Assembly (NCBI GenBank): GCA_012837715.1
Contig: DUQR01000021.1
Location: 1-64,000, forward strand
Source: Bacillota bacterium
GTDB taxonomy: Bacteria > Bacillota > UBA4882 > UBA10575
Direction of reading: 5' to 3'
DNA: 64,000 nt
Shown: one piece after another, positions 1 to 64,000 of the stretch
How positions within the stretch are numbered: the stretch's first letter is position 1
Layout: each line of letters opens with the position of its first letter
Program-made: the position numbers and the translations under genes
Notes under the pieces: model-generated
Told to the model about the DNA's origin: nothing
The model's input: only the letters and a program-made list of their open reading frames with translations
The model's database searches: none

Positions 1-236
<236 letters not shown>

Positions 237-543
237 TCGCGGATCCATTTGTAATAGATGCGGTGATCGTCTGCTTTTCCCCTTTAAGACCCAGGAATTG
301 GATCTTATCAGGGTACATCACCTCAACCACTTCACTGGCCCAATCTGAAGCATAGATACTGCCGCCTTGATTAACGAAATTTTTTAAATTGGCTACAATA
401 GCCTCATTAGGATCTAAACCCAACTCACCATCAAATAGGTAATCCGTATCACCGCAAGCAAAAAAGATGACCGCATATTCCGATAAAGCCGTTGGGTTAG
501 CAAATGTGAAAATAAATGGTATTGGTGTGAAAAGAACGTCCGT
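237..543 (-). pseudogene. Remnant of a surface/secreted protein gene cut by the CRISPR array
   Basis: On the minus strand an open frame reads through about 100 codons. It contains ALSEYAVIFFACGDTDYL, then NLKNFVNQGGSIYASDWA and VVEVMYPDKIQFLG. The pattern of a CGD/T turn followed by an FV-x-GGS-hydrophobic-SDWA block is what I associate with large secreted proteins that carry an amidotransferase-like fold. No good start or ribosome-binding site is visible at the 5' side; a TTG lies at 423 only by chance. At the 3' side the frame runs straight into the last CRISPR repeat. I read it as a gene fragment left by an old rearrangement. Its function is not assigned. Confidence 0.55.
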
Positions 544-570
544 GCCGGAAGCAGCACGGACGTTCTTTTT
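532..570. terminator. Strong intrinsic terminator, probably bidirectional
   Basis: A perfect 14-bp stem (532-545 with 554-567) encloses an 8-nt loop. It is followed by a T run on the plus strand and preceded by an A run, which gives a T tract on the minus strand. It lies about 45 nt past the stop of the chemotaxis receptor and most likely ends that transcript. Confidence 0.85.
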
Positions 571-615
571 GATGGAAGTTTATTTATGGGGTTGTTGTTT
601 AGTCAGTTCCTTGCT

Positions 616-2463
616 TTAGTGTTTTCCCCTAATCGTAAAGGCTTGCAACATTTGGGCAAGCTCGGTCGCTTGGGCATTCAAATCTTCACTGGAGGAAGTG
701 ATCTCTTCCACCAGGGCGGAATTTTGTTGGGTAACATAGTTTAGTTGTTCGATTGCCGCTTTAATCTGTTCTGATGAAGCAGACTGTTCCCGCATGACGG
801 CGGCGATCTCCGTCACCACATCAGAAGTATGTTTCGTGTTCTCCACGATCCTTTGTAAAACAGTGGCGGAGTGTTGAACAGCTTCGTTACCACGACTAAC
901 CCGGGCGACACTCTCCTTAATCAGCTCTTCAATCTCTCTGGACGAGTCTGCGGTCCGACTGGCGAGATTTCGTACTTCTGCGGCAACGACGGCAAAGCCC
1001 CGTCCTTGTTCACCGGCGCGGGCCGCTTCAACCGCCGCGTTTAGCGCTAACAGGTTGGTTTGGAAAGCAATATCGCTCACCACTTTGATAATATCATCAA
1101 TCTTCTTACTACTCTCGTTGATTTGTTCCATCGCAATAATCGAATCTTTGATCGACCTTTCTCCTTCTTTCACCACTTCCAGGGTAGAGGTGGAGAGCTG
1201 ACCGGCTTGTTCCGAATTGTGGGCGGTTTGTTGGATCGAGGCAGTAATTTCTTCGATGGAAGCGGAGATCTCTTCAAGGGTTGAGGCTTGCTCTTGTGTT
1301 CGCGAAGACAAATCTTGATTTCTAGCTGCTATTTCTTGCATGCCGAACCCAACTTGTTCGGCTGTGTCCATCGCTAGACTGATCATCTGTGAAACCTGGT
1401 CGCTCATGTTGTTAAGGTCTGCTCCCATCTGACCGATCTCATCGGTGCTCTCGATCTGAATGAGGGTGGAGAAATCACCCTTACTCATCTGTTGGATTCC
1501 CCTCGTCAGTTTACGTATGGAATTCAGAATGGTTTTCTTAGTTATCAAATATGAAAGGATTAATCCCAAGACAACGCAGAAGCAGACTAAAGAGGTGATC
1601 ATCTTTAGTAAACTGTAGATTTTTTGGTTATATAGGTCAATTGGTATGAAGGTAACAGTATACAAGTTATGGATGGGATCTTTATGAAAAGCGGCAAGGT
1701 ATTTTTCGTCTTCCAAAGTGAAAAAATCTACCCCTGAAACGTTTTTTTCCATATTCGAAAAGAACTGGGCGGTATCTTTGACAACCTCTTGAATGTTTAC
1801 TTTCATGATTCGTTCTTTATTATCGGCGGCGATGATTAAGCCATTTTGGTCTAAAATAATCGATTTCATCGCTGAGTCTTCCCCGTGGTTAATGATTTTG
1901 TCGGTAATATTGTTTAATTCGATTGCCATAAAAAAAGTATTGGCCAAGGGAGAATCTTTATAATAACTAATCCGGTTTACTAGGACAGGTCGTCCGGTAG
2001 TGGGGGATAATTTAATCAGATTGAGGGTGGTGTTATTTTCCCGAAGCACTTCAGTTGAGGAATTACCGCCGATACCGTCTACAATTACCCTTCCCTCAAA
2101 ATAGTAGCCAATGTTTTCATAGATCCCTTGTCCCTGTCGGTAAATATTTTCCAAGTTGGCACTGATCCGGTATAATTTTTCATTATCAATGCTTCCTCCG
2201 GCTCTCAGATGGGAAAAAGAATCCATTACAAAATTATCCCGGGCTAAGGTATCAGCTAGGTTCTGGAGGTTGGTCAGCTCTAAACTTAATTTGGTCATTT
2301 TTTCTTCATTGATCTGCAGAAGCTTTTCCTGGATTTCACTGGTTAAGGTCAGAGAGAACTGGTGATACACGATCCAACATATGAACGCTGCGGGGATAAT
2401 AATAAAGGCATTTAATAAAAACATAATCTTGAAGAATACTGAAGTGGATTTTTTCTTCGACAA
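616..2463 (-). CDS. Methyl-accepting chemotaxis protein
   Basis: Membrane receptor that passes ligand or stress signals to the CheA/CheW kinase array. Translation gives 615 aa: an N-terminal membrane segment (about residues 10-32), an extracytoplasmic sensor domain of some 250 residues with dCache-like length, a second membrane segment (about 290-312), a HAMP linker, and the signalling domain. The signalling hairpin tip is clear: [20 protein letters not shown] followed by [15 protein letters not shown]. An ATG 51 nt upstream (2514) is in frame, but a Shine-Dalgarno (AAGGAGGCG) sits directly before a TTG at 2463, so I take TTG as the start. The sensor domain is not recognisable enough to name a ligand. 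No other che gene is in the window. A sigma-28-like promoter precedes it. Confidence 0.93.
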
Positions 2464-2535
2464 AGACGCCGCCTCCTTGTGGCCTAATTCTAGGGTTATC
2501 ATTATTAATATCATTTTAAGATAACTATATCTTAT

Positions 2536-2562
2536 TTATCGACAAATATCCCAAAAATATTA
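2536..2562 (-). promoter_or_regulatory. Sigma-28 (SigD/FliA)-like promoter for the chemotaxis receptor
   Basis: Read on the minus strand: TAAT, 15 nt, GTCGATAA. The sigma-28 consensus is TAAA-N15-GCCGATAA, so spacing is exact and 10 of 12 positions match. The -10 lies about 75 nt upstream of the receptor start, and motility/chemotaxis genes are the standard sigma-28 regulon. No comparable sigma-A promoter was found for this gene. Confidence 0.6.
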
Positions 2563-2727
2563 TAATAATATTTGGAGCAGGTCAGGTTTGACACAAAAAA
2601 CGTATAAGCAGGTTTTGGGAGGGAGGCAAAGATCCAAAAATTTAGAATTTTGACTGTAGTGTCGAATATGGTCGCCAGGGTGGGGCGGATTCCATTTCCC
2701 TTCGCGGAAGGAGAAAGCATTTTGATA

Positions 2728-2756
2728 TTGACTTTTATTTGTCTGCTGTCTATACT
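2728..2756 (+). promoter_or_regulatory. Sigma-A promoter driving the lysine riboswitch leader
   Basis: TTGACT at 2728-2733, a 17-nt spacer, then TATACT at 2751-2756. Transcription would start near 2763, about 30 nt before the riboswitch aptamer. Confidence 0.8.
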
Positions 2757-2787
2757 TAACTAAAGGTTATTAAAAATAAATGAATAT

Positions 2788-2960
2788 GAGTCCGATAGAG
2801 GCGCGGTTTATTACGAGTAGTCTGTTCGTTTTCAGCCTGGCTTGGTGACAGATGAAAAGAATAGCCGCCGAAGTTACGGTTGCCGGCCAGGAGGCGCCGT
2901 AGCTGGGCTGCTGCAAAAGATGTAGCAGACTGTCACTTGTTTAAGTGGAGAGCTATCGTG
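2788..2960 (+). ncRNA. Lysine riboswitch (L box)
   Basis: The leader contains the conserved blocks of the lysine aptamer in order: GATAGAGGCGC at 2794, an ACGAGTAG loop element, the central GCCGCCGAAG, GCTGG, a CTGCT/AGCAG arm, CTGTCA, and finally GGAGAGCTATC ending at 2957. GATAG at 2794-2798 pairs with CTATC at 2953-2957 to close helix P1. An intrinsic terminator follows within 10 nt. The arrangement fits transcriptional attenuation: bound lysine stabilises P1 and lets the terminator form, shutting off the downstream transporter. Confidence 0.92.
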
Positions 2961-2966
2961 TGATTT

Positions 2967-3000
2967 AAGCATGAGGCCCTCGACGTCTCATGCTTTTTTA
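2967..3000 (+). terminator. Attenuator terminator of the lysine riboswitch
   Basis: Stem AAGCATGAG (2967-2975) with CTCATGCTT (2987-2995), followed by a T run to 2999. It sits between the aptamer and the ribosome-binding site of the transporter gene, as expected for the riboswitch expression platform. Confidence 0.85.
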
Positions 3001-3026
3001 GTAAAAAAAATAAATATGGGAGGTTA

Positions 3027-4655
3027 ATGATGAATCGTCGAAAATGGATCCCGCTGCTTTTTGTTATCACAGTAATGATCTTGGCTGTTGCTTTGCCGGC
3101 CTTCGCGCAGGAAGGAGCAGACGGCGAACAGAGCAGGGTGTACGGTACCTTTTGGTCGCTTTTACCACCTATTATTGCGATTGCCTTGGCCCTCATCACC
3201 AAGGAGGTGTATAGTTCCCTTTTTATCGGTATCATTTGTGGCGCTTTGTTACATGCCAACTTCAATCTGCTTGGCGCCTATAACACCATGTTTACCGAAG
3301 GCTTTATTTCCGCCTTGGCGGACAGTTGGAACGTGGGTATTCTCATCTTTCTAGTGGTTTTAGGCACTATTGTCTGTCTGATGAACAAGGCGGGCGGTTC
3401 GGCCGCCTATGGCGAATGGGCCAAAGAAAAAATCCGCTCCCGGAAAGGGGCAATGCTCGCCACCTTCGGTCTGGGTATCCTGATCTTTGTGGATGACTAC
3501 TTCAATTGTCTGACCGTTGGCAACGTGATGCGGCCGATCACGGATAAGCACAAGATTTCCCGGGCTAAACTCGCCTATTTGGTGGATGCGACCGCCGCTC
3601 CCATCTGTATGATTGCGCCCATCTCTTCCTGGGCCGCGGCGGTGGTCGGTGTGGTGGAGGGCTATAACGGCTTCGAACTCTTTATTCAAGCCATCCCTTA
3701 TAACCTGTATTCCCTCTTGACCATGGCCATGATCATCATCATCACTTTATTGGGCATTGAATATGGACCCATGCGGAAGCATGAGGAGAATGCGATCTAC
3801 AAAGGAGATCTCTACACTACACCCGACCGCCCCTATGAAGGGCAAGACGGCGAGGTGTCGGTTGGAAAAGGAAAGGTCAGGGACCTGGTTATTCCGGTGC
3901 TGATCCTGATTGTCCTCTGTATTTTGGGGATGGTTTATACCGGTGGTATCCTTGAAGGGGAGAATATAATCAATGCCTTCGCCAACTGTGATGCTTCCCT
4001 CGGTCTGTCGCTAGGTTCGTCCCTGGCCCTCATTATTGTGATCATCTATTTTATCCTCCGGAAAGTGCTCACTTTCAACGAATGTATGGCCTGTTTCCCC
4101 GAGGGCTTTAAAGCGATGGTCCCGGCGATTTTGATTCTGACTTTTGCTTGGACTTTGAGTGGGATCACCGGCATATTGGGGGCGAAAGAATTTGTCAGTG
4201 GTATCTTTGCCGGTAGTGCGGCCGGCCTGAAGATGCTGCTGCCGGCGATGGTCTTTGCGGTGGCGGTCGGGATGTCCTTCGCCACCGGTACTTCCTGGGG
4301 AACCTTCGGGATCCTGCTGCCGATTGTGGTGGCCATGGGTCTTGAGGGGGAATTGCTGATCATTTCGGTCTCCGCCTGTCTGGCCGGGGCGGTCTGTGGT
4401 GACCATTGCTCCCCGATCTCCGACACGACGATCATGTCCTCGACGGGGGCGATGAGTAACCACATTAACCATGTGGAGACCCAGCTTCCTTACGCCTTAA
4501 CGGTGGCGGCGGTCTCCTTTGTCGGCTATATCCTTGCCGGTTTCATCCAGTCGGCTTGGATCGTGCTTCCTCTCTCCCTGGTGATGATCTTTGGTGTGCT
4601 CTATATCATTAAATTAAGCCAAGGGAAGAAGGGATCTGTTTCCCTTACCCAATAG
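3027..4655 (+). CDS. NhaC-family transporter, predicted lysine importer (LysW type)
   Basis: A 542-aa polytopic membrane protein of the NhaC Na+/H+ antiporter superfamily. It begins with a hydrophobic segment ending in LPAFAQ, which may be a cleaved signal or the first helix. Family signatures include the segment VDDYFNCLTVGNVMRP, GTSWGTFGILLPIVVAMG, and CGDHCSPISDTTIMSSTGA near the C-terminus. The gene is monocistronic behind a lysine riboswitch. NhaC-family members under L-box control have been proposed in comparative genomics as lysine transporters (LysW), so lysine uptake is a better guess than pH homeostasis. The two adjacent ATG codons at 3027 and 3030 both lie behind GGGAGG. The transporter family is secure; the substrate is an inference from the riboswitch. 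Confidence 0.88.
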   Translation: MMNRRKWIPLLFVITVMILAVALPAFAQEGADGEQSRVYGTFWSLLPPIIAIALALITKEVYSSLFIGIICGALLHANFNLLGAYNTMFTEGFISALADSWNVGILIFLVVLGTIVCLMNKAGGSAAYGEWAKEKIRSRKGAMLATFGLGILIFVDDYFNCLTVGNVMRPITDKHKISRAKLAYLVDATAAPICMIAPISSWAAAVVGVVEGYNGFELFIQAIPYNLYSLLTMAMIIIITLLGIEYGPMRKHEENAIYKGDLYTTPDRPYEGQDGEVSVGKGKVRDLVIPVLILIVLCILGMVYTGGILEGENIINAFANCDASLGLSLGSSLALIIVIIYFILRKVLTFNECMACFPEGFKAMVPAILILTFAWTLSGITGILGAKEFVSGIFAGSAAGLKMLLPAMVFAVAVGMSFATGTSWGTFGILLPIVVAMGLEGELLIISVSACLAGAVCGDHCSPISDTTIMSSTGAMSNHINHVETQLPYALTVAAVSFVGYILAGFIQSAWIVLPLSLVMIFGVLYIIKLSQGKKGSVSLTQ

Positions 4656-4677
4656 GAGGGACTGAAGGGTAGAGTAA

Positions 4678-4715
4678 AAACACCGTCAGTAACTGCTGAC
4701 GGTGTTTATTTTTTT
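4678..4715 (+). terminator. Terminator after the lysine-riboswitch transporter
   Basis: A perfect 12-bp stem (4678-4689 with 4696-4707) and a 6-nt loop are followed by ATTTTTTTT, 22 nt after the stop codon. Confidence 0.9.
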
Positions 4716-4769
4716 ACAGGATATAGGGGCAGAAAAGAGGGCAAACATCCTTCGGCGGCTGGCGATCGT

Positions 4770-5903
4770 CTATGCTCCGTAGATCCGGTAATTGCCGCTT
4801 AAAGCCAGAAGGGCGAAGAAGTAGAGGCAGTTATCGTAATAACGCCGCTGGTCCCGGCGTAATGGGGTACGCCAGAATCTTTCGACACTGGCTTTGGCGA
4901 CCGGTCCTTCGGCCGCCAGGGCGGCAGCGGCATTGGTGGCGATCAGTCCCACATCATGGAGGTACGCCGGTTCCGCAAGTTCCTTGCCATCAATGGTATA
5001 TTTGGCAAACTTCTCTTTGTTAATAAAGAAGGTTTGGATTTTGCCGGCCAGTTCCTTTTGGCCTTCATCGGTCCGGAACCATTCGTAATCAAGGCCGATA
5101 TTCAACGCTACCCGGTAGGAATCACTATAGAAATCGCCGTGACCATGGCTGTATACGGGACGACCATCATAATGGGCATTCTCGGGGGCCAGACCCGTCA
5201 CCGGATGGCAGGTCTTGTGTAAAAATTCCCGGCTGGCCTGGGCGGCGGCGGCCCAGAATTCACGATCTTCCGGGTTGCCCCAACGGGCAAATAATTCATA
5301 GAAATGGGGTACGTGGTAGGATGGATCGGTAAAATTGCACTCGGGAATAAATTTGATCAATTTCGTCTGCGGATCCCACATGGGATGGCCGGGTTTGCCG
5401 TTTTCCCCTTTATGGACCACCTCATGTAAGATTGCTTTCGCCTGTGTACTGTAGTTAAAAGGTTCTTCCCGGTCGCCCCAGCGGTTGGCGGCAAAAAGGA
5501 GGGCCATGGCAAAGTATTCTTCTCCGTCCGGGGCTGGACCCTGGGCCCTTCTTGTGCCATCCAGATTACAAGACCAGGCAAAATATCCTTCATAGACACC
5601 GCGCTCATGCCACATATAGGTTTTCGTCCATTTCCAGAGCCGGTCAAAGATCTCCTGATTGTCCATTTGGACCGCCATCATCATCCCGTAGGACATCCCT
5701 TCGGTCCGCACATCATGATTACCGGTATCGGTGATAAAGCCCATATCGGCGCCGACCGGATGGTAGAAGCGGATCTCTTCATCCCCAAAGAATAACTGCT
5801 CCCAGGTCTCCTGGATCTTCCTGTTGATCTCCGCCGCGGGATAACCGTATTCCTGGAGGAGATTCCGGTACTGACCGGTGAAAAAGGCCCCTTTCTTTTC
5901 CAT
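4770..5903 (-). CDS. GH8 reducing-end xylose-releasing exo-oligoxylanase (Rex)
   Basis: A 377-aa glycoside hydrolase family 8 enzyme that would release xylose from the reducing end of xylo-oligosaccharides (EC 3.2.1.156). The N-terminal TEGMSYGMM block places the general acid at E68. D126 falls in GPAPDGEEY and D261 in GDFYSDSYR. All three are offset by two from the residues described for the Bacillus halodurans enzyme (E70, D128, D263). The YLHDVGLIATNA loop typical of Rex rather than endo-acting GH8 is also present. No signal peptide is seen, so it should act in the cytoplasm on imported oligomers. ATG at 5903 follows AAAGGGGGAC; an in-frame start 33 nt further up lacks such a site. No other xylan gene is adjacent. 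Confidence 0.88.
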   Translation of the reverse strand: MEKKGAFFTGQYRNLLQEYGYPAAEINRKIQETWEQLFFGDEEIRFYHPVGADMGFITDTGNHDVRTEGMSYGMMMAVQMDNQEIFDRLWKWTKTYMWHERGVYEGYFAWSCNLDGTRRAQGPAPDGEEYFAMALLFAANRWGDREEPFNYSTQAKAILHEVVHKGENGKPGHPMWDPQTKLIKFIPECNFTDPSYHVPHFYELFARWGNPEDREFWAAAAQASREFLHKTCHPVTGLAPENAHYDGRPVYSHGHGDFYSDSYRVALNIGLDYEWFRTDEGQKELAGKIQTFFINKEKFAKYTIDGKELAEPAYLHDVGLIATNAAAALAAEGPVAKASVERFWRTPLRRDQRRYYDNCLYFFALLALSGNYRIYGA

Positions 5904-6023
5904 TTGAAGTCCCCCTTTCGTTCTTTTTCTGGGCACGAGTTTGAATATTACTCTTATTCGTTTCTCCCAGAAAATTCCCTGCTGTCAACTGGCTGGTGGG
6001 GGCGGCGCATGGGGCATAGGCGT

Positions 6024-6055
6024 AAAAAAAGTTGGGCCTGACGCGGCCCAACTTT
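6024..6055 (-). terminator. Terminator of the arginine operon
   Basis: Stem AAAGTTGGGCC (6028-6038) with GGCCCAACTTT (6045-6055) and a 6-nt loop. On the minus strand it is followed by TTTTTTT (6030-6024), only 8 nt past the argD stop. Confidence 0.9.
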
Positions 6056-6062
6056 CGCTGTT

Positions 6063-7256
6063 TTACTCTGCGGCGGCGGCCAAAACCCGTTTCAGGATGG
6101 CCAAGCCCCGTTCCAGGTCGGGTACGCTGATGTTTAAGGGGGGAACCAGCCGGATGGCGGTGGGCGTGACCGCATTCACAATCAGCCCCTGCTCCAGGCA
6201 AGAACGCATGACCGGTTGGGCGGGAACCCTTAGTTCAAGAGCTAAAAGCAATCCCCAGCCCCGGACCTCTTTGATGACCGGCAGTTCTTTTTGCCAGGTC
6301 TGGAAGAGGTTTTTTAATTCCGTTCCCAAACGGGCGGCGCGCTCCGGGAGCTTTTCTTCCTCCATGATATGGAGAATAGCTAAAGCGGCGGCAAAGGCCA
6401 TCCCGCCTCCGCCCACAGTGGAGCTGTGGTCGCCGGGTTCAAAAGCAGCGGCTACGTCTTCCTGGGCGAGCATGCCGCCGATGGGGAGCCCGCCGCCCAA
6501 GGCTTTGGCCACAGTCAGGATCTGGGGTTTGACCCCCAAATGCTCCCAGGCAAAATACTTCCCGGTTCGTCCGAGGCCGGTCTGGACTTCGTCAATGATC
6601 AGCAGCAGACCATGGCGTTGGCAAAGTTCCGTCAGCCCCCGGAAAAAGGCTGGGTCTACCGGGTTGACGCCGCCTTCCCCCTGTATTAATTCGAGGAGCA
6701 CGCCACAGGTTTGCGGGGTGATGGCCGCTTCCCAGGAAGCAAGGTCATTATAGCGGGCGTAACGGAATCCTTCCGGTAAGGGCTGGAAGGCTTCCTGGTA
6801 TTTCGGCTGTCCGGTGGCGGCTAACGCTCCCATGGTCCGGCCATGAAAGGAATCGTACGCGGTAATAAGCTCATACTTCCCGCCCATCCGGGTTTTCCCG
6901 TATTTCCGCGCCAGTTTAATGGCGGCTTCATTGGCTTCGGCTCCGCTGTTGGCGAAGAAGACCCGCTCCAGGCCGGAAAGGGCGGTCAGTTTTTCTGCCA
7001 AAAGAATCTGTTCTTCCAGGTAAAAGTAGTTGGAAACATGGATGATCTTGGCGGCCTGTTTTTTTAAGGCTTCCACCACTGCCGGGTGGGAATGGCCTAA
7101 AGCCTGAACGGCAATGCCACTAAGAAAATCCACATACTCTTTGCCGTCCAGATCGGATAAGTTGGCGCCGGCGCCCCGGCTAAAGACCAGCGGTAACCGG
7201 CGGACATTATTCATCAGTACCTTTTCGGCGCGGCGCACCCAAGCGTCCATCGTCAT
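6063..7256 (-). CDS. argD: Acetylornithine aminotransferase
   Basis: Pyridoxal-phosphate enzyme (397 aa) that transaminates N-acetylglutamate semialdehyde to N-acetylornithine; cytoplasmic. Class III aminotransferase features are clear: FANSGAEANEAAIKLAR (cofactor phosphate region), IIDEVQTGLGRTG, and the Schiff-base lysine K251 in LTVAKALGGGLPIGG. It is the last gene of argC-argJ-argB-argD and is followed at once by the operon terminator. A longer open frame starts at 7307 inside argB, but AGGAGGTGGCAGCAAA directly precedes the ATG at 7256, so that start is preferred. Confidence 0.95.
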   Translation of the reverse strand: MTMDAWVRRAEKVLMNNVRRLPLVFSRGAGANLSDLDGKEYVDFLSGIAVQALGHSHPAVVEALKKQAAKIIHVSNYFYLEEQILLAEKLTALSGLERVFFANSGAEANEAAIKLARKYGKTRMGGKYELITAYDSFHGRTMGALAATGQPKYQEAFQPLPEGFRYARYNDLASWEAAITPQTCGVLLELIQGEGGVNPVDPAFFRGLTELCQRHGLLLIIDEVQTGLGRTGKYFAWEHLGVKPQILTVAKALGGGLPIGGMLAQEDVAAAFEPGDHSSTVGGGGMAFAAALAILHIMEEEKLPERAARLGTELKNLFQTWQKELPVIKEVRGWGLLLALELRVPAQPVMRSCLEQGLIVNAVTPTAIRLVPPLNISVPDLERGLAILKRVLAAAAE

Positions 7257-7284
7257 TTTGCTGCCACCTCCTATATACTCAAGC

Positions 7285-8148
7285 TCATTCCACGACCATC
7301 GTGCCAATGCCCTGGTCGGTTAAGACTTCTAAAAGCAGGGTGTGGAAACGGCGACCATCAATGATATGGGTTCGGCTGACTCCCTGTTGGAGAGCGTGGA
7401 TACAAGCTTCCACTTTGGGGACCATCCCGCCGTCGATCTGTCCATGGCCAATCATCGCCCGGGCTTTTTCAATGTTGATGGTTGATAAGAGAGAAGACGG
7501 GTCTTCCGGGTCTGCGTAGATCCCTTCCGTATCGGTGAGGATGATTAATTTTTCCGCCTGGAGGGCGGCCGCCAACTCACCGGCCACCGTATCGGCATTG
7601 ATGTTGTAAATGGCGCCGTCGGAACCTACCCCGACAGAAGCCACGATCGGGATGTAACTCTTCTCCATCAGGAGCTGGAGTAAATCCGGACAGATGGCCT
7701 CCACTTCCCCGACAAAACCCAGATCCACCTGGTCGTTAAGGTCTTTTTTCCCGGCGGTCAGCAGATGTCCGTCCTGTCCGGAAAGGCCCACCGCTTTTCC
7801 GCCGTATTGGTTAATTAAGGCCACTAATTCTTTGTTGATTTTTCCGGCGAGGACCATATTGACCACTTCCATGGTCTCGCCGTCGGTGATGCGCAGTCCG
7901 TGGTGGAAAGCGCTTTTTTTCCCAATTTTCTTTAAAAAATCGGAGATCTCGGGGCCGCCGCCGTGGACGATCACCGGGTTAAGGCCAAGGTATTTGAGGA
8001 GGATGATATCAAGGATGACGGCCTTTTTGATCTCCGTATTGATCATGGCGTTCCCGCCGTACTTGATGACGAAGGTTTTGCCGTAAAATTTCCGGATATA
8101 GGGGATGGCTTCGATCAGCACTTGTGCCCGTTGGAAAAATTCTTCCAT
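7285..8148 (-). CDS. argB: Acetylglutamate kinase
   Basis: A 287-aa kinase that phosphorylates N-acetylglutamate. The nucleotide and substrate sites are visible as KYGGNAM near residue 30, VIVHGGGPEIS near 60-70, and the ADTVAGELAAALQAEKLIILTDT block in the C-terminal half. The N-terminal extension reaching YIRKFYGKTFVIKYGG resembles the kinked helix of arginine-inhibited hexameric enzymes, so feedback control by arginine is likely. AAGGAGG lies 9 nt before the ATG. It is separated from argJ by 33 nt and from argD by 28 nt. Confidence 0.95.
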   Translation of the reverse strand: MEEFFQRAQVLIEAIPYIRKFYGKTFVIKYGGNAMINTEIKKAVILDIILLKYLGLNPVIVHGGGPEISDFLKKIGKKSAFHHGLRITDGETMEVVNMVLAGKINKELVALINQYGGKAVGLSGQDGHLLTAGKKDLNDQVDLGFVGEVEAICPDLLQLLMEKSYIPIVASVGVGSDGAIYNINADTVAGELAAALQAEKLIILTDTEGIYADPEDPSSLLSTINIEKARAMIGHGQIDGGMVPKVEACIHALQQGVSRTHIIDGRRFHTLLLEVLTDQGIGTMVVE

Positions 8149-8181
8149 GAAATAATACCTCCTTCTCTTTACCCAGGAACC

Positions 8182-9387
8182 CTAGGACCGATAACTGCCG
8201 TTAATCCGGACGTATTCTTGGGAAAGATCACAAGTCCAGATCGTGGCGGCCGCTTCCCCCTGGTTCAGGTTGATCTCGGTTGTAACCTCTTTCGCCTGGA
8301 GGATTGATTTCGCCACGGTTTCATCAAAGGCAAGGCCCTGCCCGGCGTAGACCAATAGATCCCCGAGCCGGATCTCCGTTTTGGCCGGGGAAAAATCAAT
8401 TCCGGAGTAACCGACGGCGGCCAAGATCCGCCCCCAATTGGCATCTTCACCATAAAAAGCGGTCTTCACCAAGGGGGAGTTGGCCACCGCCCGCGCGGCG
8501 GTTTCGGCTTCCTCTTCCGACCGGGCGCCGGTGACTTGCACGCTGATAAATTTGGTGGCTCCTTCACCGTCTTTCACGATCATCCAGGCCAATTGGCGAC
8601 AGACTTCTTCCAACGCCTGGGTAAAGGCTTCTAATGCCGGTCCCTCTTTAACCGGCTCCCCACCGGCGGCCCCGTTCGCCAAGAGAAAGACCGAATCATT
8701 GGTACTGGTGTCGCCGTCGATGGTAATCCGGTTAAAGGTCCGGCCGACGACGGAAGAAAGGGCTTGTTGGAGGAGGGGCTTTGGCACCGGCGCGTCGGTG
8801 GTCACCACCGCCAGCATCGTGGCCATCTGTGGTTGAATCATGCCGGATCCCTTGGCCATCCCGCCGATCCGGATCTCCCGGCCGTCGTAATTATAGGCAA
8901 CCGCCCACTCTTTCGTATAGGTATCAGTGGTCATAATGGCGCGGGCGGCGGCTGTCCCGCCGTTCGGGGCAAGTTCCGTTTTTAAAGTGGGGAGCGCGGA
9001 TAAAATCGGCTCTACCGGTAAAGGGACCCCGATCACCCCGGTGGAACCGAGGAAGAAGGCGTCCGGCTCAATCCCAAATAAAGCTGCGGCCGCAGTGGCA
9101 ATCGTTATAGCGTCTCGCCTTCCCTGGGGACCGACACAGGCATTGGCATTGGCACTGTTGATCAGGACCGCCCGGGTGTGGGGGTGGTCCAGGTGCTCTT
9201 GACTGATTAAAACCGGGGCCGCTTTAACTTTGTTGGTGGTAAAGACCGCGGCGCCCGTGGCCACATGTTCGCTATAGACCAGGGCTAAATCGGGTTTGCC
9301 TGATTTTTTAAGTCCGCAAGCCAGTCCGGAGGCAAGAAAACCTTGGGGCGCGGTGACGCCACCAGCTATGTAATGGAAAGTCTTCAT
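8182..9387 (-). CDS. argJ: Bifunctional ornithine acetyltransferase / glutamate N-acetyltransferase
   Basis: A 401-aa self-cleaving Ntn-type enzyme that transfers acetyl from N-acetylornithine to glutamate, closing the cyclic arginine pathway. The autocleavage site is MAKGSGMIQPQMATMLAV, with the nucleophile T190 in ATML. Cleavage should give alpha and beta chains of about 189 and 212 residues. The C-terminal DLSQEYVRINGSYRS is typical. Its presence, and the absence of argA or argE here, suggests acetyl recycling. GAGGTG precedes the ATG. Confidence 0.95.
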   Translation of the reverse strand: MKTFHYIAGGVTAPQGFLASGLACGLKKSGKPDLALVYSEHVATGAAVFTTNKVKAAPVLISQEHLDHPHTRAVLINSANANACVGPQGRRDAITIATAAAALFGIEPDAFFLGSTGVIGVPLPVEPILSALPTLKTELAPNGGTAAARAIMTTDTYTKEWAVAYNYDGREIRIGGMAKGSGMIQPQMATMLAVVTTDAPVPKPLLQQALSSVVGRTFNRITIDGDTSTNDSVFLLANGAAGGEPVKEGPALEAFTQALEEVCRQLAWMIVKDGEGATKFISVQVTGARSEEEAETAARAVANSPLVKTAFYGEDANWGRILAAVGYSGIDFSPAKTEIRLGDLLVYAGQGLAFDETVAKSILQAKEVTTEINLNQGEAAATIWTCDLSQEYVRINGSYRS

Positions 9388-9470
9388 CCTTTCACCTCAT
9401 TATTGATTTTTTTCGGGCTTTCTGCGTTGTTTTTGAATTTATCAATCCAATACAATAGATTGCAAGCCGA

Positions 9471-10514
9471 TTACGGCCAGACCCCCAGTTCGGTCAGGCC
9501 GGTTGTTTCCGCGAACCCACAGAGGAGGTTCATGTTTTGAATCCCCTGTCCGGCCGCGCCTTTGACCAAATTGTCCAGGACGGACAGGACAATAATCTGT
9601 CCGGTGCGGTCATCCATCCGGACCCCAAGGTGACAGCGGTTGGACCCCAGGACCGCTTTGAGCCGTGGCAGCGTGGTTGCAGGGAGCACGGTCACCATCG
9701 GTTCGGCGGCATAGAAATCCTGGTAAATTTGGGTTAACATCTCGGTGGTCAGTCCGGCCTTGCCCGTCAGATGAAGGGTGATAAAGATCCCCCGTGGGAT
9801 AGGCAGAAGATGGGGGGTAAAAGAAACTTTGACCGGTTTCTCCCCTAACTGTTCAGCGAAGGCTTCGATCTCCGGAATATGCCGGTGGGCCGGAAGGCCA
9901 TAGGCCCGAAAATCCCCGGCTACCTCCGGAAAGTGTAAATCCAGTTTGGGGGAGCGGCCAGCGCCGGAGACCCCTGATTTGGCATCAGCGATGATTAGAT
10001 TAGCGGCCAAGAGATCATTAACGAGGAGGGGGGCCACACCCAGTAAGATTCCGGTCGGATAACAACCGGGGTTACCGACGATGCGGGCGCCGGGGATGGC
10101 GTCCCGGTTTAGTTCCGGGAGGCCATAAACGGCTTCCGCCAATAAATCCGGCGTCGGATGGGGTATTTTATACCAAGCTTCGTAAAGGGCCGGGTCTTTG
10201 AAACGAAAATCAGCGCCCAGATCAATGACTTTTACTCCTGCGTCTAAAAAGGATGGCGCCAACTCGGCGGCGACACCGTGGGGTACCGCCAGAAAGACCA
10301 GATCACATTGGTAGAGGCGAGGGTCTCCGATGGTCAGTATTTTCTCGGCTCCTAAGCCGGTACCATGGAGAGAGGGAAAGATCTCCCACCCATAACGGCC
10401 CGCCTGGGAGCGGGAAGCGAGGGCATGGATTATTACTTCCGGATGTTTAGCGAGGAGACGTAACAGCTCGCCACCGGTGTAACCATTGACGCCGATTATC
10501 CCTACTTTGATCAT
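9471..10514 (-). CDS. argC: N-acetyl-gamma-glutamyl-phosphate reductase
   Basis: First gene of the arginine operon; 347 aa. It reduces N-acetylglutamyl phosphate to the semialdehyde with NADPH. The N-terminal Rossmann motif is GVNGYTGGELLRLL, and the catalytic cysteine lies in IVGNPGCYPTGILLG near residue 150. The promoter and operator lie just upstream. The 83-nt gap to argJ holds the sequence TCCAATACAATA at 9446, which recurs in a palindrome at 52.9 kb. Confidence 0.95.
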   Translation of the reverse strand: MIKVGIIGVNGYTGGELLRLLAKHPEVIIHALASRSQAGRYGWEIFPSLHGTGLGAEKILTIGDPRLYQCDLVFLAVPHGVAAELAPSFLDAGVKVIDLGADFRFKDPALYEAWYKIPHPTPDLLAEAVYGLPELNRDAIPGARIVGNPGCYPTGILLGVAPLLVNDLLAANLIIADAKSGVSGAGRSPKLDLHFPEVAGDFRAYGLPAHRHIPEIEAFAEQLGEKPVKVSFTPHLLPIPRGIFITLHLTGKAGLTTEMLTQIYQDFYAAEPMVTVLPATTLPRLKAVLGSNRCHLGVRMDDRTGQIIVLSVLDNLVKGAAGQGIQNMNLLCGFAETTGLTELGVWP

Positions 10515-10556
10515 GCAAATCTCCTCCCCACTAATTCCTGGTCGTTATTTTCCATA

Positions 10557-10585
10557 ATTATATCCGACTTGGTACGGATTGGCAA
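10557..10585 (-). promoter_or_regulatory. Sigma-A promoter of argCJBD
   Basis: On the minus strand TTGCCA (10585-10580), a 17-nt spacer, and TATAAT (10562-10557). The start point would be about 35 nt before the argC ATG. Confidence 0.85.
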
Positions 10586-10619
10586 TAATAAAAATACAAT
10601 TGGCATGTATAAATATGTT
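10585..10619. promoter_or_regulatory. Candidate tandem ARG boxes (ArgR/AhrC operator)
   Basis: Two sites resemble the palindromic ARG box TGNAT-N4-ATNCA. The first, 10585-10598, matches 8 of 10 fixed positions; the second, TGTATAAATATGTT at 10606-10619, also matches 8 of 10. Their centres are 21 bp apart, the spacing at which an ArgR hexamer contacts two boxes on one DNA face. The first box abuts the -35 element of the arg promoter. This points to arginine-dependent repression. No argR gene is in the window. Confidence 0.6.
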
Positions 10620-10726
10620 AAGATTAGTTTACGTGAAGAAACCCGGTCGTTGCCGGACTAGCATCCAGACAGGTTTAAAGACGAGCTAAGGACGGATCAA
10701 AGCCGCTTGGGCTCGCATAAATATGA

Positions 10727-10763
10727 CAAAAAAAGTTGGGGTCGGCTGGCGCCTTCCCCAACT
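10727..10763 (-). terminator. Terminator of the PrsA-like foldase gene
   Basis: Minus-strand stem AGTTGGGG/CCCCAACT (arms 10756-10763 and 10734-10741) ending in a run of seven Ts (10733-10727), 20 nt past the stop codon. Confidence 0.85.
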
Positions 10764-10783
10764 GTATACCATGTTTCTCCGCT

Positions 10784-11695
10784 TTAGCTGGCGGTATTAA
10801 GAAAGGTCTCAATCTGATAGTTACCGGAAACCTCTTGTAACCAGGGATTGTATTCCTGTTGGAGTTTTTGGTTAAATAAATACTCCTCAATCTCTTCCTT
10901 ACTCTTTTCGAAATTCGGCTCTGCGGCTGCCCGCTTTTCTTCGACTTTAATCAGGTGATAACCATATTCGGTTTGGACGGGAGCGCTGATTTCGCCGGCT
11001 TTAAGGGCGAAAGCGGCTTTTTCAAACTCGGCGGCCATGACTTTACGGCCAAAGAAACCAAGGGCGCCGCCTTTATCCTTTGTACCGGTGTCTTTGGAAA
11101 ATTCCCGGGCTAATTTGGCGAAGTCTTCCCCTTTTTCCAGGCGGGCCTTAAGTGCTTTGGCTTCTTTTTCGGTTTCAACCAGAATGTGACTGGCCTTCAC
11201 CTGTTCTTCCTGGGCAAAATCCTTTTTGTTCGCTTCAAAAAAGTCCTTGACCTCGGCTTCGGTGACGGTGATTCTTGGTTCCAGTAACTTTTTAAGTTTA
11301 AGGGTATGCGCCAAATTCTCTTTGACCTTGGTCAAGGAAGAACCGCTCAGCGCCAAGATTTCCTTAAAGTTCTCCTCGCCGCCATAGTTGGCATAATACT
11401 CTTCCAGTGCGGTTTGGATCTCCTGTTCGGAGATGCTGATTTTTTCTTTTTTTGCTTCCAAATCCACAATCTTTTGGGCGAGCAATAGGTTTAAACCTTG
11501 CTGACCGGCTTGTTCCAGTAAGAGCGCGTAAAGTTCATCTTTGGTGATTGCTTCCCCGTTCACTTTGGCCACCACTGTCGAATTGGGGCCGGCCGTCCAA
11601 TAACGGGTCCCGATGGCCAGACCGGAGACGAGCAAGGCGATAATCAGGATCACAATGACCACTTTTGGCTTTATCTTCAACATTTTCAGTTTCAT
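10784..11695 (-). CDS. Membrane-anchored parvulin-type peptidyl-prolyl isomerase (PrsA/SurA-like)
   Basis: A 303-aa extracytoplasmic foldase. An N-terminal membrane anchor (about residues 10-30) lacks a lipobox cysteine, unlike Bacillus PrsA. A SurA-N-like helical domain follows (VAKVNGEAITKDELYALLLEQ onward). The parvulin domain contains VKASHILVETEKEAKALKARL, GALGFFGRKVMAAEFEKAAFAL and EYGYHLIKVEEKR. In a diderm cell it could assist secreted proteins or outer-membrane beta-barrels in the periplasm. ATG at 11695 follows GGGGGAGG; the open frame extends 42 nt further up without a better site. Confidence 0.88.
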   Translation of the reverse strand: MKLKMLKIKPKVVIVILIIALLVSGLAIGTRYWTAGPNSTVVAKVNGEAITKDELYALLLEQAGQQGLNLLLAQKIVDLEAKKEKISISEQEIQTALEEYYANYGGEENFKEILALSGSSLTKVKENLAHTLKLKKLLEPRITVTEAEVKDFFEANKKDFAQEEQVKASHILVETEKEAKALKARLEKGEDFAKLAREFSKDTGTKDKGGALGFFGRKVMAAEFEKAAFALKAGEISAPVQTEYGYHLIKVEEKRAAAEPNFEKSKEEIEEYLFNQKLQQEYNPWLQEVSGNYQIETFLNTAS

Positions 11696-11832
11696 CTGCC
11701 TCCCCCACTCTTTCAAGTAATGTTGTAATTTTAACATACAAAGATGTCGGTATTATGTCAAATAAAAAAGCAAATCCTGGCCAGGAGGCTAAATCTTGAC
11801 GGGCCTTCCTTTTTAACGCGGACCAGGGTTCA

Positions 11833-12522
11833 TTATTCCTGATAGACACAGAATTGGTAGCCCAGTCCGCGGAGAGTTTTTACTTCACCTTCGGTCTTTG
11901 GCCAAGCGCGGAGGGTTTTCCGGATGCGCTTGACCGCCAGGTCGACCGCCCGCTCACTCCCCTTATAGTCAAGGCCCCAAACCTCCGTAATCAACTGTTC
12001 CCGGCTGAAAGTCTGGTTAGGATGGCGGGCTAAGAAAAGGAAAAGAGAGAGGTCGCGGGGGATAAAGGAGAGGGGAACACCTTTTAAGAAGACGGCATGG
12101 GCTTGAAAATCAATCTTCAGGCTTCCATACTGCCGGGTTCCGGGGTTTTCTAAAATCCGGGGTGAACGGCGTAAAACGGCCTTGACCCGGGCGACCACTT
12201 CTTCCCCGTAAAACGGCTTGGTAATATAGTCGTCGGCTCCCCGGTTAAGTCCAGTTACTCTCTGTTGGGGTTGGCTTAAGGCGGTCAAGATAATGACCGG
12301 GCAGGAACTATGCTTCCGGATTTCCTTTAAGATACTCCAACCGTCCCTTTTGGGTAGCATTAGGTCAAGGAGGACAAGGTCCGGCGCGAAAGCGGTGAAT
12401 TTGCGGAGGGCCTCTTCTCCGTCAAAAGCCTGTTCCACTTGAAAACCGGCTTTTACCAGGTCGGCCGTTAAACGGCGGGAAATGCCGACTTCATCTTCGA
12501 CGACTAAAATGGTTTGACTCAC
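11833..12522 (-). CDS. Orphan OmpR/PhoB-family response regulator
   Basis: A 229-aa two-component regulator. The receiver domain has the acidic pair E9/D10, phosphoacceptor D53 (LVLLDLMLP) and K102 (DYITKPF). The C-terminal winged-helix domain ends SERAVDLAVKRIRKTL then LRGLGYQFCVYQE. The start is GTG after GGAGGGG. No histidine kinase gene adjoins it on either side, so its partner must be encoded elsewhere. Targets are unknown. Confidence 0.92.
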   Translation of the reverse strand: MSQTILVVEDEVGISRRLTADLVKAGFQVEQAFDGEEALRKFTAFAPDLVLLDLMLPKRDGWSILKEIRKHSSCPVIILTALSQPQQRVTGLNRGADDYITKPFYGEEVVARVKAVLRRSPRILENPGTRQYGSLKIDFQAHAVFLKGVPLSFIPRDLSLFLFLARHPNQTFSREQLITEVWGLDYKGSERAVDLAVKRIRKTLRAWPKTEGEVKTLRGLGYQFCVYQE

Positions 12523-12752
12523 CGGATTCCCCTCCGCTAAACCCTATGGGTGATTTGCGTTCTTCTGCCATCTTTAACCTTTCCGCCACCATCCATTGGA
12601 TGTTGTTCCTTCAGCAACAGCTTCTCCCATAATCCTAACCTAAGTTGGAGAGGTTCATACAAAGGGAAGGTAGTCGATGACGCCGGCCACCGCCCGCTTT
12701 AGCGAAGGGGTGGAAATTCGAAACCAAGTGAGTCGAGAAGCCCCCGTCTAAA
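12523..12752. other. Intergenic region, 230 bp
   Basis: No coding frame with a ribosome-binding site was found. It contains copy A of an intergenic element at 12666-12736, described separately. I could not recognise a known riboswitch or a clear promoter for the response regulator. Confidence 0.5.
12666..12736 (+). repeat. Intergenic element, copy A
   Basis: Copy A reads GTCGATGACGCCGGCCACCG, then a short hairpin-like GCTTTAGC, then GGGGTGGAAATTCG and GTGAGTCGAG. It matches copy B at 54001-54070 over most of its length and copy C at 17130-17200 in part. CCACC and GGTGG can pair within it. Family unknown. Confidence 0.5.
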
Positions 12753-13358
12753 TTAAGGTTGGATGGAGGTGGCACAAGTTTTGAATTCCGCGATCGTCAT
12801 CGGCCTGCCCGCTTTCTCCTTTTTCAGCTGGTGGTAACAGTCTTCGTTGATGGTAAAGTTCAAATCATTACGATACCGCAGCCAGACTTCGTCCAAGTGG
12901 GGAAGCAGGTAGGTGGCAACCGCCTTTTTTGCGCGGGAAATAAAACCATCATTAATAAAGGCGGTGCGGTGTTGGCAGATGGGACAAATGCCGAATTCCT
13001 CTTCTTTGTTACGTTTGAAGATCAGCGGATAAATGGCGCATTCCACCGGTTTAATCCCGGGGGCTTTTCCCAATAGGCAGCGGTTTTGTTGTAAATAGGC
13101 GCAAGTGGCTGCCGGGCTCCAACAGTAGATGAGTCCATGGGCGGTGATAATCGGATCCAGGAGATGTTCCGGATGAATACCGGCCTCCTGCAAAAAGGTC
13201 AGTTCGCCAGGGAGGAGGAAGACGGTGGTGGAAAACCCGCGGCTAGTTTCACATAAACCATCACAACCAAGACAAAGAGTCTCACTGGTATCTCCCTGGA
13301 AGTTTGCGAAAAAATCCTGGTAAAACCGGGATTTGATTAAGTGAAAAGTCTTTTTCAT
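12753..13358 (-). CDS. YkgJ-like cysteine-cluster protein
   Basis: A 201-aa cytoplasmic protein with cysteines arranged like the YkgJ (putative Zn/Fe-chelating) family: CLGCDGLC near residue 30, CAYLQQNRC then PVECAIYPLIF near 115-130, and CPIC near 145. The start ATG at 13358 overlaps the stop TGA of the upstream asparagine-synthetase-like gene (ATGA), so translation is probably coupled and the two products may act together. The cysteines could hold an Fe-S cluster or zinc. The substrate is unknown. Confidence 0.72.
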   Translation of the reverse strand: MKKTFHLIKSRFYQDFFANFQGDTSETLCLGCDGLCETSRGFSTTVFLLPGELTFLQEAGIHPEHLLDPIITAHGLIYCWSPAATCAYLQQNRCLLGKAPGIKPVECAIYPLIFKRNKEEEFGICPICQHRTAFINDGFISRAKKAVATYLLPHLDEVWLRYRNDLNFTINEDCYHQLKKEKAGRPMTIAEFKTCATSIQP

Positions 13359-15071
13359 TTCATCCATTCCTTTATTTTTAAATAATCTTGATAGGTGGTA
13401 AACCAATAAGCCAGATCCGTTAAGGCAAAAAACGCATCCCGTTGGACCCCGTGAACCTTTCCCTTTTTTAAGCGGTCTGTTAAATCTGGCGCTACGAATT
13501 TGGGGAGAAAAGAAGCAAGCCGTTTAATCATTTTTGCCATGTAAACACGGTTGGGGTGTTTGCGCCAAAGTTGAGGTGATTTCTGAAAATAGTGGCTGCC
13601 GTCCGAAGGTTGATGGGTGGTGGGGATGGCGGAGGTTTCCTTTGTATAGTTTTGAAAAAGATGGCTGTAGACTTTGTCTTGGATTTTCAACGGTACGGGA
13701 ATGGTCAGGCTCCACTCAAAAAACGCATAATCAAGAAAGGGGGTGCGGACCGGCCGATTATGGCCGAGAATCCCAAAAGTAGAAAGGGAGATGGCCCGGC
13801 GGGTAAAATTCCTCAGCCCAAGGTAGATCAGGCCGTTGGGGTTACCTTTGATCCGGTCGATCTCGGCGACAACTTTTTTGCGGGCTAATACATTGATCTC
13901 GCGATGGTATTTAGGGCAGACTAGGGATTCGAATCCGGTCTTATACCACCGGAAATAGATCTTTTCAAACTGTTTATACCGTTCTTTTGGCCACAGCTCC
14001 CAGAATTGGGCGGTGATCTCCGAGCCACCCAGGCAAGCGTCGCCACCTAACCCATCAAAGCAGGGGAAGGGTTCTTCCGGCATGCTGGATAAAAGATTAA
14101 CGATCCACGGATGGTAACTGGTTTCGAATTGAACCAGCCGACATTTTCGTTGGTGAAAACGGGCGAAATAGTTGGTTGGCAGGGGTATGTTGTGATGAGT
14201 GGCGCCCAGTAGCGCGGCAACAGCGGCGGCAGCTACGGTATCCGTGGTTAAACCGTAATCTTTATGGGTGGTGTAGGTTAAAAGGTCTACGCCCAGCCGG
14301 TGTAAACCGCAGGCGATCATCCGGGAATCATAACCACCGCTTAACGGGAGAACAACCTTTGAGGCGCCGTTAAGCTGGCGCTCCAGGGCAGCAGTGAACC
14401 GGTCGGGTCCTTCAACCAAAACCTGTTCGAAGGTGACCCGAGGATCCGGTTGCAAAGAAAGATAATTAAAAAAAGGGATAAAGTGGAGCTTGCCCTCGGC
14501 AGCGAAAAAACGGAGGAGCTCGCCTTGGGGGACCCGGCGAATGCCCCGGAAGAGGGTCTCATCGCCAAACAGATGACGGAGGCAAAGGAATTGGCTAACG
14601 GCACTGTAATTCACGGAAAACTTGCGTTTGGAGGTTTTGACTAACCACTGGAGGTTAGTGGAAAAGGCAAATTCGCCCTTGTGGTGATAATAAATAATAA
14701 AAAGGTTTGAGTCCGTAGCGGTCACCGCCCAGCCACAAAAGGCCCTTTTCCTGTTGCCAATAGACAAAAGCAGAACCACATTCTGCCTTGGTCAAAGCGC
14801 GAAGAATTTTTGGCAGACCACTTTCTGTTTCTTCCTGATGGTTTAGTCCAGGGGCGTCCGCGGCCTCGACGAGACCCGGGGCTTTACCTAAGATTAAGGC
14901 TTGGTGTGGAACCGCTTCCCATTCGCTCCCTTTTCTCTCTTGAAGCTGGGCATAACCAACCACGCTATTATCACCAAGGCTAAAATCGAGTCTAGTTATG
15001 TCCTTGGGTAGAAGGGGGGTGTTTATCTTTTCTCCGCTGAATGGGTTGATTCGCCCGGAAAGCGCTTCCAC
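13355..15071 (-). pseudogene. Asparagine-synthetase-like amidotransferase, frameshifted
   Basis: Two overlapping frames together make one AsnB-like protein of about 570 residues. The first (GTG at 15071 behind AGGAGG) gives the N-terminal Ntn domain up to GGDRYGLKPFYY. The second continues YYHHKGEFAFSTNLQWL and carries the synthetase domain with the ATP-pyrophosphatase loop LPLSGGYDSRM. The frames join if one base is skipped in the T/A-rich tract near 14690-14705. That may be a true mutation, a sequencing error, or slippage. The mature N-terminus begins MEALSGRINPF rather than MCGI, so the glutaminase cysteine is missing. This resembles AsnB relatives that form amides or rings without glutamine hydrolysis, such as lasso-peptide cyclases and beta-lactam synthetase. 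The product is unknown. Confidence 0.75.
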
Positions 15072-15117
15072 AATGCTTGCCTCCTGTTTTTCCCCATTAT
15101 ATGTGGGAAAGGAGGTG

Positions 15118-15198
15118 ATGGTTACCGGGAAAGCTAGAGAAAAGAAGGATCCGCTGGAGTGGAAGGTTAAAGCGCTTGCTCATAAAGCAGAAGGGTGA
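15118..15198 (+). CDS. Possible 26-residue basic leader peptide upstream of the ferritin-like gene
   Basis: ATG at 15118 opens a 26-codon frame rich in Lys and Glu (MVTGKAREKKDPLEWK onward). It ends at 15198, just before the ferritin-like start. AAGGAGGTG directly precedes the ATG, but the spacing (about 2 nt) is too short for efficient initiation. It may be a translated leader or a chance frame; no homologue comes to mind. Confidence 0.25.
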   Translation: MVTGKAREKKDPLEWKVKALAHKAEG

Positions 15199-15209
15199 AG
15201 GGGACTTTG

Positions 15210-15683
15210 ATGGAACGGGAAGATTTACTTTTCAAATTAAACTGGTTCTATAGTTTGGAGGTAAGCCAGGTCGACCTCTACCTTGCCCAGAGTAAGCGAT
15301 TCAAAGGGACCTATGAAAGCATCGTCTTTGCGCGGACCGCCGCCGTTGAGCAGCAACACGTCGAGAAGCTTGCGGTGATCATCCGTGAGTTGGGAGGAGA
15401 ACCGCATCAAATCGGTGACGTGATTTCCCCGCTTTTTGGCGGTCTGCTTGGTAAAACACTGGCTTTCACAGGTTTGAAAAACACTTTACAGGGGAATATC
15501 ACCATTGAAAACAAGGCCATGACTGATTATGTGGCTTTGCTTCAGCGGGTAGGCGCCGAGTTCGGTCCGGAACTGCAAACTATCCTCCAACATAATTTGG
15601 TGGACGAAGACGTGCATACCGCATGGTTTGTCCAGCGGCTGGCCGATTATGAGTTGTTAGAGTTGCTTAAGCGCAGTGATTAA
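15210..15683 (+). CDS. Ferritin-like four-helix-bundle protein
   Basis: A 157-aa, mainly helical protein. Residues include LNWFYSLEVSQVDLY (first E), FARTAAVEQQHVEKL (E-x2-H), NITIENKAMTDY, and LVDEDVHTAWFVQRL (E/D-x2-H). The spacing of E and ExxH motifs is that of ferritin-like di-iron proteins such as rubrerythrin or Coq7 relatives. A role in oxidative protection or iron handling is plausible but not shown. ATG at 15210 follows AAGGGGA; a GTG at 15195 overlaps the preceding small frame. It is divergent from the amidotransferase-like gene, with only 46 nt between the GTG there and the first possible ATG here. Confidence 0.7.
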   Translation: MEREDLLFKLNWFYSLEVSQVDLYLAQSKRFKGTYESIVFARTAAVEQQHVEKLAVIIRELGGEPHQIGDVISPLFGGLLGKTLAFTGLKNTLQGNITIENKAMTDYVALLQRVGAEFGPELQTILQHNLVDEDVHTAWFVQRLADYELLELLKRSD

Positions 15684-15684
15684 A

Positions 15685-15945
15685 TTAAACGCAGGGTTCG
15701 GGGAGGAGGATAACTTGGCCCTGTTTCAGGGTGGCCCCGGGAGAGAGGGCATTGAGCCTTAAGATTAGCATGGTGGGAATCTGAAAGCGTTGACTTAAGG
15801 CTTTAACCGTATCACCGTTCCGGACCACATACTTGACGATGGTCCAACCGGTTTCTGTGTTCTCCAGATTAAAGTTTTGAATCAGGTCGACAAGGTCATG
15901 ATCGGAAAACAGGCCGGATTTTAGTTGTTCATAGGAAATACTCAT
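15685..15945 (-). CDS. Small LysM-domain protein
   Basis: An 86-aa protein with a single C-terminal LysM peptidoglycan-binding domain: VKYVVRNGDTVKALSQRFQI, then ILRLNALSPGATLKQGQVILLP. The N-terminal 45 residues are acidic and unrecognised. No signal peptide is visible, which is unusual for a LysM protein outside spore-coat or cortex proteins. Start ATG at 15945 behind AAAGGAG. It converges tail-to-tail with the ferritin-like gene (1 nt apart). Confidence 0.8.
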   Translation of the reverse strand: MSISYEQLKSGLFSDHDLVDLIQNFNLENTETGWTIVKYVVRNGDTVKALSQRFQIPTMLILRLNALSPGATLKQGQVILLPEPCV

Positions 15946-16328
15946 GGCGGGGCTCCTTTCCAGTCTTCCCTTTATTAAAATCAAGAAAAAGGCGGTATGG
16001 TATTTTATGAGCTCCGACCCGGATTGGTTCCGGATCGGGAAGTCTTGGAAATATCCAAACTAATAGTGGTCTTTGTGCTAAAGTTTGGTATAATCGAAGT
16101 AGGCGCGGACAAGATGGAATTACTTAATGCTGGGTGCTTCCCTTTGTTCGGATCCAAGCTAATTATGTTGTCACCTGATTATTGGGGGGCGCGCCAATAC
16201 ATAATGGGTTCTTTGCCCAGCAGCGGTCCACGGTCGGGACGGACCGTTAGGCGGTGACAATGTAAATAGCGCAAGCCTTATATATGTGATCCTTATAAAA
16301 CACTAAAATTGAAGGGAAGTGGAGCGGA
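15946..16328. other. Intergenic region with a possible promoter for the beta-barrel gene
   Basis: No supported gene; an open frame at 15997-16257 lacks a ribosome-binding site and has unlikely composition. A possible promoter is GTGACA (16254-16259), 18 nt, TTATAT (16278-16283), about 45 nt before the next start codon. A TATAAT at 16089 has no matching -35. An imperfect hairpin based on CGGTCC/GGACCG lies near 16223-16245. Confidence 0.35.
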
Positions 16329-17096
16329 ATGCGAAAGGTTATCATTTTGGGCATCTTATGTTTTTTCCTTTGTCTAGTGGAGGCGCCTGTTCTGGCTTCC
16401 GGTCTGTTGGATGAGATGTTTTTTACTTCGGAGTGGTGGGCGGAGGACGCTCAGCGGGGAGAGATCGAACTTTTCACCCTGGGTTTTCCCGCACAAAAAC
16501 AAACGGGCAACAGTTACCATTTTGCGGTGCGGCAAGCAACGGGTAACGGCGATGTTTTTGCGCTCAGTGGGAATCTTGGTCTGGACGAGGTGTTTTTGCT
16601 TAATGCCACCGCCAAACTGGGCAATCCCGATCTTTATTACGGATTCGGCGGAATGATCTTCACTGCTGGAAAGCAGTTCTTGTTTTTCCCCCGCCTCAAT
16701 TTAGGTGGTAAATTCGGGCCGGACTTTGTTAAGCTGGTCTTGGATGCGGATTTCTATACTCTGATTGTAGTAAACGGGGGAAAGCTTGAGCTTGGAGTGG
16801 AAGTATTTCTCCTGCCAAATTTGCGCGTGTATGGTGGAATGCTTAAAGTGTTTTTTGGGAATTTAGTTGTTTCCGAATTTGCGCCGACGAGTACATATCA
16901 ACTGGCCGCCCGCTATGATACCAAACCGTTTTTTGTCGGCGGGGAATTGTATTTTTCTGATCAGCTGGGACCGTACGTGGTTGGCGAGGCCGGAGTGAAT
17001 TATTCTGCGCTCTCCTTTTGCGGCCGGGTAGGCTTGTCCCCGCGGGGGGGAGCAGAGTTAACCGCTTACACTGTTGGCCTGCGGGTGAATTATTAG
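16329..17096 (+). CDS. Putative outer-membrane beta-barrel protein
   Basis: A 255-aa protein with a standard signal peptide (MRKVIILGILCFFLCLVEAP ending ALAS-like at about residue 24). The mature part lacks hydrophobic helices and shows alternating amphipathic strands rich in Gly, Tyr and Phe, such as LYYGFGGMIFTAGKQF and YQLAARYDTKPFFVGGELYF. It ends TAYTVGLRVNY, a final strand with a C-terminal aromatic residue as in Bam-targeted outer-membrane proteins. Together with the lpx/lpt genes in this window this supports an outer-membrane location. I recognise no specific family. AAGGGAAGTGGAG precedes the ATG. Its transcript may end at the terminator at 17286. Confidence 0.65.
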   Translation: MRKVIILGILCFFLCLVEAPVLASGLLDEMFFTSEWWAEDAQRGEIELFTLGFPAQKQTGNSYHFAVRQATGNGDVFALSGNLGLDEVFLLNATAKLGNPDLYYGFGGMIFTAGKQFLFFPRLNLGGKFGPDFVKLVLDADFYTLIVVNGGKLELGVEVFLLPNLRVYGGMLKVFFGNLVVSEFAPTSTYQLAARYDTKPFFVGGELYFSDQLGPYVVGEAGVNYSALSFCGRVGLSPRGGAELTAYTVGLRVNY

Positions 17097-17129
17097 GTAT
17101 TGAAACACGGGCGACGAGATGGATTATAT

Positions 17130-17200
17130 AGGTGGTCGCCCACTTTGGCTACCGTCCGCACCACGTAGTGGTAAAAATTAGAAAGCAGGTGAGTGGAGAA
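17130..17200 (+). repeat. Intergenic element, copy C
   Basis: Reads AGGTGGTCGCCCACTTTGGC, TACCGTCCGC, then the hairpin ACCAC-gta-GTGGT, AAAAATTAG, and GGTGAGTGGAG. It shares the GTCG, GGCTACCG, AAATT and GTGAGT blocks with copies A (12666) and B (54001), but its internal hairpin differs in sequence. The rest of the gap to 17285 shows nothing I recognise. Confidence 0.4.
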
Positions 17201-17285
17201 GGATCGGAGGCGTACAGCAGCCGGTCGTTGGCAGCGGCGTCACTAGCTGGAATCGACATCTCTTATTTTCTAAGTAGGTAGCAAT

Positions 17286-17309
17286 ACCGGCGTAAGCCGG
17301 TTTTGTTTA
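17286..17309 (+). terminator. Intrinsic terminator upstream of pepP
   Basis: Stem ACCGGC (17286-17291), loop GTAA, stem GCCGGT (17296-17301), then TTTGTTT. It may end the beta-barrel transcript or act as an attenuator for pepP. Confidence 0.7.
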
Positions 17310-17362
17310 TGGAAATAAATAAAGAGGGAAAGCGAGAAAGACAGGGAAGAAGGGAGTTCTTG

Positions 17363-18445
17363 ATGGAAAGATTAACAGCGTTTCGCCAATTAATGGTTGC
17401 CGAGAACTTGGATGGGTTTATCGTTACTGCGCGGGCCAACCGCCGTTATTTAAGTGGCTTTACCGGTTCTTCCGGAGTTTTGGTGATTAGCCGGAAGGAA
17501 GCAATTTTACTGACGGACTTTCGCTATCTGGACCAGGCGGCGGAACAGGTGAAGGATTACGGATTCCAGGTCAAAAAACACCGTCCGGAGCTTTGGGAGA
17601 CGGTAGCCGCCGAGGTCAGAAACTGCTGCGCGGGAGGCCGTGCCCGGTGGGGCTTTGAAAGCGACCATTTGGTGGAGAAAAATTACCGGATCCTCAATGA
17701 GCAACTGGATTGTTGTTGCGTCTTAGTGCCGACGGAAGGTTTGGTTAGCCCCTTGCGGCGGAAAAAAACCCAAGCCGAATTGGCGGCGATCAGAAAAGCG
17801 GTGGAAATTACCGATCAGGCTTGGGCGCGGTTGTTGCCGGAACTGAAGCCGGGACGGACCGAGAAGGAAATTGCCGCTCTTTTTGAGTTTTTCCAGCGGG
17901 AATCGGGAGCGGAAGGTACTTCCTTTCCGACGATCATTGCTTCCGGGCCGCGGAGCGCTCTGCCCCACGCCGAACCAACCGACCGCCGAATTGAAGCCGG
18001 TGATCTGCTGACTTTGGACGGAGGCGCACGTTATAATGGCTATTGCAGCGATTTTACCCGTACTGTTGTCGTGGGGGCCACGCCCACCACTCAGCAACAA
18101 GCCCTGTATGATCTGGTTTTGAAGGCGCAAGAAACGGTGCTTGCTCAGATGCGGCCGGGGATGACCGGGAAGGAAGTGGATGCGTTGGCCCGGGAGATCA
18201 TTGCGAAAGCCGGTTACGGGGATCGTTTTGGGCATGGTTTAGGCCATAGTCTGGGTTTGGAGATTCATGAGGCGCCGCGGTTAGCGCTCACCGATGAAAC
18301 GGTGCTGGAACCGGGGGTCGTTTATACGGTGGAACCTGGTATTTACTTGACCGGTTGGGGCGGAATCCGCATCGAAGACGTGGTAGTGGTGACCACAGAG
18401 GGGATTGAAAATCTGACCGCCAGCCCGAAGCGGTTGATCATTTAA
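17363..18445 (+). CDS. pepP: M24 family Xaa-Pro aminopeptidase
   Basis: A 360-aa cytoplasmic metallopeptidase that removes N-terminal residues preceding proline. The N-terminal creatinase-like domain (MERLTAFRQLMVAENLDGF, RYLSGFTGSSGVL) is followed by the pita-bread domain. Metal ligands are visible as LTLDGGARYNGYCSDFTRT (two Asp), FGHGLGHSLGLEIHEAPRL (His), VEPGIYL (Glu) and GGIRIEDVV (Glu). ATG at 17363 follows AAGGGAG; the frame is open 60 nt further up without a site. The pepP-efp order is common in Bacillota and links prolyl-peptide handling with EF-P. Confidence 0.93.
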   Translation: MERLTAFRQLMVAENLDGFIVTARANRRYLSGFTGSSGVLVISRKEAILLTDFRYLDQAAEQVKDYGFQVKKHRPELWETVAAEVRNCCAGGRARWGFESDHLVEKNYRILNEQLDCCCVLVPTEGLVSPLRRKKTQAELAAIRKAVEITDQAWARLLPELKPGRTEKEIAALFEFFQRESGAEGTSFPTIIASGPRSALPHAEPTDRRIEAGDLLTLDGGARYNGYCSDFTRTVVVGATPTTQQQALYDLVLKAQETVLAQMRPGMTGKEVDALAREIIAKAGYGDRFGHGLGHSLGLEIHEAPRLALTDETVLEPGVVYTVEPGIYLTGWGGIRIEDVVVVTTEGIENLTASPKRLII

Positions 18446-18579
18446 GCGCGGATGGTCTTTCTCCCTAGATTCCTCTCGACAGTGGAATCGGCATATGATA
18501 AAATTAAAAAAGTTAAAATTGTGGAAAGAAGTAGTCAGGATGGCGCTTCTGGGCACGCTAGGACTAAGGAGGTACGAAG

Positions 18580-19140
18580 ATGATTTCAGTTAATGATTTT
18601 AAAACCGGACTGACGATTGAGCTTGAAGGTCAACTATATACCGTGGTCGAGTTTATGCATGTCAAACCAGGCAAAGGATCGGCTTTTGTCCGTTCGAAAT
18701 TAAAGAACCTCCGGACCGGGTTCACGGTGGAACGGACTTTTAATGCCGGGGAAAAAGTGGCGCCGGCGCGGATCGAAACCAAAGAGATGATGTTTTTGTA
18801 TAAAAGCGACGAAGATTACGTTTTTATGGACAATGCCACCTTTGAACAGATGACCCTACGGGAAGATTTCATTGGCGACGGGGTCAAATACTTAAAAGAA
18901 AACATGAACGTGTTGATTCAGATGTATAATAACGAAGCGATCGGTGTTAACCTGCCGAATACGGTGGAGTTGACGGTGGTCCAGACGGAACCCGGTTTTA
19001 AAGGGGATACGGCGACCGGCGGAACCAAGCCGGCGACCATGGAGACCGGTGTGGTGGTAAATGTGCCCCTCTTTATTGAGGAAGGGGATATCCTCCAAAT
19101 TGATACCAGAACCGGCGAGTATTTAAGGCGGTCAAAATAG
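18580..19140 (+). CDS. efp: Elongation factor P
   Basis: A 186-aa translation factor that relieves ribosome stalling at polyproline. All three OB-like domains are present. The modifiable loop residue is K32 in [14 protein letters not shown], as in lysine-type EF-P. The C-terminal [16 protein letters not shown] is standard. Start ATG with AGGAGG 7 nt upstream. The 134-nt gap after pepP may hold its own promoter, but I see no good match. Confidence 0.97.
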
Positions 19141-19207
19141 GAATCAATGGATAGCCTTTCTCACCTCTAGTCATACTAGGGTTAGAACCAGAATGGGAGG
19201 TTGAGAA

Positions 19208-19471
19208 ATGGAACTGAAAGAACAGGTTGCGTATTTACGCGGGTTAATTCAAGGTCAGCAGTTTCAGGGTGAAAAGGAAGCGGTCCTCTGGACCCAACTG
19301 CTGAATATCTGTGACCTCATTGCTATGGAAATTGAAGATCTTCACGATGACCAAGAGGAGTTAAATGAGTATGTCGAGGCCATTGATGAGGATCTAGGTT
19401 ATTTAGAAGAACAGTACTTTCCGCTGGAAGAGGAAGAGATTGGCGAGAACGAACAGGTGATTGAGGATTAA
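19208..19471 (+). CDS. CD1247 N-terminal-domain-like protein
   Basis: An 87-aa acidic helical protein. The pattern KEQVAYLRGLIQGQQ at the start and EIEDLHDDQEELNEYVEAID then EDLGYLEEQ matches the N-terminal domain of a Bacillota family named after Clostridioides CD1247. Family members often also carry a C-terminal zinc ribbon, which is lacking here. It lies between efp and spoIIIAA, a place where this gene is often found. Role unknown. A good RBS (GGGAGGTTGAGAA) precedes the ATG. Confidence 0.7.
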   Translation: MELKEQVAYLRGLIQGQQFQGEKEAVLWTQLLNICDLIAMEIEDLHDDQEELNEYVEAIDEDLGYLEEQYFPLEEEEIGENEQVIED

Positions 19472-19509
19472 AGCCCGTGGTCAAGCCTAATAAATAGCAT
19501 AATTTAAAA

Positions 19510-19552
19510 CCCGTCCCCATATTTATGTACAGTAGGGGACGGGCTTTTTTTT
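19510..19552 (+). terminator. Terminator between the CD1247-like gene and spoIIIAA
   Basis: Stem CCCGTCCCC (19510-19518) with GGGGACGGG (19535-19543), then CTTTTTTTT. It insulates the spoIIIA operon from the efp transcript. I could not identify a convincing sigma-E promoter in the 20 nt left before spoIIIAA. Confidence 0.88.
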
Positions 19553-19572
19553 GGGGAAAAGGCGGGGTTTAA

Positions 19573-20559
19573 TTGGGCTTTGAAGAACAGGTCTTTCCGT
19601 TTTTGACGCTTAGACTCCGGCGGGCGCTAGAAAACTTACGCCGGGTGGTCCCGGGGCAATGGGTGAAGTTGGAAGAGATCCGTCTGCGGGCCGAAAAGCC
19701 CCTCCAGGTGGAGATGGGCGCGTCCTGGTTGGTCACTGCCAGCGGCGAACTGACGGCAGAACCGGAGAAGGCTTTAATCATCAAGACCGAAGATGTGCAG
19801 CGGACTTTACAGTTAATGGGGGAAAATTCCTTTTATACGCTGGAGGAAGAGTTTAAAGCTGGTTTTATAACCTTGGCGGGAGGACACCGGGTCGGCCTGG
19901 CCGGTGAGTGCCTGGTGGAAGGCGGCAGGCTTTGTCGGCTGAAGCGGGTGACCAGTTTGAATATACGGATTGCCCGGGAATTGAAGGGGATTAGCCGCGT
20001 TCTGCTCCCGTGGTTAACCCGGGCCGGGCGGCCGCTGCGGACAATCATTATTTCGCCGCCCCAAGCCGGAAAGACCACTCTTTTACGGGATCTGATCCGT
20101 TGTTTCAGTAACGGGGAAGAACTGTCGGCTCCGGTCAAGGTTGGCCTGGTGGATGAACGGGGGGAAGTGGCGGGCAGTTTCCGGGGGGTGCCCCAGTTAG
20201 ATGTAGGGATCCGTACCGATGTGCTGACCGGCTGTCCGAAAAGGGTGGGGGTTTTTCTTTTATTACGTTCGATGGGTCCGCAAATGATTGCCACTGATGA
20301 GATCGGCCGTCCCGGGGACTTGGATTTGCTCGAGGAAATTCTCAATACGGGAGTGGGCTTTATCACCACGGCGCACGCCTGGGATACGAAGGATTTTGCC
20401 CTCCGCCCCTCTTTACAGCGGCTCTGGGTTCGGGGTCTGGTGGAACGGGTGGTGATCTTAAGTCGGCGTCTAGGCCCGGGAACGTTGGAGGGGGTCTGGG
20501 ACGGACGCGCGAAGGAACCAATCTTTTCCCAAGTTCAACGTTTGGAGGTCAGGAGATGA
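19573..20559 (+). CDS. spoIIIAA: Stage III sporulation protein AA (ATPase)
   Basis: A 328-aa secretion-type ATPase of the SpoIIIA-SpoIIQ channel that links mother cell and forespore after engulfment. The Walker A motif is SPPQAGKTTLLRDLIR (about residues 161-176). Downstream are VGLVDERGEVAGSFRG and MIATDEIGRPGDLDLLEE (Walker B region). The N-terminal half contains SFYTLEEEFKAGFITLAGGH, typical of SpoIIIAA. Start is TTG. The stop overlaps the next start by 4 nt. First gene of a complete eight-gene operon. Confidence 0.96.
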   Translation: MGFEEQVFPFLTLRLRRALENLRRVVPGQWVKLEEIRLRAEKPLQVEMGASWLVTASGELTAEPEKALIIKTEDVQRTLQLMGENSFYTLEEEFKAGFITLAGGHRVGLAGECLVEGGRLCRLKRVTSLNIRIARELKGISRVLLPWLTRAGRPLRTIIISPPQAGKTTLLRDLIRCFSNGEELSAPVKVGLVDERGEVAGSFRGVPQLDVGIRTDVLTGCPKRVGVFLLLRSMGPQMIATDEIGRPGDLDLLEEILNTGVGFITTAHAWDTKDFALRPSLQRLWVRGLVERVVILSRRLGPGTLEGVWDGRAKEPIFSQVQRLEVRR

Positions 20560-21071
20560 AGATGATCGGCGCCCTGTTAGTGATCGCTGGCGGCGGGTTG
20601 GCCGGGTGGGTTTATAGTACCCTCTTGAAAAAAAGACTAACTTTGCTGGAAGCTTTGATCCAGGCTTTCCAGTGGTTGGAGACGGAGATTGGTTACGCCA
20701 GTGTGCCGTTGGGCGAGGCCTTTACAACGATCAGCGGTCGCGCGCAGGAGAAGGTGAAACCGATCTTCGGGGCGTTTACCGCCGGGTTGAATAGCCGGGC
20801 GGGGTTAACCGCCGATGAGGCCTGGCAGCTGAGTTTAGAGCAAAACCGGGAAGCATTGCCCCTTATAGCGGAAGATTGGGCGATCCTGGCCGATTTTGGC
20901 CGTACCTTGGGCACGACCGACCGGGAACATCAGGTCACCGCGATTCGCCGGACGTATGAGCGGCTAAAACACCAAGCAGCCGGGGCGGAGGAAGAGTATA
21001 AGAAGAACGAACGTCTCTACCGTTATCTGGGGATTGCCGGTGGCGCGTTGGTGGTTCTGATCTTTTATTGA
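20556..21071 (+). CDS. spoIIIAB: Stage III sporulation protein AB
   Basis: A 171-aa membrane protein with an N-terminal helix (residues 3-22), a helical GspF-like middle part (LLEALIQAFQWLETEIGYAS, VPLGEAF), and a C-terminal helix ending ALVVLIFY. It is thought to be the inner-membrane platform of the SpoIIIA channel. ATG overlaps the spoIIIAA stop. Confidence 0.93.
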   Translation: MKMIGALLVIAGGGLAGWVYSTLLKKRLTLLEALIQAFQWLETEIGYASVPLGEAFTTISGRAQEKVKPIFGAFTAGLNSRAGLTADEAWQLSLEQNREALPLIAEDWAILADFGRTLGTTDREHQVTAIRRTYERLKHQAAGAEEEYKKNERLYRYLGIAGGALVVLIFY

Positions 21072-21132
21072 CTGGCATGATCCAGCGGTGTTGTCAACCG
21101 GAAGCGGGCCGGAAAGGGGAGGGAAGAAAGAG

Positions 21133-21333
21133 ATGATGCCTGAGGTGGACTTGATTTTCAAAATCGCTGGCGTGGGGGTTTTAGTCCTTTTACTCAATAT
21201 CCTCTTTAAACAGGCGGGAAAAGATGAATATGCCTATATACTCACTTTGGTCGGGGTGGTTGTGGTCTTTATTGTCGCGATTCAGATGATCCAAAGATTT
21301 TTCCAGGAGGTCCGGGCGGTCTTTGGTTTATAA
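21133..21333 (+). CDS. spoIIIAC: Stage III sporulation protein AC
   Basis: A 66-aa protein with two membrane segments (IFKIAGVGVLVLLLNILF and ILTLVGVVVVFIVAIQMI) separated by KQAGKDEYAY, the family hallmark. The length matches other SpoIIIAC proteins only if translation starts at the ATG pair at 21133/21136, which follows GGGGAGGG; a longer in-frame opening at 21088 is rejected. Confidence 0.93.
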   Translation: MMPEVDLIFKIAGVGVLVLLLNILFKQAGKDEYAYILTLVGVVVVFIVAIQMIQRFFQEVRAVFGL

Positions 21334-21348
21334 CAGGGGTGAGGGTCA

Positions 21349-21732
21349 GTGGATATTCTCCTCTTTCTCGGCATCACGCTGGTGTCCTTGGTTTTGATTC
21401 TTATTTTGCGCCGGGATTACGAAGAGTTTGCGGTTTTACTCTCCACCATGGTGGGGGCGGTGATTATGCTGCGTTTGGTCGGCCGTTTAACGGAGTTGAT
21501 CGGCGCTTTTAATTACTTAGCAGAAAAAGCCCAGATTAATTCGGAATACCTCGCGGTAATTTTTAAGGTGATGGGAGTAGCTTATGTGGCCGGGTTTGGC
21601 GGGCAGATCTGCCGGGATGCCGATGAAAATGCGCTGGCGCTCAAATTGGAACTGGCGGGGAAGATCATCATTCTCTTTATGGCGGTCCCGGTGATGGTGG
21701 CGATTTTGGAAATGGTCCTCCGGATCTTTTAA
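21349..21732 (+). CDS. spoIIIAD: Stage III sporulation protein AD
   Basis: A 127-aa membrane protein, paralogous to SpoIIIAC in its N-terminal half, with four hydrophobic segments. AYVAGFGGQICRDADENALA is the conserved SpoIIIAD loop. Start GTG behind a GGGGTGAGGG site, 15 nt after spoIIIAC. Confidence 0.93.
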   Translation: MDILLFLGITLVSLVLILILRRDYEEFAVLLSTMVGAVIMLRLVGRLTELIGAFNYLAEKAQINSEYLAVIFKVMGVAYVAGFGGQICRDADENALALKLELAGKIIILFMAVPVMVAILEMVLRIF

Positions 21733-21886
21733 GGTCTAATTAAATTTTTCCGTTGTAACCATGAAAAGAAATTCAGTCATGAGTTGGGATGGACCATGAC
21801 AATGTTCAAGCAAAGGCGGGCGAAAAACCAGCGCTGTTTTCTTGGTAAAGGACAACGTAATAAGCCCCGCTAAAAGGAGGATTGGT

Positions 21887-23062
21887 ATGGTGGGCAGGAA
21901 AGGCCGATCCCGGTGGCTGGCGGGGTGTATTGGTCTCTTGTTTGTGCTGGCTTGCCCCGCGCAGGGGCAGGAGCTTAATCCGGTGGCTGCGGTTTTGGAT
22001 CAGGAATTGGCGGCCTTGGATCTGGGCGCGCTCACTTCCTTCCTCGCCCGTTTGGACGGGGAGACTCAGGAGCTTTTACCCCAGTTTGATCTGAAAAGTT
22101 GGGTGCAGGGGGGGATGAAGCTGGATCTGGCCCAACTGTTAAGGAAGTTTACCAACTTTTTAGGCCGGGAGGTTGTGGTCAATCTTCATTTGTTAGGGAG
22201 ACTGGTTTTACTGGCGGTGATCGGCGGGATCTTGAGCCATTTCCAGCAGGCTTGGGCCGGGGAGAGGATTGGGGATCTGGTGGCCAATATTATCTATCTA
22301 ATTCTGATGGGTTTCGCGGTCCAAAGCTTCACCACTACCATGCGGTTGGCCTATACGACGCTGGAACGGGTGAACGATTTTGTACTGGCTATTTTACCCT
22401 CGATCTTTACCTTGCTTGCCGCCGCCGGCGGAATCACGCTGACCACTGTCTGTCATCCGGTGGTTTGGGGTGGAACCGGGATCGTGATCAGTCTGGTTAA
22501 AAACTTGGTGCTGCCCCTAATTTTATTGGCCGGGATGATCGGGTTGGTCTCCCGTCTGGCGCAAGGTTTTGCGGTAAGTAAATTGGCCGAGGTTTCCCGG
22601 CAGGGCGCGGTGATCATCCTTACTTTTCTGGTCACCATCTTTTTAGGAATCATTTCTTTGCAAGGGGTGACGGTCGCTGCTGCCGACGGCCTTGGTCTGC
22701 AAACGGCTAAATTCTTAACGGGGAATCTGGTGCCTCTGGTCGGCGGGGTTGTCGCCGACAGCTTGGAGTTGGCGGCCGGGTGCTCTTTATTAATCAAAAA
22801 CGCTCTTGGCGCCTTTGCCGCTTTAGGCGTGGTCTTACTCTGCGTTTATCCGGCCTTAAAAATTTTGGTCGTGGCTTTTATTTACCGCTGGGCGGCGGTT
22901 TTTGTGCAGCCGCTGGGGCAGAACCGGTTGGCCGAATCCCTGCAGGAGATCGGAAAAACGGTGATGGTGATCTTTGCCACCCTGGCGGTGGTCAGTCTGA
23001 TGTTCTTTTTCTGTTTGACCATTCTGGTTGGCCTCGGCAACATGACCGCGATCATGCGCTAA
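21887..23062 (+). CDS. spoIIIAE: Stage III sporulation protein AE
   Basis: A 391-aa multi-pass membrane protein with a cleavable-looking signal sequence (ending ACPAQGQE), a short extracytoplasmic region and about seven hydrophobic helices. VVGGVVADSLELAAGCSLLI is a conserved segment. It is proposed to form the channel's export-like membrane component. ATG at 21887 follows AAGGAGG with 6-nt spacing; an in-frame TTG at 21842 is less likely. A 154-nt gap separates it from spoIIIAD, larger than elsewhere in the operon, and no promoter was recognised there. Confidence 0.93.
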   Translation: MVGRKGRSRWLAGCIGLLFVLACPAQGQELNPVAAVLDQELAALDLGALTSFLARLDGETQELLPQFDLKSWVQGGMKLDLAQLLRKFTNFLGREVVVNLHLLGRLVLLAVIGGILSHFQQAWAGERIGDLVANIIYLILMGFAVQSFTTTMRLAYTTLERVNDFVLAILPSIFTLLAAAGGITLTTVCHPVVWGGTGIVISLVKNLVLPLILLAGMIGLVSRLAQGFAVSKLAEVSRQGAVIILTFLVTIFLGIISLQGVTVAAADGLGLQTAKFLTGNLVPLVGGVVADSLELAAGCSLLIKNALGAFAALGVVLLCVYPALKILVVAFIYRWAAVFVQPLGQNRLAESLQEIGKTVMVIFATLAVVSLMFFFCLTILVGLGNMTAIMR

Positions 23063-23095
23063 CGGTAACGGGAGAAGAAGAGAAGAAGCAAGGGG

Positions 23096-23608
23096 TTGGT
23101 CCTGATTAAAGAAGCGCTCAAAGGGTTGGTGGCTTTGATCTTGTTAGCCGGATTTTTAGAACTCCTCCTGCCCGATGACCAAATGCGGAAGTATGGCCAG
23201 ATGGTAGTGGGCTTAATTGTTTTGTTTTCCTTAATTAATATGTTGGGTCAGATCGGCCGGGATTTTTCCTTCAAGTGGCCGGAGGAAGACGGATTAGCCG
23301 CTGCGGGCGCAGAGACTTTGGTAACGGACGGGCTTGAGCTCCGCCGCCGGGGGGAGGAAGAAGCCGCCCAACTGAACACGCCGGCGGTCCAGGCCGGAGT
23401 GGAGGAATTCTTGCAGCAGATCACCGGGAGCAAGGAAGTCCGGGTCCAGCTCCGACCGACGGCGGAAAAGGCAGGTTGGTCGGCGCGGGTGATTATACCG
23501 GACCGGAACGGGGTGCCGGTGGATTTCCTAAAGCGGACGGTGGCTGCTTTATTATCGATCCGTCTCGATCAGGTGGAGGTGGAAGGTGAAGATGAAGGGG
23601 AAAGCTAA
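23096..23608 (+). CDS. spoIIIAF: Stage III sporulation protein AF
   Basis: A 170-aa protein with two N-terminal membrane helices (ALKGLVALILLAGFLELLLP and MVVGLIVLFSLINMLGQI) and a soluble ring-building-like C-terminal domain. The start is uncertain: there is no ATG or GTG near the site. A TTG at 23096 abuts AAGGGG, while CTG (23102) or ATT (23105) would have better spacing from it. It overlaps spoIIIAG by 23 nt. Confidence 0.88.
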   Translation: MVLIKEALKGLVALILLAGFLELLLPDDQMRKYGQMVVGLIVLFSLINMLGQIGRDFSFKWPEEDGLAAAGAETLVTDGLELRRRGEEEAAQLNTPAVQAGVEEFLQQITGSKEVRVQLRPTAEKAGWSARVIIPDRNGVPVDFLKRTVAALLSIRLDQVEVEGEDEGES

Positions 23609-24203
23609 GGGACTGTTTAGTTGGGGGCAGATCAAGGAGGCCCTGGGTTGGCAGAAGCTTCCGATTAAAGAGCGGAAGCAGATTTTGAGTGCGCTTTTAC
23701 TGGTCGGGGTGGGCATCGGGTTTATGTTGTGGGGAGGAATTCTCCAATCCTCGCCCCCCACGCCCAGTCCGGAACTGCCGGTCAAAGGGTTAACCCTTTT
23801 GGAATCCGCTGAAGAACACTGGTCCGAAAGCCGGCTGGAACGGGAAGTCGCGGCGGTGTTAAGCCAGATCGAAGGCGTCGGGCGGGTGGTGGTTGATCTC
23901 CATCTGGCGACGACGGAGGAGACGATCTGGTTATACCGGGAGGAGCGGCAAGAACGGGTTAACCCTTCCGAACAAGGCGGTGAAAGCCGTGAGCTGACGA
24001 TCCGACGGGAACCGGTCTTGCGGCGGAAAAGCGGTGGTGAAGAAGCCCCGGTCCACAGTGGGAAAAAGGCGCCGGTAATCGGTGGTGTTCTGGTGGTGGC
24101 GGAAGGGGCGACCGATCCGGCCCTCCAAAGGCAACTGGGCGAGGCGGCGGCGGTTTTGTTAGGGGTCGCGCTCCACCGGGTAGTTGTATTACCGTGGGGT
24201 TAA
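23586..24203 (+). CDS. spoIIIAG: Stage III sporulation protein AG
   Basis: A 205-aa protein with one membrane helix (ILSALLLVGVGIGFMLWGGI) and an extracytoplasmic ring-building domain: LEREVAAVLSQIEGVGRVVV, then after a charged insertion APVIGGVLVVAEGATDPALQ. It forms the large oligomeric ring of the SpoIIIA channel. GTG start after GGAGGTGG; an ATG 6 nt later is an alternative. Confidence 0.93.
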   Translation: MKMKGKAKGLFSWGQIKEALGWQKLPIKERKQILSALLLVGVGIGFMLWGGILQSSPPTPSPELPVKGLTLLESAEEHWSESRLEREVAAVLSQIEGVGRVVVDLHLATTEETIWLYREERQERVNPSEQGGESRELTIRREPVLRRKSGGEEAPVHSGKKAPVIGGVLVVAEGATDPALQRQLGEAAAVLLGVALHRVVVLPWG

Positions 24204-24263
24204 TATTTAAAAAGTTTATAGGTAAAAAACGAGAAGTGGAGAAACTTAAAAGGAGGGTAAAGA

Positions 24264-24773
24264 TTGGGGTTGAAAAAAGGCGAACCGGTTTTGGCCGTGC
24301 TTCTCATCGGGGCTGGTTTTCTCCTTTGCCTGGGGGTCGGGTTTTACAGCCGGCTTTTTTCCGGCACCCCTTTAAAAACGCCGCCCCAACAAGAGACGGC
24401 TGGCGCTGCTTTGGCCGTGGCGAGTAATAGTAATGACCAGGCGGTCCTGGCCGAGTTCCGTTGGAACCGGGACCGGGAAAGAAGTCGCCTCCAGGAGACT
24501 TTGGAAAAAATGCTCCGGACCGCCGAAGGGGAACAAATTACTAAGGTCCAGGATGAACTGTTAGTTTTGCTGAAACGCCAAACCCTGGAGCGGGAGTTGG
24601 AGAACCTATTGGCGGCGAAGGGTTATCTCCTTAATGCGGTGGCTGTTTATCCGGAAGCGGTGACGGTCATTATAAAGCAGGAAACGCTGAACCCGGTTTT
24701 AGTAGCTGAAATTGGGGAGCTGGTGACCAGGATCACCGGATACCGGGCGGAGCAGGTACGGATTATGGAGTAG
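24264..24773 (+). CDS. spoIIIAH: Stage III sporulation protein AH
   Basis: A 169-aa protein with an N-terminal membrane anchor (LAVLLIGAGFLLCLGVGFY) and a C-terminal YscJ/FliF-like domain (RDRERSRLQETLEKML through VTRITGYRAEQVRIME). In Bacillus it binds SpoIIQ across the intermembrane space; Q is not in this window. TTG start behind AGGAGGG. Last gene of the operon. Confidence 0.92.
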   Translation: MGLKKGEPVLAVLLIGAGFLLCLGVGFYSRLFSGTPLKTPPQQETAGAALAVASNSNDQAVLAEFRWNRDRERSRLQETLEKMLRTAEGEQITKVQDELLVLLKRQTLERELENLLAAKGYLLNAVAVYPEAVTVIIKQETLNPVLVAEIGELVTRITGYRAEQVRIME

Positions 24774-24880
24774 GTTCGCTGGGCTAGTCTCGGGAAAAAG
24801 AAAAGAAAAAAGAGGAAATTTATAGGGCGGTGCGGAATAGAAATAACGTTTCTATATGGCAAGCTAAGGAGAGTGGAACC

Positions 24881-25357
24881 ATGAATATAAAGGAAATAAA
24901 AGAACTAATGCAAATGTTGGTTGAGACCGATATTACCGAGCTTAACCTGGAAAGCGACGGCACAAAAATTGTGATCAAAAAGGGAGTTTCCGGGGTGGTT
25001 CAACCGGTGGTTACGGTCACGCCGACGGCAGCTCCGGTGGCCCCGGCAGCAGGAAACGTTACCCCGCCGCCGTTGAACCCACCGGAAGAAAAAGGGGACA
25101 ACAAATTGGCCGCCAACCAAGAGTATGTCCGCGCCGAGATCGTGGGTACTTTTTACCGGGCGCCCAGTCCCGGGGAAGCCCCTTTTGTTCAAGTCGGAGC
25201 GACGGTGGAACCCGGGGAAACCTTATGTATTATTGAAGCGATGAAAGTGATGAATGAGATTGAATGTCCGCTCCGGGGTAAGGTGGTCGAGGTTTTAGCC
25301 GATGACGCCGAACCGGTTGAATTTGGACAACCCTTATTTATCATTGAAAGAATCTAA
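24881..25357 (+). CDS. accB: Biotin carboxyl carrier protein of acetyl-CoA carboxylase
   Basis: A 158-aa carrier whose biotin swings between the carboxylase and transferase sites in the first step of fatty acid synthesis. N-terminal KEIKELMQMLVETDITELNL is typical, followed by a Pro/Ala/Thr linker. The biotinyl domain carries K122 in CIIEAMKVMNEIECP. ATG at 24881 follows AAGGAGAG; an in-frame opening 51 nt upstream is rejected. accC follows after 15 nt. Confidence 0.96.
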   Translation: MNIKEIKELMQMLVETDITELNLESDGTKIVIKKGVSGVVQPVVTVTPTAAPVAPAAGNVTPPPLNPPEEKGDNKLAANQEYVRAEIVGTFYRAPSPGEAPFVQVGATVEPGETLCIIEAMKVMNEIECPLRGKVVEVLADDAEPVEFGQPLFIIERI

Positions 25358-25372
25358 CAAGAGGCCGGAGGT

Positions 25373-26737
25373 GTGGTGGGGGTGTTTGGCAGGATCTTAG
25401 TGGCCAACCGGGGAGAAATTGCTTTACGTGTAATCCGGGCTTGTAAAGAGCTGGGCATCGAAACGGTGGCGATTTATTCCGAAGCGGATCAAGATGCGCT
25501 CCATGTGCGTTTTGCCGATGAAGCGATCTGTGTTGGACCGGCGGCGCCGGGGAAAAGTTATCTTAATATCATTAATATTATTAGTACCGCAACGCTTACC
25601 GGCGTGGATGCCATTCATCCGGGATACGGTTTCTTGGCTGAGAATCCGCGCTTTGTTGAAATTTGTGAGACCCATAACATTAAGTTTATCGGGCCTTCCG
25701 CCCAAGTGATGGAGAAGATGGGTGATAAATCGCGGGCCAAACGGATCATGCGTGAACAGGGCGTGCCGGTGATTCCCGGTTCGGAAGGACCGTTGGCCTC
25801 TGTTGAGGAAGCCGAAGAAGTGGCGGCGGCCATCGGTTATCCGGTGATCATTAAGGCTTCGGCCGGTGGTGGCGGCCGGGGGATGCGGGTGGTGACTTCG
25901 CCGGCGGAACTGAAGCAAGCGGTGCAAACCGCCCAGATGGAAGCGGAGGCCGCCTTTGGACAACCCGAGGTTTATATGGAAAAGTACATCGAGGAGCCGC
26001 GGCATATTGAGATCCAGGTGCTTTTTGACGAGCATGGAAATGGAGTTTATCTGGGCGAACGGGATTGTTCCCTTCAACGTCGCCACCAAAAAATCTTAGA
26101 GGAGTCCCCGTCCCCACGGGTTAGCCCGGAGTTGCGGAAGGCTTTAGGCGAAGCCGCGCTGAAAGGGGCACGGGCGGTCGGGTATACCAATGCGGGGACC
26201 ATTGAGTTTTTGGTTGATAAAGATGATCGTTTTTACTTTATGGAGATGAATACCAGAATTCAGGTGGAGCATCCGGTGACAGAGATGGTGACTGGGATCG
26301 ATCTGGTCAAACAACAGATTCAGATTGCCGCCGGAGAAAAATTGCCTTGGCGGCAGGAAGAGATTACGATTAAAGGTCATGCTCTGGAATGCCGGATTAA
26401 TGCGGAAGATCCGGAAAAGAATTTTATGCCCCAACCGGGGCAGATCGAATTTTACCATGCGCCCGGCGGACCGGGGATCCGGGTTGATAGCGCAGCCTAT
26501 TCCGGATGTGTGATTACTCCTTACTATGATTCGTTGGTGTCCAAGTTGATTGCCTGGGGCGAGACCCGCGAGGAAGCCATCGCCCGGATGGTGAGGGCTT
26601 TGGAAGAGTGTGAGATTGCCGGAATTCCTTCGACAGTCCTGTTCCATCTGGAGATCCTTTACCATCCCGATTTTCTTAAAGGGGAATTTACGACGGATTT
26701 TATCAATAATTTGCTAAAGGAGTTACAACCCGAATAG
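25373..26737 (+). CDS. accC: Biotin carboxylase of acetyl-CoA carboxylase
   Basis: A 454-aa ATP-grasp enzyme that carboxylates biotin on AccB. It begins [20 protein letters not shown]. The glycine-rich ATP lid is [16 protein letters not shown], and the active-site block is [22 protein letters not shown] start following GGCCGGAGGT. accA and accD are not in the window. Confidence 0.97.
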
Positions 26738-26814
26738 AATTGATCAGGGCTTTTTGGATTGCCTTTGATCCGATAGGGTTGCACTAGAAGATTATTATAG
26801 TGGAGGTGGCAGGC

Positions 26815-27219
26815 GTGGCCAGAGATTTTAATCCTCAACATGAGTGGGACGAAAAGAACGGGTCGATTCGGATTGCCAATGAAGTGGTGGGTGTGATCGC
26901 CGGATTGGCGGCGATGGAAGTGAAAGGTGTTTATGGCATGAGCGGCGGTATGGTTGACGGCATCACCGAGCTTTTAAAGAAGAAGAACCTGTCGAAAGGA
27001 GTGCGGGTGGAAGTCGGGGAGAAAGAAGCCGCCATTGATCTTTCGATCATCGTCGAGTACGGTTCGAAAATACCCGAGGTTGCCGTTGGCGTGCAAGAGA
27101 ACGTAAAAAGGGCGATCGAGAGTATGACCGGATTAACGGTGGTGGAGGTTAATGTCCATATCCAAGGGGTTGAATTTCGCCAGGAGGAGCAGCCGCCGGA
27201 AGAAAAGCGGGTAAAATAA
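26815..27219 (+). CDS. Asp23/Gls24-family envelope stress protein
   Basis: A 134-aa Asp23-domain protein. Conserved segments are GSIRIANEVVGVIAGLAAME then VKGVYGMSGG, and VAVGVQENVKRAIESMTGL. In staphylococci Asp23 is held at the membrane by AmaP, and genes for AmaP and a DUF2273 protein follow directly here. GTG at 26815 has GGAGGTGG at correct spacing and is preferred over the in-frame GTG at 26800. Confidence 0.9.
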   Translation: MARDFNPQHEWDEKNGSIRIANEVVGVIAGLAAMEVKGVYGMSGGMVDGITELLKKKNLSKGVRVEVGEKEAAIDLSIIVEYGSKIPEVAVGVQENVKRAIESMTGLTVVEVNVHIQGVEFRQEEQPPEEKRVK

Positions 27220-27244
27220 ACGGGGGCAAGGGGGAAAGAATGGA

Positions 27245-27778
27245 ATGAAGATTTCTTACCGTTTGGTAATCATATTTAGTTCCTTGGTCATGTTTGTGCT
27301 TTCGGTCTTCTTTTTCGGCCTGTTGCTAGGGGAAGATCTGTTCCGGGTTCTTGGTGTGTTCACCACTGGTGAAGAGGGTAAGATCTTTAAACTCCTTGCT
27401 TTTCTCTTTTTCTTCGTCCTCTTCGTGCTCCTCTGGTTGGCTGGTTTACATACGAAAAAGGAGTTCAGAACCATTATTCATGTAACGGAGTTGGGTGAGG
27501 TTCGCATTTCTTCACCGGCCGTGGAATCATTGGCCCTCCGGGCGGTGAAAAAAATCCGGGGTGTGAAAGAAGCCGAAATCCGGGTTTTAACTGATAACGA
27601 ATGCCTAAGTTTTCAGGTGGGTATCGTCAGTTCTCCCGATGTCAATATTCCCCAGTTGATCTATGAGATCCGGGATGAACTGCGTCAGTATATCCAGGCG
27701 ACGATCGGGATCCCAGTGAGTAACACGGAAGTGACCGTGACCAGAGTATCAACCGAGCCGCGGGCCAGGGTCGAATAA
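27245..27778 (+). CDS. amaP: AmaP-like membrane anchor for Asp23
   Basis: A 177-aa protein with two membrane helices (LVIIFSSLVMFVLSVFFFGL and LAFLFFFVLFVLLWLAGL) and a C-terminal Asp23-like domain (VRISSPAVESLALRAVKKIR, VSNTEVTVTRV). It should recruit the preceding Asp23 protein to the cytoplasmic face of the inner membrane. Confidence 0.88.
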   Translation: MKISYRLVIIFSSLVMFVLSVFFFGLLLGEDLFRVLGVFTTGEEGKIFKLLAFLFFFVLFVLLWLAGLHTKKEFRTIIHVTELGEVRISSPAVESLALRAVKKIRGVKEAEIRVLTDNECLSFQVGIVSSPDVNIPQLIYEIRDELRQYIQATIGIPVSNTEVTVTRVSTEPRARVE

Positions 27779-27791
27779 GGAGGGTGGGAAG

Positions 27792-28031
27792 ATGGATGAG
27801 CATGGTAACCACCAACTTTTAAAGCTGCTGATGACCTATAAAGGACGGATCTTCTCGTCGATCCTGGGAATCGTCACCGGAATTTTGGTGCTTTGTCTTG
27901 GTTGGATCAAGGCTTTGTCCTTTCTCTTCTGTGTCTTAGTTGGGTATTACGTGGGTAGGAAATTCGACAGTGGTAGCGAGCTAAGGCTGCCTAAGTTGAC
28001 CAGATTCTTGCAGAGAAGACGATTTCGATAA
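27792..28031 (+). CDS. DUF2273 small membrane protein
   Basis: A 79-aa protein with two hydrophobic stretches (IFSSILGIVTGILVLCLGWI and ALSFLFCVLVGYYVG) and a basic tail. It matches DUF2273 proteins of asp23-amaP operons. Strong RBS (AAGGAGGG), 14 nt after amaP. Confidence 0.85.
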   Translation: MDEHGNHQLLKLLMTYKGRIFSSILGIVTGILVLCLGWIKALSFLFCVLVGYYVGRKFDSGSELRLPKLTRFLQRRRFR

Positions 28032-28047
28032 CTGAGGTAGGACATTA

Positions 28048-28494
28048 ATGAGCAGACGTTTGGCAAGGGAACTAGCATTTTTTGTTTTATTCCAATATGA
28101 CTTGGGGCGGACTCCTTGGCAGGACGCGCTCCAACGCTTATTGGCGGAAAATGAGCTTTCCCCGGAAGCGGTTACTTTTCTTGAGGAGATGGTGGCCGGC
28201 GCCGTCGCGAAACAGGAAGAAGTCGATGGTTTGCTGGTCCATTTCTCCCAGGATTGGCCTTTATCCCGAATGGCCAGTACGGACCGGAACATTTTACGGG
28301 TGGCCGTCTATGAATTGCTCTACCGGGGTGATATTCCGGTGGAAGTGACGGTGAACGAAGCGGTGGAACTGGCCAAGAAATATGGAGACGAGAATTCCGG
28401 GAAGTTTGTGAACGGGGTCTTAGGTAGTGTGATCCGGGGAATTCAAAGAGTAGTGGAGGTACCCGTGCAGGCCGACGGGAAGCCGGAGAATTAG
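28048..28494 (+). CDS. nusB: Transcription antitermination factor NusB
   Basis: A 148-aa all-helical protein that binds boxA RNA with NusE in rRNA antitermination. Recognisable segments: RRLARELAFFVLFQYD at the start, STDRNILRVAVYELLYRGDI in the middle and VTVNEAVELAKKYGDENSGK then FVNGVLG near the end. It belongs to the asp23-amaP run, 16 nt downstream. Confidence 0.96.
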   Translation: MSRRLARELAFFVLFQYDLGRTPWQDALQRLLAENELSPEAVTFLEEMVAGAVAKQEEVDGLLVHFSQDWPLSRMASTDRNILRVAVYELLYRGDIPVEVTVNEAVELAKKYGDENSGKFVNGVLGSVIRGIQRVVEVPVQADGKPEN

Positions 28495-28504
28495 GAGGGG
28501 AAGC

Positions 28505-29512
28505 ATGGGGCAGAAAGCAAAATCATCCCTTTCCTCCGGCTACTATCTTGGTCTGGACACCAGTTGCTATACAACTTCATTGGCGTTAACCGATCCGGAG
28601 GGGTGTATCGTTCAGGATTGCCGCCGGATGCTAACGGTGGAAACGGGGGGAAGAGGGCTTCGACAATCGGAAGCCCTTTTCCAGCATCTAAAGAATCTTC
28701 CGGAGCTGGTGGAAGCAAGCGCCGGTTTTCGCCCGCTCAAAGCAGTGGCTTATTCCGCGCGGCCGCGGCCAATGGCCGGTTCCTATATGCCGGTCTTTTT
28801 AGCCGGAACCAATTTTGCCCGGGTGATTGCGGCGACCGCCGGTATTCCTTTGTTGGCCTCTTCCCATCAGGAAGGGCACATCCGGGCGGCTTTGGCCGGA
28901 GCGGGACTGACCAGTAAGGCCTTTCTTGGTTTGCACCTTTCCGGAGGGACCACCGAACTATTGGCGGTCCAAAGGAAACCGGGCGGGTTTAACCTTAAGC
29001 TGTTGGGAGGGACTTCCGATCTCCATGCCGGTCAGATGGTGGACCGGATCGGTGTGGCACTGGGTCTTCCTTTCCCTGCCGGGCCCCATCTTGAGGCCTT
29101 GGCGGAAAAAGGAGAAGCGAAGTACCGGTTGCCTGTGGCGGTGCAGGGTTTATCCGTCAGTTTTTCCGGGCCGACTTCGGCGGCGTTGCGTTTGTGGGCG
29201 AAAAAGCCGGATCCTTCCGCGCTCGCCCGGGCGGTCTTGGATTGTCTGGTAGAATCGGTTTTTCTTTTGCTCAAGGCTGCGGTGGCCACCGGGGAGCCCG
29301 GAGCCGATGAAGTTTTGCTCTTTGGCGGGGTGGCCAGCAATGCCTATCTGCGCCGGGAGTTAACGCTCAGGACCGCCAGGTTATCTTCAAAGCTTAAGTT
29401 GTATTTTGGCGCAAAGGAGCTGTCAGCGGATAACGCCGTCGGTTTGGCTTTATTGGCCCGTGATGCCTTGACGGTCGGGGCCGGGGAAGGAGGAACAAAC
29501 CGTGGGGAATAA
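28505..29512 (+). CDS. TsaD/Kae1-like paralogue (O-sialoglycoprotein endopeptidase-like)
   Basis: A 335-aa protein of the ASKHA fold related to TsaD but clearly divergent. It keeps YYLGLDTSCYTTSLAL, SSHQEGHIRAAL (TsaD has a HxEGH metal site), LHLSGGTTELLAV, LLFGGVASNAYLR and LSADNAVGLALLA. It is probably not the tRNA t6A enzyme itself, which normally has DETAA and NHxEGH forms. Such a paralogue next to nusB and polA is found in other clostridia-like genomes with unknown function. Start behind AGGAGGGG; its end overlaps the polA start by 11 nt. Confidence 0.8.
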   Translation: MGQKAKSSLSSGYYLGLDTSCYTTSLALTDPEGCIVQDCRRMLTVETGGRGLRQSEALFQHLKNLPELVEASAGFRPLKAVAYSARPRPMAGSYMPVFLAGTNFARVIAATAGIPLLASSHQEGHIRAALAGAGLTSKAFLGLHLSGGTTELLAVQRKPGGFNLKLLGGTSDLHAGQMVDRIGVALGLPFPAGPHLEALAEKGEAKYRLPVAVQGLSVSFSGPTSAALRLWAKKPDPSALARAVLDCLVESVFLLLKAAVATGEPGADEVLLFGGVASNAYLRRELTLRTARLSSKLKLYFGAKELSADNAVGLALLARDALTVGAGEGGTNRGE

Positions 29513-32174
29513 GATGTTGATTATTGATGGGCATAGTCTGGCGCACCGCGCCTTTCATGCTTTAAAGGACCATCAGTTGCGGACTTCGGAAGGACTTCCG
29601 ACCAGCGCCGTATATGGGGTTGCCAATATGATCCTCCGTCTCTTGGAAAATGAACACCCCGATTATCTGGTGGTGGCCGAAGATGTAGGGAAGACTTTCC
29701 GTCATGAAGCCTATGCCGCTTATAAAGGGACCCGGAAAGAGATGGATGACGATCTCCGTGTGCAATTACCCTACATTAAGGAGTTTTATGAAAGTTTGGG
29801 GGCGCCGGTGATTGGGGTTCCTGGCTTCGAGGCCGATGATGTGATTGGGACGATGGCCCGTCAGGCCCAGGAAGAAGGCCTCCATGTCTGTATCGTCACC
29901 GGGGATAAGGATGCCTTTCAGTTGGCCGCCGACGGCATTTGTGTTTACTATACCCATCGGGGAATCACCAATCTGGTACAGGTCACCGCTGATTATCTCC
30001 AACAGAAATATGGTTTGACCCCTGCCCAGTGGGCTGATTATAAAGCTTTGCGGGGTGATCCGTCGGATAATATCCCCGGTGTCCCCGGGATCGGGGAGAA
30101 AACAGCCACCAAATTACTGAAAGAGTTTGATAGTTTAGAGGCTTTACTGGACCAGGCGGAAGCGATCAAGAATGAAAAGTTGAAAAAGGTGATTCTCAGC
30201 CATACGGAAGAAGCCCGGCGATGGCAGGAATTGGTCACGATTAGACAGGATGTCCCTCTCCCCATTGGGCCAGCGGCTTGCCGGTTTAACCTGGACCAGG
30301 AGAGTTTAACCGCTTTCTTCCGGAAGTTGGAATTCAGGAGCCTCCTCGGTAAGTTTAAGCAGGAGAGCGCGCCGGCGGTAACGGTGGGGGCGGTTTTAAC
30401 CCCTGAAACCAAGCTCTTAACCGGCGAGGAACTGCCGGATTTTTTGGAAGGGGACCAAGGTCAACCGGTCGCGGTCCAATTTCTAGCCAGTGCCGCCTCT
30501 TGGCAAAAAGGGGAAGTCCTAGGGGTGTCTTTGGCTAAAGGCCAGGATAACATCGTTTACCTTCCGCTTACCGGAGGGAAGGATTCCTGGCCGGAACCGT
30601 TGGTCCGTTGGTTGACCGATGGAGAGACGAAAAAGCTGGCTCACGACGGAAAAACCCAGATGGTCTTGGCCGATCTTTATGGGCTGGCCTTGGACGGGCT
30701 GGTTTTTGATACGTTAATTGCCGCTTATTTGGTGAGTGGGGGCCGGTGGAATCTGAGCCTGGAGAATACGGCCCACACCTTACTGGGGGTGGAGGTTCCC
30801 GTTCTGCAGGACGAGAAGGGTAAAAAACGGGAGATCTTCGCCTTACCGACCGGGTGGACGGAAGCGGATTTAGCCACCGCCGGAGGACGCCGGACGGCCG
30901 CCATCTTAAAACTCCATCCGGTACTGACGGAGCGGATCCGGGAAGAAGGGCTTAGTGATCTCTTCTATGAAGTGGAGATGCCGCTGGTCCGGATCTTGTT
31001 TGCCATGGAAAAAGCGGGGGTGAAGGTTTCCCCGGACCATCTCGGCCGTTTACAGGAGAAATTTACCCGGCGGATTAAGGAACTGGAGACCGAGATTTAC
31101 CAGTTGGCTGGGGAAGAGTTTAATATTGCTTCGCCCAAACAATTGGGGGTGATTCTCTTTGAGCGGCTGGGTCTGCCGGTGGTGAAAAGGACGAAGACCG
31201 GTTACTCCACCGATGCGGAAGTCCTGGAGGAACTGGCGGACCGCCATCCGTTAGTCGGGAAGGTTCTCGATTACCGGGGGTTGGTTAAGTTAGAATCCAC
31301 TTACGTCGAATCCTTGCTCGGGTTGGCGGCGCCGCCCGATTACCGGATTCATACCACCTTTAACCAAGCGGTCACGGCGACCGGTCGTTTGAGCAGCACC
31401 GATCCGAATCTCCAAAACATCCCGGTCCGTAGTGAAGAGGGACGGGCGATCCGTCGCTGTTTTATCCCGAAGGATGGGGATACCCTCTTGCTTGCGGCCG
31501 ATTATTCCCAGATTGAACTACGGCTCTTAGCCCATTTCGCCGAGGATGAAAAGCTGGTGGCCGCTTTCCAAAGCGACCAGGATGTGCACCGGCGCACAGC
31601 GGCGGAGATTTTTAATCTGGCGCCCGCAGAAGTCAGCGCCGAGTTACGGGCGCGGGCCAAAGCGGTCAATTTTGGCATCATCTATGGGATTAGCGGGTTT
31701 GGTCTGGCCCGAGGGGTTGGTGTTTCCCGGAAAGAGGCGGAAGCCTTTATCGATGCTTATTTCTCCCGGTATCAAGGGGTGAAATCCTATTTAGAACAGG
31801 CGATCGTCCAAGCCCGCGCCGCGGGCTACGTGACGACGATCATGAACCGCCGGCGTTACTTGCCGGATTTAAAGGCCCGTAATTTTCAGCGGCGCGCTTT
31901 CGCCGAACGGATGGCCCGGAATACGCCGATCCAGGGTTCGGCCGCCGACCTGATTAAACTGGCGATGGTTCGGGTGGATGCCCGTTTGCGTCGGGAAAAA
32001 TTGCCAGCTACTCTCCTTTTACAGGTCCATGACGAATTGTTGCTGGAAGTGGAGCGGGCCGCCTTGCCGGAGGCCGCCCGGATTCTGCGGGAAGAGATGG
32101 AAGGGGCATTTGCGTTAAAGGTTCCTTTAGAGGTTGATCTCAAGAGCGGAGAGAATTGGGGGGATTTAGGCTAA
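29502..32174 (+). CDS. polA: DNA polymerase I
   Basis: An 890-aa repair and Okazaki-fragment-processing polymerase. The N-terminal 5'-3' exonuclease is intact (LIIDGHSLAHRAFHAL, GFEADDVIGTMA, SDNIPGVPGIGEKTA). The polymerase domain has motif A DYSQIELRLLAHF, motif B RAKAVNFGIIYGISGFG and motif C LQVHDELLLEV. The middle 3'-5' exonuclease domain (about 310-490) lacks the first DxE pair, reading VAVQFLASAAS where Klenow has FDTET, so proofreading is probably absent as in Taq and Bst enzymes. GTG start behind AGGAGG. Confidence 0.97.
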   Translation: MGNKMLIIDGHSLAHRAFHALKDHQLRTSEGLPTSAVYGVANMILRLLENEHPDYLVVAEDVGKTFRHEAYAAYKGTRKEMDDDLRVQLPYIKEFYESLGAPVIGVPGFEADDVIGTMARQAQEEGLHVCIVTGDKDAFQLAADGICVYYTHRGITNLVQVTADYLQQKYGLTPAQWADYKALRGDPSDNIPGVPGIGEKTATKLLKEFDSLEALLDQAEAIKNEKLKKVILSHTEEARRWQELVTIRQDVPLPIGPAACRFNLDQESLTAFFRKLEFRSLLGKFKQESAPAVTVGAVLTPETKLLTGEELPDFLEGDQGQPVAVQFLASAASWQKGEVLGVSLAKGQDNIVYLPLTGGKDSWPEPLVRWLTDGETKKLAHDGKTQMVLADLYGLALDGLVFDTLIAAYLVSGGRWNLSLENTAHTLLGVEVPVLQDEKGKKREIFALPTGWTEADLATAGGRRTAAILKLHPVLTERIREEGLSDLFYEVEMPLVRILFAMEKAGVKVSPDHLGRLQEKFTRRIKELETEIYQLAGEEFNIASPKQLGVILFERLGLPVVKRTKTGYSTDAEVLEELADRHPLVGKVLDYRGLVKLESTYVESLLGLAAPPDYRIHTTFNQAVTATGRLSSTDPNLQNIPVRSEEGRAIRRCFIPKDGDTLLLAADYSQIELRLLAHFAEDEKLVAAFQSDQDVHRRTAAEIFNLAPAEVSAELRARAKAVNFGIIYGISGFGLARGVGVSRKEAEAFIDAYFSRYQGVKSYLEQAIVQARAAGYVTTIMNRRRYLPDLKARNFQRRAFAERMARNTPIQGSAADLIKLAMVRVDARLRREKLPATLLLQVHDELLLEVERAALPEAARILREEMEGAFALKVPLEVDLKSGENWGDLG

Positions 32175-32995
32175 TGCCGGAATTACCTGAAGTAGAGACC
32201 ATCCGGCGGTCCCTCTTACCGTTGGTGAAGGAGAAAGTCATCGGCCAGGTCCGGGTTTTCCTGGCGAAGGCAGTAAAACCGGGCCCGGAGCAATTCGCGG
32301 CCGAGCTTAAGGGAAAACGCATTACCGACCTGCAAAGAAGGGGTAAGTATCTCCTGGTGGTTCTGGATACCGGGCAAAACCTTGTTCTTCATTTACGCAT
32401 GTCCGGCCGTTTGGTTTGGCAAAACAAGGAGGAGCCGCTGGCCAAACATACGACTTTGGTTCTGGATTTTCTGGACGCGAATAGTCTCCATTTTGTGGAC
32501 CCCCGTAAATTTGGGACCGCGGCCTTGGTTCCCCCGGCGGAGCCGCCGACGGGCTTGACCGGGCTTGGTCTCGAACCGTTAACAACGGAGAAAGAGCAGC
32601 TGTTGACGGCGGTAAAAAAAGCGGCGGCCCGCCGGTCGGGACCGGTCAAGGGCTTGCTTTTGGACCAAAGGGTGCTGGCCGGGTTGGGGAATATTTACGC
32701 CGATGAGGTTTTGTTTGCGGCGGGGGTTTCTCCCTTGCGTCCCGCCCGGGAGGTAACGACCGCCGAATGGGAGCGGATCTACTGCAGTATAGTTGAGATT
32801 TTAAATCAATCCCTGCGGCACCGGGGGACTTCCCAACGGGATTATGTGGATGGCCGGGGTGAACCAGGCGCTTTCCAGAATTACCTGCGGGTTTACGGCC
32901 GCAAAAAGGAGCCTTGCGCCCATTGTGGCAACCCGTTGGTGTATACCCGGGTCGCTGGTCGCGGCACCCATTATTGCCCCGTTTGCCAACCTTAA
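32174..32995 (+). CDS. mutM: Formamidopyrimidine-DNA glycosylase
   Basis: A 273-aa bifunctional glycosylase/AP lyase that excises 8-oxoguanine. The mature N-terminus PELPEVETIRRSL supplies the catalytic proline and E2, which fixes the start at the ATG at 32174 that overlaps the polA stop (TAATG). DQRVLAGLGNIYADEVLF and the C-terminal zinc finger CAHCGNPLVYTRVAGRGTHY then CPVC are present. Confidence 0.97.
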   Translation: MPELPEVETIRRSLLPLVKEKVIGQVRVFLAKAVKPGPEQFAAELKGKRITDLQRRGKYLLVVLDTGQNLVLHLRMSGRLVWQNKEEPLAKHTTLVLDFLDANSLHFVDPRKFGTAALVPPAEPPTGLTGLGLEPLTTEKEQLLTAVKKAAARRSGPVKGLLLDQRVLAGLGNIYADEVLFAAGVSPLRPAREVTTAEWERIYCSIVEILNQSLRHRGTSQRDYVDGRGEPGAFQNYLRVYGRKKEPCAHCGNPLVYTRVAGRGTHYCPVCQP

Positions 32996-33065
32996 GTTTT
33001 TTGCTCTTGCATTGGCATTAAGATAGAACAACCCAAAAAGCCCCAGCTTAGAAAGGCCCGGCGCG

Positions 33066-33117
33066 GACGGGTTAAACGGAAGGGGACGGACGGATCAAAC
33101 GGAAGGGGTCGGATCAA
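33066..33117 (+). repeat. Short tandem repeat duplicating the coaE ribosome-binding site
   Basis: Two 20-nt units at 33066-33085 and 33089-33108 match at 17 of 20 positions and share AAACGGAAGGGG; a partial third unit continues to the coaE start. Period is 23 nt. Only the second AAGGGG is at usable distance (8 nt) from the ATG at 33117. The remaining gap from 32996 shows nothing recognisable. Confidence 0.7.
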
Positions 33118-33752
33118 TGGCGCCAGGTTTTGTGATCGGTTTGACGGGCGGGATGGGGACCGGAAAAACGACGGTGGCCCGGATTTTAGCCGGTTTAGGC
33201 TGTACAATAATTGATGCGGACCAGATCGGTCATCAGTTGCTGACACCCGGGACCGAAGTGTACCGGAAGGTACGGGCGGAGTTCGGCGCAACGGTGGTCG
33301 GTCCGGACGGGTGGATCGACCGGTCGGCTTTAGGGAAGATTGTTTTTGCCCATCCCGAAGCAAGGCGCCGTTTGAATCAACTGATGCACCCGGCGATTAT
33401 TGCACAGATTGAAGCAGCGATCGGCGAGTTAAAGGCCAACGGTGCGGATGGGGTTGTGGAAATTCCCCTTCTTTTTGAGGCCGGTTTGGAGAACAAGGCC
33501 GCGCTTAGTCTGGATGAGATCTGGGTGGTGGCGGCGGCTCCCGCGGTCCAGCTGGCCCGGGTGATGGCGCGTAATGGGTTGGCGGAAAAAGAAGCCGAAC
33601 GGCGGATCGACGCCCAGATGCCGCTTAGGGAGAAGATTGACCGGGCGGATCTGGTTATTTATAATGATGGGACGGAGGCGGAATTAAAGGAGAAAGTGGT
33701 GACCCATTGGGTGGCGCGGAAGCAGGCGCATATTTCCCGATTTGGGGCATAG
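33117..33752 (+). CDS. coaE: Dephospho-CoA kinase
   Basis: A 211-aa P-loop kinase for the last step of CoA synthesis. Walker A is GLTGGMGTGKTTVARIL, followed by IIDADQIGHQLL, the conserved block IVFAHPEARRRLNQLMHPAI, and VEIPLLFEAGLE. It is part of the polA-mutM-coaE run common in Bacillota. Confidence 0.96.
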   Translation: MAPGFVIGLTGGMGTGKTTVARILAGLGCTIIDADQIGHQLLTPGTEVYRKVRAEFGATVVGPDGWIDRSALGKIVFAHPEARRRLNQLMHPAIIAQIEAAIGELKANGADGVVEIPLLFEAGLENKAALSLDEIWVVAAAPAVQLARVMARNGLAEKEAERRIDAQMPLREKIDRADLVIYNDGTEAELKEKVVTHWVARKQAHISRFGA

Positions 33753-33753
33753 G

Positions 33754-34350
33754 ATGAACTACAATTCCGGATCGCATGGAGTGGTGGTGAGAGTGATCTT
33801 TTTACTACTGAAAAAAAGCCATCTTAAGCTCTTCCTTTTTTTCCTCCTCTTCCTGGTGGGGATTTTTCTGCATAAAGCTGTGGCCCGTCTGGTTTTTCCC
33901 TATCCCTTCCGGGCCGAGATTGAACTGGGCGCGGAGTATGCAGGGGTCGATCCGGAATTGGTAGCGGCTTTAATCTATGTGGAGAGCAAGTTTAACCCGC
34001 AGGCCCGGTCAAGGAAAGGAGCCCGGGGTTTAATGCAGATTATGCCGGAGACCGCCGCCTGGGTTGGAGAACAAAAAGGGCTGGTTTTGACCGCAGAGGA
34101 TTTGGACCGACCGGAGGTTAATTTGCAGATTGGCATCTGGTATTTGGGTTATTTGTTCCGGGAATTCAATGGCGACCGGGTCCTGTCCTTGGCGGCGTAT
34201 AATGCCGGTCTTGAGAAGGTTAAAACCTGGCTTAGTACGGGGGTTTGGGCCGGAAAAGTCACGGATCTGCACCGGATTCCTTACCGGGAAACCAGGCAAT
34301 ACGTGGCAAAGACCATGCGGACTTACTATATATACCATTATTTATACTAA
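33754..34350 (+). CDS. Membrane-anchored lytic transglycosylase (SLT domain)
   Basis: A 198-aa protein with an N-terminal membrane helix (LKLFLFFLLFLVGIFLHKAV) and an SLT lysozyme-like domain. The catalytic Glu lies in LVAALIYVESKFNPQARS, followed by KGARGLMQIMPETA, LAAYNAGLEKV and IPYRETRQYVAKTM. It would cleave peptidoglycan glycan strands from the outer face of the inner membrane. ATG at 33754, just after the coaE stop, is chosen; a TTG at 33742 and a GTG near 33793 are alternatives. Confidence 0.9.
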   Translation: MNYNSGSHGVVVRVIFLLLKKSHLKLFLFFLLFLVGIFLHKAVARLVFPYPFRAEIELGAEYAGVDPELVAALIYVESKFNPQARSRKGARGLMQIMPETAAWVGEQKGLVLTAEDLDRPEVNLQIGIWYLGYLFREFNGDRVLSLAAYNAGLEKVKTWLSTGVWAGKVTDLHRIPYRETRQYVAKTMRTYYIYHYLY

Positions 34351-34386
34351 AGCAAAAGGGCAATATTGCATGCGCGAAGGTGAAAG

Positions 34387-35757
34387 ATGGACAAGCAGGG
34401 TGGTAAAAACATGAAGATGGGCTGGATCTCCTTAGGTTGCCCGAAAAATCAAGTTGACACCGATTATATGATCGGCTTTATGGAACAAGCTGGCTTTACG
34501 ATGACCGCCCAACCGGAAGAGGCCGATATTTTGGTGATTAATACTTGCTCCTTTATCGAATCGGCGACACAAGAGTCGATCGATACGATTTTGGAGTTCG
34601 CCGCATTCAAAAAAGGCCGCTGCCGCCTCTTGGTGGTGGTGGGTTGTCTTCCCCAGCGGTACGGGCGGAAACTGGAAAAGGCCCTGCCTGAAGTGGACCT
34701 CTGGTTGGGGACGGGTGAGTATGGGCGACTGGCCGAATTGATCCAGGCGGCCTTGACCCGAAAGCAAGGCGAGAAGTATTTTGCGGCGGCGCCGGCTGGT
34801 TGGTTACCTCCGGCTTTGGCGGAACGGCCGGTCACCACACCGGGGCCTTATGCCTATGTTAAGATCGCCGAAGGTTGCGATCACAACTGCCTTTACTGCA
34901 TTATCCCCCAATTAAAGGGAAGGTACCGCAGTAGGGAGCCGGAGCAGATTGAAGCGGAAGTAAAAAATCTGCTGCAACGGGGGGTCAAGGAGATTAATCT
35001 AGTTGCCCAGGATACCACCGCCTACGGGAAAGACAGCGCGGGGGCCTATAACCTGGCTGCGCTGCTCCGCCGTTTGGATCGGTTGGAGGGGGATTTTTGG
35101 ATTCGTTTGTTATATACCTATCCCACGCTGATCACCGATGAACTCTTGGCGACGATGAGCGGGGCGGAACATGTCTGCCGCTACTTAGACATCCCTCTTC
35201 AGCATATTAGTGACCGGGTTCTAAAAAGGATGGGGCGACGGAGTGCTCAAAGGGAGATCCGGGAACTGATCGCCCGGGTTCGCCGGTTCTTGCCGGGAGT
35301 GGCGCTTCGATCCACCTTTATCTTAGGCTATCCGGGGGAAACGGAAGAGGATTTCCGGGAATTACTGGCCTTTTTGGCCGAAGTGAAGCTGGATTGGGTT
35401 GGGGTCTTCCCCTATTACCGGGAAGCAGGGACCGCGGCCGCCCGTTTACCGGACCAGGTCCATCCGGCTACGAAAAAAAGACGGGCCCGTACGGTCTTAG
35501 AGCAACAACAAGCCTTTTCTTTAGCCCGGAATAAAGCATGGATCGGTCGGGAACTCCTAGTTTTACTGGAAGAGGAAAAGGAGCCCGGTCATTGGCACGG
35601 GCGTTCATACCGGGAAGCACCGGAGATCGATGGCTTGGTCAAAGTGGAGGTTGTTGGTCAAAACCTTTCCGGGCTGAAACCGGGAATTTTTGTGCCGGTC
35701 CAGATCAAGGATGCTTCCGCTTATGAGCTTGGGGGAAAAATAAAAAGCGGGAAGTAG
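34387..35757 (+). CDS. rimO: Ribosomal protein S12 methylthiotransferase
   Basis: A 456-aa radical-SAM enzyme that methylthiolates an Asp of ribosomal protein S12. The UPF0004 domain begins WISLGCPKNQVDTDYM, and its three cluster cysteines are in LGCPKN, NTCSF and VGCLPQ. The radical-SAM motif is CDHNCLYC (C-x3-C-x2-C). A TRAM domain ends the protein. GCPKNQVD is typical of RimO rather than MiaB. Start at 34387 behind AAGGTGAAAG; an ATG at 34411 is also possible. Confidence 0.95.
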   Translation: MDKQGGKNMKMGWISLGCPKNQVDTDYMIGFMEQAGFTMTAQPEEADILVINTCSFIESATQESIDTILEFAAFKKGRCRLLVVVGCLPQRYGRKLEKALPEVDLWLGTGEYGRLAELIQAALTRKQGEKYFAAAPAGWLPPALAERPVTTPGPYAYVKIAEGCDHNCLYCIIPQLKGRYRSREPEQIEAEVKNLLQRGVKEINLVAQDTTAYGKDSAGAYNLAALLRRLDRLEGDFWIRLLYTYPTLITDELLATMSGAEHVCRYLDIPLQHISDRVLKRMGRRSAQREIRELIARVRRFLPGVALRSTFILGYPGETEEDFRELLAFLAEVKLDWVGVFPYYREAGTAAARLPDQVHPATKKRRARTVLEQQQAFSLARNKAWIGRELLVLLEEEKEPGHWHGRSYREAPEIDGLVKVEVVGQNLSGLKPGIFVPVQIKDASAYELGGKIKSGK

Positions 35758-35821
35758 AGGATATCCTGGTTGGAATGGCGAAGTACTTTTAATCCAGTTA
35801 TTATAAAGATATTGTGGTGAA

Positions 35822-36358
35822 ATGATGAAATTAGCTGATTATCTAACGCTTTTACGAATTGTCCTAACTCCGGTCTGTATTTATTTTTTATTTGTTCCCA
35901 TGGAACATAAGGAGATTTATGCCGCCGCCGTCTTCATCGTGGCGGCGTTAACCGATGGTTTGGATGGCTATGTGGCGCGTATTCGGAAGGAGACCACCGC
36001 TTTTGGTAAGTCTTTCGATCCGATTGCAGATAAAATATTAATTGGCAGTGCCTTGTATAGCCTCTTTATGTTGGGTAAGGTGAGTTGGTGGGTGGTGGCG
36101 GTTATTTTGGCGCGGGAAGTATTAATTACCATCCTCCGCAGCAAAGCGAAGAAGAAAGGTTTATCGGTGGCAGCCGGGATTTGGGGTAAACTCAAAACCT
36201 TCACCCAAATTGTGGCGATTATTATGACTATTCTTTCTGTTGCCGGCGCCCAAACCGTCCTCTATATCGCCGTCTTTTTTACCGTCTTTTCCGGAGTGGA
36301 TTATTTGATCAAATGGCGGGGGGCCCTTTTTCCCAAGAAAACTAACGCCCACGATTAA
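35822..36358 (+). CDS. pgsA: CDP-diacylglycerol-glycerol-3-phosphate phosphatidyltransferase
   Basis: A 178-aa inner-membrane enzyme making phosphatidylglycerol phosphate. The CDP-alcohol phosphatidyltransferase motif DGLDGYVARIRKETTAFGKS then FDPIADK fits D-x2-DG-x2-AR-x8-9-G-x3-D-x3-D. Several hydrophobic helices surround it. It follows rimO, as in many Bacillota. It converges with the next gene with only 6 nt between stops and no room for a terminator. Confidence 0.93.
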   Translation: MMKLADYLTLLRIVLTPVCIYFLFVPMEHKEIYAAAVFIVAALTDGLDGYVARIRKETTAFGKSFDPIADKILIGSALYSLFMLGKVSWWVVAVILAREVLITILRSKAKKKGLSVAAGIWGKLKTFTQIVAIIMTILSVAGAQTVLYIAVFFTVFSGVDYLIKWRGALFPKKTNAHD

Positions 36359-36364
36359 AGTTTA

Positions 36365-37780
36365 CTAAAGATGAAAAAAGGTTTTGGTGTGACGCAGGAG
36401 CGCCCCTTTGAAATCACCGATTTTGGGCAAGTATTCGCCGGTCGCCGGGTCAATCTGGTACCGGTTTTTTATTTTCCCTTCTTCTTCCCGGAGGTTTTTT
36501 AAAGCCGCGACCAGAAGGTCAATTTCGGCTTCGGTATTGTAAAACCCGAAGCTGACCCGAACCATCCCTGGAAGTAAACACTTTCTTCCGGCTTTGGCCA
36601 GATTTTCGTAGGAAAGAATCTGGTCTTTAGTTAATCCTAAGAGATGATGGACATAAGGTCGCGCACAGAAACAACCGTGGCGGACACCAATCCCGGCTTC
36701 AAAAGCTAGATAGGCGGCGACTAAGCCGTGGGGAATACCTTCCAGATTAAAGGAGATCACACCGATGCGCGGATAGCGCTCAGGTGGCGGGCCATAAAGG
36801 ATGAGGCCAGGCACAGTTTTTAGGCCGTCATAAGCATATTTGGTCAGCTTTCGCTCGTAAGCGGCAATGCGCTCAAAACCATTCTTGGCCAGCCAGCGCA
36901 GGGCGGTAGCAAGGGCGAGGGCGCCAATCAGATTAGGGGTGCCGACTTCTTCCCGGTCCGGGAGGGGGGCAAAGACCACTTCTTCCCGGGAAACAGCAAT
37001 TACGCCGCCTCCACCCACTTGATCCGGAGTTCCGGCCCGGAAAGTCTCCACCGGACCGAAGAGAACGCCGGTACCGAAGGGCGCGTAGATTTTATGTCCG
37101 GAGAGGGATATATAGTCGATCGGTTCTGCGCCGGCCGTCCGGAGGCGGATTGGATAATGGGGCGCCAATTGGGCCGCATCAACGGCGATTTGGGCTCCGT
37201 AATGGTGGGCCAGTTCGGCGATGGTTTGCAGTGGGTTAATGATCCCCGTGACATTCGAGGCGCCGCAGACAGTAACCAGTTTATAGCGGCGTCTTCCCTT
37301 TTTTAGTTTGGATTCCAGATCGGCCAGATCAAGGCAACCCTCCCCCGTTAGTTCGATAAACTCCGCCTCTTTCCGCAAACGCCAGGGCAGATCGTTGGAA
37401 TGGTGTTCCATCCAGGTGGAGATGACTTCTCCGTTTCCCACGGCGGGCAAGCGGGCGGCTAGTTTATTAAGGCCTTCGCTGGTGTTTTTCACAAAGAGGG
37501 CGATATATTCTTGGCCGGGCGCGCCGAAAAAAGTCATGATTTGGCGGCGGGCTTCATGGTAAACTTCGGTGGAGAGTTGGGATTTATAGCCGAATCCCCG
37601 GTGGACGCTGGAGTACCAGGGAAGAAAAGCCTGGACGGTTTGGACCACCGGAAGGAGCGGTGGTGTGGTCGCCGCATTATCCAAGTTGATGTAGGGTCGT
37701 TGGGCGCCGTCGACTAAGGGGACTTTAAGGTCAATGCCGAGAATATCCTTTCGGATCCGGTTATGCCATTTTTTCTCCAT
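36365..37780 (-). CDS. Class V aminotransferase, cysteine desulfurase/selenocysteine lyase-like
   Basis: A 471-aa PLP enzyme. It shows NLDNAATTPPLLPVV, STWMEHHSNDLPWR, IAVDAAQLAPHYPI, the Schiff-base lysine in YISLSGHKIYAPFGTG, and a cysteine-containing RHGCFCARPYVHHLLG where desulfurases carry their active-site cysteine. It is longer than SufS/IscS (about 400-410 aa). No sufU, iscU or other Fe-S assembly gene is nearby, so sulfur transfer is plausible but the acceptor is unknown. Confidence 0.8.
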   Translation of the reverse strand: MEKKWHNRIRKDILGIDLKVPLVDGAQRPYINLDNAATTPPLLPVVQTVQAFLPWYSSVHRGFGYKSQLSTEVYHEARRQIMTFFGAPGQEYIALFVKNTSEGLNKLAARLPAVGNGEVISTWMEHHSNDLPWRLRKEAEFIELTGEGCLDLADLESKLKKGRRRYKLVTVCGASNVTGIINPLQTIAELAHHYGAQIAVDAAQLAPHYPIRLRTAGAEPIDYISLSGHKIYAPFGTGVLFGPVETFRAGTPDQVGGGGVIAVSREEVVFAPLPDREEVGTPNLIGALALATALRWLAKNGFERIAAYERKLTKYAYDGLKTVPGLILYGPPPERYPRIGVISFNLEGIPHGLVAAYLAFEAGIGVRHGCFCARPYVHHLLGLTKDQILSYENLAKAGRKCLLPGMVRVSFGFYNTEAEIDLLVAALKNLREEEGKIKNRYQIDPATGEYLPKIGDFKGALLRHTKTFFHL

Positions 37781-37948
37781 GCGGAAGCCTCCTGCCCTTT
37801 TTCTCCAAATATTCTATGCCTTTGGGGAAGGGGTTGTGAAGGCTTTGCCAGTGGCGGGATCTTACGCCGTTTTTTCCAACTAAAACGCCGTTTATTCCCC
37901 GATTTAGCTGGGAAGATTACAAATAGACCATTTAGAAAGGAGGTTCAA

Positions 37949-38296
37949 ATGATGGCTGCCGGTCAAAAACGGAATACCCTTGTTTATGCCCAGGCGAAGA
38001 AGGCGCTGGACCAAATGAAGTATGAGATCTCTAAGGAATTGAATATCGATACTTCGCCGATTCAAGGTGACTACTGGGGATATATGACTGCCCGTGATTG
38101 TGGCGCGGTTGGAGGTCATATGGTGAAGCGGATGATCGAAGCGGCGGAAAGAACCCTTTCCCAACAGGCAGTGGCTAATGTACAGGCTGGGTTCCGCTCC
38201 GGGTTGGCAAATCAGCAGCAGGCATCTTCCCAGGCGTCCGCCAAAAATCCGACCAATCCGAACTTAAATCTGAACACGATAGATCAATACTACTAA
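37949..38296 (+). CDS. Alpha/beta-type small acid-soluble spore protein
   Basis: A 115-aa DNA-protecting spore protein. The SASP core is complete: KALDQMKYEISKELNID, GDYWGYMTARDCGAVGGHMV, KRMIEAAERTL. It differs from classical members by a Q/N/S-rich C-terminal tail of about 35 residues ending LNTIDQYY, and by having TARDCG in place of the usual TSRxNG. Strong AGGAGG precedes two ATGs (37949, 37952). I found no clear sigma-G promoter upstream. Confidence 0.92.
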   Translation: MMAAGQKRNTLVYAQAKKALDQMKYEISKELNIDTSPIQGDYWGYMTARDCGAVGGHMVKRMIEAAERTLSQQAVANVQAGFRSGLANQQQASSQASAKNPTNPNLNLNTIDQYY

Positions 38297-38443
38297 AGCT
38301 GTTTGCGTTGTCACCATTTAAAAAAGAGTCCAAGACAAGAGATGGTGTTTGGTTTACATGCGGCGATCTCGATCGTGAATGGGGAGAATTCCAGCAAAGG
38401 ACAACGCGAAACGCACTACGCAGGAACATAGCTTAGCTTGGAA

Positions 38444-38476
38444 AGAGGCGGTCCGGAAGGACTGCCTCTTCTTTCA
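38444..38476. terminator. Terminator between the SASP gene and the alpha-oxoamine synthase gene
   Basis: Stem 38444-38454 with 38459-38469 (one mismatch), loop GGAA, followed by CTTTCAATTTT. It lies between converging genes and may serve both. It is about 150 nt past the SASP stop. Confidence 0.7.
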
Positions 38477-38508
38477 ATTTTGGCATAAGTCGAGGCGATC
38501 AAAGGCTC

Positions 38509-39765
38509 TTAAATCAACCCGTACTTTTTGCCAACCCGTTCCATGACGGCTAAGGTGTCGTCCAAATCTTCTTGGGTATGGGTGGCCATGAGGGAAAGGC
38601 GTAAACGGGATAGTTTCTTGGGGACAGCCGGATAATAAACGGAGTTTACAAAGATCCCGGCCTCGTGGACTTCCTTGCTGACCTCCTTTAAAGTGCGGTC
38701 GTCCCCGATGATAATAGGGATAATCGCTGTCTCGGCATTACCCAGGTTAAAACCAAGCCGTTTCAGGTTGGTGATCATATAGTTAATGTTGGACCAGAGC
38801 TTTTCCCGGAGGGCGGGTTCCGTTTGAATCACATCGACGGCGGCGCATAAGGCTGCGGCCGTTGTCGGGGGTAAGGCCGTGGAGAACATATGGGAACGGG
38901 CGTAAAAGCGCAAGTAATTGACGACTTCTTTGCTGGAGGCGACAAAACCGCCGACACTGCCTAGGGCTTTACTGAGGGTTCCGGCCACCAGATCAATTTG
39001 GCCTTCCATCTTAAAGTGTTCGGGGGTGCCCCGCCCATTTGCGCCAATTACACCGGTGGCGTGGGCTTCATCGATCATCAGACGGGCGCCATAACGATCG
39101 GTAATGGCTTTGATGCCCGGTAAGTTACTAATGTCGCCATCCATACTAAAGACCCCGTCGACGATGACCAATTTGCCCAGAAAACCTTGGTCTTCGGTGG
39201 AACGGAGGACTTTCTCCAGATGGGTCAGGTCATTATGTCTGAAGGTCCGGAAGGTGCCGCCGGAAAGGCGACAACCGTCAATAATACTGGCGTGATTGAG
39301 CCGGTCGTTAATGGCCACATCGTTCTTCCGGACCAAGGCCGAAACGCAACCGACGTTAGAGGCATAACCGGAAGAAAAAATTACGGCGTCTTCACACCCT
39401 TTCATTTGCGCCAGTTTATGTTCAAGTTCGCGATGAAGATCAAGGGTGCCGCCGAGGAGTGGGACACTGCCTGCCCCGACACCGTATTTTTCCAGAGCTT
39501 TCCGGGCGGCTTCGACCACCGCAGGATGGGTGGTTAACCCTAAATAGTTGTTGGAGGCCATCATCACCATCTCCCGGATGGTATTGGTGTAAGGGTCGCG
39601 GATTTTCACCCGGTGTTCGGAAGGACTGGTCAATACCCGTGACCAGTGATGAAATTGGTGGGTCGCCAGTTCCTGGGTGAATTCATAAAAGGGATGGCTT
39701 TTTGCCAGTATATCCGGATGGGGAAGGTCGATAAAATCACTAAGGCTTTTTTCGGTGTACTTAAT
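38509..39765 (-). CDS. Alpha-oxoamine synthase (KBL / BioF / serine palmitoyltransferase family)
   Basis: A 418-aa PLP enzyme condensing an amino acid with an acyl-CoA. Segments: VMMASNNYLGLTTHPAVVEA, VIFSSGYASNVGCVSALV, LMIDEAHATGVIGANGRG and the Schiff-base lysine in VAGTLSKALGSVGGFV. Conserved coding continues upstream of the first usual start codon (TTG 39633): the frame reads KYTEKSLSDFIDLPHPDIL and so on, back to an ATT at 39765, 8 nt after AGGAGG. Initiation at ATT is the simplest reading. It could be glycine C-acetyltransferase, a BioF-like enzyme or a sphingolipid-type palmitoyltransferase; the last would suit the envelope context but is unproven. Confidence 0.85.
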   Translation of the reverse strand: MKYTEKSLSDFIDLPHPDILAKSHPFYEFTQELATHQFHHWSRVLTSPSEHRVKIRDPYTNTIREMVMMASNNYLGLTTHPAVVEAARKALEKYGVGAGSVPLLGGTLDLHRELEHKLAQMKGCEDAVIFSSGYASNVGCVSALVRKNDVAINDRLNHASIIDGCRLSGGTFRTFRHNDLTHLEKVLRSTEDQGFLGKLVIVDGVFSMDGDISNLPGIKAITDRYGARLMIDEAHATGVIGANGRGTPEHFKMEGQIDLVAGTLSKALGSVGGFVASSKEVVNYLRFYARSHMFSTALPPTTAAALCAAVDVIQTEPALREKLWSNINYMITNLKRLGFNLGNAETAIIPIIIGDDRTLKEVSKEVHEAGIFVNSVYYPAVPKKLSRLRLSLMATHTQEDLDDTLAVMERVGKKYGLI

Positions 39766-40058
39766 TTTTATCTCCTCCTAATGCTTAAATGGGATGAAAA
39801 GAAAAAGGGACCAAAAAAAGGTAAATCCCAGCATAATATTTATCTTACTCCATTTTTTAGTCAGAGGCAAGGCAAAGACGGAAAAAACCCGCCAAAATGA
39901 AGGGAAAAACCCCGGCTTTTCACAAAAAAGCTGGTCAAGGGTGAGGCCGGTAAAGGGTAGGAATTATGGCGGGTAACCGGGGTGGCGCCGCTTGTTGTTT
40001 TAAAAACCTGTGCGCAGCGGAATGGAAAGCGGGGCGCGGAAGAAGAGGTCTGATTAGT
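39766..40058. other. Intergenic region upstream of the alpha-oxoamine synthase gene
   Basis: A/T- and A/G-rich, with no supported gene. An open frame on the plus strand (39646-39900) is antisense to the enzyme's N-terminus. On the minus strand TGACTA then 19 nt then TATTAT is a weak promoter candidate near 39830-39865. Confidence 0.3.
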
Positions 40059-40544
40059 TCAGATAAATAGTTGGATCTGGGCTTCCTTGGCCAACTGCAA
40101 AAAGGTGGTGACGTCGCCGACGGTTAGGTTTTCATAGCTGATTAGTTCAGTTTTTTTCAGGCCAATAATCTCCATCGTGCCTTGGCAGGCAATGAAGTGA
40201 ACATGCCGCTCCATTGCCATTTTGAGGAGCTGGCCGACGGTTTCGGTCCGACGGAAACGGATTAGTTTATTCATCATCCGGGCGCCAAGACCGCCAAAGT
40301 TCATCCTGGAGAGGCCTAGTTTTTCCGGGCCGACGGGTAAAAGGAGTTTAAAGAGGTGGGCTAAAGGATTGCGGTCCCGGCCTCTTTCTTTACGCAGGAG
40401 GGCAAGGCCCCAGAAGGTAAAGAAGATGTGGGCCGAAAAACCTTCTCCTGCCGCGGTCCAGGCCAGAGCCAACGCGGAAAGGGCTTTATCCAGATCCCCG
40501 CTGAACAAAATGATACAGATGCTCGGTTTGTCTTGGGTCGACAT
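40059..40544 (-). CDS. DsrE/DsrF-like family protein
   Basis: A 161-aa protein with a flavodoxin-like DsrE fold: SICIILFSGDLDKALSALAL, then GFSAHIFFTFWGLALLRK. A cysteine in VHFIACQGTMEIIGLKKTEL is in the usual position near the end of the fold. Such proteins are often sulfur carriers or peroxiredoxin-like, but no sulfur gene adjoins it. ATG at 40544 follows AAAGGAGG; the frame extends 42 nt further up without a site. Confidence 0.82.
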   Translation of the reverse strand: MSTQDKPSICIILFSGDLDKALSALALAWTAAGEGFSAHIFFTFWGLALLRKERGRDRNPLAHLFKLLLPVGPEKLGLSRMNFGGLGARMMNKLIRFRRTETVGQLLKMAMERHVHFIACQGTMEIIGLKKTELISYENLTVGDVTTFLQLAKEAQIQLFI

Positions 40545-40728
40545 GGCAACCTCCTTTCGCGGAACGGTAACAATAAAAACTAGCATGGTGGGAAGGATTA
40601 CTGTTAGTCTGCCCCGAAAACTAAATATGAAACAGCCTCAGATTCAATGGGGACTGCACCGCGGGTTGAGGCAAACTAAAGTCAGTATGGCTGACCGAGA
40701 AGAGTAAAGTGAAAGAAGGAAGGCGTTA

Positions 40729-41805
40729 TTGTTGTTTGCGTATTATGTAGACAATTCGATTCATCAGATCCCTTCGTTTATTTATATTGCCAAGGTTTTG
40801 GGGGGGACGGTCCTTACCGACGGCCCCGATGCCATTAAGATCTTGCGCCAAGATTTCCCGGACGTCGCCGCCGAGTTTTATGCGACGCGTGCCGAATTGC
40901 AACAGCGCCTCGCAGAGTTGCAGCCGGAAGCAATTATTCAAACGGATTATTCGAAAGCCTTTTTGAATGTGAAGTTTGATACCGCCCATATTCAGGTGTT
41001 TCATGGAACTTCCGACAAAACTTATGGTTATAGTTCCCAAGTTCGGGAGTATGATCTTCTTTTACTGCCGGGAGAGCGGGCGTACCGGACTATGGCGGCG
41101 GTTTCTTTGTTAAAGCAAGACAATTACGCGATCATCGGTTATCCTAAGGCAGACCGGGTTTTTAACGGCGAGTTTAGCCGGGACGGGACCGTGCAGAAGT
41201 TGGGCTTGGATCCAGCCCTGCCTACGGTTTTATACGCCCCCACCTGGCAAGATAGTAAATTTAACACCAGTCTGCCTAAGTTTGGCGCCGAGGTCCTTTC
41301 CCAACTGCCGGCCGGTTATAACCTAATCGTTAAGCTACACCCGAACACAAAACGGTACGACCGGAAAAATTACCGGATGGTGGAATCCCTGGCCAAGCAG
41401 AACCCCAGGATCAAATTGCTTGGTTATGAATACGATGTGATTCCAATTATGGCTGGGGCTGATCTTTTAATTGCCGATATTTCTTCGGTCGCCCATGAAT
41501 TTCTCTGTTTCGACCGGCCCTTTGTTTTTCTTGATCCACGGCCTTTCCCTTTCCCCTTTGGGAAACGGAAGACCTGGGTTTGGCAATGCGGACCTGTTGT
41601 TAAGGAGAAAGGCCAAGTTTGGTCGGAAGTGAAGGCGGCTTTGGTTCATCCGGAAGCCTATGCGGAAAAACGCCGGAGCGCCCGGGATGAGGTCTTTTAT
41701 CAACCTGATGGCCGGGCCGCCGAACGGGCGGCGGAAGCGATCCGTAATTTTGTGGAGAAAAGAAGGAAAGGAAGGCGCAAAGCTGTTGACAACGATAGAG
41801 ACTAA
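40729..41805 (+). CDS. CDP-glycerol glycerophosphotransferase (TagB/TagF-like) family protein
   Basis: A 358-aa GT-B fold protein. Family signatures are QVFHGTSDKTYGYS, TVLYAPTWQDSKFN, LIVKLHPNTKRYD and LLIADISSVAHEFL. In monoderms such enzymes polymerise teichoic acids. In this LPS-bearing context it may add phosphopolyol groups to an LPS or capsule instead. No N-terminal membrane helix. TTG start behind AAGGAAGG. The end overlaps the start of the next gene by 20 nt, so the two are probably co-expressed. Confidence 0.8.
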   Translation: MLFAYYVDNSIHQIPSFIYIAKVLGGTVLTDGPDAIKILRQDFPDVAAEFYATRAELQQRLAELQPEAIIQTDYSKAFLNVKFDTAHIQVFHGTSDKTYGYSSQVREYDLLLLPGERAYRTMAAVSLLKQDNYAIIGYPKADRVFNGEFSRDGTVQKLGLDPALPTVLYAPTWQDSKFNTSLPKFGAEVLSQLPAGYNLIVKLHPNTKRYDRKNYRMVESLAKQNPRIKLLGYEYDVIPIMAGADLLIADISSVAHEFLCFDRPFVFLDPRPFPFPFGKRKTWVWQCGPVVKEKGQVWSEVKAALVHPEAYAEKRRSARDEVFYQPDGRAAERAAEAIRNFVEKRRKGRRKAVDNDRD

Positions 41806-43621
41806 AACCGGGGAACTCGGGAAGATAAAAAAAGACGATCGTAAACAGTTGCGGACCGGTTTTCGGCTTTTCTGCTACGTCAGACCCTACTGGAAGGAAC
41901 TGCTGGCGGCGCTGGTGGCGATGATCCTCGTCTCCCTCGTCAATCTAGCCTTTCCTTACCTTTTCGGTAATTATTTAATTGACCAAGTTTTAAATGTAAG
42001 CGGTAATTTAAGGCTCTTAAATACGATCGTGATCGGGGTGCTTTTTCTGGCGTTTTTCAAAGGGATCTTTTCTTATTTCCAACGCTACCTTACCAGCTAT
42101 ATAGGGCAACGGGTCGTTACTAACATCAGGGAAGAGGTTTTTCAGCATCTCCAACGCATGTCGGTGGGTTTTTTGGAGGCCCAACGGATTGGGGAGTTGA
42201 TCGCCAGGATCACCAGTGATGTGGAGCAGATTCAGACTGTTGTTTCCTCTGGCGCCATCTCCGTATTTTCCAACTCTTTTATGCTGGTGGGGATTATTAC
42301 CGCAGTTTTAGTGATTAACTGGCGTTTAGCCTTAATTACACTCACGGTTTTACCGCTCATTGTTTATGTGGTCTCCAAAGCGGGCCATCGGATCCGGGGG
42401 ATCAGCCACCGGGTGCAGGAAAAAATCGCCGATTTGACGGCGGTCCTCCAAGAGACCTTCACCGGAATTCGAGTGGTAAAAGCTTTCACCATGGAAAAAC
42501 ATGAAGCCAAAAGGTTTGCCCGGGAAAATGAAGCCAGTTTTAACGCCAATATGAAGTCGGCGCAGGCTTTGGCTTTTTTAACCCCCATCGTTGATATCCT
42601 TTACGTGGTGGGTTTAGCCCTTGTCCTCTGGTTTGGGGGGATGGAAGTTCTACGCGGGCGCTTGACCACCGGGCGTCTGGTGACTTTCTTTACTTATATT
42701 GGGATGCTGGGCACCCCTATTACCAGCCTGACCAATACCATCAACTCTTTCCAACAGGCTTTGGCTGGCGCCGATCGGCTTTTTCAGATCTTGGATCACG
42801 AGGAAGATTTGAAGGATAAACCCAAAGCCATTGCCTTACCTGAGATCAGGGGGGAAGTGGAATTTCAGAAGGTCAGTTTTGGGTACCGTCCGGGTCAAGA
42901 GATTCTTTCCGGGATTAATTTAAGGGTCGCTCCCGGTGAAATTGTGGCTTTGGTGGGGCCAAGCGGGGCGGGGAAGACCAGTCTGGTTAATTTAATCCCC
43001 CGTTTTTACGTGCCGACCAGCGGAGCGGTGCTGGTTGATGGTTATGATCTCAGAGAGGTAAAGGTTTCTTCCCTTCGTCGGCAGATTGGGCTGGTGCCCC
43101 AGGAGACGATTTTATTCGGGGTTTCAATCCGGGAGAATATTGCCTATGGAAAGCCGGAGGCGACGGAGGAGGAGATTATTACCGCGGCTATGATGGCCAA
43201 TGCGCATGAGTTTATCTCTGCTTTGCCCGAGGGGTATGACACGTTAGCGGGGGAACGGGGCTCCAAATTGTCCGGTGGGCAGAAACAGCGGATTGCCATC
43301 GCCCGGGCTTTGTTACGGAACCCGCGTATTCTCATTTTAGACGAAGCCACATCGGCTTTGGATACGGAGGCGGAGCGTCTAGTCCAAGAAGCGTTGGAGC
43401 GGTTATTAAAAGGGAGAACTACCTTTATTATTGCCCATCGCCTTTCGACGGTGCAAGGGGCGGACAAGATTGTCGTTCTTTCCCGGGGTAAAATCGTCGA
43501 GGTTGGCACCCATGAGGCATTACTCCAAGCCAATGGTTTATATGCGAAAATGCATGGTGATGGTAGAATGTTCAAAAATGACGAAGAAGAATCGGATGAA
43601 AGTAATGGGTCAATCAATTAA
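41786..43621 (+). CDS. msbA: MsbA-like ABC exporter (lipid A/LPS flippase candidate)
   Basis: A 611-aa half-transporter: six membrane helices (about residues 30-310), then an ATPase domain. Walker A is ALVGPSGAGKTSLVNLI, the signature KLSGGQKQRIAIARALL, Walker B ILILDEATSALD and the H-loop IIAHRLSTV. It acts as a homodimer in the inner membrane. Neighbouring LPS genes suggest lipid A core flipping, though many MsbA-like exporters move other substrates. TTG at 41786 after AAGGAAGG is preferred over starts inside the upstream gene. It converges with the glycosyltransferase gene with a 4-nt overlap. Confidence 0.85.
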   Translation: MTTIETKTGELGKIKKDDRKQLRTGFRLFCYVRPYWKELLAALVAMILVSLVNLAFPYLFGNYLIDQVLNVSGNLRLLNTIVIGVLFLAFFKGIFSYFQRYLTSYIGQRVVTNIREEVFQHLQRMSVGFLEAQRIGELIARITSDVEQIQTVVSSGAISVFSNSFMLVGIITAVLVINWRLALITLTVLPLIVYVVSKAGHRIRGISHRVQEKIADLTAVLQETFTGIRVVKAFTMEKHEAKRFARENEASFNANMKSAQALAFLTPIVDILYVVGLALVLWFGGMEVLRGRLTTGRLVTFFTYIGMLGTPITSLTNTINSFQQALAGADRLFQILDHEEDLKDKPKAIALPEIRGEVEFQKVSFGYRPGQEILSGINLRVAPGEIVALVGPSGAGKTSLVNLIPRFYVPTSGAVLVDGYDLREVKVSSLRRQIGLVPQETILFGVSIRENIAYGKPEATEEEIITAAMMANAHEFISALPEGYDTLAGERGSKLSGGQKQRIAIARALLRNPRILILDEATSALDTEAERLVQEALERLLKGRTTFIIAHRLSTVQGADKIVVLSRGKIVEVGTHEALLQANGLYAKMHGDGRMFKNDEEESDESNGSIN

Positions 43622-44526
43622 CCGTTGTTTCCTAATGCTTCCTTCAGACCTTGGACGTAAGCATAGCTCCGCATGATGCTGAGGAGCAAGTTGAAAGCGC
43701 CTTTACAGCCCCGTCTTTCGAAAAAAGCCAGGAGTTTGGTCGCCCCCGGCCGTTCCGGCCAGCGAAAAGGGGTTAAGAGTTTGATCCAGGCAAAGAAGAC
43801 GGGTGTAATGAGGGTCGTCATACGCACACTAAAGGAAGGATGTTTCCGGTAGAAGAGGACGGCTGTGTGTCCCCGCTCTTTCTCTTTGTTGAGGAGGGCC
43901 GGAATATTTTCCAGCCTGACCGGAGCTTGCACATGGTAACTCCAGGCGCTAAGACTTTTCACCCGCTTCAAGCCGAGGAGGCGCAGACGGTGGCCGAGCT
44001 CCAAATCTTCCCAGCCGTATTCGACAAAGCTCTCATCGAAGAGACCGGCGGCGATCAGCTTTTCCCGTTCAACAGAGACATTACCGGTGGCAAAAAAGGC
44101 TCGGGAAAAGTCATTGTATTGGGGCGCTTTTGTGTTGGGATCGGCCGGGACGGGCGTGTTCAGCACAGAACCGTTGACGATGAGGCCTGGACGGGTATGG
44201 GCCGCTAAATGACTGGCTACGAATTCGCGGCGGACAATCATATCACTATCCAAGTAGATGACGAGCGGGGCCTTGGCGGCTAAGGCCCCGGTATTACGGG
44301 CTTTGGCCCGGCCGGAACGTTCCAGCCGGATATACCGGAGCTCGCCGGGAGCTTGTTGCTGAAGGTCGGCGATAATTTCCGGGGTCTGATCGGTGGAACC
44401 ATCATCCACGACAATAATTTCGTAGGACCCGGGGGGAGCCGTTTGGTTAAAGAGCGCCCCTAAGCAGTGAGGAAGGAGCTTCCCGGAATTATAAGCAGGG
44501 ATGACCACACTGGCTTTTAAGCCCAC
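43618..44526 (-). CDS. Family 2 glycosyltransferase
   Basis: About 302 aa, GT-A fold. ASVVIPAYNSGKLLPHCLGA begins the domain, with IIVVDDGSTDQTPEI, GRAKARNTGALAAKAP, and the metal-binding DxD in VIYLDSDMIVRREFV. ESFVEYGWEDLELGHRLRLL is the ED-containing acceptor region typical of chain- or core-sugar transferases. A C-terminal hydrophobic stretch suggests membrane association. GTG at 44526 is 8 nt from GGAG; an in-frame TTG lies 6 nt further up. It probably contributes to LPS or surface polysaccharide. Confidence 0.85.
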   Translation of the reverse strand: MGLKASVVIPAYNSGKLLPHCLGALFNQTAPPGSYEIIVVDDGSTDQTPEIIADLQQQAPGELRYIRLERSGRAKARNTGALAAKAPLVIYLDSDMIVRREFVASHLAAHTRPGLIVNGSVLNTPVPADPNTKAPQYNDFSRAFFATGNVSVEREKLIAAGLFDESFVEYGWEDLELGHRLRLLGLKRVKSLSAWSYHVQAPVRLENIPALLNKEKERGHTAVLFYRKHPSFSVRMTTLITPVFFAWIKLLTPFRWPERPGATKLLAFFERRGCKGAFNLLLSIMRSYAYVQGLKEALGNNG

Positions 44527-44648
44527 TTTCAAAACTCCTTTTGCGTTTAATACCCGATCGGGCTTTTGGCATCGTCTTTAGATAATGCATGTTAAAACGG
44601 TATATTGTAACGGAATCTTGTTTACGGTTGCAACGTAAAAAGCTTTGC

Positions 44649-45905
44649 TTAGTTTGGCGAGGACATGCTTGTCCCATCAACCGTGGGTTCAGCATTCGCG
44701 CAGTCGTTTTTACTAATCTCCAGCGTGTAGAGGCCGACAACCAAACCAAGGAGGAGCCAAAAACCAATGCCAATATTGGTTTTCCAAATCGGTAGATCAA
44801 CTTGTTGGTGAATGAGGATTCCGACGAGGGTCGCAAAGATCCCCTGATAAAAAGGGTTCCCGGTTTTAGCCAACTTATAAGCCAGAAAGTAAGTGAGGGC
44901 AAAGGCTAATAAAAAGAGGAGGAGACCGATTAAGCCAAATTCGGCGGCGATTTGCAGGAAAATATTATGGGCAAAAGCAAAGATATCATCCTTGTCCGCG
45001 GCTGGAGGGGTGTAATCCAGATAAACGGAAGGGAAAACTCCTAGTCCTATTCCGAGAAGGGGTTTATCCTTAATCATGTTTAAACTGGCTTGCCAGATAT
45101 GGATTCTGGTTCTATTCCCCTCTTTTTCCAACGAAAAAATGGACAAAAAGCGGTCGTTCAGTTTCGGGTTGGTCAGGAGGAAACTACCGGCAATGAGGAT
45201 GATCACCAGAAATAAAAGGGTTATTTTCTTTTTATAATTAAAAAGGATGAAGACGAATGACATACCGGCAAAACCAAGCCAAGCCCCGCGGGATTGAGTA
45301 ACCAAGAGCGCGAAGGCGGAGGCTGCCAAAAAGGGAAAAGCAAAATAGGAGTAGGGTTTTTCTTTAAATAAGAGGAAACCCATGCTAACTCCGGTGTACA
45401 GGATGATCAAGGTTCCGAGGCTGTTGGGTCCGCCGAAGAGGGTGGCACGGGGCAGGTTTAGGCTGAAATAACGGATCAGGGTTACCACAGAGACAATTAT
45501 CCCGCCAAGACAGAAGAGGAAGAAACAATTGGTTAAAAAATTCCGGTCATAACCAGCCAGGCGCTGGCCGCCGAAGAAATAAAAATAAAAGACTAAAATC
45601 AAGGCCAAGGTTAGTAGGAAAGAGTTTATGGGTTTCTTAGAGAAAAAACTATTTAAAACCAAGTAGACCAGTAGATAAATAAAGAGCTGGCTGGTTCGGC
45701 TGGCTAACACCGGAGGGGTTGGCAGGATTGGTTTCGTTTTTCCCCGTCGGAAAAGGGTAATTAGTTTAGCGCTGAGTAGAAATAAAAGACCAAAGTAAGG
45801 TTGGCCGCTGGGGATTAAGGCAAAAGTTAAGTACCAACCGATCTTTTCGATGCGGTCCTGAAGTTTGGTTCCGGTGTGGGGCAAAGTCGAAGTGGACATC
45901 GGCAT
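44649..45905 (-). CDS. O-antigen ligase / polymerase family protein (WaaL/Wzy-like)
   Basis: A 418-aa polytopic membrane protein with about 11-12 hydrophobic helices. The Wzy_C motif region is visible: VTQSRGAWLGFAGMSFVFIL, then a large extracytoplasmic loop with RTRIHIWQASLNMIKDKPLL then GIGLGVF, and FAFAHNIFLQIAAEFGLIGL with the conserved His. It would join or polymerise lipid-linked glycans on the periplasmic face. ATG at 45905 follows GAAGGGAAG. Its 5' end lies 126 nt from the divergent lpxB-like gene. The 122 nt between this gene and the glycosyltransferase show nothing certain. Confidence 0.85.
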   Translation of the reverse strand: MPMSTSTLPHTGTKLQDRIEKIGWYLTFALIPSGQPYFGLLFLLSAKLITLFRRGKTKPILPTPPVLASRTSQLFIYLLVYLVLNSFFSKKPINSFLLTLALILVFYFYFFGGQRLAGYDRNFLTNCFFLFCLGGIIVSVVTLIRYFSLNLPRATLFGGPNSLGTLIILYTGVSMGFLLFKEKPYSYFAFPFLAASAFALLVTQSRGAWLGFAGMSFVFILFNYKKKITLLFLVIILIAGSFLLTNPKLNDRFLSIFSLEKEGNRTRIHIWQASLNMIKDKPLLGIGLGVFPSVYLDYTPPAADKDDIFAFAHNIFLQIAAEFGLIGLLLFLLAFALTYFLAYKLAKTGNPFYQGIFATLVGILIHQQVDLPIWKTNIGIGFWLLLGLVVGLYTLEISKNDCANAEPTVDGTSMSSPN

Positions 45906-46031
45906 TCTTCCCTTCAAAATATATTGAAGAACGTGGACAAGCGTTGAAAGACAAACCAATTATAGCATATCTTGTAATAAGGGGAAAGCGCGGGAAAATA
46001 AGCCAAACAAAAAAGGAATGGAGTTGGGAAG

Positions 46032-47327
46032 ATGACAAAACCGCTGGATATCATCATCACCGTCAATAGTCCGGGCGAAGTATCCGGATTGCTAAAACCG
46101 GTTGTTGCGGCTTTAGCGACTTTCGCCTGGCCGTATCGGATCTTTGTTTTTATTCCTCCTTGTCCTTTTGCCAGTGGGGCGGAAAGCCGGGTGGTGGAGG
46201 AAATACCCCAAGTCAACCAAGTAATCGGTGCGCAGGAGACGGTCCGTTTCATTCTGCGCGGGAGATTACCGGCCAAATTCACCCCAGCCGGAAAGGGGAT
46301 TGTCCTTTTTCTCGGGGGCGATCTGACCTATGCCGCCTTCTTAGCGAAAAGACTCCGGTATCCGGCGGTTGCCTATACGGAAGGGCTGACCAACTGGGCG
46401 CGCTCTTTTGCCCGGTTTGCCATGGCTTACCCGTGGATGGTGGATAAAGGAAAGAATCCGGCGGTGAAAAAGAAAACGGCGGTGATTGGCAATATAATGT
46501 TAGATGCGATCAAACCGGAGTATTCAAAAGAAGAGATGAAAAGGCTCATGGGGAATGAGCAAGCTCCCGGGCTCCTGCTGCTTCCGGGGAGTCGACCGGC
46601 CCATTTCCAATATATGCTTGCTTTCTATGTGAAAACGGTCGAAAAAATCAAAGCGCAAATGCCAACGCTGGCGACGGCGGTGAGCATTTCTCCCTTTGTG
46701 ACCGAAGAACAACTGAGGGCCGCCCTTTCCGGCTGGGGAGCTAAGGAATGGGGACTGTCCGCCACTTATCATCCCGCGGGGGAACACACTTCGACCACTG
46801 CTGGTTCGTTGAAGGTGTTAGGTGAGATTAAAACCGAGACCGGTGTGGGGATTCCCTGCTTCCATCATCAGCAGTATGCCTTAATGAACTGGGCGGATCT
46901 GGCATTGACGATTCCTGGAACGAATACGGTGGAACTAGCGGCCTTGGGTGTGCCGTTGCTGGTCTCGATCCCTTTAAACCACCCGGAAGAGATTCCCCTC
47001 GAAGGGTTGGCCGGTTTGGTCGGCGGGATTCCCCTCTTGGGTAAAGCGCTGAAAAGGAGATTGGTGCCTAAGTTTCAGGCCAAGATTAAGTTTACGGCTT
47101 GGCCCAACCGCTTAGCTGGGGAGCAGATTGTTCCGGAATTAATTGGGCAGATCTTCCCCGACGAGGTGGCGGAAGTAGCGATTAAGATGTTACGGGATGA
47201 ATCAGGGCTGGCGAAAGCTGGGCAACGCCTCCAAAAAGTTGTGGGTGAGCCGGGGGCAGCCCAACGGTTAATCGATATCCTCGAAGAAGTGGTCGGCTCC
47301 ACTTATCACGAGGGCTTTACTAGATAA
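46032..47327 (+). CDS. Lipid-A-disaccharide synthase-related protein (LpxB-like)
   Basis: A 431-aa GT-B protein related to LpxB, which joins UDP-diacylglucosamine and lipid X. The LpxB-like start is TVNSPGEVSGLLKPVVAAL (LpxB has GExSGD). LLLLPGSRPAHFQYML corresponds to the PGSR nucleotide-sugar region, and TIPGTNTVELAALGVPLLV to the donor-binding GT(N/A)TLE block. It differs from canonical LpxB in length and in the loss of the GD pair, so it may be the local LpxB or a related glycosyltransferase. The 5' end is divergent from the ligase gene; a terminator follows it. Confidence 0.75.
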   Translation: MTKPLDIIITVNSPGEVSGLLKPVVAALATFAWPYRIFVFIPPCPFASGAESRVVEEIPQVNQVIGAQETVRFILRGRLPAKFTPAGKGIVLFLGGDLTYAAFLAKRLRYPAVAYTEGLTNWARSFARFAMAYPWMVDKGKNPAVKKKTAVIGNIMLDAIKPEYSKEEMKRLMGNEQAPGLLLLPGSRPAHFQYMLAFYVKTVEKIKAQMPTLATAVSISPFVTEEQLRAALSGWGAKEWGLSATYHPAGEHTSTTAGSLKVLGEIKTETGVGIPCFHHQQYALMNWADLALTIPGTNTVELAALGVPLLVSIPLNHPEEIPLEGLAGLVGGIPLLGKALKRRLVPKFQAKIKFTAWPNRLAGEQIVPELIGQIFPDEVAEVAIKMLRDESGLAKAGQRLQKVVGEPGAAQRLIDILEEVVGSTYHEGFTR

Positions 47328-47358
47328 CTACTCCGGAAACTTCCGGAGTAGTTTTTTA
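47326..47358 (+). terminator. Terminator after the lpxB-like gene
   Basis: Perfect arms 47326-47338 and 47341-47353 (the centre opens to form the loop), followed by TTTTT. It begins within the last codon of the gene, so transcription of the downstream 821-aa gene must start anew. Confidence 0.9.
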
Positions 47359-47396
47359 TAACCTCTTTTATCTACCTGTCTAAACAGGAATTACCT

Positions 47397-47427
47397 TTAT
47401 CTTCAACGCGGAAGGTATGCTATAATC
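47397..47427 (+). promoter_or_regulatory. Possible promoter for the 821-aa membrane protein gene
   Basis: TATAAT near 47421-47426, with TTATCT about 18 nt upstream. The -35 match is weak, but an independent promoter is expected after the terminator at 47326-47358. Confidence 0.5.
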
Positions 47428-47447
47428 GTAACCATGGAGGAGATATT

Positions 47448-49913
47448 ATGTTAAGTATCTTCCGCGAAGGCTTTATGAAGGATTTACTAATCTGGTTTTG
47501 TCTCAGTGTGTTGCTGGCTTCTCTGGTTGCCGCCGGGGTAGGCTTAGTTGCCGACCGCTATTTTGCCAAAACCGTTGAGGGTTTGATTGGCGATCAGGGT
47601 GAATATGATCTCCTTTTTCAAGTCCGGACCGACTTGAAAGAAACGGCGGTGGCGCGGATCCGGGAGATTATTAAGGAGAAAGTGCCCGGTTCCACCGTGA
47701 AGGTGGGGGTTAGCGTAGCCGGAAAAACCGCGGTCTTTGTTGGCCTGGCGCCAAAATACCGCACGAAAGCGGTTTATACCAATCTGCCTTCTTACTTTCG
47801 TGATATCCCAGGAAGCGGCGGATTCAGCCTGATGACTGAACCCCGGTTGACTTTGTCGGCGGTTCCCGCTAACGTGGTTGATCTCTTTATTCGGGAGGCG
47901 GAACGGATTCCCGGTGTGCGTTTTGCCTTTCGTGACGGAGGCAGCATTGCGGTTATTCTGGAAAAGGCCGTTAAAATGAAGACGGTCCAAACCGCCCTGG
48001 AAGAAATCTTGGCTAGCTATTCTTTGCTGGAGATCCGGTTTCCTTCCGGTTATCACGTGGAGAACACGATTGAGGTCGGACGTAACTTGAGTGAATTATT
48101 AGCCGGTAAAGGCGGCGTTTCGCTGATCCGGAATGTTACCTCCGGAAAGAGCAGCGATGATCAAGAAGCGCTCATGCTGACCATGGCGGAGATGAAACGG
48201 TTTCTTCTTTCCTACGCCGGGCAGGTGAAAGTGATTCCGGCGCAAGGCGCGAAGCTTCATCCGGGGGATCAGCTAGTCCTCTTTGATGACGAGGAGCATC
48301 CGCGCCAAGCCGGTGAAAAGGTCCATGCCGAAGATGTAATCGTGAAGATCACCTCTGAAGAGCAGGATGGGGCGCTCGCTGGCCTGATTATCCAGGGAGA
48401 TTCGGCCTCTTTGCCGAAGGCGGCCGGCCGGTTGTTGGATGAAAACCAAAAAACCGGGGCTGTGGTAGCCAATATTGTGATCAATAGTCCCAAGCAACAA
48501 CTGGCGGAAGCCTTAGACGAAACCATTAATTTTCTGAGCCAGTTTAATTCCTTTCAAGAGCTGCCGTCCCAAGCCCGGCAAGTGATTACGGCCGCCGAGA
48601 CGATTCAAGCCGCGTTAAACAGCATTAACGGGCTGGGAGCGGACCAGGCCGACCTGGAGAAGCTCGGTAACCTCTCCGCCTTACTAGCCGGAACCGGTAA
48701 CGAGTTGCAGAAGATGGCCGATCATTTGGCCCGGCTCCGTTGGGTAGAAGACCAATTGGCGAAGGCCATCGGCGGTTTGGAAGGGGTTCAGGTCATTACC
48801 CGGTTGGGTTTTATCCCGCGGAATCTGGGTTATTTGGGGGGTTTGGGACAGACCGTCGGCCGTCTGGACGAAGAACTCCAAAAACTGGTGGCTGATTTAC
48901 GGGCCAAAGCACAAACCCTGGATGATTTTATTAACCGATTTAACCCCCTGGTCCAGACTTTATTGGATTGGGAAAAAAAGACCACTAAGTTGGCTGGTCA
49001 GTTAGACCAGATGGAAACCTTATTGGGGGGCAATGGTGGCGCCTTTCAGGCCTTGACCGAGTTGACCGGGATGACCGATCACAGCTTGCGGCAATTTGCT
49101 GAATTTGACTTTGCCGGTCTGCGGGAGGGGTTAGCACCGCTCGAAGCCGGGTTTGATGAATTGCAAAACAATAATTTAATGCTGATCATCGGTGAAATGG
49201 AGAAGATCAAAACCTCCCTTCCGAAACTCAAGGATGAAGAGATCAGTAAGACGATTGGCTTGTTAGACCGTTATCTTGGAGGGGAAACCCTCCCCGGTGA
49301 GAAGGTGGAACTCTTTGTCAACGCCGGATATAACGAGGCGGAAGTGACCCGCATAGTTCATAATTTCTTCGATTCGGACCAGGTCCGGATTCAGGTCTTA
49401 CCGGCGGGAATTCTTCAGCCGGATGTGCGGAACGAGGTCACCCGGTTACTCGGGGAGGTGCAGGGGGTAATTGCGGCGTTGGCCGTCATTATCTTAGCGG
49501 TCTTGATTTTCCTCCAGGACCAGGCGCCGATCCTTGCTTTGCTGCACCATTTGGATTTATTGGTTCCCTACCGGAAAGGCAAAGGGAAAAAGGGGAAAGA
49601 GCTGGTGCTGGACCGGATCTGGCCCGGGCTTTACGCTTCAGGTTTGGGAGCAGCTTGGTTATGGACCACGGTTAAACTGTCGGGCGCCCATATTCCCTAT
49701 TTCCCCAGTCCCTATTTTTTGGTGGTCGGCGCCCTTTTCGGCCTTCTTTTCTACCGGATGGCCGAGAAATTCCACCGGCTAAATCTGGATGAAGTGATTG
49801 CCGGATATGCTCTTGGGTTTAATTTTACCACGGTGATGCGGGAGATCGTGATTCCGGCGGGCCGTCCCGGACTAATGCAGAAACTTAACCGACGGAAGAT
49901 GGTGATGAAATGA
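47448..49913 (+). CDS. Large envelope-spanning ABC-type permease-like protein, unrecognised
   Basis: An 821-aa membrane protein I do not recognise. One N-terminal membrane helix (about residues 13-34) is followed by about 635 extracytoplasmic residues. Residues 50-200 look alpha/beta (VARIREIIKEKVPGSTVKVG, FIREAERIPGVRFAFRDG). Residues 360-640 are long amphipathic helices, probably coiled coil (LSALLAGTGNELQKMADHLA, VGRLDEELQKLVADLRAKAQ). Three C-terminal membrane helices follow at about 673-690, 724-744 and 755-770, and a basic tail. This 1+3 topology is that of FtsX/LolC/MacB permeases. The stop overlaps the start of an ABC ATPase gene (ATGA). YhgE/Pip-like proteins share the helical middle and are an alternative. 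Lipid or lipoprotein movement across the envelope is an inference from position. Confidence 0.75.
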   Translation: MLSIFREGFMKDLLIWFCLSVLLASLVAAGVGLVADRYFAKTVEGLIGDQGEYDLLFQVRTDLKETAVARIREIIKEKVPGSTVKVGVSVAGKTAVFVGLAPKYRTKAVYTNLPSYFRDIPGSGGFSLMTEPRLTLSAVPANVVDLFIREAERIPGVRFAFRDGGSIAVILEKAVKMKTVQTALEEILASYSLLEIRFPSGYHVENTIEVGRNLSELLAGKGGVSLIRNVTSGKSSDDQEALMLTMAEMKRFLLSYAGQVKVIPAQGAKLHPGDQLVLFDDEEHPRQAGEKVHAEDVIVKITSEEQDGALAGLIIQGDSASLPKAAGRLLDENQKTGAVVANIVINSPKQQLAEALDETINFLSQFNSFQELPSQARQVITAAETIQAALNSINGLGADQADLEKLGNLSALLAGTGNELQKMADHLARLRWVEDQLAKAIGGLEGVQVITRLGFIPRNLGYLGGLGQTVGRLDEELQKLVADLRAKAQTLDDFINRFNPLVQTLLDWEKKTTKLAGQLDQMETLLGGNGGAFQALTELTGMTDHSLRQFAEFDFAGLREGLAPLEAGFDELQNNNLMLIIGEMEKIKTSLPKLKDEEISKTIGLLDRYLGGETLPGEKVELFVNAGYNEAEVTRIVHNFFDSDQVRIQVLPAGILQPDVRNEVTRLLGEVQGVIAALAVIILAVLIFLQDQAPILALLHHLDLLVPYRKGKGKKGKELVLDRIWPGLYASGLGAAWLWTTVKLSGAHIPYFPSPYFLVVGALFGLLFYRMAEKFHRLNLDEVIAGYALGFNFTTVMREIVIPAGRPGLMQKLNRRKMVMK

Positions 49914-50662
49914 ACACCGCAGAAAGAGAACCTCTCCTGAAGATAGAGGGCTTGGAAAAAAGTTACCGAAAACGCCGGGTTTTGAAAGGAATAAATCTTA
50001 ATCTTTTTCCCGGGGAGACGATAATAATTATGGGTCCTAGCGGTTGTGGAAAGTCTACTTTAATCCGTTGCATTAACCGTTTAACCGAACCCGATGCCGG
50101 TCAGGTCTATTTTGAGGGGGTGGAAGTGACCGGTCTTGCCCTTCCTCCATTATCCGTGCTTCGCCGCCGGATTGGTTTTGTTTTTCAGCAATTTAATCTG
50201 GTCCGCCGCTTAAATGTGTTGGAAAATGTTGCTTTTGCCCTCCGGATCGAGGGACTACCGAAGGAGGAAGCCGAAGCAAAGGCGGTTCAGGCTTTATCGC
50301 GGGTTGGCTTAAGGGAGCGGGCCTTAAATTATCCGGTGGAGCTAAGCGGTGGAGAACAGCAACGGGTTGGGATTGCCCGGGCTTTAGCTTTAGAGCCTCC
50401 GTTGATGCTCTGGGATGAGCCGACGGCGGCGCTGGATCCGATCTTGGTGAGTGAAGTGATTGAAATTATGGAGGAGCTGGTGCGGAGTAAAGCCACAACA
50501 ATGTTGGTGGTCACCCATGAAGTGGGGTTTGCTTCTCGGGCGGCCGACCGGATCATCTTTATGGATCAAGGGATGATTGTCGAAGAGGGAGCGCCAGCCA
50601 CCGTCTTTACTACACCAACGTCGGAAATTGGCGAAAAATATAAAAAACTATTAAAAACCTAG
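49910..50662 (+). CDS. ABC transporter ATPase coupled to the 821-aa permease
   Basis: A 250-aa ATP-binding subunit. Walker A is IIMGPSGCGKSTLIRCI, the Q-loop FVFQQFNLV, signature ELSGGEQQRVGIARAL, Walker B LMLWDEPTAALDP and H-loop LVVTHEVGFASRAA. By sequence it resembles GlnQ/PhnC-type importer ATPases as well as LolD. No binding protein or ordinary importer permease is adjacent. Translation is coupled to the 821-aa gene by a 4-nt overlap, so I take that as its membrane partner. Confidence 0.9.
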   Translation: MNTAEREPLLKIEGLEKSYRKRRVLKGINLNLFPGETIIIMGPSGCGKSTLIRCINRLTEPDAGQVYFEGVEVTGLALPPLSVLRRRIGFVFQQFNLVRRLNVLENVAFALRIEGLPKEEAEAKAVQALSRVGLRERALNYPVELSGGEQQRVGIARALALEPPLMLWDEPTAALDPILVSEVIEIMEELVRSKATTMLVVTHEVGFASRAADRIIFMDQGMIVEEGAPATVFTTPTSEIGEKYKKLLKT

Positions 50663-50679
50663 CGGAAAAATGGTATACT
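50651..50679 (+). promoter_or_regulatory. Possible promoter for the lpxC operon
   Basis: TTAAAA (50651-50656), 17 nt, TATACT (50674-50679). The -10 and spacing are good, the -35 is poor. It begins inside the last codons of the ATPase gene and would start transcription about 30 nt before lpxC. Confidence 0.5.
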
Positions 50680-50714
50680 AAACTAGATAATATTTTTGTT
50701 TCGGGGGTGTGTCT

Positions 50715-51551
50715 TTGAAAGGGTTTCAGCAAACTTTGCAGAATAAAATTGCTATTAAGGGTCAAGCTCTTCATTCCGGGAAAATTGTAGCGGTGGAACT
50801 AATTCCCCAACCGGTTGATACCGGGATTCAATTCTGCCGGGTGGATCTTCCGGACCGGCCGGTGTTATCAGCAACGCCAAAAAATGTGATTGACACCACG
50901 CGTAATATCGCCCTTGGTACGGACCAGTGGCGGATCAATACTATTGAGCACCTAATGGCGGCTTTACACGGGCTGAGGGTGGACAACCTTCTGGTGGCGG
51001 TGGAGGGTCCGGAAATTCCGTTGGGTGACGGTAGCGCCCATTTTTTTGTGCAAAAAATTCTCGAGACCGGCCTGCTCGAACAGGAAAAGCCGAGAAAAGT
51101 GCGGAAAATCACCGAACCGGTCTGGGTAGCTGACGGTAATGACCCCCGTTCCTATTTAATTGCTTTACCCGGTGACCAGTTGCGGCTTAGTTATTGCTTC
51201 ACTTCCGACCATAAAGTCACCGGTAATCAGTTTGCCCAGTATCTGATCACTCCTGAGAGTTTCCTTAAAAATCTAGCCCCCGCCCGGACCATTGCTTTCT
51301 GGCGCGAACTTGAAGCTTTACGCCAACAAGGACTGGCGCTCGGCGGCAATATGGAGATCGCGGTAGTTGTCGGCGAAGAAGGTTATTTAAATCAGCTCCG
51401 GTTTGAAGATGAGATTGTCCGTCATAAAGTGCTTGATCTCTTGGGCGATCTTTATTTGCTTGGTCCTTTGGCAGGGGAAATAATCGGGGTCCGTTCTGGG
51501 CATAAACTCGATTTAGAATTGGCCTTAAAACTGGAGGACCAATTGGAGTAG
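50715..51551 (+). CDS. lpxC: UDP-3-O-acyl-N-acetylglucosamine deacetylase
   Basis: A 278-aa zinc deacetylase that commits the cell to lipid A synthesis. The zinc ligands are in [15 protein letters not shown] (H79) and [17 protein letters not shown] (His and Asp). [15 protein letters not shown] is the conserved middle motif. TTG at 50715 has GGGGG at 7 nt; the in-frame GTG at 50709 is too close to it. Presence of LpxC is direct evidence for an LPS-type outer membrane. Operon with fabZ, lpxA and probably lpxI. Confidence 0.96.
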
Positions 51552-51562
51552 GGGGGTTAAGT

Positions 51563-51997
51563 GTGGATATTAACCGAATTAAGGAGTTACTACCCCATCG
51601 CTACCCGTTCTTGTTGGTGGATCGGGTCATTTCGATGGAGCCAAGGAAAAGAATTACCGCTTTAAAAAATGTGACCAACAATGAGGAGTATTTTACCGGA
51701 CATTTTCCGGGGAGACCAGTTATGCCGGGGGTATTAATTATTGAAAGTATGGCCCAAGCCGCCGGTTTGACCTTATTGGTGGAAGAAGAACATCGCGGGA
51801 AGATTCCCTTTTTCACCGGGATTGATAAAGCCCGGTTCCGGCGACCGGTCATCCCTGGGGATCAACTTTATTTAGATGTAGAGCTCCTGCGGGTTAAAGG
51901 GAATGTCTGTCGGGCCCAAGGCAAAGCAACGGTGGACGGGGAAATAGCAGCTGAAGCCCAACTTATGTTTATTTTGGGTGCCAAGAAGTTCAGTTAA
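51563..51997 (+). CDS. fabZ: 3-hydroxyacyl-ACP dehydratase
   Basis: A 144-aa hot-dog-fold dehydratase of fatty acid synthesis. Catalytic H47 and E61 lie in [21 protein letters not shown]-terminal [17 protein letters not shown] is typical. Its position between lpxC and lpxA is the classical arrangement balancing hydroxyacyl-ACP between lipid A and phospholipids. GTG start behind GGGGGG. Confidence 0.96.
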
Positions 51998-52037
51998 ATC
52001 GTAAAAATTAGACGCTTGAGATTAGGAGGTCCCCAGA

Positions 52038-52844
52038 ATGAAAGTAGTAGAGAATAAAGTGGTGGCTTTAAGGGAGATTCATGAAACGGCTTTGGTTCAT
52101 CCCGGGGCAGAACTTGGGAAAAATGTTGTGATCGGTCCCTATGCGGTTATTGGTGAGAATGTGGAGTTGGGCGATGGGTGTGTGGTGGGGCCTCATGTGG
52201 TGATTGACGGGTGGACGAAGATTGGGATTAATAATAAGTTTTACCATGGCGCTTCCATTGGGGTCGAACCCCAAGATTTAAAATTCAAGGGCGAAAAGAG
52301 TTTCCTGTTTATTGGTGATGAAAATACTTTCCGGGAGAATGTGACGGTGAGCCGCGGTACCGAAGGCGGCGGGGGCGAGACCCGGATTGGTAACCATAAT
52401 TTGTTTATGGCCTATTCCCACGTGGCCCACGACTGTCAGGTGGGCAACCATATTGTGGTCGCCAACTGCTCGGCCTTAGCCGGCCACGTAACGGTGGAGG
52501 ACCGGGTCACCATCGGCGGATTGTCCGGGATTCATCAGTTTACGAAAGTGGGTAAGCTGGCAATGGTGGGGGCTTGTACCAAAGTCGTCAAAGATGTGCC
52601 GCCTTTCATTATTGCCGACGGAAATCCGGCCCGGGTTGCCGGGATCAATATTGTGGGTCTCAGAAGAAATGATATCTTGCCGGAAGTCCGGGATGAGATT
52701 AAACGGGCTTACCGTATTCTCTACCGCTCTAATCTTTCCATTGAGCACGCCATCGAAAAGATGGAGCATGAATTGCAAGGGACGGCAGAGATCGACCACT
52801 TTATCCGGTTCTTGCGTAGCGCGGAACGGGGGATTTGCCGCTAA
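52038..52844 (+). CDS. lpxA: UDP-N-acetylglucosamine acyltransferase
   Basis: A 268-aa left-handed beta-helix enzyme for the first step of lipid A synthesis. Hexapeptide repeats run through residues 15-190 (VHPGAELGKNVVIGPYAVIG and on). The catalytic His is in MAYSHVAHDCQVGNH, and IGGLSGIHQFTKVGKLAMVG is the standard substrate region. The C-terminal helical part is complete. A good RBS (AGGAGGTCCCCAGA) precedes the ATG. Confidence 0.96.
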   Translation: MKVVENKVVALREIHETALVHPGAELGKNVVIGPYAVIGENVELGDGCVVGPHVVIDGWTKIGINNKFYHGASIGVEPQDLKFKGEKSFLFIGDENTFRENVTVSRGTEGGGGETRIGNHNLFMAYSHVAHDCQVGNHIVVANCSALAGHVTVEDRVTIGGLSGIHQFTKVGKLAMVGACTKVVKDVPPFIIADGNPARVAGINIVGLRRNDILPEVRDEIKRAYRILYRSNLSIEHAIEKMEHELQGTAEIDHFIRFLRSAERGICR

Positions 52845-52936
52845 CTTCAAAGGAAAAACACTGTGAGACTAGACAAAAGGTCTAGTCTTTTTCGATTAAC
52901 CGGATTGGGCTTTTTGTGTTGCCCTTTACTTCGATC

Positions 52937-52995
52937 ATTCCAATACAATATATCGCAGTCTGATTTAAGTTATACACTATATATTGTATTGGAAT
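52937..52995. repeat. 59-bp perfect inverted repeat in the lpxA-lpxI gap
   Basis: Arms 52937-52953 and 52979-52995 are 17 nt each and perfectly complementary, beginning ATTCCAATACAATATAT, with a 25-nt loop. The plus strand continues CCTTTTTGG, so it might work as a weak terminator. The left arm plus part of the loop resembles 9446-9474 in the argC-argJ gap (TCCAATACAATA, then a similar 15 nt). An open frame across it (52863-53153) lacks features of a real gene. Confidence 0.75.
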
Positions 52996-53076
52996 CCTTT
53001 TTGGTTACAACGGGAAAAGCTTGGATTAAGTTGGTTTTAGTCACCACTTTAAAACAGGAGTTGGGGGGAAGGATTG

Positions 53077-53883
53077 ATGAGTTGGGGTATCTTGGCCGGA
53101 CAGGGACTACTTCCGCTGGAAGTAGGGGAAGGAATGAAAAGGGAAGGAATTGAACCCTTCGTCCTCTGTCTCGGGGAAAACGCGGCTCAGTTTAGGGAAG
53201 CCGGTTTTAACGTTGGCGAAGCCCAGTTAGGACAGCTCGGTTCGGTACGGCGTCTGCTTATTGAACACCGGGTCGACCAAATGGTCATGATCGGGAGGGT
53301 GGGGAAGGAAAATTTATTAGCGGGCGCGGTCGATCAGGAGCTATTGGGGTTGTTCGCGCAGCTTGCCAAGAAAAATGATGATACCCTGCAACTGGCGATT
53401 GTCAATTATTTCGAGGAACACGGGATCCGGATTGAAACCCAGACTCGTTTTTTAAAGCACCTCATCCCCGACCGGGGGGTGCTCACCGGCCCGGCTATAA
53501 GTCCGGAAGAGAAGGCCGATCTGGAATTGGGGTTTCGGATGGCCAAAGCAATTGGCCGCTTGGATATCGGCCAAAGTGTCGTAGTGAAAAAAGGGATGGT
53601 CTTAGCCATTGAAGCGGTGGAAGGGACGGACCAGACCATCCTCCGGGGCGGACAATATGGCGGTTCCGGAGTTGTGGTCGTCAAAGTGGCTAAACCCCAG
53701 CAAGATTTCCGTTTCGATGTGCCGGCGATTGGGCTCAATACCCTTCAGGCTTTGATCACAGTAAAGGCGCGGATTTTAGGGGTAGAGGCGGGGGCCACCT
53801 TTATCCTTGACCGGGAAAAATTCCTGGCGGAGGCGGAAGCGCACGGGATTACCGTGGTTGCCTTAGATGAGGTGGGCGCCTAA
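53077..53883 (+). CDS. lpxI: UDP-2,3-diacylglucosamine pyrophosphatase LpxI
   Basis: A 268-aa member of the DUF1009/LpxI family, which hydrolyses UDP-diacylglucosamine to lipid X in bacteria lacking LpxH. Segments: WGILAGQGLLPLEVGEGMKR, VDQMVMIGRVGKENLL, GPAISPEEKADLELGFRMAK, GQSVVVKKGMVLAIEAVEGT, DQTILRGGQYGG and FDVPAIGLNTLQAL. ATG at 53077 after GGGAAGGA; a TTG 3 nt earlier is in frame. Confidence 0.94.
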   Translation: MSWGILAGQGLLPLEVGEGMKREGIEPFVLCLGENAAQFREAGFNVGEAQLGQLGSVRRLLIEHRVDQMVMIGRVGKENLLAGAVDQELLGLFAQLAKKNDDTLQLAIVNYFEEHGIRIETQTRFLKHLIPDRGVLTGPAISPEEKADLELGFRMAKAIGRLDIGQSVVVKKGMVLAIEAVEGTDQTILRGGQYGGSGVVVVKVAKPQQDFRFDVPAIGLNTLQALITVKARILGVEAGATFILDREKFLAEAEAHGITVVALDEVGA

Positions 53884-54000
53884 TTCAAGTTAAACACGAT
53901 CTATCGGGAAAGCTTAGATGAACTTGGCATTAAAGACAACTATTGAGAGAAGGTTTTTTTTCAGCCTCCGCGAATATCAAACTGAGGAGGAACTTAAGTT

Positions 54001-54070
54001 AGGGTGTCGCTCACGCTGGCTACCGCAAGCTTTAGCGCAGGGATGGAAATTTGGAGCCGGCTGAGTCCAA
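54001..54070 (+). repeat. Intergenic element, copy B
   Basis: Reads AGGGTGTCGCTCACGCTGGC, TACCGCAAGCTTTAGCGCAG, GGATGGAAATTTGG, then GGCTGAGTCC. It aligns with copy A (12666-12736) over nearly 65 nt with about two thirds identity, and with copy C (17130-17200) in the GTCG, GGCTACCG, AAATT and TGAGT blocks. It lies 33 nt before the lptC-like start codon, in the leader region. Confidence 0.5.
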
Positions 54071-54102
54071 TACTGTTATTGTTTAAGGGGAGCAGAAGGG
54101 AA

Positions 54103-54678
54103 ATGAAGAAAACCAGGATGATTCTGATCATTGTTATCGGCCTTGGCCTCATCTCCCTTCTTTTCCTTTTTTTATGGGGTAAGGTGTGGCCGCCAAGCCG
54201 ACCTGTTCCGTTGTTGCCTTTAGTCCGGGAAGAGGAAGCCGTCCCGGTGGAAAACAATCCGGTTGAAAAGCCAAGTTTAGTCGGGGTCCAGATTGCTTTG
54301 GTCGATCGGGCGCAGCGTCTCAACTGGAAACTCTATGTTGAGCGAGTGGTGGAAGAGGATGGAATCTGTCTCCTGACCGGCATTGAGGGGGAGTATTATA
54401 CCCTTGGTGGCGACCAATATCGGGTTCAGGCGCCCGCAGGGGAGATGGGGAAGGATTTCTCTTGGTTGCGACTTTCCCCGGAAGTCAATGTGTCCGGGGG
54501 GGAAATTGAAATGCAGGTCGAAGAGTTGAGTTGGACAGCCGAAGCCGGGGAAGAGATTACCGGCCGGGGATTACGGATTGACGGAGAAAAGGTGTGGATT
54601 TCCGCGGAAAAGTTTATCTTTAATCCGGACAAAGGTGGTATCACCCTTCCCGGGGAGTCCCGCTGGTCTTTTCGCTAA
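54103..54678 (+). CDS. lptC: LptC-like LPS transport protein
   Basis: A 191-aa protein with one N-terminal membrane anchor (MILIIVIGLGLISLLFLFLW) and a periplasmic beta-rich domain. ICLLTGIEGEYYTLGGDQYR and LRIDGEKVWISAEKFIFNPD are jellyroll-type strands of the OstA/LptC superfamily. It should bridge the LptBFG ABC complex to LptA. ATG at 54103 follows AGAAGGGA; a longer frame from 54004 overlaps the intergenic element and is rejected. Confidence 0.72.
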   Translation: MKKTRMILIIVIGLGLISLLFLFLWGKVWPPSRPVPLLPLVREEEAVPVENNPVEKPSLVGVQIALVDRAQRLNWKLYVERVVEEDGICLLTGIEGEYYTLGGDQYRVQAPAGEMGKDFSWLRLSPEVNVSGGEIEMQVEELSWTAEAGEEITGRGLRIDGEKVWISAEKFIFNPDKGGITLPGESRWSFR

Positions 54679-54689
54679 GAAAGCTTAGG

Positions 54690-55484
54690 ATGAGGGGAAA
54701 GAGGTTAATGAGGCATAAATGTTTTAAGTTTCTTTGCGCAATGCTATTCTTGTTTTTTACCCTTCCTTTACCGGGGTGGGCGGCCGAACCAGTCGGCGGC
54801 GGAGTTGAAGTGATTGTTCCGGCGCAAGGCTTGACCGAGCTTAACCTGAAGAACGAAGTCTGTTTTTATCAGGGATCGCCTAAAGCGCCGATTGAAGTTT
54901 TACTAGAGGAACCCCCGATGCGCCTCTGGGCCGTGAAGGTCACTTACGACCAAGGAAAAGAGGTGTTAACCGCAGAAGAAGCGGTCAAACTGGAAGCGGA
55001 AAAGCTGGTGGCGACTGGCCCCGCCATGGTCTTCACCTCCGAACAGGCGCAGTTACCAGCCGGGGGCGAGCTTACCGCCTACGAACCGGAAATCCAGAAA
55101 TTAGTGGTGAATGGCGAATTCATCTACCGATTTACCGATCAATCTTTTGAGGGCAAAGGCGGATTCGTGCTACAGGGACCCGAGTGGACGCTGGAAGGGG
55201 AGCGTTTGGCCGGTAGTTGGCAAGAGGGAGAATTCATGGCCCATGGTCAACTCCATTTTTCTTCCCAGAATGTCTGGGGGGAGGCGGAAACAGTCACCTA
55301 TTACCAACAGGAAGACAGACTTATTCTGACCGGTTCTCCCTTCGTCCGGTGGGAAGAAGGGTTTCTCCAGGGCGAAACAGACACGGTGATCAGTCTAGAC
55401 CTGGCCAGTGGGCAAGCCAAGGTGGAAGGGCCTACCAAAACCCGTTTTTATCAAGATGGAGGAGTGCATCCCAGTGGCGATTGA
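54690..55484 (+). CDS. lptA: LptA/OstA-like periplasmic LPS-binding protein
   Basis: A 264-aa protein with a signal peptide (basic start MRGKRLMRHK, hydrophobic core FLCAMLFLFFTLPLPGWA, cleavage after AAE-type site). The mature part is repeated short beta strands typical of OstA: VLTAEEAVKLEAEKLVATGP, GKGGFVLQGPEWTLEGERLA, GEAETVTYYQQEDRLILTGS. It would form the filament linking inner and outer membranes. It is larger than E. coli LptA (185 aa). Its end overlaps the lptB start by 11 nt. Confidence 0.8.
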   Translation: MRGKRLMRHKCFKFLCAMLFLFFTLPLPGWAAEPVGGGVEVIVPAQGLTELNLKNEVCFYQGSPKAPIEVLLEEPPMRLWAVKVTYDQGKEVLTAEEAVKLEAEKLVATGPAMVFTSEQAQLPAGGELTAYEPEIQKLVVNGEFIYRFTDQSFEGKGGFVLQGPEWTLEGERLAGSWQEGEFMAHGQLHFSSQNVWGEAETVTYYQQEDRLILTGSPFVRWEEGFLQGETDTVISLDLASGQAKVEGPTKTRFYQDGGVHPSGD

Positions 55485-56193
55485 AGTGCATGGTTTAGTT
55501 AAAGAATACGGCCAACGGCGCGTTGTTGATCAGGTTAGTTTGGAAGTGAACCCTGGCGAAGTGGTGGGTCTTTTAGGGCCGAACGGCGCCGGGAAGACCA
55601 CGACCTTTTATATGATTGTTGGTTTGGAACGACCCCTCGCCGGCTGGATTAAAATCGACGGGCAGACCGTGACGCATTTACCTATGCATAAACGGGCCCG
55701 GTGCGGTGTTTCTTATTTAGCCCAGGAACCGTCGGTCTTTCGTAAGCTAACCGTTGAAGAGAATATCCTGGCTATTTTAGAATTGGTGATGAAAGATAAA
55801 AAACAGCGGTTCGACCGGTGTGATCAGTTGTTGAATGATTTCCATCTGAATAAAGTTAGGAAACATAAGGGTTTTATGCTCTCCGGGGGAGAGCGGCGGC
55901 GGGTGGAAATCGCCCGGGCGTTAGCGCAAAATCCCCGCTATATTTTGCTGGATGAACCTTTTACCGGTGTCGATCCCATTGCCGTGGCGGATCTTCAGGA
56001 TATCGTCAGAGAATTAAAGGAGATGGGTCTAGGCGTGCTCATCACCGACCACAGTGTCCGGGAAACCTTAGCCATTACCGATCGGGCCTATATCATGTAT
56101 TCCGGAAAGATTCTGGTCTCCGGGGAAGCGCAGGCCATTGCCGAAGATGAAAAGGCACGCAAATTTTATCTTGGTGATCGTTTTAATATGTAA
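55474..56193 (+). CDS. lptB: LPS export ATPase
   Basis: A 239-aa ABC ATPase, the size of LptB elsewhere. Walker A is LLGPNGAGKTTTFYMIVG, the LptB-specific GVSYLAQEPSVFRKLTVEEN contains the Q-loop, signature MLSGGERRRVEIARAL, Walker B ILLDEPFTGVDPIAV, and H-loop VLITDHSVRETLAI. GTG at 55474, 9 nt after GGAGGAG, gives the canonical length; longer starts inside lptA are less likely. Confidence 0.95.
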   Translation: MAIEVHGLVKEYGQRRVVDQVSLEVNPGEVVGLLGPNGAGKTTTFYMIVGLERPLAGWIKIDGQTVTHLPMHKRARCGVSYLAQEPSVFRKLTVEENILAILELVMKDKKQRFDRCDQLLNDFHLNKVRKHKGFMLSGGERRRVEIARALAQNPRYILLDEPFTGVDPIAVADLQDIVRELKEMGLGVLITDHSVRETLAITDRAYIMYSGKILVSGEAQAIAEDEKARKFYLGDRFNM

Positions 56194-56317
56194 CAAAAGC
56201 GGATCTAGTCCCCCAATCACCGCGGCGGTAGAATACTTTGGCAAGAAAGGCCGTTAGCGGAGGCGAATGGCACCCTAAAAAGCCTGGTTAAATGCGTTAA
56301 AGGCGGGAGTAATTAGC

Positions 56318-57409
56318 ATGCGGATTATTACAAAATATTTGTTAAAAGAATTATTGGGACCCTTCTTTTTTGGCTTTTTAGCCTTTAGTGGCATGTTTCT
56401 GGGGTTTTCCTTGGTTAATGTCATTCAATGGGCTGAGGCCTACCAGGTTCCCCTCTTCACCGTCTTGAAACTTTGGATTTATTGTTTTCCGGAGAATATG
56501 GCCTATGGGATCTACATCGGAATGCTCTTGGCGACGCTTCTCGGGTTAGGACGGATGACCAGCCACAGCGAGACCATAGCCATGCAGGCCGGAGGGATGA
56601 GTTTTTTACGGATTGCCACGCCGGTCCTCCTCACCGGGGCCATTCTGACCGTGGGCACCTTCTTTCTGAATGAAGCCCTCACTCCCCTGGCGAAACATGC
56701 CTACCGGGAAGAACAAGCCTTCTTACGGCATGATAAACCAAAAGGGATTGTGGAAGAGTATTTCTACGCTGAACGGGGGAAGAATGGGAGCAAACGTTTG
56801 GTTTATGCTGAAGAATACCACGCGGCGGAGGAAAGGTTTATCAATGTGATGATCCAAGAGATCGAACAGGGGAGATTAGTTCGAACTCTGAAAAGCAAGG
56901 AATTGTTGTGGGGGAATGAAGGCTGGTATTTTAAAGACGGTGAAATCTTTACCTACCGGGAAGACGCGGTGATTCCGGTCCGGGTGACAGCAGGGCGCAA
57001 TCCTTCCGGTTTTACGAAAACACCGGCGGAGGTCATCCGGTTGACCCGGCGCCCCGAGGAGATGAATTGGTGGGAGCTTAAATGGTACCTGGAGAATACC
57101 AAAATGAGCACAAAAAACCGCCGCCGTTACGAGGTGCAGCTGCACCTGAAAACAGCCTTTCCCTTTGCCTGCTTTGTCTTTGCCCTCCTTGGAACGCCTT
57201 TGGCTTTACAATCCCAGCGGCGGACTTCTTCGGCGGGTTTGGGGATCTGTTTGCTTAATGTCATCTTTTATTATTTATTCATGGCCTTAGGGACCTTTTT
57301 GGGGCAATCGGGGGCGACTCCTCCCTGGTTGGGTGCTTGGTTACAGAATATAGTCATCGGCGGTTATGGGCTTTATTTATTCCTGAAAAAAGCGCTCTAT
57401 CTAAGCTAA
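56318..57409 (+). CDS. LptF/LptG (YjgP/YjgQ) family permease
   Basis: A 363-aa inner-membrane permease. Three N-terminal helices (GPFFFGFLAFSGMFLGFSLV; AYGIYIGMLLATLLGLGRM, SHSETIAMQAGGMSFLRIA), a periplasmic beta domain (about 130-260) and three C-terminal helices (FPFACFVFALLGTPLALQSQ and following). Only one such gene is here, whereas E. coli needs LptF plus LptG. It may work as a homodimer or with a partner encoded elsewhere. RBS GGCGGGAG. The 124-nt gap after lptB shows nothing certain. Confidence 0.93.
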   Translation: MRIITKYLLKELLGPFFFGFLAFSGMFLGFSLVNVIQWAEAYQVPLFTVLKLWIYCFPENMAYGIYIGMLLATLLGLGRMTSHSETIAMQAGGMSFLRIATPVLLTGAILTVGTFFLNEALTPLAKHAYREEQAFLRHDKPKGIVEEYFYAERGKNGSKRLVYAEEYHAAEERFINVMIQEIEQGRLVRTLKSKELLWGNEGWYFKDGEIFTYREDAVIPVRVTAGRNPSGFTKTPAEVIRLTRRPEEMNWWELKWYLENTKMSTKNRRRYEVQLHLKTAFPFACFVFALLGTPLALQSQRRTSSAGLGICLLNVIFYYLFMALGTFLGQSGATPPWLGAWLQNIVIGGYGLYLFLKKALYLS

Positions 57410-57420
57410 GGGGGAGCAAA

Positions 57421-58461
57421 TTGTACGGTATAATCCTGATTTTAACCATTGCTTTATTGGGCGGAATTATTGCCCTGCTGGGCGATAGGGTCGGTATGCG
57501 AGTCGGTAAAAAGCGGTTGTCCCTGTGCGGGCTCCGGCCGAAATATACATCGATGATCATTACGGTGGTGACCGGGATCATGATCGCCGGAACCACCCTT
57601 TTATTATTGGCGGTAGTTTCTAAAGACGTCCGGACGGCGCTTTTCCGGATGAAAACTCTCCAACAGGAGCTGGCCGTAACTAAATCCGAACTTCTTTTGG
57701 AACAAGAACGCTTAACCGAGTTGGAAGCGGTGACCAAGGAGCTTCAAGAAAAACAGCTGGCGCTGGAGGTGGAGAAGGAACGCCTGCTCAAGGAGATCCA
57801 AGCCTATTCTGGTGAAGCCTCTTTCCTTCGGGCCAACGGGAACTTGGACCAAAGGGACCGATACCTTTTTAAGGAGGGAGAGATCCTGGCCACTACGGTG
57901 GTGGCGGCCGAAGCCGATCGGGCGACGATCCAAAAGCAATTGGAAACCCTTTTGCAAACAGCCAACCAGCTGGCTTTAGCCCGTGGGGGCCGTCTCCCCG
58001 GCAAGATTAATGAGGCTTTGGTGCTAGCGACCGAATTTGCTCCGTTGGCGAATTATGCCGCCTCCTTGAGTACCGCCGCGAAGCCGGGGATTTTAAGGTT
58101 GGTGGTGGCGCGGAATACGGAGGTCTTTACGGAGGTGCCGGTTTCCTTTGCCTATTTTCCCAACCGGCGGGTGTTTAGTGCAGGGGAAATTATAGCCGAA
58201 AAGGAGGTATCATCCTTGACGGCGGAAGAGGATCTCTTGGATCAGATCGTTACTTGTTTGGCGGAGGTGAAACAGACCGCCATTACCAAGGGGATGCGGG
58301 TGGAAGGACAAGCGCTAAGCCAGATCCTCCCTGCGGATGAAATTACGGAGGCTCTTACCCGGATGAAGGCGGGGAAGGGCAAGCGGGTCTTCCGGCTTGT
58401 GGCGGCGACTGACCTCTGGGTTGTCGACGAAGAGCTTAAAGTCAAGATTAATCCAGATTAA
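57421..58461 (+). CDS. DUF3084-type membrane protein
   Basis: A 346-aa protein with two N-terminal membrane helices (YGIILILTIALLGGIIALLG and MIITVVTGIMIAGTTLLLLA), a coiled coil (about 85-150: TLQQELAVTKSELLLEQERL and on), and a C-terminal domain. GDRVGMRVGKKRLSLCGLRP between the helices is the family hallmark. Known mostly as an uncharacterised domain. TTG start (57421) with AGGGGGAG, 12 nt after the lptF/G gene, so probably part of the LPS export operon. Confidence 0.8.
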   Translation: MYGIILILTIALLGGIIALLGDRVGMRVGKKRLSLCGLRPKYTSMIITVVTGIMIAGTTLLLLAVVSKDVRTALFRMKTLQQELAVTKSELLLEQERLTELEAVTKELQEKQLALEVEKERLLKEIQAYSGEASFLRANGNLDQRDRYLFKEGEILATTVVAAEADRATIQKQLETLLQTANQLALARGGRLPGKINEALVLATEFAPLANYAASLSTAAKPGILRLVVARNTEVFTEVPVSFAYFPNRRVFSAGEIIAEKEVSSLTAEEDLLDQIVTCLAEVKQTAITKGMRVEGQALSQILPADEITEALTRMKAGKGKRVFRLVAATDLWVVDEELKVKINPD

Positions 58462-58475
58462 TTAGGAGACAACAG

Positions 58476-58901
58476 GTGATAAAGTTGACGATTTTAGCAA
58501 TTGATCCGGGTAAACACAAATTCGGTTATGCGGTGTTGAGCAAGGAGAAAGAGGTGTTAAGGCAAGGAACGGTCGAAGTTGGCTCCCTTTACTCCGTTGT
58601 GGACCGGATGGTAACTTTGTTTAACGTGAAAACAGTGGTCATAGGGGACCGGACGGGTGGAACCCAGTTTTTTACCACACTAAGGCCAGCCTTGGAGAAA
58701 CAAGGCCTTAAGTTGTCGCTGATCGAGGAAGACGGCTCCAGTCGTGAAGGCCGGGGCCGCTTTTTGGCGGCGAACCGTAAGGGCTGGCGCCGCCTAGTTC
58801 CCCTTGGGTTGCAGTCGCCCTGGCGGGCTTATGATGATTACGCCGCCGTAATCTTGGGGGAACGGTATTTGGACAAGCTTTTTCCCCGTTGTAAGCACTA
58901 A
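58476..58901 (+). CDS. YqgF/RuvC-like RNase H-fold protein
   Basis: A 141-aa protein starting LTILAIDPGKHKFGYAVLSK, with an RNase H-fold active site: D in IDPG, E in SLIEEDGSS and D in YDDYAAVIL. It is close to the YqgF (pre-16S rRNA processing) family but basic and divergent in the middle (REGRGRFLAANRKGWRRL). It is the last gene of the lpt-DUF3084 run, 14 nt downstream. Confidence 0.75.
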   Translation: MIKLTILAIDPGKHKFGYAVLSKEKEVLRQGTVEVGSLYSVVDRMVTLFNVKTVVIGDRTGGTQFFTTLRPALEKQGLKLSLIEEDGSSREGRGRFLAANRKGWRRLVPLGLQSPWRAYDDYAAVILGERYLDKLFPRCKH

Positions 58902-58902
58902 A

Positions 58903-58932
58903 AAGGAGCCAATACAATTTTATTGTCTTGGC
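58903..58932 (-). terminator. Terminator for the 66-aa gene
   Basis: Stem GCCAAtACAAT (58908-58918) with ATTGTcTTGGC (58922-58932), one mismatch. On the minus strand it is followed by TCCTTTTT. It also contains CCAATACAAT, seen in two other intergenic hairpin or repeat sequences of the window. Confidence 0.65.
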
Positions 58933-58989
58933 CTGCTTAAAACAGCGGATAAGCCCGTTCCGTAATGAACCAATCCGGGGCGCATCCGG

Positions 58990-59190
58990 TTAGCGGATGA
59001 GATAATTGTAACCTTCAATGGTGAATTCATCGGCAATCTCCAGTTTGTCCTGGAGCTGTCTTAGAATGACGGGGTTGATTTGGGCGGGGGCTTCACCTAA
59101 GGTCTCGCGGTAGATCCTTCTGCTGACCGTACTTTCCGGGTGTTCCCGCACAAACTGGATAATCTCTTCAATCTCCCGGTTTTTTTTCAT
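58990..59190 (-). CDS. Small protein of unknown function, 66 aa
   Basis: A 66-aa charged helical protein (REIEEIIQFVREHPESTVSR; ILRQLQDKLEIADEFTIEGY). A strong RBS (AAAGGGGGA) precedes the ATG and a terminator follows, so it is probably expressed. I do not recognise a family. No cysteines and no membrane segment. It is transcribed opposite to both neighbours. Confidence 0.7.
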   Translation of the reverse strand: MKKNREIEEIIQFVREHPESTVSRRIYRETLGEAPAQINPVILRQLQDKLEIADEFTIEGYNYLIR

Positions 59191-59475
59191 GGAAAATCCC
59201 CCTTTGCATCGCTAGGTCCTTTTTATTTTTCCGGTGATCGTTGATCCGGCTCCAGCGTGGAAAAGCCATGATGTTGGTGCTGGCCTGATTATTTCCTTAG
59301 ATTGGGCGTTTTGCCGGTAAGCCGGGAAGAGAGGACGAACATAATATGTTATTGAATTGCATAATTCATTTATTCCCGATTTACACGGAAAATATTGATC
59401 GGCGCCATGGAAGGCCCATTTATGCGATTCGCTTGGAACAAAGACCCTTCTCAAAGGGAGAAAAGGGGGAGAGAA

Positions 59476-59964
59476 ATGTCTGTAGAGGTAATTGCCGAAG
59501 CCCAGGTCCAGGTCTTGGTAGAAGATACCATCGACCTTTTCACTCCGGCCCAAAAAATCGATGAAATCAGGGCTGTTGTTCAAAACCTCCGCTGTCATGT
59601 GATCCCCGGCAAGGTAATCTTCCAGGGGATTCTCCATAAACAAATTTTCTTTGTCAATGCCGATAATGTTGTGGTCCACCAAGGCGTGGATATTCCCTTC
59701 TCCGGATTTGTCGAGATCCCCGCGGCTGAACCCGGGCAATTTTGTCAGCTGGCGGCAACAATTGAGTTCATCGATTTTGAGCTCCTCAGTCCAACCCAGC
59801 TCCGGGAGACTACGGTTATTTTGGTTAATGTCCAATTGTTGAATACGGCGCCTCTTCAATTCCTTGCCAACTTTAACAGTACTACATCCAACCGGCCGGC
59901 AGTTTTTAACGGCGTCAACAACGCCTTTATTGCGCGAGGGCCTGGCCAGTCCGGGAAAGGATAA
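59476..59964 (+). CDS. DUF3794 (SPOCS-domain) protein
   Basis: A 162-aa protein: one SPOCS/DUF3794 domain, seen in VISLKCHVIPGKVIFQG-like form as NLRCHVIPGKVIFQGILHKQ, then QGVDIPFSGFVEIPAAEPGQ. Such domains occur in spore coat and cortex morphogenetic proteins such as SipL and in LysM fusions. Here it stands alone without LysM. The C-terminal tail is N/S/T-rich. ATG at 59476 after GGGGGAGA; the frame is open further up without a site. A sporulation role is likely. Confidence 0.8.
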   Translation: MSVEVIAEAQVQVLVEDTIDLFTPAQKIDEIRAVVQNLRCHVIPGKVIFQGILHKQIFFVNADNVVVHQGVDIPFSGFVEIPAAEPGQFCQLAATIEFIDFELLSPTQLRETTVILVNVQLLNTAPLQFLANFNSTTSNRPAVFNGVNNAFIARGPGQSGKG

Positions 59965-60003
59965 AAAAAGATCGGATTTAGTTAAATTTCCAGTATTTAT
60001 AGG

Positions 60004-60032
60004 TTGCATTTTCCGTCTTAATCATGTAAAAT
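60004..60032 (+). promoter_or_regulatory. Promoter of tRNA-Arg
   Basis: TTGCAT (60004-60009), 17 nt, TAAAAT (60027-60032), 18 nt before the mature tRNA 5' end. Confidence 0.75.
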
Positions 60033-60049
60033 AATTTAAGGATTCTTAA

Positions 60050-60124
60050 GCGCCCGTAGCTCAGGGGATAGAGCACTGGCCTCCGGAGCCAGGTGCACAG
60101 GTTCGATTCCTGTCGGGCGCACCA
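60050..60124 (+). tRNA. tRNA-Arg (anticodon CCG)
   Basis: 75 nt with encoded CCA. Acceptor arm GCGCCCG (60050-60056) pairs with CGGGCGC (60114-60120). The anticodon arm CTGGC-CTCCGGA-GCCAG carries CCG, reading CGG arginine codons. The T arm is CAGG-TTCGATT-CCTG. It abuts an integrase remnant. Confidence 0.97.
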
Positions 60125-60373
60125 TCAAGAAATAGAGAAGCGACGCGGTTTTCCCTGCGTCGCTTTTTTGGTTTCCCGTTCTTTTTGCCGTTCCTTTACC
60201 AGTTTGTCAATATTCATAACTTTCTCCATTTTTCTATTAGCTTCTTCTCGCATCTTCGGCAGGACGTGGCTATCGATATTCCCAGTAGTCCGGATGCCGG
60301 CGTGACGGAGGCGCTCTTGCACAGTTTTCAAGTGTACGCCCTGGTATCGGAAGGACATATAATGGGTAGCCTC
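60125..60373 (-). pseudogene. Decayed tyrosine-recombinase (phage integrase) C-terminus
   Basis: The minus-strand frame reads EATHYMSFRYQGVHLKTVQE, RLRHAGIRTTGNIDSHVLPK, then MREEANRKMEKVMNIDKLV. It matches the C-terminal catalytic part of Tn916/phage-type integrases (QGVHLKTVQERLGHSSIxTT-xDIYSHVLP). The GH of the active-site HxxR region has become RH, and the nucleophilic Tyr of DIYSHV is an Asp. A stop (TAG) interrupts the frame just upstream of EATH. Its stop codon begins at the base after the tRNA CCA, the usual place for an integrase at attL of a tRNA-integrated element. The rest of the element is gone. Confidence 0.8.
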
Positions 60374-62664
<2,291 letters not shown>

Positions 62665-63053
62665 AAAAAGCCGGGACAGCGGCGGTGGCTAGTGACGACT
62701 AAGAACAAAAGGGCAGATATACAGCGAGTTAGCCCGGCGCGGGGATCGTATTTTACAAAAATGTAATAAAAAATAACAAAGGTAAAAAAAGAATTCTGTC
62801 GCATAAATTATCGGTTTGTTTCTATAAAGATTACATGGGGATCCAGACCGGGCCGAATTCCGGCGGTGAGGATCCCCTGTTTTTTGACGGAATGGTTGGC
62901 GCCAACCGGATTGGTTAAGATTGGAAAGCCTTTTTTATCTGCTCTTATATTTATAAATATCCATCTTTTCCTAGGGATAATCGGTAAACAAAGATAGAGG
63001 ATTTTTGGCTTCGATCAAAAATATATAGAGTTATATGGAGGTAGGTAAGGAAG
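62665..63053. other. Intergenic region after ligA
   Basis: No gene supported. It holds the terminator at 62837-62885 and A/T-rich DNA before the opp/dpp gene. A possible promoter near 62920-62955 reads TTGGAA, 18-19 nt, then TTATAT or TATATT. Confidence 0.4.
62837..62885 (+). terminator. Terminator after ligA
   Basis: Outer stem GGGGATCC (62837-62844) with GGATCCCC (62870-62877), enclosing an inner CCGG..CCGG hairpin, then TGTTTTTT. Confidence 0.8.
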
Positions 63054-64000
63054 ATGAAAACAAACCTAAAAAGAAGCCAAGAAGAGATCGGGCCTTTTTC
63101 CGAAGAATCATCCGTTACTCGCCTGGTTGGAGATGAATTGTTACGTATTGAAGATTTGCATACCTATTTTCAAACGGAACAAGGACTGGTGAAGGCGGTT
63201 AACGGTGTCTCTTATGAACTGCGCCAATCTCAAGTTTTAGGAGTAGTCGGAGAAAGCGGTTGTGGTAAAAGTATGACCGCGCTTTCGGTGATGCAGCTTC
63301 TACCTGAACCCAAAGGGAAAATTCACGCCGGAAAGATTCTTTATAACCGGGGGGAAGAAGGGGTTGTTGATCTGGCCCAACTTGATCCGCGGGGATCGCT
63401 CATGAGAAACATTCGGGGTAATGAGATCGCCATGATCTTCCAAGAGCCGATGACTTCCCTAAACCCGGTCATGACCATCGGCGAACAGATTGTGGAAGTG
63501 GTAGAACTCCACCGCCAGGTAGCGAAGGACGAAGCTTTGGAGATTGCCATTGATATGATTCGCAAAGTCGGGATTCCCAGTCCGGAGCAACGGGTTAGGG
63601 AATACCCCCACCAACTCAGCGGCGGCATGCGCCAGCGGGCGATGATTGCCATGGCCTTATCCTGTAATCCCCGCTTGTTGATTGCCGATGAACCGACGAC
63701 TGCTTTGGATGTCACCATTCAAGCCCAGATCCTCGATTTAATGCAACGGCTTCAAAGGGAGTACCAGATGGCGATTATGATGATCACCCACAATCTGGGG
63801 GTTGTGACCAAGATCTGTGACGAAGTGGTTGTAATGTACCTGGGGAAAGTGGTCGAGCGGGGCACGGTGCGCCAGATTTTAAAGGAATCATTACATCCCT
63901 ATACCAAAGGTCTAGTGCGCTCGATTCCGATGATCGGGCCACGCAGCGAACGCCGGTTGACGCCGATTCGTGGTTCGGTGCCGAACCCAACCGATGCTTT
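63054..64000 (+). CDS. Oligopeptide/dipeptide ABC transporter ATPase (OppD/DppD-like), truncated by window end
   Basis: The first 315 residues of an ABC importer ATPase. After an unusual 29-residue polar N-terminal extension (MKTNLKRSQEEIGPFSEESS), the domain begins LLRIEDLHTYFQTEQGLVKA. Walker A is VVGESGCGKSMTALSVM, Q-loop MIFQEPMTSLNPVMTIGEQI, signature QLSGGMRQRAMIAMAL, Walker B LLIADEPTTALDVTIQ and H-loop MMITHNLGVVTKICDEV. LHPYTKGLVRSIPMIG is the Opp/Dpp C-terminal region; the cysteine cluster, if any, lies beyond the window. The permease, binding protein and second ATPase probably follow downstream. Confidence 0.93.
   Translation, partial: MKTNLKRSQEEIGPFSEESSVTRLVGDELLRIEDLHTYFQTEQGLVKAVNGVSYELRQSQVLGVVGESGCGKSMTALSVMQLLPEPKGKIHAGKILYNRGEEGVVDLAQLDPRGSLMRNIRGNEIAMIFQEPMTSLNPVMTIGEQIVEVVELHRQVAKDEALEIAIDMIRKVGIPSPEQRVREYPHQLSGGMRQRAMIAMALSCNPRLLIADEPTTALDVTIQAQILDLMQRLQREYQMAIMMITHNLGVVTKICDEVVVMYLGKVVERGTVRQILKESLHPYTKGLVRSIPMIGPRSERRLTPIRGSVPNPTDA

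Follow-up and report, generated by a model that had tools for sequence, protein, structure and literature searches.

The locus considered here raises the question of why a gene resembling the asparagine synthetase AsnB is spread over two reading frames, and whether a living or a decayed gene stands behind this arrangement. It is located in a stretch of 64,000 nucleotides of a Bacillota bacterium (contig DUQR01000021.1, positions 1 to 64,000), referred to in the following as the window. On the reverse strand, an N-terminal fragment of 138 amino acids with a GTG start and a degenerate glutaminase-like domain beginning with MEALSG (positions 14655..15071) ends in a stop codon at 14657-14655. The rest of the gene, also on the reverse strand (13355..14692; 13355-14779 in the mechanical open reading frame listing), encodes what is left of the glutaminase-like domain, followed by the Asn_synthase domain. 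In profile searches, the fragment 14655-15071 matched the last part of the GATase_7 / AsnB glutaminase domain at positions 125-156 of TIGR01536, and the frame 13355-14779 took up the same profile at positions 150-506, with an additional match to the Asn_synthase family PF00733 (3.4e-12). Since the two frames lie on the same strand, overlap, and match consecutive parts of one profile, they represent, as the original prediction had proposed, halves of one gene and not a chance arrangement.

The break itself falls into the tract CCTTTTTATTATTTATTATCACC (14683..14705, reverse strand), and comparison with related genomes revealed how it arose. In all five relatives readable at this place (G013a, G005, G002, G012, and G011), the tract region lacks 4 nt compared to the window and is crossed by an open frame, the N-terminal part forming a single frame with the remainder of the AsnB-like gene. 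This difference indicates a 4-nt tandem duplication (net +1) in the window copy; thus, the break predicted near 14690-14705 was found, but the single base to be skipped there was not. The continuous frame in the relatives also led to the rejection of two genuine genes, one for a small GAT-like protein and one for a stand-alone synthetase. In favour of such a pair, both frames exceed 130 codons, but the break falls within the terminal part of the glutaminase-like domain, and the probability of this reading is close to nil. Programmed ribosomal frameshifting or transcriptional slippage, by which the protein would be restored at the tract, is hardly credible as well: the tract is T/A-rich and both frames stay open around it, but a longer tract or a frame change occurs in none of the five relatives, a conserved slippery element is missing, and the shift needed would be +1 or -2 instead of the common -1 type. 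The slippage site suggested previously was therefore rejected, as the tract is absent from the relatives.

As predicted, the start of the protein lacks a cysteine and the SGGYDS pyrophosphatase loop of the synthetase domain (14324..14341, reverse strand) is kept, the latter in all copies covering the loop. PF00733 scored 47.1 bits for the window (gathering score 21), and 51.6 and 66.6 bits for the intact orthologs. In the alignment, codon 5 of the fragment (Ser; 15057..15059, reverse strand) faces the Cys of MLCGLI / MSILCGVI, the corresponding stretches of the intact orthologs from G011 and G012; in these, the Cys follows the nearest Met at a distance of 2 to 4 residues. At the readable N-termini of the window, G005, G002, and one copy from the G013 bin (G013a), LSG stands in place of LCG, meaning that the N-terminal Cys nucleophile of class II glutamine amidotransferases is represented by Ser in all four. 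Furthermore, profile alignment against canonical AsnB proteins yielded no counterpart of the RGPD-type Arg or the glutamine-binding NGE loop in the shortened N-terminal half. Because the Cys-bearing orthologs also lack the usual glutamine-binding motifs, the glutaminase half had probably become non-functional before the Cys was lost. The description as an AsnB relative without the glutaminase Cys accordingly holds, but the exchange of Cys for Ser is a genus-level trait of an already degenerate domain. In the intact enzyme, the SGGYDS domain would adenylate a carboxylate, and the amide would be formed with free ammonia or an amine substrate; hydrolysis of glutamine is not expected, since the RGPD and NGE motifs are missing in all copies and the Cys is missing in the genus.

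Compared to known systems, the gene shares with AsnB (TIGR01536) a glutaminase-like half followed by the Asn_synthase domain, the SGGxDS loop, and the motif RxPFxDxxFxxxxLxIP. However, TIGR01536 scores across the copies ranged between 55.7 and 107 bits, and the equivalog cut-off of 267.1 bits was not reached even by the intact orthologs (107.2 and 104.1 bits). The window gene has neither RGPD nor NGE, the genus lacks the N-terminal Cys, and the SGEGADE loop of canonical AsnB reads DGLGGDA in the profile alignment. AsnB relatives without the Cys include beta-lactam synthetase, and the lasso peptide cyclase McjC is likewise an asparagine synthetase homolog (PMC5067487). Enzymes of these two types resemble the window gene in being AsnB-type proteins with a presumably non-hydrolysing N-terminal half. 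The match to the McjC-type cyclase model NF033535 was weak (64.5-74.7 bits, far under the 525-bit cut-off). The precursor peptides envisaged in the surroundings of the locus were not found, there being no small open reading frame with a ribosome-binding site in the adjoining stretches, and the B2-type leader peptidase PF13471 was absent from G011 and G012 and appeared only below the cut-off in the genome of the window. A lasso cluster was therefore rejected; otherwise, the gene may or may not belong to a peptide or antibiotic pathway. A defence system was likewise rejected, since none of the PADLOC models matched the AsnB-like protein, its Cys-rich partner, or the neighbouring ferritin-like protein.

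A cassette of two genes, found only in one bacterial family, begins with the AsnB-like gene. The second gene (CxxC_A; 12753..13367, reverse strand) is intact in the window, encodes a small Cys-rich protein of 204 amino acids, and shares 13 nt with the end of the AsnB-like gene, an overlap also present in G012 (locus L032) and G011 (L033). These members of two other genera carry intact AsnB-like orthologs of 580 and 554 amino acids, with 63% and 60% identity, respectively, each followed by the Cys-rich gene. Among 101 relatives, 10 possess the Cys-rich protein, as do 5 out of 398 genomes drawn from the phylum as a whole, and every one of these belongs to the one family; outside of it, searches with the AsnB-like protein recovered only generic AsnB homologs (≤79 bits, compared to 729 for the window). 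No Pfam family matched the Cys-rich protein above threshold (zinc fingers were found below threshold only), no solved relative was recovered, and AlphaFold models built from 2-3 sequences were useless, with mean pLDDT values of 37.6 and 30.8. The AsnB-like gene has no second copy in the genome of the window and was not found among plasmid records, nor was its partner found among phage records. In G005 and G002, a second, diverged Cys-rich paralog (CxxC_B; L036 2150-2764, L037 1176-1793) adjoins the cassette, and it persists without the cassette in G003, G004, and G007.

Upstream of the GTG start, a ribosome-binding-site-like AGGAGG (15080..15085, reverse strand) is preceded by a conserved promoter-like element, GTAACC-N16-CATATAAT (15096..15125, reverse strand). 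All six upstream regions have in common AACC, 16 nt, and C[AG]TAT, followed by an AT-rich end; the search for the element gave a hit with 0 mismatches at 15096-15125, and the extended pattern AACC-N16-CRTATRAT has its single match in the whole genome at this position. AsnO is the sporulation-associated AsnB of Bacillus subtilis, and the cassette resembles it in being an AsnB-type gene of a spore former with an element that would be compatible with a mother-cell sigma factor. To our knowledge, the Cys-rich partner gene has no counterpart in B. subtilis. The spacing of the element is compatible with the sigma-K consensus of this species (PMC517825). As the stringent pattern has just one occurrence in the genome, the element is a weak lead to sporulation control (mother-cell, sigma-K) and does not count as evidence for it. 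The host itself is probably a diderm, spore-forming Bacillota member, as deduced from lipid A / O-antigen-type genes at 43618-51997 (LpxB-like 46032-47327, FabZ-like 51563-51997, and Wzy-like 44649-45959) and a spoIIIA-like run at about 19573-23608.

The cassette is flanked on one side by a divergent ferritin/rubrerythrin-like gene (15195..15683, forward strand), which is kept in most species of the genus, and on the other side by a response regulator (11833..12522, reverse strand). A histidine kinase is not present beside this regulator in the window (11738-11832); it was apparently lost there, since it sits between the regulator and the PPIase gene in G005 and G002. Elsewhere in the window, a lysine riboswitch (Rfam RF00168, 95.7 bits) was detected at 2788-2963; it closely precedes a gene of the Na+/H+ antiporter family (3027-4655) that probably encodes a lysine transporter.

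Detailed analysis of substitution rates indicated that the cassette has a history different from that of its flanks. Between the window and G005, dS was 0.39 in the glutaminase half and 0.21 in the synthetase half, compared to 1.2-1.6 in four flanking genes where unsaturated; the corresponding values for G002 were 0.4-0.6 for the cassette and 1.6 or more for the flanks (overall 0.2-0.6 versus 0.8 to over 2). The trees disagree as well: the window pairs with G006 in the flank tree, whereas the cassette tree groups it with G005 and the copies of the G013 bin, with G002 outside (85% support). Both observations indicate an interspecies exchange of the cassette, which in the window, G005, and G002 apparently entered the same locus. 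The only repeats found around it were short and probably chance matches, with no sign of a transposon or exchange mechanism.

Loss and decay of the cassette were frequent within the genus. G006, the closest species according to the flanking genes, has about 400 nt at the locus and neither cassette gene. G003, G004, and G007 have only the paralogous Cys-rich gene left (about 45-49% identical to that of the window), and G001 carries a broken Cys-rich remnant. In G005, the AsnB-like gene has become fused, through an internal deletion, to the last part of the Cys-rich gene. The AsnB-like gene of G002 is open at both ends, its middle being hidden by a contig gap, and may represent an intact copy without the Cys; the Cys-rich gene there has a shifted start. 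The G013 bin holds two partial copies, one with a 1-nt deletion and a stop, the other with a 5-nt deletion. These copies were counted as genus copies with an uncertain bin assignment: the ArgJ of the bin itself shares 66% identity with that of the window, and a neighbour gene on one of the two contigs (L034 and L035) is 90-95% identical to genes of the window's genus and absent from G008. Judging from these identities, the contigs apparently derive from a different member of the genus, with misbinning or transfer as possible causes. Reversible phase variation, with slipped-strand events toggling the cassette, would fit the position of the window lesion, the G013-bin indels, and the indel in the G002 partner gene at short T/A or A/G tracts, as well as the purifying selection still acting on the gene body. 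However, the tracts are short and differ in each copy, and larger deletions and complete loss occur too, rendering this reading very improbable.

The age of the lesion was deduced from the window gene itself. Its dN/dS values against genus copies were between 0.16 and 0.33 (flanks about 0.04-0.14), and the private codon changes on the window branch comprised 17 nonsynonymous and 22 synonymous ones. These values are far from neutral, indicating that selection acted on the copy until recently and that the lesion is recent relative to the branch. The low dN/dS, together with the conservation of the partner gene, the promoter-like element, and the synthetase loop, would also be expected if the break were an assembly or sequencing error and the organism possessed an intact gene for a full-length Cys-less protein. 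Such an error, also considered in the original prediction, is unlikely: a 4-nt tandem duplication is not a one-base homopolymer error, widespread frameshift errors are not expected in an assembly of 98.68% completeness, and other copies in the genus were independently broken or lost. The recent pseudogene put forward at the same time gains support from the continuous frame in the relatives and from these broken or lost copies. We therefore conclude with considerable confidence that the window gene, which encoded a divergent AsnB-like ATP-pyrophosphatase synthetase and is part of an often-lost, exchanged two-gene cassette, has recently become a pseudogene. On the other side, a single lesion marks the window copy as dead, re-initiation downstream of the stop is possible, and the G013-bin lesions may stem from mixed strains, because their contigs apparently belong to another organism of the genus. 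As a pseudogene, the window copy would give only the 138-aa fragment without the ATP-binding domain, presumably non-functional. The Cys-rich partner gene has a start of its own, from which it may still be translated, but its translational coupling to the broken gene would be lost.

Regarding the intact cassette, it is tentatively proposed, as a rather doubtful scenario, that an AsnB-like synthetase with a dead glutaminase half and a Cys-rich partner of no known family constitute a family-restricted module forming some amide bond, e.g., on a spore-surface or peptide substrate, and that this module undergoes horizontal exchange and recurrent inactivation within one diderm Bacillota genus. The broken copy as such represents ordinary gene decay. 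As a by-product, the analysis brought to light an uncharacterised pair of AsnB-like and Cys-rich genes with intact versions in two related genera, a finding of modest novelty, in which the loss of glutaminase function can be dated to before the decay of the gene. The chromosomal locus, in turn, offers a clean case of repeated emptying and refilling via exchange between species.
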